DNA from: a virus
Virus record (IMG/VR): IMGVR_UViG_3300035698_035397
Location: 1-22,378 of that record
Strand: one strand, 5' to 3'
DNA: 22,378 bases
Made by a program: the position numbers and the translations under genes. Under the pieces are notes generated by a model. That model worked only from the letters and a program-made list of their open reading frames with translations, had not been told where the DNA came from and searched no databases. Shown here piece by piece: positions 1-22,378 of this stretch (positions are counted from its first letter, which is position 1; every line of letters starts with the position of its first letter).

Positions 1-54
1 CTAAGAACATTGTCCCGAAAGGGATCAGCCGGTGCACACGGCTCGATGCTACCA

Positions 55-324
55 ATGACCTACATCCTTAAAAAACAAAGGGTCGTTACCTATCGAAAGA
101 ACGGCGTACCGGCTGTGATCCTCGAAGGAAAATGGCTCACAAAACTATATCGCCTCCACATTGGAGATGTCGTCGACATAGATCATAACTGGCCCAATGA
201 AATAAAGCTCTCAAAGAATCATGAGCTCAGTAAAAAAAGACAAAATGAATTGAAAGAGCGAAATGAACTTCGAAAGCAATATCTCAAGGCATTAAAAAAT
301 AATGACAACACAAGAAAAAACTAA
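55..324 (+). CDS. SymE/AbrB-like small basic protein
   Basis: About 89 residues from the ATG at 55. The first half (residues 12-50) reads VPAVILEGKWL, then a GD-V-DID turn and a final IKLS strand. This is the pattern of the SymE toxin/AbrB-like swapped-hairpin beta-barrel (P-x-I-x-L-x-GKWL, then a G-x-x-V-x-V turn). The second half is a charged K/E/R-rich helix. SymE proteins are RNA-directed toxins and AbrB relatives bind DNA; which applies here cannot be told. Start is uncertain: ATG at 46 and TTG at 10 are in frame, and the frame is open to the left edge, so a longer protein entering from outside is possible. No Shine-Dalgarno is seen. It overlaps the next gene by 23 nt, so the two are probably co-transcribed. 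Confidence 0.6.
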   Translation: MTYILKKQRVVTYRKNGVPAVILEGKWLTKLYRLHIGDVVDIDHNWPNEIKLSKNHELSKKRQNELKERNELRKQYLKALKNNDNTRKN

Positions 325-604
325 AGTCTTGGCGCGTGAAGCTCTAAAGCTAGTCAAGGAAAAAGCACCAGCAATAGTAGATGAACAAATATTGGCACAC
401 ATGCTTGATGAGGTTTCTGAATTTACAGGCGACATCATGGGCAAGCTAACCAATATAGATGCGGACAACGAAAAAAACATCATGATGGCACACGGAATCA
501 TCTATGACGGACTTCTTCAAGAAGTTATCAATCAAATAAGAAATACGATGCATGCCGCAGCCGGAAAGAGGTTAGAAGAATTCGAAAAATTATCAGCAAA
601 ATAA
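302..604 (+). CDS. small helical protein of unknown function
   Basis: A 100-residue protein, predicted almost wholly alpha-helical by eye, with no cysteines, no membrane segment and a mix of acidic and basic residues. It starts MTTQEKTKVL and ends EEFEKLSAK. Its ATG lies inside the end of the preceding gene (23-nt overlap), arguing for translational coupling. The protein is not recognised. It is the last gene before the structured non-coding strip at 605-718. The sequence looks like ordinary coding sequence, with a full-length frame and sensible amino-acid composition. Confidence 0.6.
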   Translation: MTTQEKTKVLAREALKLVKEKAPAIVDEQILAHMLDEVSEFTGDIMGKLTNIDADNEKNIMMAHGIIYDGLLQEVINQIRNTMHAAAGKRLEEFEKLSAK

Positions 605-611
605 AATCCCC

Positions 612-664
612 CCGTGAGGAGAGATTGAACCCTAGATAAGTACATTCTCCCAAAATCTTCACGG
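612..664 (+). other. bulged stem-loop in intergenic strip
   Basis: CCGTGAGGA (612-620) pairs with TCTTCACGG (656-664) over 9 bp including one G-U. The pairing continues as GAGA (621-624) with TCTC (646-649), leaving a 6-nt bulge (650-655) and a 21-nt loop. There is no U-tract after it, so it is not a typical intrinsic terminator. It lies about 55 nt upstream of the replication initiator gene. An RNA regulatory leader or part of a replication origin are both possible. Confidence 0.45.
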
Positions 665-671
665 AAAGTCA

Positions 672-708
672 AAGAGAGATAGTCGCCTTGGCAGGCGCTT
701 TCTCTCTT
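672..708 (+). other. two-part hairpin just upstream of the replication initiator
   Basis: AAGAGAGA (672-679) pairs with TCTCTCTT (701-708); inside it CGCCT (684-688) pairs with AGGCG (693-697) around a TGGC loop, with small internal loops between. The structure ends 10 nt before the ATG of the initiator gene at 719. With the stem-loop at 612-664 it fills nearly the whole 114-nt gap. It could control initiator translation or serve as a DNA-level origin element; there is no poly-T tail for a terminator. Confidence 0.45.
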
Positions 709-718
709 CATAAAAACC

Positions 719-1258
719 ATGCAAGAAAATAAAACACTTAATTTGATACCAAATAGCACACAACTTCCAAACCTCATTCTTGATTTAGTGGTCCCGCTCA
801 TACCTGAGTCTGAGGCTAGATGTTTGATTTATATATGCAGAAGAACTTTCGGATTTCATAAAGGTTCAGATCGCATTAGTTTTTCTCAATTCATGGACGG
901 AATAAAAGATCGCAGGGGTAATGTGCTCGATTATGGAACTGGTCTCTCAAGACAGGCGGTAGCAGTCGGTCTGAAGAACTTGGCCCAGTCGGGTGCGGTC
1001 AGAGTCATGAAAAGCAAGAGTGGAAATGTGTACGAAATAAACCTGCATATGGATGTGGATAACGTAGTCAATTTAATAGACCAGTCTAGAAAGTTGACCA
1101 AAAGTAGTCTGAAAAATAGACAACAATCGGTCTACAAAGTAGACACACAAAACCTAGGAAACAAAGAGAAACAAAGTATTAGGGATCCTGTTCAAAACTT
1201 ATCCACAGGTATCCGTGAACTGGCACGGAAGATGAGTATTAACAAATTTAGAAATTAA
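719..1258 (+). CDS. phage replication protein O-like initiator (N-terminal winged helix)
   Basis: 179 residues. The N-terminal 110 residues match the pattern of the phage replication protein O N-terminal domain: an N-S-T-Q-LPN opening (residues 12-18), helix LILDLVVPLIPESEARCLIYI, the RRTFGFHKGSDRISFSQF segment, then an HTH recognition region (GLSRQAVAVGLKNL, about 75-88) and a beta-wing. That domain binds origin DNA. The C-terminal 65 residues are polar and probably a disordered tail that recruits partners; lambda O is longer. No helicase or loader gene follows in the window, so the helicase is either elsewhere or the host's. The start at 719 has no Shine-Dalgarno and sits directly behind the structured strip 605-718. 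The gene opens a tight run with rusA 5 nt downstream. Confidence 0.8.
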   Translation: MQENKTLNLIPNSTQLPNLILDLVVPLIPESEARCLIYICRRTFGFHKGSDRISFSQFMDGIKDRRGNVLDYGTGLSRQAVAVGLKNLAQSGAVRVMKSKSGNVYEINLHMDVDNVVNLIDQSRKLTKSSLKNRQQSVYKVDTQNLGNKEKQSIRDPVQNLSTGIRELARKMSINKFRN

Positions 1259-1263
1259 AACCA

Positions 1264-1668
1264 ATGAAAAAAACAATTCAATTTACTATAAAGGGAAATC
1301 CTGAAGATATCGAAGGTAATCCGATCCCATACGTTCGTGTAGTCGGCCGAGCATTGTGGCTACCTAATGCAAAGAAATACCACGCATGGAAGGAATATGT
1401 TCGTAGCATCTTCTATCGCAACTACCCAGAGTTCTCATCCGAACAGACTCAACCTCTCACCACGAAGATATCTGAGAGGGCTCGAATGTCGATCGTAATC
1501 TACTGGGTGAATGGAGTCCATGCTGATCCCGATAATGTCTTCAAAGGATTGGCTGATGCACTCTTCAAGCAAGATAAGTTCCTTGATGGAGCATTTGAAT
1601 CCCACTATGCGTCCGATGGTAAAGGACGGGTCGAAGTGGAAATAGTTCTCAATTCCAATGAACAATGA
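1264..1668 (+). CDS. rusA: RusA-family Holliday junction resolvase
   Basis: 134 residues, close to the usual 120-140 for RusA. The hallmark D-x-D-N-x-x-K-x-x-x-DAL motif is present: D88, D90, N91, K94 and D98 (HADPDNVFKGLADAL), followed by an aspartate in FLDGAF (D108) at about the place of the third metal-binding acid. RusA is a homodimeric, metal-dependent endonuclease that cuts four-way DNA junctions symmetrically. In phages it resolves recombination and replication intermediates before packaging. The gene lies 5 nt after the initiator gene, and its stop overlaps the start of the methyltransferase by four bases (ATGA), so all three form one operon. Confidence 0.88.
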   Translation: MKKTIQFTIKGNPEDIEGNPIPYVRVVGRALWLPNAKKYHAWKEYVRSIFYRNYPEFSSEQTQPLTTKISERARMSIVIYWVNGVHADPDNVFKGLADALFKQDKFLDGAFESHYASDGKGRVEVEIVLNSNEQ

Positions 1669-2777
1669 AGTACCTAAGTTTATTCTCGGGAATTGGTGGA
1701 TTTGAGCTAGGAATAGCAAAAGCCTATGAAATCATGCGCACTAAGAACAAGAGACAGAGGATGCAAGGAACTAGAAATAAGAAAAGACAATCTAGTAAAC
1801 GCAGTCACTTCGGTCCAAACAGATTCACTTGTGTTGGTTATTCCGAAATTGACAAATATGCAATTGAAATTTATCAAAAAAGATTCCCTGAACATAAAAA
1901 CTATGGAGACATTACAAAAATCAAATCAGAAAAACTGCCAGACTTCGATCTATTGGTCGGAGGATTTCCGTGTCAGGCTTTCTCAATTGCTGGAAAAAGG
2001 AAAGGCTTCGAAGATACGCGCGGTACGCTCTTTTTTGATATCGCACGCATTCTCAGAAATAAAAAGCCAAAACTTATCTTACTGGAAAACGTCAAAGGAC
2101 TGCTATCTCATGACAATGGCAACACTTTCAAAACCATTATCTCCACGCTTACAAAACTGGGGTACGACGTTCAGTGGCAAGTGCTTAACTCAAAGAATTT
2201 CGGAGTCCCTCAGAATCGGGAGCGAGTGTTCATTGTTGGACATCTTAGAGGCACAACCCGACCAAAAGTATTTCCTTTCACCGAAAACAACAGCGAGGAT
2301 ATTGTCCTACCAACCATCACGACACGTGTTACTGCAGACTCGAACGGAACTTATGTTGGTAAAAGATCGCCACGTCAAATCATAGGTGGCAGTCAAGGAA
2401 ATAGAGTCTACGATCCCAAAGGAATATCAACCACGATCGCAAGCCAAGCAGGAGGTCTCGGTGCGAAGACAGGGTTGTACGCAGTTGGTGGACTCCAGGA
2501 TCACCAGAAACCTCGCAAAGATGGTATCTCTCCAACACTCACTCAAGCAATGGGAATGGGTGGCGGACAGACACCGATAGTCTGGTCCAAGAAGATAAAG
2601 ATTCGCAGACTTACTCCAACCGAATGTGAACGTCTTCAAGGATTTCCTGACGGATGGACGGAAGGAATAAGTGACACGCAAAGATACAAGGTGCTCGGAA
2701 ATGCAGTGACAGTAAACGTAGTGATTGAAGTTGCAAGAAGAATCATTACTGAAGATAAAAATTATGTACAACGCTAA
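1665..2777 (+). CDS. C5-cytosine DNA methyltransferase (Dcm family)
   Basis: 370 residues with the family's conserved motifs in order: SAM-binding LSLFSGIGGFELG (4-16), catalytic GGFPCQAFS with Cys103 (99-107), ENVKGL (141-146), QNRERVFIVG (183-192), and the C-terminal RRLTPTECERLQGFP (314-328) and KVLGNAV (342-348). Between motifs VIII and IX is a target-recognition region of about 120 residues with two similar stretches (DPKGISTTIAS and KDGISPTLTQAM). It transfers methyl from SAM to C5 of cytosine in a short target. No partner endonuclease is adjacent, so it is an orphan enzyme, probably for anti-restriction or genome marking. Odd: a very basic insert, residues 24-53, lies between motifs I and II. 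The start overlaps rusA (ATGA). Confidence 0.93.
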   Translation: MKYLSLFSGIGGFELGIAKAYEIMRTKNKRQRMQGTRNKKRQSSKRSHFGPNRFTCVGYSEIDKYAIEIYQKRFPEHKNYGDITKIKSEKLPDFDLLVGGFPCQAFSIAGKRKGFEDTRGTLFFDIARILRNKKPKLILLENVKGLLSHDNGNTFKTIISTLTKLGYDVQWQVLNSKNFGVPQNRERVFIVGHLRGTTRPKVFPFTENNSEDIVLPTITTRVTADSNGTYVGKRSPRQIIGGSQGNRVYDPKGISTTIASQAGGLGAKTGLYAVGGLQDHQKPRKDGISPTLTQAMGMGGGQTPIVWSKKIKIRRLTPTECERLQGFPDGWTEGISDTQRYKVLGNAVTVNVVIEVARRIITEDKNYVQR

Positions 2778-3147
2778 TAATCCACAACATAGACTAACCC
2801 CCGATCAAGTAAAGCATCTTCAGCGTTGCTTTGAGGATGAGGGTTGGCGGATTAATTGGCTTTCAGTTTATTTTGGAATTGATAAAAAGTCGGTGCTATT
2901 TCATGTCAGACATAACGGCTGGGTCCGAAGAATAAAAGTCACTCGATATATGCCTAATGAGATTGCAGAAATATATCGAGAACGGAGAAAACAAAAGTAC
3001 GAACTCAAGCTCAAAGGAACGTACCATTTTATTAAGATGTCGGCCGAGCAACACAGAGTAGAAAACTGCGGACATATCCGATGGGTAAAGCGCTGTAGTT
3101 CATGCAGTCAAATACTCGGATCGGATGCGACAGAACATAAACATTAA
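2764..3147 (+). CDS. HTH protein with C-terminal zinc-binding motif
   Basis: 127 residues from the ATG at 2764. I chose it over an in-frame ATG at 2725 because it cuts the overlap with the methyltransferase from 53 to 14 nt. Residues 11-52 (LTPDQVKHLQRCFED, then GWRINWLSVYFGIDKKSVLFHVRHNGW) read as a helix-turn-helix of the homeodomain/resolvase type. A basic helix follows. The C-terminus carries Cys102, His104, Cys111 and Cys114 (NCGHIRWVKRCSSC), a plausible zinc site. It is likely a phage DNA-binding regulator. The specific family is not recognised, and its target is unknown; it is one candidate activator for the repeated late-promoter element elsewhere in the window. Confidence 0.65.
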   Translation: MYNANNPQHRLTPDQVKHLQRCFEDEGWRINWLSVYFGIDKKSVLFHVRHNGWVRRIKVTRYMPNEIAEIYRERRKQKYELKLKGTYHFIKMSAEQHRVENCGHIRWVKRCSSCSQILGSDATEHKH

Positions 3148-3152
3148 ACACA

Positions 3153-3557
3153 ATGAAAAATAAACAAACAAAAAAAGAACAACATTTAAATCCACTAAAT
3201 TTATCGGCAAGGTTTCTTGCTGCACGACCTGATCTTGTTGGTCCATGGATCATTGGAGCACATAGTTTATTGCCAATATTTAAAACGGAACACAGGGGTG
3301 CACTCATTGCATATCTCGAAACAGTCCAAGGTGAATTTTTTTCAGCACTGCGACATTTCTGGGAAAAGAAAAATCCAAATTATAAGATGTCCTACACTTT
3401 CGGGACTATATGTAAGAACTCAAAAAGTGATGAGAGACTCGTTATCGGCATAACTCCAAATGAAAATGGAAAGCCAACATACGAGTACATGGATGACAAC
3501 GGCAAGATCGGCGCATGCAATGAGTCGAGCATGGTGAGTTGGATGGAAAAAAGATAA
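3153..3557 (+). CDS. phage protein of unknown function
   Basis: 134 residues, start at 3153 behind an A-rich leader without Shine-Dalgarno, 5 nt after the HTH gene. The N-terminus is basic (MKNKQTKKEQ). The body is mixed helix and strand with several aromatic residues (FFSALRHFWEKK). The C-terminal half, LVIGITPNENGKPTYEYMDDNG, looks like beta-hairpins. No membrane segment, no metal motif; the two cysteines are isolated. Not recognised. It lies between the HTH gene and the ParB-methyltransferase and probably belongs to the same operon (9-nt gap downstream). Confidence 0.55.
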   Translation: MKNKQTKKEQHLNPLNLSARFLAARPDLVGPWIIGAHSLLPIFKTEHRGALIAYLETVQGEFFSALRHFWEKKNPNYKMSYTFGTICKNSKSDERLVIGITPNENGKPTYEYMDDNGKIGACNESSMVSWMEKR

Positions 3558-3566
3558 CTAAAATAT

Positions 3567-4895
3567 ATGCAAATCACAGATGTAAAAAAATATGACAAGA
3601 ACGCAAAAGAGCATCCAGGCTTTCAGCTCGAGAAGATAGCGAGCTCCATAAAAGCATTCGGATGTAAGCAACCGATTATTCTCGATAAAGATAATGTGAT
3701 TGTTGTGGGTCATGGCCGTTTTATTGCAATGACAGAACTGCTCGGCTACACACTGATGGAATCAAAAGCATTCACAAGAAAAGGCGAGCCTATTATTCCG
3801 TACATGTTGATTGATGATTTGAATGAAGAAGAAATAAAAGCATATCGAATTGCAGATAATCAACTCAACGCGCTTACAGGTCAAGATATGGTCCTCATTA
3901 CTGAGGAGTTGAAGATGCTTGATGAGTCTGGATTTGATATCACTCTTACAGGTTTCGATAGAGATATTCTTCTTGAAGATGATGAGAAAGATGATGTGGT
4001 CCCTGAAGAACCAAAAGTGCCAAAGACAATACTTGGCGACGTGTATCAGCTTGGTCCACATACCATCGTGTGTGGAGATTCAACTGATAAGGATGCATAT
4101 GAAAAGTCAGTGCAACAAAGAAAGGTCGATTGTGTTTTTACTGATCCTCCATACAACGTGAATTATTCGGGACGAGGAAAGAACACAAGTGAAGGCATTA
4201 TGAACGATCACATGGACACAGAATCATTCGATACATTTCTTGAGAAAGCATTCGGATGTATTGCTGACGTTGCAAAGACTGGTGCAGGTTGGTATGTCTT
4301 TCACTCAACATCAACTCAAGCACAATTTGAAAAAGCACTCAAAAAATACGGAATGGCTATCCGTAATCAACTTATTTGGAACAAGCCAACTGCATCAATG
4401 GGATGGGGTGATTACCGATGGAAACATGAGCCGTTCTTCTACGCATCGAAGGACGGAATAAAAACAGTTTTCTATGGCGACCGCACTCACTCAACGATTG
4501 TGGATTTTCAAGACAGTGAACAGAAACTCATCAACTGGGCTAAGCGACAGAAAAAACTTGAGACTGAGGGTAAGTTTACGATATGGACAATGAAAAGAGA
4601 CAAGGTAAATGAGTATAAGCATCCAACACAAAAACCTGTAGAGCTTATAACCTACGCACTTATGAATAGCTCGAAAGCTGAAGACTTGGTGGTCGATCCT
4701 TTTCTTGGAAGTGGCAGTACTCTAATTGCATGTGAAAAAGCAGACAGAGTCTGTGCAGGAATAGAGCTCGATCCAAAGTTTGTAGACGTTATCGTTCAGC
4801 GATGGGTGGATTTCACTGGCATTGAGCAAGTGGTCCGAAACGGAAAACCTGAAAACTGGACGAAAACCATCTATGAGCATGAACCTACAGAATAA
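3567..4895 (+). CDS. ParB-N domain fused to N6-adenine/N4-cytosine DNA methyltransferase
   Basis: 442 residues, two domains. Residues 1-105 are a ParB/Srx-like N-terminal domain: KYDKNAKEHP, then CKQPIILD, VVGHGRFIAM (46-55, the GHGR box) and YRIADNQLNAL. Residues 155-430 are a class-beta amino-methyltransferase: the catalytic DPPY motif (193-196) precedes the SAM-binding DPFLGSGST (377-385), with HPTQKP (352-357) before it. It methylates the exocyclic amine of A or C. ParB-methyltransferase fusions of this order are common in phages and lack a partner nuclease. The ParB part may guide target choice, but this is inference. A short acidic linker (135-150) separates the domains. The stop lies inside the start of the small terminase gene, linking methylation and packaging genes in one operon. 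Confidence 0.92.
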   Translation: MQITDVKKYDKNAKEHPGFQLEKIASSIKAFGCKQPIILDKDNVIVVGHGRFIAMTELLGYTLMESKAFTRKGEPIIPYMLIDDLNEEEIKAYRIADNQLNALTGQDMVLITEELKMLDESGFDITLTGFDRDILLEDDEKDDVVPEEPKVPKTILGDVYQLGPHTIVCGDSTDKDAYEKSVQQRKVDCVFTDPPYNVNYSGRGKNTSEGIMNDHMDTESFDTFLEKAFGCIADVAKTGAGWYVFHSTSTQAQFEKALKKYGMAIRNQLIWNKPTASMGWGDYRWKHEPFFYASKDGIKTVFYGDRTHSTIVDFQDSEQKLINWAKRQKKLETEGKFTIWTMKRDKVNEYKHPTQKPVELITYALMNSSKAEDLVVDPFLGSGSTLIACEKADRVCAGIELDPKFVDVIVQRWVDFTGIEQVVRNGKPENWTKTIYEHEPTE

Positions 4896-5496
4896 TGAAA
4901 ATAGTCAGCCAAAAGTGCTCCTTTTGGAGGCTCCTAAGGACGTTCCAAGGAGTGTGGAGCCTTCACGCCCCGTAGAGGCAAATGAGGGCATTTCCGAGCC
5001 TTCGTCAGACCCCTTGGATTCCCGTAAATACGGGAAAAATACGGGAAAGGATTATGAGGTCGGTAAGAACAAGCCACCAGTCGAACATCAGTTCCAACCA
5101 GGCAATCCAGGCAAGCCAATAGGTGCCAGACACTTCACCACGGTATTCAGAGAGTATGTTCGAGAAGCGGGTGCGATTACTAAGGATGGACAAAAAGTAA
5201 GGTTCGATAAATTAATCGTGAAAAAGGTAGTGAACATGGCAGTTGATGGAAACCTCAAGGCAGCAGGAATGGTGATGGATCGAGTCGATGGAAAGGTTCC
5301 ACAAACAATCGAAGTGAACAAGACAGAGCGTATCGGAGTGCTCGTAATGACACAAAAAGAAACCGAAGATCATGAAGGAATATTCAAACGAAAATATGCA
5401 AATCAAACAACCGACAACAATAATGCCTCCAGTGACGGAGATCGGAATGAAGACACTCCGAGAATCGAGGAAGGATGTGCGTACGAAACACACTAG
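4873..5496 (+). CDS. terS: putative small terminase subunit (DUF5681-like)
   Basis: 207 residues from ATG 4873 (4879 and 4822 are in-frame alternatives). Residues 72-100 read HQFQPGNPGKPIGARHF and onward, the F-x-x-GN-x-G-x-P-x-GA signature of DUF5681 proteins, which are typically encoded directly before large terminases. Then comes a helical segment (111-140) with MAVDGNLKAAGMVMDRVDGK. The first 65 residues are low-complexity and probably disordered, and the last 40 are polar. Small terminases recognise the packaging site and regulate the motor; here the role is inferred from the motif and position. It overlaps the preceding methyltransferase by 23 nt and the large terminase by about 50 nt. 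Its 5' coding DNA holds dense repeats (see 4909-5048). Confidence 0.72.
   Translation: MSMNLQNNENSQPKVLLLEAPKDVPRSVEPSRPVEANEGISEPSSDPLDSRKYGKNTGKDYEVGKNKPPVEHQFQPGNPGKPIGARHFTTVFREYVREAGAITKDGQKVRFDKLIVKKVVNMAVDGNLKAAGMVMDRVDGKVPQTIEVNKTERIGVLVMTQKETEDHEGIFKRKYANQTTDNNNASSDGDRNEDTPRIEEGCAYETH
4909..5048 (+). repeat. inverted and tandem repeat cluster inside terS: candidate packaging site
   Basis: Within 140 bp the following stand out. CCAAAAG (4909-4915) and CTTTTGG (4921-4927) form a 7-bp stem. GGCTCC (4929-4934) and GGAGCC (4956-4961) form a 6-bp stem. CCCGT (5021-5025) and ACGGG (5030-5034) form a stem with a 4-nt loop. AATACGGGAAA occurs as a perfect 11-bp tandem duplication (5027-5037, 5038-5048). 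The encoded residues (about 13-58) are low-complexity, so the conservation pressure may be on DNA. Pac and cos sites often lie in or near terS; the assignment as packaging site is inference. Confidence 0.45.
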
Positions 5497-7075
5497 AGAG
5501 CACTTCGGGTATTTTATTGCTTACTATCTCCCAAGATACGTGAGGTGTGAGTTTGCTGACTTTCATTACGAAATGATGGCTGACGTACACGACTTATTAG
5601 ATTTCAAAATAAGAGAGGTTGCATGGTTCATGTTTGGAGAGAGCGCAAAGACAAGCTTTGTAAAAGGTTTGATACTTTACATGATTGCTTACGACATAGA
5701 ACCTTATATCAATGCGGATGCCTTTGATAGCACTAACTCTGAACGTATCCTGTTTGATGTGGTATGGGAACTTCAAACCAACAAAAGATTCCTTGAAGAC
5801 TTCGGAGAGAAATACAACATGACTAGAACAAAAGATGAGGTAACTCAAAAGAGAGTGAAGGATTTCATTACCAATCCCATGAAAGATGATGAAGGAAATA
5901 TTACGAGGGAGGGAATCCGTGTCGAGGCACACAGCACACAGGAATCAGTCCGAGGGCGTGTGCATGGAGCGATGCGTCCAGGCTTTGTGCTACTAGATGA
6001 CTTTGAAACAAAGAAGACACTCAAGAGTGAGGCATCAACAAATCAGATAAGAACACACATCCAAGAATTCAAACGAGGTCTCGACTCTGCAAGACGAAGG
6101 GTTATATATCTCGGTAATATCTTGTCAGAATACGGAAACGTACAGAGCATCATCGAACGTTCAAAGCATGATCCAGAATTGAGAGTGCGAATAGTTCCAA
6201 TATGCAAGGGAGATTTAGTTACAGGAATACACACACCTACGTGGCCTGAAAGATGGGTAATGACTGATGAAGAAGCAAGAGCAACGGGAAAAGTAAGTGT
6301 CGAAGGTAAAAGGCGATCAATGTGGACACCTGAAGAAGGTGACATGGACTTCCAATCAGAAATGCTTTGTCAGCCAGTGGATGAGTCAAAGGCAATCTTC
6401 AAGCGTGACTGGTTTATGTCGGTAAGTTGGGATGATCTTATGCAAAAGAAGTTAGCAGCCTACGTAACCCTAGACACCCCAAGTCGAAAAGAGGGAGAGG
6501 TAAGCAAGGACGGAGACTACGTGGGTATTTGCATCAACTGGATAGACAGAGAAGGTAAGTGGCATTTGAAAGCATGGAGAGAAAAACTTGGTCCAACTGC
6601 AATCATCGAGAAGATGTTCGGGCTTTATAGTTTCCTTATTCAAGCAGGTACACCACCTGTGAAGTTTGGATGGGAAGATACAGCGTTCACTAGAGGTCTT
6701 GAACCAATGCTAAGGCATGAACAAAGGATGCGACAGATATTTTTACCACTCATGTGGCTCAAGCATGCAGGTAGATCGAAAGAGGATCGAATAAGAACAG
6801 GATTGCTCTACCGATACGAAACAAGAAGTATCTATCACCTCAAAGGCGAGTGTAAAGACTTGGAAAACGAACTCATGAGGTTTCCTGATTCAAAACATGA
6901 CGATACAAGCGATGCTACTGCATATCAAAGCGATATTGCACGTCCTGCAGGAACAGAAAAGCCAAGAGATGCTAGACCAGAACCCCTTATTGTTACCGCA
7001 TACGGCAAGATTAGACCTGCATACGAGGAAGAATTTTATGACGAGAATCCTCAATACCCTGATATCGGGATATAA
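5447..7075 (+). CDS. terL: large terminase subunit (packaging ATPase/nuclease)
   Basis: About 542 residues from ATG 5447. This start has one of the few good Shine-Dalgarno sites in the window (GGAG 5437-5440, 6-nt spacing) and limits overlap with terS to 50 nt; ATGs at 5372 and 5396 are in frame. Numbering from 5447: deviant Walker A FGESAKTS (63-70), Walker B VLLDDFE (181-187), coupling motif near GNILSE (223-228). The RNase H-like nuclease shows Asp343 (VTLDTP), Asp357 (KDGDY), Glu411 (GWEDTAF) and Asp486/Asp489 (HDDTSDA). It powers DNA translocation into the prohead through the portal and cuts concatemers. The normal terS-terL-portal order follows. The Walker A ends A-K-T-S rather than G-K-S/T, a variant seen in other phage terminases. 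Confidence 0.92.
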   Translation: MKTLRESRKDVRTKHTREHFGYFIAYYLPRYVRCEFADFHYEMMADVHDLLDFKIREVAWFMFGESAKTSFVKGLILYMIAYDIEPYINADAFDSTNSERILFDVVWELQTNKRFLEDFGEKYNMTRTKDEVTQKRVKDFITNPMKDDEGNITREGIRVEAHSTQESVRGRVHGAMRPGFVLLDDFETKKTLKSEASTNQIRTHIQEFKRGLDSARRRVIYLGNILSEYGNVQSIIERSKHDPELRVRIVPICKGDLVTGIHTPTWPERWVMTDEEARATGKVSVEGKRRSMWTPEEGDMDFQSEMLCQPVDESKAIFKRDWFMSVSWDDLMQKKLAAYVTLDTPSRKEGEVSKDGDYVGICINWIDREGKWHLKAWREKLGPTAIIEKMFGLYSFLIQAGTPPVKFGWEDTAFTRGLEPMLRHEQRMRQIFLPLMWLKHAGRSKEDRIRTGLLYRYETRSIYHLKGECKDLENELMRFPDSKHDDTSDATAYQSDIARPAGTEKPRDARPEPLIVTAYGKIRPAYEEEFYDENPQYPDIGI

Positions 7076-7081
7076 GAAGAA

Positions 7082-7120
7082 AGTAATACACCAAAAAATG
7101 TGTTCTATCACACACATACT
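7082..7120 (+). promoter_or_regulatory. putative late promoter, copy 1 (before portal)
   Basis: AGTAATACACCA at 7082-7093, identical to copies at 11505 and 18386. A -10-like CATACT lies at 7115-7120, 9 nt before the portal ATG at 7130. The 12-mer begins 48 bp upstream of that ATG. The inverted repeat ATGTGT (7098-7103)/ACACAT (7112-7117) lies between them, only in this copy. The element sits in a 54-nt gap after the terL stop. The shared position supports 7130 as the portal start rather than the GTG at 7100. Function as a promoter is inferred. Confidence 0.7.
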
Positions 7121-7129
7121 GAAATAATC

Positions 7130-9145
7130 ATGGCACTAGCCCACTATAAAAAACGAGACGAACTAGCAAAGCAGGCTCTCAAGGAGATAGATTTTTCATA
7201 TAGGTACAAGAAGTCTCGAATGACTTCGTGGAATAAGAATGAGGACATGATGAATCCAGACAAGTCGAATCCATCAGTCATCTCTCCTTACGGCGGTTCA
7301 GTAGCTCAAGCAGACACAAGAGCACAAGTACCTTTATACAAGATGCATGGCTATGTCCACACAATCCTCTCAAAAATAGATAGTCCACTGACATTCAAAT
7401 ATGTAAAAGGAGAAACAGCAGACCTGAAGAAGTCTAAGCTGATGAACTCCATCAAAGACAAGGATGCAAAGATTGGACGTTGGAATTTCAAAGACCTCAT
7501 GGGTAAACGAGACTCAGCGATATATGGACGTACCATTTATCTTTATATGACCCGAAACGAAAAGGGTCAGTACAAGAGTCTCCTCAATCTGATTGATCCA
7601 AAGGACTTCCTTATTGATCCAGATGTTGGTGGCCTTTGTACAGAGGAAGAAGATGGAAGTGGCGTGGAGAAAGCAAACTATCTTGGATGGTGGAATACCA
7701 AGCTCACAAGAGCTCAAATTACAAAAGGAATAAAAGATGGTATTTACTACAAGAAAGTTGCAGAGGATTTAATGGATGGTGGCACTAACTCTAAAGCCAA
7801 AACCAATCAAGACGACGATAAAGACAACAGAAAACCTTCCGGTGCTCCACGTGATAGATACAAGAATGAGAACCAGTTTATTTTTTATACATGGATAACG
7901 ACTGATGAGAATGACGAACGTTATTATTTGGTCCTAACACCATCCGGAGATTGCATCAGGTGTGAATCATGGAAAAATATTCGAAAGAGTGGTAAGTACC
8001 CAATATGGACATGGGCAGCGTTCCCTGACCCGAGAGAGTTTTGGACGCCATCTTACTGCGACTTTGCACGTGGCATATTCCAAGCACAGGAAAAGAGTAT
8101 CAATCAGTCACTCGATAACTCTGAACAGATCAACAGACCACAGACAGCCGTCAACGTTGACTATGTTCGAAACTTAGCGCAAGTTCGTTACAGAAAAGAC
8201 GGGTACATTGAAATCGAAGGAAACGTGGACGTGAATCGAGTACTTCAAACAAGGCAGACTCCTGCAATTGAAGGTCCATTCAAAGTGTACGACAAATTAG
8301 AATCAATAGTCGAATCAGAAAGCGGAGTAACCTCAGACGTGAAAGGTACCAGCGATGAAGACACTCTTGGAATCTACGAAGGAAACCTCATGCAAGCAGG
8401 AGATCGGTTCGGACTTTTGAATAAAAGCTATGCCGAAGGATACTACCGATTTGCAGTACTGCATAAAGAAGGAGTGATGCAAGACTTAAAAAAGAAAATG
8501 GCAGTGCAGATACTTGGTCCAATGGGACTTGATATAGAAATGGTAAGTGCTAGAGATTTGAAACCATTTACAAATGATTACGATATTCTAGTCGAATCAA
8601 GTATTGCTGAGGCACAAAGTAACTTAGCGGATAGTAAGAATAAGCTCACATTCCTAGGATCCTACAAAGGAGATCAAACAATTAATCAGAAAGTATTATT
8701 TGAAACCCAAGCGACAATAGCAGGAGTAGATGACGACACCATTAAACGACTTCTTGATACCAATGATTATGATGCGATTGAAGTTGTGGCACAGGCAGAC
8801 GAAGCATTCCAAATGATTATTGGTGGGGATACTCCTCCACTTTATAAAGATGCAAATACAGCATTCCTACAACGACTCCACGATTTGTCTGACAAGTACG
8901 ATCATGAAATTACTCCTGAACAACATGAAGCAGTGTTCTCCTATATCGATAACATAACACCGATTGTGGAGAAGAATGCGTCACGATCAATAGTGGCAGA
9001 GTCTGCAAAAGCAGGTCTTATCAGTGGGTCTGGAGGAATGGTCGATGGAACCGAACTAAATGATACAAATCTTGCAGCAGATGAACCAATCCCTCCTGGT
9101 GATCCAGGTGCGGAGGCGGCTATTACCGCAGCATTATCAAAATAA
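7130..9145 (+). CDS. portal protein
   Basis: 671 residues from ATG 7130, preferred over the in-frame GTG at 7100 because of its place behind the repeated late-promoter element. The position directly after terL, the length and the sequence pattern fit a podovirus-type portal. Visible features are an N-terminal region (residues 65-140) ending with a KDLMGKRDSAIYGRTIYLYM strand/helix, the LIDPKDFLIDPDVGG stretch (154-168) typical of portals, a long helical segment around SESGVTSDVKGTSDEDTLG, and an alanine-rich acidic C-terminal tail. The dodecameric portal forms the head vertex through which DNA passes and to which terminase and tail attach. It heads the first of three late blocks. No scaffold or coat gene follows, which is unusual. 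Confidence 0.8.
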   Translation: MALAHYKKRDELAKQALKEIDFSYRYKKSRMTSWNKNEDMMNPDKSNPSVISPYGGSVAQADTRAQVPLYKMHGYVHTILSKIDSPLTFKYVKGETADLKKSKLMNSIKDKDAKIGRWNFKDLMGKRDSAIYGRTIYLYMTRNEKGQYKSLLNLIDPKDFLIDPDVGGLCTEEEDGSGVEKANYLGWWNTKLTRAQITKGIKDGIYYKKVAEDLMDGGTNSKAKTNQDDDKDNRKPSGAPRDRYKNENQFIFYTWITTDENDERYYLVLTPSGDCIRCESWKNIRKSGKYPIWTWAAFPDPREFWTPSYCDFARGIFQAQEKSINQSLDNSEQINRPQTAVNVDYVRNLAQVRYRKDGYIEIEGNVDVNRVLQTRQTPAIEGPFKVYDKLESIVESESGVTSDVKGTSDEDTLGIYEGNLMQAGDRFGLLNKSYAEGYYRFAVLHKEGVMQDLKKKMAVQILGPMGLDIEMVSARDLKPFTNDYDILVESSIAEAQSNLADSKNKLTFLGSYKGDQTINQKVLFETQATIAGVDDDTIKRLLDTNDYDAIEVVAQADEAFQMIIGGDTPPLYKDANTAFLQRLHDLSDKYDHEITPEQHEAVFSYIDNITPIVEKNASRSIVAESAKAGLISGSGGMVDGTELNDTNLAADEPIPPGDPGAEAAITAALSK

Positions 9146-9161
9146 TAATTAATTTAAATTT

Positions 9162-9491
9162 ATGTCTAAATCAAACAATGTGAAATTTGTAGAAAGTGAA
9201 GGTAAGTGGTTATGGAAAAGATACGATGAGAATGGATCGGTAATTTATCGAAGTTCATTATTTAATACTGAGCGAGAGGTTCGAGAGGATTATGATATCA
9301 ATGGAGAAGACTCTCAAGATTCTGAAGCTCAAAATAATATCTCTACAGATGCTATTAGCACTTCTGAAAATGGTGATAATACTAATACAGTCACACCACT
9401 ATCAGAACCAAATACAGCGGGAACTGCAATAGATGAGGAACCTCAGAATGAACAGATAGAAGATAATACCGCAGGACAAGCAACAATCTAA
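9162..9491 (+). CDS. acidic small phage protein, possibly scaffold- or linker-like
   Basis: 109 residues. The first 45 (KFVESEGKWLWKRYDENGSVIYRSS) look like a small beta-sheet domain. The pattern W-x-W-x-x-x-D-x-NG-x-x-I-x-x-S loosely recalls DUF1508/YegP, but the match is weak. The remaining 60 residues are a strongly acidic, Asn/Thr/Ser/Glu-rich disordered tail. Its place right after portal is where a scaffold protein is often encoded, yet there is no clear scaffold signature such as a basic C-terminal helix-turn-helix. The start follows AATTTAAATTT, the AT-rich leader type used here, and the stop overlaps the next ATG by one base (TAATG), so the next gene is probably translated by coupling. 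Confidence 0.55.
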   Translation: MSKSNNVKFVESEGKWLWKRYDENGSVIYRSSLFNTEREVREDYDINGEDSQDSEAQNNISTDAISTSENGDNTNTVTPLSEPNTAGTAIDEEPQNEQIEDNTAGQATI

Positions 9492-11509
9492 TGTTGAAAT
9501 TTAATTACCAAATTAAGAGGAAGGCAAAAGATAAGGGTGACTATCGAATCACTAAGCATGGACAGATGGCAGAGTTTTCCTTGCGTGAATTAAGTCGAAA
9601 CATTGAACAGATACGTAAGCAGTCAAAGGAAATGGAAGCAAATGCAAAACTTCAAGAGGCACTTGCAGATAATATTCGTAGAGCAAATCCTGACCTTGCT
9701 GTATTCATAAAGAAACTAACACCTAAGAAACGTCATGCACTCATCATGCTTTCTATTCAAGAAAACAAAGCAAGGCAATTCAAGGATCAGGAGAGAGAGT
9801 CGAAACGAATCCTCCGCACTATTACTAGCGAGGACAAAGAAGTCCGTAATCAACATTTTAATGGTTCAACATGGATAGACGTGGTGACAGGACTAAATTC
9901 TGACGACCTTTATGTATTCACAAATTACAGCTCACTAACAGGTGCGTGGACTTTTGCTGGTGGTCCAGGGGGGCTCTTTAAATTTGCGAATGCTAATCCG
10001 AATGATTATATTCAGCTTTATAGCTCTTCTGATTTTTTCTGTGGCTTTCCATTAATTGATAAAGCGCGTATGTACTTATGGGGAATTATTAAAGACCCAA
10101 CAAGTTTATATCGGAGCTATGTAGATGCACAACGTGCGGGTGTAAGTTTTACACAAATAGCAAATGAAAATATAGGAAGTGGTAATGGAATACAAACATC
10201 ATTCTCTGGAACTCTTGCGTTCAAGACGGGTCAGCCGAAGCGTAACTGTGGTCTCGTCACCATAAAGTGTACTGATGGTGGTGGAGAAATATTTATTGAT
10301 AATAAAAATGGAAATCTGAAAGGGAATACGGGTGGTGTAGGTACAATTAACTATGTCACCGGCGCATGGAACGTGAACTTCGTTACTGTTCCAGCAAACA
10401 CACCAAATAATATACAAGCAACGTATGTATGGGAAAACAGCACAAGTAAAGGTGTTGCTGATTTTACATATAGCTCATCAAGACTTGCCGGTGAGGGTGA
10501 TGTAATCCGACAAGACGAAGGTGGTGATGCAATTCAACAGCTCGTGATCGGTATAGACGGAAACTACTACTCACTTAAAAAGCAGAGTGCATATCAGCAT
10601 AAGTACACTGACGATGATAAAACTTTCAATAACCAAGTTGTCCGACGAAATATCGGTGTACTCACAAGAAAGAGTGTAGTAACAACCGGACGTGGCGTGG
10701 TTTTTATCAACACAGCGAACCCCGATCGCCCACAACTTACAGTGCTAGAGAAAAACCCACTAGGTGATGACATTCTTTCAACCGAAATCATCCCACGCTT
10801 TGCATGGGAAAAATTTGATTATTCAGATGCCGTGATGGAAACTTACGGACAATTTATTGTTCTTTGTTGTAGACAAGAGGGAAATATTATTAACGACCGC
10901 ATGCTTGTGATAGATATTGTGAAGAATACAGTGGACATCGTTAATTATGGAATGAGATCACTCGCTAAAGATTCCGGAATACTTTATGGAGGTAGCCCCC
11001 ATACCCAGACTGTTTACAAGATTCTTAATGGTTTTGATGATGACAGTTATGTCATTCAAAATAATTGGGATAGTAAATACGAAACTTACGGAACACATCG
11101 ACTTAAAAAATATCGCAGACTTCGATACCGAGGTGAAATTGATCCTGCTCAATATGTTGAAGTTTATGCCGATTTTGATGGAACTGGATACAATCTGGTT
11201 GGCACGATCAGAGGTGATGCAACTTATGTAAACAGAACAAGTCCTTCAAGCGTAGGAACCACCATGGTCGGTGAGTCAGCAATTGGAGGCGATGGAGAAG
11301 TAAAGGTTTATCCATATGAAATGGAGATCAAAGCAGTGAAAATTCCAAAATTTAGGCGCAGAAGTGTTCGATTTGTAGCCAAGGGTATTGGATACGTCAG
11401 CATAATGGAGTCAATCGATTGGGACATCCTTACCTATGAGGATAAATTACCAAAGGTGTATCGCCAAAAGCAGCATGTAAGTCTAGATGGAACACAGGTG
11501 AATCAGTAA
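9491..11509 (+). CDS. virion structural protein: N-terminal coiled coil plus beta-rich body (gp10-like tail hub?)
   Basis: 672 residues. Residues 25-125 are a charged, probably coiled-coil helix region (SLRELSRNIEQIRKQSKEME and on). From about 130 the character changes sharply to beta-rich sequence with many Gly, Asn, Tyr and Trp, including GTINYVTGAWNVNF (around 284-297) and repeated strand-turn units with single tryptophans that suggest a propeller-like fold. The body resembles in size and pattern the packaged-DNA-stabilising tail hub (gp10) of P22-like podoviruses; this is a pattern judgement only. The helical N-terminus looks like a separate small protein fused on. It is the last gene of the portal block; the next late-promoter element overlaps its TAA stop. 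Confidence 0.6.
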   Translation: MLKFNYQIKRKAKDKGDYRITKHGQMAEFSLRELSRNIEQIRKQSKEMEANAKLQEALADNIRRANPDLAVFIKKLTPKKRHALIMLSIQENKARQFKDQERESKRILRTITSEDKEVRNQHFNGSTWIDVVTGLNSDDLYVFTNYSSLTGAWTFAGGPGGLFKFANANPNDYIQLYSSSDFFCGFPLIDKARMYLWGIIKDPTSLYRSYVDAQRAGVSFTQIANENIGSGNGIQTSFSGTLAFKTGQPKRNCGLVTIKCTDGGGEIFIDNKNGNLKGNTGGVGTINYVTGAWNVNFVTVPANTPNNIQATYVWENSTSKGVADFTYSSSRLAGEGDVIRQDEGGDAIQQLVIGIDGNYYSLKKQSAYQHKYTDDDKTFNNQVVRRNIGVLTRKSVVTTGRGVVFINTANPDRPQLTVLEKNPLGDDILSTEIIPRFAWEKFDYSDAVMETYGQFIVLCCRQEGNIINDRMLVIDIVKNTVDIVNYGMRSLAKDSGILYGGSPHTQTVYKILNGFDDDSYVIQNNWDSKYETYGTHRLKKYRRLRYRGEIDPAQYVEVYADFDGTGYNLVGTIRGDATYVNRTSPSSVGTTMVGESAIGGDGEVKVYPYEMEIKAVKIPKFRRRSVRFVAKGIGYVSIMESIDWDILTYEDKLPKVYRQKQHVSLDGTQVNQ

Positions 11510-11543
11510 TACACCATTTTTTTCACTTTCTTGAATTCATACT
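11505..11543 (+). promoter_or_regulatory. putative late promoter, copy 2 (before fibre block)
   Basis: AGTAATACACCA at 11505-11516; the stop codon of the preceding gene (11507-11509) lies inside it. A -10-like CATACT at 11538-11543 ends 6 nt before ATG 11550. The 12-mer starts 45 bp before the ATG, as in copy 3. Same strand and layout as the copies at 7082 and 18386, which supports a shared late regulator. No Shine-Dalgarno precedes the ATG, so the transcript may start at or next to it. Confidence 0.72.
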
Positions 11544-11549
11544 TTAAGT

Positions 11550-12332
11550 ATGGCGTCAGGACTTACTAAAGTAATCGCAAATTTTGAGACATCTCTAGCC
11601 ACAAAGCTTGCTAGTGGTGCTGTTGGTGGTGCTCTCACAAGTGTTGTTGATAAAAATGGAGTAAGTCTCCCAACAGCTAAATACTGCATGATTGTCGATC
11701 GAGGAACCGGAGATGAAGAACACCTACTCTTTGATCTTACAGGTAATGCAATGGCGAATATCATCAGTGTCTCACGCCAAGGAGTGCAAACAATTGGAGT
11801 ACAAAATCTTAACGGACATCGCGCAGGAGCAAAGTGTTATCTTACGGATTTCGTAAACCTCAAACTTATTGTAGATATTTTGAATGGCGTAGATACCCTC
11901 GATTCAGTGAATCCTCTGAAGTATGATTCCGATCCAATCTTCACTGATTCAAAACAGCTGATCTCAAAAGGATATGTTGACGACAAGGTCGCTCTCTTTA
12001 TAAGCAATCTTCTTTCGGGAAACAATGTTTTTGCAGGTCTGAATTCATTTACACAGTCTCCTCAAGTTCCAACTCCGACCACAGCTAATGATGCTGCAAA
12101 TATGGCGTATGTCTTATCTCTCGTTTTTGGTGGCGTACTTGCTGGTGTAAACAAGATGACCCTCAACTACGATTCGTTCGGGAGAGTAAAAAATATTCGA
12201 GATAACGAACTCGGCACGATTTATATCGTGAGTTATGACAGTCAAGACAATCCGATAAAAATATTTGATGGCGTAAGTACGTGGAGACTGAATTACTCAA
12301 ATGACAGGCTTGTCAGTATTACAAAACCTTAA
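11550..12332 (+). CDS. tail fibre/appendage adaptor protein
   Basis: 260 residues. The first 110 residues form a beta-rich domain (KYCMIVDRGTGDEEHLLFDL, ISVSRQGVQ, LNGHRAGAKCYL) of the kind found at the base of phage fibres. Residues 170-190 contain QSPQVPTPTTANDAANMAYV, a form of the VPTPT-x-x-DAANKAYVD motif recurrent in tail fibres. The last 60 residues carry YD-repeat-like strands (LNYDSFGRVKNI, YIVSYDSQDNPIKIFDG, WRLNYSNDRL), perhaps a tip or cap. It is the first gene of the second late block and is followed 23 nt later by a larger appendage protein, which it may anchor. Exact family is not recognised. Confidence 0.7.
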   Translation: MASGLTKVIANFETSLATKLASGAVGGALTSVVDKNGVSLPTAKYCMIVDRGTGDEEHLLFDLTGNAMANIISVSRQGVQTIGVQNLNGHRAGAKCYLTDFVNLKLIVDILNGVDTLDSVNPLKYDSDPIFTDSKQLISKGYVDDKVALFISNLLSGNNVFAGLNSFTQSPQVPTPTTANDAANMAYVLSLVFGGVLAGVNKMTLNYDSFGRVKNIRDNELGTIYIVSYDSQDNPIKIFDGVSTWRLNYSNDRLVSITKP

Positions 12333-12355
12333 CAATTAATTTTAATAATAAATTT

Positions 12356-14449
12356 ATGTTTCAAGCACCACTAGGAAAAAATAAAAATACACTCGCTCAA
12401 CCACAAAAAGGAACCGCTATGTTTTCTGCTGTGATGCAGATGTATCAAGAATCCTTCAGGAAAGTTTTCAGATACAACGCTATCTCGTCTCAAGGAACTC
12501 TTTCTATTACCAGCATTCCTTTGAATGGAGAAACGATCACAATTGGAAATAAAACATATGCATGGCAGACCACCCTCACAAATGTAGACGGCAACATTGC
12601 AATCGGTGGTTCCTTGGCAGCTGCACAACAAAACCTGATAGATGCCATTAATCTCACATCAACAACTGGCGGTCCGGGCAATCAATATGCGACCGCAATG
12701 ACTGAACATCCTCAGGTAGCAGTTTCTACTTTATGGATAGCGAATACCTTAGCTATTACAGCAAAGACATTTGGAGTTGTTGGAAATTCAATTGTCACTA
12801 CAGAGACAATGGCAAGTGGATCATTTGATGCTGCAACTCTCGGTACTACTCGAGCAGGTGTCGATGAATCGGATGCGGATACGCTTTTATGGAGTGCGAA
12901 TATAAACAATAACTTTCCATCAAGCACTGCTGATCTTATGGATGCGACATGGTCAAACTTAAATGACTATAACCAGCAAGGTCAGGCAGGATGGAAGAAT
13001 AGTGACTTCGCATGGACACCCGAACTTATGGCTATTGATTCGTCAAGAAAAGTGGTAGCACCAGATCACTTTAATCGTTTATATAAAAGAATCAGAAAAA
13101 TATCTCCTAGATTTTATACACAAAAAAGAACCAGAGTATCTCTTGCATCACCATTTGTAACTCATGGATCAAATGGAGTGTATAAATCCATTCCTCTCGA
13201 TTCAACTCGTATGGCTTGGATTTACAACCAAGCTGCAGCAGTCGCAGGAACTTATCTTGTAATTTCTACTACTGATGCAAATGGTGTTCTTACTTTTGGA
13301 ACACCAGTTATTCTTGACACAAATCAAAATGCTGATTTTGTTGACATGGTCTTGGTAAATACTGACAAGATTCTGATCTCTTATGGAAATGCCGGAGCGA
13401 CGAACTTCATTACAACGAGAACTGCTTCAATCTCTCTCAATGTCATCACAATGAACTCGGGTGTGCAAGTTGCTGCCACTGCTGTCGTTGAATCGTATCT
13501 TTGTAAAGTTGATTCTGATAAAGCACTTCTCGCATGGAGAAATGGGACACAGGTTTCCTACAATGTGGTCACCCTTACTGGTACAGTTCCTTCATATGGA
13601 GCAACCTCAAACATCACAGGAAGTCCTACTTATACGAGACTATATCAAAATGGCACAGACAAGGCTCAATCATTCTATTTAAAATCAGGAAACTGCTACA
13701 CCGTAACCGTCACGGTTTCTGGCACATCGGTCTCATTTGGAGTGGAGCTTGTGATGATGAATGGCTCTCTATTCAACAACAAACTTAATCATGATGCGGT
13801 CCAAGTAGCCACTGATAAATTTATTTGGTTGGGAACTACCTATGATGAATCTGCAAATGGTGATCGTAGAAATTGTGCCTTCATCACTATTTCTGGCACC
13901 ACATCGACAGTAACTCAGACAACAAAAAGCGGTATGAACTCGATTGATACAATGCGTCTTTTTACTGTTACCCCAGGATCTGATTATTATTTTATTTGGC
14001 ACAACTCAACAAGCTGTAGAGGTAAGAAAATTATTGTTGATACAACAGCGAACACTTTGACCATGTCGTATGGAAACCCTGAACAACATCCAGAAAACGA
14101 AGGGGGGGATTACGGCCCTGACGGTATGTGGTTTTCGAATTGGGAATCACGGCATGACAATTTTGGTTTTGGTGGACAAAATATCTTTGTCCAGGTCGGG
14201 ACAAAAACATTCATGATGGGTCTTGGTCTTGGAAGTTATTTTGAATATGTATCGACAGATCAAATTTCTCTTCAAGTGCTCTATCAAGAAAATGTTGTAG
14301 CAACACTACAGTGCAACTATAACTTTCTAGTTGAACCGAAGGATATAAATCTCTCACTCTCTGATTATTGCGTACATTATAAAATAAAAAATAATAGTTC
14401 GATACCTATATATCTTCACCAGCGTCGCATCTGGATGGAATTGGAATAA
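12356..14449 (+). CDS. large tail appendage / receptor-binding candidate with propeller-like repeats
   Basis: 697 residues. Residues 48-165 hold a domain widespread in phage virion proteins: IPLNGETITIGNKTYAW, then AAAQQNLIDAIN, LAITAKTFGVVGNSI and ATLGTTRAGVD. Residues 240-600 show a recurring unit of about 45-55 residues (lDStrmaWiYn, vntDKilISYgn, vdsDKALLAWrn, qvatDKFIWLGtt) typical of beta-propeller blades. The C-terminal 100 residues are beta-rich with LHQRRIWMELE at the very end. Large size, domain make-up and place among fibre genes suggest a surface appendage that contacts the host. The leader ends in AATAAATTT before the ATG. No lyase or hydrolase motif was seen. Confidence 0.65.
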   Translation: MFQAPLGKNKNTLAQPQKGTAMFSAVMQMYQESFRKVFRYNAISSQGTLSITSIPLNGETITIGNKTYAWQTTLTNVDGNIAIGGSLAAAQQNLIDAINLTSTTGGPGNQYATAMTEHPQVAVSTLWIANTLAITAKTFGVVGNSIVTTETMASGSFDAATLGTTRAGVDESDADTLLWSANINNNFPSSTADLMDATWSNLNDYNQQGQAGWKNSDFAWTPELMAIDSSRKVVAPDHFNRLYKRIRKISPRFYTQKRTRVSLASPFVTHGSNGVYKSIPLDSTRMAWIYNQAAAVAGTYLVISTTDANGVLTFGTPVILDTNQNADFVDMVLVNTDKILISYGNAGATNFITTRTASISLNVITMNSGVQVAATAVVESYLCKVDSDKALLAWRNGTQVSYNVVTLTGTVPSYGATSNITGSPTYTRLYQNGTDKAQSFYLKSGNCYTVTVTVSGTSVSFGVELVMMNGSLFNNKLNHDAVQVATDKFIWLGTTYDESANGDRRNCAFITISGTTSTVTQTTKSGMNSIDTMRLFTVTPGSDYYFIWHNSTSCRGKKIIVDTTANTLTMSYGNPEQHPENEGGDYGPDGMWFSNWESRHDNFGFGGQNIFVQVGTKTFMMGLGLGSYFEYVSTDQISLQVLYQENVVATLQCNYNFLVEPKDINLSLSDYCVHYKIKNNSSIPIYLHQRRIWMELE

Positions 14450-14461
14450 AAATTATTAAAC

Positions 14462-16081
14462 ATGGCATCTTACACGATAAAATATGGCGACACTCTCAGT
14501 GGTATTGCCTCACAAACAGGAAAGAGCATCCAGGATTTGATGCGTCTTAACCCTTCCATAGCTGACCCGAATAAAATCTATGCTGGACGTGCATTGAATG
14601 TTGGTGATAACGCTCCTGCAACTGTTACACCTCCTGCACCATCTTCAAATCAAAAACAAACAATTGCACAAGTAGCCAAGGTTTCAATTCCTAATTACAC
14701 AGAAGACCCAACTACCAAAAAGATAGGGCAATCCCTTAAAAACCAAGCAACGGAATCAATAAACGAAGAAGCTATTCGAGCCGCCACAAGGTCCCGTATT
14801 CAGGGCCAAATTGACGCCATAAACGCCGCTGTGAGCGATCAAATAGCTAACTTCAGGAATACTACGGGTAAGAACCGCCAAGGCCAAAGTTACGCCCTTG
14901 CGGCAGCTGGGGGCAGAATCGGCAGTCCTACAGGAGAAGCAGAATTTCGTACCACTGAAGACTTCAACAGACAAGAAGAACAGACATATCAAAGTCAGGC
15001 AAATGCACAAATATCATCACTCCTTGGCGTAGCAACTAGAGATGCAACAGCGGAAATAGAAGCTAAGCGTACTGCGATTAAGCAAGGTGCTGATAAATAT
15101 TTTGAGTTTCTTGAGACACAAGGTCAGCGGAAGCGTGATCAAATTACTGCATTTCTTCGTAACATGCTTGCGCTTGGTGTTGATCCAAACGAAATAGATG
15201 ATAAAGATTTTGAAAAGATTCAAGACCAATATGGTTTCAATAAAGATCAGTTGATTTCTCTATTTGGTGATATTAAAACTCAAAAAGGTGCGCAAGAACA
15301 AGAATCAGAAATATCTGCTGCAGACCTTGAGAAAAAGAAAATAGATATCGAAAAAACTAGAACTGAAATGAATCAGTTTGATTTGAGTGAGGGTGAGGCT
15401 CGGTATGTTTATGATCCAGAGACTGGTACAGCAAAACTTGTTGCAGCTCGAGCAAAAACATATGCCCCTGGTAGTGGAAGTGGCGGAAATAGTTCGGGAA
15501 CTAATCTCGCATATGATGATGCAAATTACACATTAGATGCAATTCGTAAATCAAAAGGTGGCCGAGTGATGACCCAAGGAGAGTTGAAACCAATCACAGA
15601 TATTCAAACGATTGTTAGTCAGGCAGATACTCTCACAAGTCTTATTAATACTGTCGACACCGGTCCAATCGTTGGAATCATTAAGAGCAATAATCCATAT
15701 GACACCAAGGCTCAACAAATGAAATCAGCAATCACTGCTATCGTTCCTAAACTCGCTCGTGGAGTTTATGGCGAAGTAGGAGTACTTACTGATGCAGATA
15801 TTGAGAATTATTCTCGAACCATTGCAAATCTTCAAAGTACAGCTGACGTGAACAAGGCGGTCATGGCAATGACTCTTGATATTGCTACAAGGTCACTTGC
15901 AAGCCAGCTCAATTCAATGGCAGCAGGTCAGCGTGATGTTTCTCGTTTTGAATCTATTTATAACGGACTTAACGCCAAAGCCACTTCACTTAAATCAGAA
16001 CTTGGATACGGTTCAGGCGGGGTAACTGAAACAAGCGCTTTCACAAGTAAGAGTGGAAAAACATATAACCTCCCAAATTAA
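14462..16081 (+). CDS. LysM-domain coiled-coil virion protein
   Basis: 539 residues. Residues 3-48 are a LysM peptidoglycan-binding domain: YTIKYGDTLSGIA, LMRLNP, then IYAGRALNV. A Pro/Thr-rich linker follows, then long helices with coiled-coil character (about 90-330, KKKIDIEKTRTEMNQF at the end) and a second helical region (370-510) after a Gly/Ser linker. There is no signal peptide, so the LysM must reach the cell wall on the virion or after lysis. Placed between the appendage and the glycine-zipper protein, it is most likely an internal or tail protein that grips peptidoglycan during DNA delivery. No catalytic cell-wall domain is seen. Two nt separate it from the next gene. Confidence 0.7.
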   Translation: MASYTIKYGDTLSGIASQTGKSIQDLMRLNPSIADPNKIYAGRALNVGDNAPATVTPPAPSSNQKQTIAQVAKVSIPNYTEDPTTKKIGQSLKNQATESINEEAIRAATRSRIQGQIDAINAAVSDQIANFRNTTGKNRQGQSYALAAAGGRIGSPTGEAEFRTTEDFNRQEEQTYQSQANAQISSLLGVATRDATAEIEAKRTAIKQGADKYFEFLETQGQRKRDQITAFLRNMLALGVDPNEIDDKDFEKIQDQYGFNKDQLISLFGDIKTQKGAQEQESEISAADLEKKKIDIEKTRTEMNQFDLSEGEARYVYDPETGTAKLVAARAKTYAPGSGSGGNSSGTNLAYDDANYTLDAIRKSKGGRVMTQGELKPITDIQTIVSQADTLTSLINTVDTGPIVGIIKSNNPYDTKAQQMKSAITAIVPKLARGVYGEVGVLTDADIENYSRTIANLQSTADVNKAVMAMTLDIATRSLASQLNSMAAGQRDVSRFESIYNGLNAKATSLKSELGYGSGGVTETSAFTSKSGKTYNLPN

Positions 16082-16083
16082 TT

Positions 16084-18384
16084 ATGCTTACTCGAGAAAA
16101 AATACAACAGAATATCGAAGCACTTGAGAGTCAGGGAGCAAGTCAACAAGAAATACAAGAGTGGTTAAATACTCTACCAACTTCATCTGCTCAACAACAA
16201 GAACCTACTAAGAAGAAAGATGGGATTTTAAAATCAATAGGGAAGGTGCTTATTTCAAGTGAACTTAAATTCGGGAAAAGTATCGCTGATGCATTGCCTG
16301 GTTTTGTTCCCGGAAGTGCGGCATGGACAAATAAACAAAACGAGGGGCTCATGAAGCAACATGAGGATATTGCAAATAATCTTCTAAAAACTATTAAGGA
16401 AAAGAAAGCTCGTGGTGAAGATGTCTCACGACTTGAGGTGGCACTTCAACAACACATTAAAGATACGAGTAAACCACCAATCGATATAAATGAAACAAAT
16501 GCGAGCGTGAATAAAACCGGCAAGCAAATATTTGGTGAAGGACTAGGTGTTGCTGCTGATATTCTGTCAGCAGGTTCATATGGAAAAGCAGCTCAAGGTG
16601 CACAATCAGGCAAATTACTTATTGCAGGAAAGATGTCAGGCAAAGCCGCAACAGTTCTCAGTAAAGTCGGGATTGGTAGTACTGTCTCAGCAAAAGCAGG
16701 TGCTCTTCCAAGTATTATCGGCGGAGGTACTAAAGCTCAAGCAGCACTTAAGGGTGCATGGCAAGGAGCAAAGCAAGGATTTACTTCAGGATCAATATGG
16801 GGAACAACACAAGGGGCTGCTCGAGCGATGCAAGACAATAAAAGTAATACGGATGTTGCATCTGATGCTATCGCAGGTGGAGTTATTGGAGGTGTTGCCG
16901 GAGGTACTGTTGGAGCAATTGTTGGAGGGACTAGTGGTTATGTAAATCGACGTCGAGAAATTAATCGAATACTCGATCCTGCAACAGCCTCGGATAGTAC
17001 AATAAATTCACTTCATGACGAGATATCAAAACATGCTGACGAAGACGTATTTAAAACCTCAATCAAGAGTGGTGATTTAAATATTGACCAAGTGTATCAA
17101 AAAGATGGGTCCCTAAACCCTGAATTAGCTAAAGGGAGAATAGATGATATTGCAGCAAACCTTGATCTTAAGATACCAGGAGCAGGAGAAAAATATCGAA
17201 CTCTTATTGATCCAAACAAAACTACTTTCGATGAACTTATTTCAAAGGCAGATGATGTAATTGACGATAGTAAAAAGATTCCTGCTGAAGTTATTAAATA
17301 TTCTGTAAACGCAGATGGTAAAAAAATAATTGATGAAAAAGCTACTGAGGCATTAAAGTCTGGTATTGCTGATCAAGATATCGCATTTATTAAAAATGCT
17401 TCTGTTGAGGACAAAAAGATATTTGATAAGGCTATGAAAGTTGCAGAACAAGCATCAAAAGATAAAGCATACTCACGTCAGCCAATCGAACAAGCTGGAA
17501 AAGTTTTGATTGATCAAGCAAATACTGTAGAAGGTGCAAGACAAAAGGTAGGGCATGAACTAGGAACCTTGAGAGCAAAACTTGGTGATGTGCCAGTAAC
17601 AATTACAGATACAGCTGATGTTTTTTATAAAGACTTAGATGATGCAGGGATTGTTATAACAAAAGATGGACTCGATTTCTCTAAATCAAAGTATGCCAAT
17701 GTTCCAAAAATTCAAAATATCATGGATAGTGTCCATCAGAGAATTGCCGGTCTTGGTGACGAGTCAAATGTAAAAAAAGTCGATATGATAAGACAACAGT
17801 TAGGCACTGAAGTTGATCTTGGAACCTTAGAAGGAAATCTTGATAAAAGTGCTAAACGTATCCTGCAGAAGATATATGCCGGTCTTGGAGATAATATTTC
17901 TTATATAGATACGGACTACGCAGAACTTTCAAATGAGTACTCAAAACTTTCAAGTGCTATGGATTATTTTCAAAGAGTGCTTGGAAAAGACTTTGAGGCA
18001 ACAAATATAAATTCATCACTTCGTGCAGGTGAAGTTGGAAGAAGAATACTAGGAAATGCATCATCACGACCTCTGGTGGTTGTTGAGAATATTCAAGACC
18101 TCGCACGCACTTATGGATTCGATAAAAGTATCGATGCGCGTAATCAGTTCTTATTCGCAAGTTTTCTTGAAGACTTATACGGTACTAATCAATCTCAAAG
18201 TCTTCAGAGTCAAATAACTAAGGGTGTAAATAGCGCAGAAGAAGCTAGGGGAGCGCTCACAGATGTTGCAACAGGAAACGCATCAGGGCTACTCTCAAAG
18301 GCTGTTAAAAAGGGTATCAATCTGGTAAGAAATATAACTCCAGAACGACAGATTGAAGCCGTAAGAGCTCTCATATCTCATTAA
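16084..18384 (+). CDS. large glycine-zipper virion protein, likely DNA ejection/internal protein
   Basis: 766 residues, mostly helical. The region 144-290 is rich in Gly and Ala with small hydrophobic helices, ending in a clear glycine zipper (IAGGVIGGVAGGTVGAIVGG, about 263-282). Such segments insert into membranes and are found in phage ejection proteins and some tape measures. The rest is long amphipathic helix with many Asp/Lys, and there is no enzymatic motif I can name. By position (after the LysM protein, before the lysis block) and size it fits an injected protein of a podovirus that forms the channel across the host envelope. A tape measure is the alternative, but no tube or sheath genes are present. 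Confidence 0.6.
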   Translation: MLTREKIQQNIEALESQGASQQEIQEWLNTLPTSSAQQQEPTKKKDGILKSIGKVLISSELKFGKSIADALPGFVPGSAAWTNKQNEGLMKQHEDIANNLLKTIKEKKARGEDVSRLEVALQQHIKDTSKPPIDINETNASVNKTGKQIFGEGLGVAADILSAGSYGKAAQGAQSGKLLIAGKMSGKAATVLSKVGIGSTVSAKAGALPSIIGGGTKAQAALKGAWQGAKQGFTSGSIWGTTQGAARAMQDNKSNTDVASDAIAGGVIGGVAGGTVGAIVGGTSGYVNRRREINRILDPATASDSTINSLHDEISKHADEDVFKTSIKSGDLNIDQVYQKDGSLNPELAKGRIDDIAANLDLKIPGAGEKYRTLIDPNKTTFDELISKADDVIDDSKKIPAEVIKYSVNADGKKIIDEKATEALKSGIADQDIAFIKNASVEDKKIFDKAMKVAEQASKDKAYSRQPIEQAGKVLIDQANTVEGARQKVGHELGTLRAKLGDVPVTITDTADVFYKDLDDAGIVITKDGLDFSKSKYANVPKIQNIMDSVHQRIAGLGDESNVKKVDMIRQQLGTEVDLGTLEGNLDKSAKRILQKIYAGLGDNISYIDTDYAELSNEYSKLSSAMDYFQRVLGKDFEATNINSSLRAGEVGRRILGNASSRPLVVVENIQDLARTYGFDKSIDARNQFLFASFLEDLYGTNQSQSLQSQITKGVNSAEEARGALTDVATGNASGLLSKAVKKGINLVRNITPERQIEAVRALISH

Positions 18385-18385
18385 A

Positions 18386-18422
18386 AGTAATACACCATAT
18401 TTTACCTTAAGACGAATCTACT
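18386..18422 (+). promoter_or_regulatory. putative late promoter, copy 3 (before lysis block)
   Basis: AGTAATACACCA at 18386-18397, 1 nt after the stop of the ejection-protein gene, and a -10-like TCTACT at 18417-18422 ending 8 nt before ATG 18431. The 12-mer begins 45 bp before the ATG, exactly as in copy 2. There is a GGAG at 18425-18428, but it lies only 2 nt from the ATG, too close for normal ribosome binding. Confidence 0.72.
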
Positions 18423-18430
18423 ATGGAGAT

Positions 18431-18709
18431 ATGGAACCACTAGCTTTCAAAAAGTTTTTATACAACCAAGTTGCACTTGTTGCTGGTATTGTAGGTGTCG
18501 CATTTGGAATCTTCAACATGCTTCAGGTCCCAAAAACTGATATAGAAGTTATCAATGCACTAAATAATATACGAGACAATCACATCCATACAATTGAAGA
18601 AAATGTAAAACGACTCGATGAACAACAGGGTGCGTGGTACCGAAGCACAGGAGAAAGACTCACGAAAATTGAGACTATTCTTGATGAGCGTTTACCAGCT
18701 AAAAAATAG
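18431..18709 (+). CDS. membrane-anchored coiled-coil protein, holin/XhlA-like
   Basis: 92 residues. One hydrophobic membrane segment (about 12-32, NQVALVAGIVGVAFGIFNML) near the N-terminus, then a coiled-coil region (40-85) with heptad-like spacing and charged residues (IEENVKRLDEQQ, RLTKIETILDERL). The general build resembles the small XhlA/lysis-accessory proteins, which have the opposite order (coil then membrane helix). It heads the lysis block behind late-promoter copy 3 and is 6 nt before the endolysin gene, so a role in membrane permeabilisation or endolysin anchoring is likely. It is not a confident family match. Confidence 0.6.
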   Translation: MEPLAFKKFLYNQVALVAGIVGVAFGIFNMLQVPKTDIEVINALNNIRDNHIHTIEENVKRLDEQQGAWYRSTGERLTKIETILDERLPAKK

Positions 18710-18715
18710 CAATTT

Positions 18716-19321
18716 ATGAATATCTCATTTCAACAATCACCAAATTATGTAAGCGGTCCCAAAAAAAAGATTGCTGTTGTTCTTCATTTTACACTCGGAT
18801 CATACGTTGGAGCAGTGGAATGGCTCAAGAATGCCAATCGTCCAAATCGCTCATCGGCACATTTTGTCATTGGACGGAATCCAAACGAAATTGTTCAGCT
18901 TGTGAAAATAACTGATATTGCGTGGCACGCAGGAGGTATAAATAATCCAAACGATCGAGCAAAAAAGATAATGCTCAAGAATTTGGATGGCTCATATGTA
19001 AATCCAAACCAGTACACGATCGGTATTGAACTTGCAGCCGGATATGACGTGGATCATGACGGAGTGGTCGAACCAAATGAAAATGATATTACTGAGTGGC
19101 AATATCAACAACTCACTGAACTAGTGAAGTCGTTCGCAGATAATTCAGACACAGTATTTATTCTTGATCCAAAAAACATCATCATTCACGGAGATATTGC
19201 GGACTACAAAGAAAAACCTGAGATTGTGCGAACGGAACTTCTTAAGAGATTGTTTCCAACTCAATCAATAAACAAAGAGGCAATCAAGACTCAGATAATC
19301 ACTTTACTAAACCAGCTATGA
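18716..19321 (+). CDS. endolysin: N-acetylmuramoyl-L-alanine amidase (Amidase_2/PGRP fold)
   Basis: 201 residues, a single catalytic domain, no signal peptide. Recognisable family landmarks are VVLHFTLG with Zn ligand His24, SSAHFVIGR (46-54), IAWHAGG with His71, IGIELA with Glu105, and IIIHGDIADY with Zn ligand His158. It cleaves the amide bond between muramic acid and the peptide stem. Two oddities. Residues 111-122 (DVDHDGVVEPNE) form a textbook EF-hand calcium loop. The residue before the conserved Pro after His158, normally the third Zn ligand (Cys or Asp before P), is Lys167, so that ligand is missing or shifted. The C-terminal helix (183-201) may bind the wall. Its stop overlaps the start of a 26-residue membrane peptide (ATGA). 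Confidence 0.88.
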   Translation: MNISFQQSPNYVSGPKKKIAVVLHFTLGSYVGAVEWLKNANRPNRSSAHFVIGRNPNEIVQLVKITDIAWHAGGINNPNDRAKKIMLKNLDGSYVNPNQYTIGIELAAGYDVDHDGVVEPNENDITEWQYQQLTELVKSFADNSDTVFILDPKNIIIHGDIADYKEKPEIVRTELLKRLFPTQSINKEAIKTQIITLLNQL

Positions 19322-19398
19322 GATACATCTCACAAATCATTATCGTAATCGTGGCATTTCTGTTCGCTTATGCAATCTGGTTAGAACATGTGCATTGA
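19318..19398 (+). CDS. 26-residue single-TM peptide
   Basis: A tiny frame starting at the ATG that overlaps the endolysin stop (ATGA). The product begins MRYISQIIIVIVAFLFAYAI and continues WLEHVH. It has one short basic residue, one strong hydrophobic helix and a short polar tail. Position between the endolysin and a two-TM holin-like gene, plus the four-base stop-start overlap typical of coupled translation, support it as a real lysis-block gene. It could be a mini-holin, pinholin or regulator. It is too short for a family call. Confidence 0.45.
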   Translation: MRYISQIIIVIVAFLFAYAIWLEHVH

Positions 19399-19443
19399 GA
19401 TAAAGAAAAGTTAAAGAAATTATAAAGTTTTAATAAAATATTT

Positions 19444-19623
19444 ATGAACAAAATTTATACATCAGCAAGCAAAATAGTTTTCATTCTTATGGCCGTCGCA
19501 GTAGTTGTTGGAATGTTTTATGGAAAAGTGGATGCTAAGGATTTTATGATTCTTGCATCGATGGCATTTTCTTTCTATTTTGCTAACAAAGGAGATAGCA
19601 ATGAGCCTTTTGCGGGTAAATAG
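19444..19623 (+). CDS. two-TM holin-like small membrane protein
   Basis: 59 residues: MNKIYTSASK, then a hydrophobic helix VFILMAVAVVVGMFYG (about 12-27), a short charged turn KVDAKD and a second hydrophobic segment FMILASMAFSFYFANK (34-49), and a charged tail. Two closely spaced membrane helices and a position just after the endolysin are typical of class II holins or small phage membrane proteins. The leader is AATAAAATATTT before the ATG, with no Shine-Dalgarno. A holin would form membrane lesions that release the endolysin, which has no signal peptide of its own. Confidence that this is a gene is fair; the specific role is inferred. Confidence 0.6.
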   Translation: MNKIYTSASKIVFILMAVAVVVGMFYGKVDAKDFMILASMAFSFYFANKGDSNEPFAGK

Positions 19624-19640
19624 GCAATGAGACAAGCCTC

Positions 19641-19649
19641 TGATAGGAT
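19641..19649 (+). promoter_or_regulatory. putative extended -10 promoter before the zinc-finger gene
   Basis: TGATAGGAT (19641-19649) reads as an extended -10 box (TGnTANNNT), 6 nt before the ATG at 19656, so a transcript would begin at or next to the start codon. GCCTCT (19636-19641) and AGGGGC (19650-19655) can also form a 6-bp hairpin with one wobble over the same stretch. AGGGG could also act as a weak Shine-Dalgarno, though its spacing of 1 nt is too short. Confidence 0.35.
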
Positions 19650-19655
19650 AGGGGC

Positions 19656-19865
19656 ATGATTAAATACTCGGACGACCCTAAAAATCGAGACCTCTCAATC
19701 GTAAAGATTTGCGATCATTGCAAGCAGGAGTATCACCCTCGCAAAAAAAGCATGGCAACTCTAAGTCGTTTTTGTTCTCAGGAATGCGTTAGGAAAGGTA
19801 TGCGTGGTGTTATGCAGCAATCATACGGAAAGAATGTTGATCCTAAATTCGATAAAGGAAAATAG
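19656..19865 (+). CDS. small zinc-finger protein
   Basis: 69 residues. Four cysteines in CDHC (18-21 region) and FCSQEC (38-43 region) form a C-x-x-C...C-x-x-x-C zinc ribbon of the FCS/MYM type, with basic residues between (HPRKKS). It has a basic C-terminal tail (YGKNVDPKFDKGK). Zinc fingers of this sort bind nucleic acid or proteins. Function unknown; it may be a regulator. It precedes the helicase gene by about 50 nt and has its own -10-like box, which makes it look like accessory cargo rather than part of the lysis block. Confidence 0.6.
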   Translation: MIKYSDDPKNRDLSIVKICDHCKQEYHPRKKSMATLSRFCSQECVRKGMRGVMQQSYGKNVDPKFDKGK

Positions 19866-19905
19866 TATCTGATTTCAAGCACTTTATTATCGACCGTTTT
19901 TGGAG

Positions 19906-19911
19906 TAGAAT
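19906..19911 (+). promoter_or_regulatory. -10 box and possible leaderless start of the helicase gene
   Basis: TAGAAT at 19906-19911 lies 7 nt before ATG 19919, the spacing expected of a leaderless transcript. There is no convincing -35 (TTTATT at the 17-bp position). The competing reading is a GGAG at 19902-19905 serving the in-frame ATG at 19910 with 4-nt spacing. The same arrangement, a -10-like box 6 nt before ATG, is seen at the zinc-finger gene. Confidence 0.35.
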
Positions 19912-19918
19912 GGTAATA

Positions 19919-22378
19919 ATGAGTGCGGTCCACCACACAGTTGCAGAAAGTAAAGATGGTCACCTAGGTAAACTCCTAGGGATTATTTTTAATGACTTCG
20001 GTAATGAATTTGAAAATTACCTACATGATATATTGGATGAGAAAAACCCATCATTCAAAATTAAAACTCAGTATGCAGAATATAAATTCAATGTTGTCGA
20101 TGGTGAAAAACTAGAGGCTGAAAATAAACAAATCACGATTGGACGTGACAGTATTGAAATTGACCCACTAAAAATAAAATATTTCATTCGTAGGCAGTTT
20201 ATTGCAGATGAAGAACTTTTTAATTTATATCTACGTAGGGGGAAAGAAGTTCGCCCACACGAAGCACAAGAAAAAGCTCTCGCTAATCTTAATGAGTCAA
20301 GAAAATCTGGAGCAGATAGAGCCCTTGCAATTCTAGCAACTGGCTTAGGTAAAACAATACTCTCTGCACTCGATACAAAAGCCACAAAATCAAACAGAGT
20401 TCTTTTTATTGTGCACATTAATGAAATCTTGAGACAAACTAAGGATTCGTTTGAGAAAGTTTCACCAGAGAGAAAGGATGACTTGGGATTTTATACTGGT
20501 AAACAAAAAGATAAGGATAAAGATATTCTATTTGCATCAATTCAAACTATGGGAAGGCAAAAACACATTCAGAGTTTTTCTCCGGACCATTTCGACTACA
20601 TAATAATTGACGAAACTCATCATACGGCAGCCCCGACTTACAAAAAGATATTTGACTACTTCAAGCCAAAGTTTTTCCTAGGTCTGACTGCAACACCCGA
20701 CCGAATGGATCAGAAAGATATTCTCGGTTTTTACAACGGTAATGTTGTATTTGAGATGGGACAGGAGGCGGCTATTGAACAAGGATACTTAACCCCGTTC
20801 AAATATCTCGGTTTCAAAGACGATATTGATTATTCCGATATTTTTTTCAACGGATTTCGGTACGACACCAAAGACCTAAATAAACATCTCTTAATAGACG
20901 CTCGTGACGAGGCTATCATAAAGAAATTTAAAGAACAGGCAGGAGATCGTAAGACCATTGGATTCTGTGCCTCAATTGAGCACGCAGAGCGAAGTGCTAA
21001 AAAATTCAAGGCAGCAGGAATAAATGCTATTGCTGTACATTCTCGCAGTGAAGGTCTTGAAGAGTACGAGGACAAGAGCAAAGAGATGCTCATAAAACAT
21101 TTTAGAGAGGGTAAATGTCAGGTAGCTTTTGTGGTTGACATGTTCAATGAAGGTGTCGATATTCCAGATGTTTCCTGTCTTCTTTTCCTACGACCAACAG
21201 AATCACGAACAATTTTCATTCAGCATATGGGCCGTGGTTTGCGAGTTGCAGCTACAAAAGAAAACGTGTTGATTTTAGATTTTATCGGTAACTACAGAAC
21301 AGCAAACTTGATTCTCGAGGCTTTAAATATAAAAGATGGAGTCCGTGGATTGAAGAAGGTACATCGTGATGGAAAGGACATGTTCGTCTACGATATAAAT
21401 GGCTGCGAGGTAATTTTTGAAGCGGAGGTTATTGATATTTTCAAGAGCAACGAGGCTGTACACTCAAAGGAAGTTAAAGATGATGTTATTGGAGAAGAAT
21501 GGAGAGAATACTCCGACTACATCGAAAAATGGACGAAAGATAATCTCTACTGGAAACGAGGACAACAGAATCAGTACTTCGAAGTAAATTTTGAAGCAAT
21601 AAAAATAATCAAAGAGAACCCTGAAATTACAGAAAAGGAATTTATCGAAAAAATACAAAAAATTGTAGAGGAGAAGTATCCAAAGAAAAACATGACAGCT
21701 GGATTTCGTGCACTCATACTTAGTAAGATAAGTGGATTTGTTTCTGCAGAGTCTCCACTCAAACCGATGCCGCCTTTTGATGAGATTTATAAAAAGGTAA
21801 CCGACTTCTCAGACCTCAAAAGTTATGAAGATATCCTAACAAATCAACTTGAAAAAATATTTTATTGGAATTCGATATATGGTGCATACAACAAGTATGT
21901 CGATCCAACAAAAAGAGTGTCTTTCAAGGACTTCAAAATTTATCCATTCTTCTTTATCTACGATGTGATGATTAGGCTTGTCGATGACTATGGGTCAGAA
22001 CCTTTCATTAGTAAGTTTGAGTTCAATACATTTCTCGCTATTACAAAAGAGCACTCCGAAGGGAAGGAAGTGAGTGAAAGAATCCTCCGATATCGTGATG
22101 ATGATGAAAAGCATCAGATAAAAAAACTTCTAGATTCGAAAAATAATATTGACCCTCGTTTTTATGGAATTGTCCACTACTGCAAGTACTTAAGTAGAGA
22201 TTCAAAAGGTATTCATATCAAACCAGAATACATTGATGAAGTTCGGTCAAGAGTCCACGAATTTCGATCCCTTTACGAGTCCGGAAAGCTCGTGATGTAT
22301 AGCGAAAACACTCGGGAAACATACGAGAACATGCTATACTTTAACGGCAGTGTTCTTGATTTTCACAAAGAGAAATAA
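19919..22378 (+). CDS. SF2 DEAH-box helicase, restriction/defence type
   Basis: About 819 residues from ATG 19919 (in-frame ATG 19910 adds 3; numbering below is from 19910). Motifs in order: Q-like RPHEAQEKAL (115-124), Walker A ATGLGKT (143-149), Ib/II DETHH (234-238), III TATPDR (260-265), V FNEGVDIPD (412-420), VI QHMGRGLR (438-445). The N-terminal 100 residues precede the helicase and may be a recognition domain. Residues 480-819 form a large C-terminal region without a motif I can identify. Helicases of this class translocate on or unwind duplex DNA, as in type I and III restriction enzymes and several antiviral systems. In a phage it may be superinfection-defence cargo, or the window may have reached host DNA. 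The stop is the last base of the window. Confidence 0.8.
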   Translation: MSAVHHTVAESKDGHLGKLLGIIFNDFGNEFENYLHDILDEKNPSFKIKTQYAEYKFNVVDGEKLEAENKQITIGRDSIEIDPLKIKYFIRRQFIADEELFNLYLRRGKEVRPHEAQEKALANLNESRKSGADRALAILATGLGKTILSALDTKATKSNRVLFIVHINEILRQTKDSFEKVSPERKDDLGFYTGKQKDKDKDILFASIQTMGRQKHIQSFSPDHFDYIIIDETHHTAAPTYKKIFDYFKPKFFLGLTATPDRMDQKDILGFYNGNVVFEMGQEAAIEQGYLTPFKYLGFKDDIDYSDIFFNGFRYDTKDLNKHLLIDARDEAIIKKFKEQAGDRKTIGFCASIEHAERSAKKFKAAGINAIAVHSRSEGLEEYEDKSKEMLIKHFREGKCQVAFVVDMFNEGVDIPDVSCLLFLRPTESRTIFIQHMGRGLRVAATKENVLILDFIGNYRTANLILEALNIKDGVRGLKKVHRDGKDMFVYDINGCEVIFEAEVIDIFKSNEAVHSKEVKDDVIGEEWREYSDYIEKWTKDNLYWKRGQQNQYFEVNFEAIKIIKENPEITEKEFIEKIQKIVEEKYPKKNMTAGFRALILSKISGFVSAESPLKPMPPFDEIYKKVTDFSDLKSYEDILTNQLEKIFYWNSIYGAYNKYVDPTKRVSFKDFKIYPFFFIYDVMIRLVDDYGSEPFISKFEFNTFLAITKEHSEGKEVSERILRYRDDDEKHQIKKLLDSKNNIDPRFYGIVHYCKYLSRDSKGIHIKPEYIDEVRSRVHEFRSLYESGKLVMYSENTRETYENMLYFNGSVLDFHKEK

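Follow-up and report, generated by a model that had tools for sequence, protein, structure and literature searches.

The C protein of phage Mu is a late activator that serves four late promoters (PMC4461284), and P2 Ogr, with its motif CX2CX22CX4C, serves four promoters whose late sites have the form TGT-N12-ACA (PMC3931495). The late promoters of the phiEco32-like phage 7-11 have the form GTAAtg-(16)-aCTA and belong to a phage sigma factor, gp47 (PMC8948821). Published work describes leaderless (TA-led) bacterial genes as marked by TANNNT about 12 bp ahead of the start codon (PMC3160421).

Patescibacteria make up a large share of bacterial diversity and are nearly uncultured; in the literature searched, no described late promoter was found for their phages. 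Here we analyze the IMG/VR record IMGVR_UViG_3300035698_035397 (22,378 bases, hereinafter the window), which represents an undescribed virus group of ultra-small Patescibacteria. Comparison of the window with its relatives points, with a probability that we put at roughly 0.8, to a late promoter system that is activated in a class II-like manner, yields leaderless transcripts and has a predicted cognate activator, most likely the product of the early gene g6.

A repeated element upstream of late operons

The 12-mer AGTAATACACCA occurs perfectly at 7082..7093, 11505..11516 and 18386..18397, on the plus strand only, and the distances from the element to the next ATG are 48, 45 and 45 nt, in full agreement with the initial annotation of this DNA. 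The first copy is located upstream of the portal gene (7130..9145, plus strand; PF23899 SU10_portal, E 4e-14; phrog_1216), which opens late operon 1, at the predicted positions -45 to -34. The second copy overlaps the stop codon of the preceding gene and stands before the first gene of the fibre block (11550..12332, plus strand, 260 aa, predicted leaderless); the distance between the ATG of this gene and the element is 45-47 nt in 15 of 15 phages. The third copy precedes the lysis block, which begins with a 92-aa gene taken from the ORF list (18431..18709, plus strand, predicted leaderless) and continues with an amidase (18716-19321, Amidase_2). Two ORFs of 59 and 26 aa just past the amidase (19444-19623 and 19318-19398) contain hydrophobic stretches and possibly encode a holin or lysis helper.

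Apart from the three copies, a scan of the window with two mismatches allowed matched only at 5808 and 16468, both intragenic, and the early genes of the window have no copy ahead of them, as had been stated. The further argument that a random 12-mer would hardly recur three times carries little weight: some 12-mer is present in three copies on one strand in 34 of 300 dinucleotide shuffles (11%), so the copy count alone is not decisive. What is decisive is placement. The noncoding share of the window is 3.2%, and the copies lie in (at 11505, extend into) the only three gaps that exceed 35 nt between 7.1 and 18.4 kb, which bears out the intergenic location originally described.

Relatives, putative hosts and variation of the element

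Searches with the terminase and the portal protein retrieved eleven related viral contigs; a genome scan yielded eight loci, all in bacterial assemblies with the label Parcubacteria, Paceibacterota, Patescibacteria or 'uncultured bacterium', and a search of 384 related genomes added one locus, on a 409 kb contig. Two extra terminase matches (L013 and L014) are merely 23% identical. Three proviruses are located within contigs of 358-409 kb, which marks these viruses as temperate phages of Patescibacteria. In tblastn searches of the 50,697 phage records of INPHARED, there was no match to the portal (E up to 1e-5) or to g6 (E up to 0.1), and a scan with g6 for further relatives produced no new phage. 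One 59.9 kb contig (G004, L021-L023) apparently holds two different phages in tandem, the second of which carries a separate set of g1-g3 homologues as well as a lysin that shares 77% identity with that of the window.

The element heads late operons in 20 relatives and never the early ones, so that conservation in relatives is now added to the original observation. The outcomes named in the initial annotation as refuting it, many further copies within genes or on the opposite strand and lack of conservation in relatives, were thus not seen. It is found before the portal gene in 20 relatives (18 phages tabulated), before the capsid genes in 15 of 15, before the fibre block in 14 of 14 plus the window, and before the lysis genes in 9 phages; at the lysis position it was not found in P36, P40, G007 and G011. 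On the short contig of the distant relative G1054, no repeat of this kind is present. In G008, two extra copies with the correct -10 box (positions 27257 and 31316 of the oriented contig) indicate a larger late regulon.

Each virus has its own version of the element at three or four late operons: the letters vary from phage to phage, whereas the sites within a phage mostly match. The versions seen are AGTAATACACCA, AGTAATGCACCA, AGTAATACACCC, AGTAATGCACGC, AGTAATTCCTACAG, ATGATTGCACAC, ATGAATCCGTGGTC, AATACCTACCG and GTAATGCAAC, with AGTAATGCACCA, AGTAATACACCC, AGTAATTCCTACAG and ATGAATCCGTGGTC each repeated three times within a phage. This agreement is imperfect (the P33 sites are mixed, with either A or G at position 7 and either A or C at position 12, and in P39 and P368 the lysis site has CCA in place of CGC), which fits selection for binding better than copying; outside the element, the sites within one phage differ. 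An inverted-repeat structure of the site was rejected: TGCATT on the right pairs with AATGCA in some phages but, in the CCTAC group, does not follow the changes of the left half. In G007, the portal and fibre promoters (9147 and 17254 of the oriented contig) have a near-identical stretch of 46-47 nt in common, as if recently copied.

The core promoter and predicted transcription starts

In the window, the -10 boxes, all on the plus strand, are CATACT at 7115-7120 (portal; predicted +1 at 7127, ATC followed by ATG), CATACT at 11538-11543 (fibre block; predicted +1 at 11550, the A of the ATG) and TACTAT at 18419-18424 (lysis; predicted +1 at 18431). The two CATACT boxes had been recognized in the initial annotation, whereas the TCTACT proposed for the lysis block is two bases off the register shared by the three sites. 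All 50 unshifted sites have A at offset 34 (-11) and T at offset 38 (-7), in a box 33 nt downstream of the element. This distance is fixed except in G007 and P40 (35 nt) and P38 (34 nt); with these spacing shifts, set by eye at +2, +2 and +1, the A-11/T-7 pair is present in 53 of 53 sites of the non-redundant set, compared to at most 25 of 53 in any other register. The consensus of the late promoters is cATACT with invariant A-11 and T-7. In sigma70 promoters, -11A and -7T are the two best conserved bases of the -10, and by this pattern the box downstream of the element is a sigma70-type -10. The original reading of the repeat as part of a late promoter is thus borne out by the position of the element, -45 to -34 upstream of an invariant -10, in 50 of 50 fixed-register sites.

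The -35 of these promoters is poor or absent, and a scan with the sigma70 consensus listed no promoter at any of the three window sites. The region from -45 to -34 is the binding place of class II activators. The element was initially described as a -35-region or activator element; given that 21 bp separate it from the -10, compared to about 16-18 bp in promoters of phage-encoded sigma factors, the activator alternative fits better and the -35 alternative less well.

With the box taken as -12 to -7, the +1 coincides with the A of the ATG at the fibre and lysis genes, namely at 15 of 15 fibre sites and at 8 of 8 lysis sites with a recognized gene; at the portal sites, the predicted +1 lies 0-3 nt ahead of the ATG in most phages. 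The fibre and lysis sites show the signature of TA-led genes, a TANNNT-like box some 12 bp ahead of the start codon. These features support leaderless late mRNAs for the fibre and lysis operons, for which the initial proposal of leaderless first transcripts holds; it does not extend to the capsid operon, which has a structured leader (see below). A single geometry would therefore give rise to leaderless mRNAs at some operons and, at one operon, to an RNA leader. In the host contigs used (L066-L085), TANNNT before ATGs peaks at exactly -12, with 43 of 312 in G013 (220 kb; about 6 at background positions) and 18 of 142 in G017 (108 kb readable; about 4 at background positions), which suggests that leaderless mRNAs are common in these Patescibacteria.

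The capsid operon

The first block of the window was originally described as portal/hub. The portal assignment stands, but the 'hub' ORF (9491..11509, plus strand) is a fusion of two genes that are apart in relatives: residues 1-121 come from a 124-aa gene and residues 121-672 from a 633-aa gene, joined in-frame at about 9854. In every relative spanning this stretch, about 3.7 kb separates the two parts, and the scaffold and capsid genes lie in this interval. The segment absent from the window comprises the scaffold, the major capsid gene, two further genes and the fourth element; accordingly, the window lacks the major capsid protein, and the capsid copy of the element is missing because this segment is absent. 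Homology at the joint is limited to a few bases, and both a real deletion and an assembly error fit.

An intrinsic terminator hairpin is located just upstream of the capsid element in 15 of 15 cases, and the predicted +1 lies within about one base of a conserved leader, (C)ATAGAGGGGCCAACCTCT. The leader folds into three hairpins, in which seven pairs show compensatory changes (L033:13264-13390, with equivalents in 12 relatives); an Rfam search matched no family.

g6, the candidate regulator

The g6 gene (2764..3147, plus strand, 127 aa) is located in the early operon, upstream of terL, and its product is the predicted activator on the basis of covariation with the element, an AlphaFold model and residue correlations. 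Two DNA methyltransferases are encoded around g6 in the same operon, a C5-cytosine enzyme (1665-2777) and a ParB-like plus N6/N4 protein (3567-4895).

The comparison covered 16 proteins in up to 13 phages, a small sample of phylogenetically dependent genomes, and of these proteins g6 covaries best with the element (Mantel r 0.75; partial r 0.70 given terL and portal; p 0.0005). The candidate was chosen before the proviruses were examined, and in the seven proviruses alone its partial r is 0.91. Linkage is not the cause of this covariation, since g7 and terL, the neighbors of g6, show no correlation with the element. As candidate regulators, g1, g2, g3, rusA, dcm, g7 and mtase were rejected because their partial correlations with the element are not significant. 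Other late proteins correlate as well, namely portal and eject (for eject, a partial r of 0.48 across the full set) and, in subsets, lysM and hub (for hub, 0.83 in the seven proviruses), so the g6 statistic is suggestive rather than conclusive. Given that g6 changes in step with the element, it is probably the switch, that is, the activator that reads the element.

The AlphaFold model of g6 (mean pLDDT 78) consists of a three-helix helix-turn-helix (HTH) domain at residues 13-50 followed by two long helices, and a putative zinc ribbon is made up of C102, H104, C111 and C114. The seven positions best correlated with the element include residues 31, 41, 45 and 50 of the HTH; the recognition helix was not retained as the sole covarying block, given that the putative helix ranks 9th of 127 positions. 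A 12-residue insertion in g6 is found exclusively in G007 and P40, which are also the sole phages with the +2 spacing (at three sites each); the short contig of P38, whose spacing is +1 at one site, lacks g6. Searches of Pfam, PHROGs, PDB sequences and Foldseek assigned g6 to no family with significance. The HTH fold had no significant structural match, and no homology of g6 to known activators was found. One of the 14 g6 members matches the HTH model of terminase gpP (3e-4).

In six phage records, which may be incomplete, no Sigma70_r2 or Sigma70_r4 match exceeded the cut-off, whereas the bacterial control genomes do match; the region 4 hits that appeared all stayed under the threshold. G008 has a weak Sigma70_r4_2 match (11.5 bits, compared to a cut-off of 25.7) inside the g6 HTH. 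The PF00940 search for a T7-type polymerase found none in the phages and matched no control genome either.

Proposed mechanism and alternatives

From the conserved layout, the -10, the concerted variation, the covariation and the leader structure, all observed in the sequences themselves, we infer a scheme of binding, activation, timing and start sites. Under this scheme, AGTAATACACCA is the predicted activator site, at -45 to -34 of promoters with a sigma70-type -10 and no -35, and host RNA polymerase would be recruited or triggered at the late promoters only in the presence of the activator. The early operon, judging by gene order, would produce g6, which, as the covariation suggests, would bind the element and, as the geometry suggests, contact the polymerase from the class II-like position, thus turning on the portal, capsid, fibre and lysis operons together. 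The fibre and lysis transcripts would begin at the A of the AUG and the portal transcript 0-3 nt before the AUG in most phages; capsid transcripts would begin after the terminator and carry the structured leader RNA. Each phage lineage would have changed the element and g6 jointly. A more speculative and, in our view, rather doubtful extension is that, in phages of Patescibacteria, g6 and the element constitute naturally diversified orthogonal activator-promoter pairs in which g6 is a detached substitute for sigma region 4 that anchors the host polymerase at a lineage-specific site in place of the -35 and gives rise to leaderless late mRNAs.

The alternative that deserves most consideration, although we regard it as unlikely, is that another phage or host protein reads the element and g6 covaries for a different reason. 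The correlation of several late proteins with the element in subsets allows for this, as does an early gene of about 396 aa that is present in relatives and absent from the window, the comparison having covered 16 proteins; yet g6 ranks first both in the full set and in the proviruses, linkage is countered by its uncorrelated neighbors, and g6 is the sole tested early protein that combines a predicted HTH with strong covariation. A phage-encoded alternative sigma factor, with the element as the -35-like half of its promoter as in phage 7-11, appears improbable. In its favor, the portal is of the SU10_portal family, sigma factors are encoded by phiEco32-like phages, a GTAAT within the element resembles the 7-11 -35 element (PMC8948821), and the sub-threshold match in G008 falls in the HTH of g6; however, the gap between the element and the box is 21 bp as opposed to 16 in 7-11, the six phage records have no match to either sigma region although the controls are positive, and g6, at only 127 aa, lacks region 2.

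Still less probable is an operator bound by a repressor that silences the late genes in the lysogen. Operators, too, recur at several promoters, and these phages are temperate, but the element lies upstream of a core without a recognizable -35, and such a promoter looks too weak to need a repressor. We give very little weight to an RNA signal, either a processing site or a translation enhancer, within longer transcripts: the element is indeed strand-specific and close to start codons, but ahead of the capsid genes it stands between a terminator and a noncoding leader rather than before a start codon, and the invariant A-11 and T-7 follow the pattern of a -10. The frequency of three-copy 12-mers in shuffles and the near-identical promoter stretch in G007 could be taken to indicate a chance repeat or a functionless gene-conversion tract; this explanation has hardly any probability left, a chance repeat being ruled out by the fixed layout across 20 relatives, in which sites differ outside the element.

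The activated late promoter system with g6 as its likely regulator remains our preferred reading. It predicts a regulon and transcription starts and names a candidate regulator, all of which can be checked by ordinary reporter and binding tests, and seven or so natural element-protein pairs are available for reading the DNA-recognition code.

Comparison with known systems

The proposed system resembles that of Mu C in that one phage activator would serve several late operons, including lysis, using the host polymerase, at promoters with a poor -35 and an activator site that adjoins or overlaps the -35 region. Unlike in Mu, the element lacks symmetry and differs from lineage to lineage, no sequence relation of g6 to a known family could be detected, the late mRNAs are predicted to be leaderless, and the capsid genes have a promoter of their own with a structured leader. 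The similarity to P2 Ogr and P4 Delta consists in a small, probably zinc-binding activator and four late operons; the site here, however, is a non-palindromic 12-14-mer, and g6 has the motif CXHX6CX2C after an N-terminal HTH. Assignment of g6 to the Ogr/Delta family was rejected, given that neither the defining motif nor the form of the site was found and that the 14 members show no Ogr/Delta-type Pfam match.

Phage 7-11 has a related portal family and bipartite late promoters that also start with GTAAt, but its promoters combine a 16-bp gap and aCTA with a true sigma factor, whereas those described here have a 21-bp gap and a cATACT box, and no sigma factor was found. With the TA-led leaderless genes (PMC3160421), the late promoters share TANNNT about 12 bp before the start codon; the difference is that here the box would belong to a phage promoter that is activated and has a regulatory element upstream.
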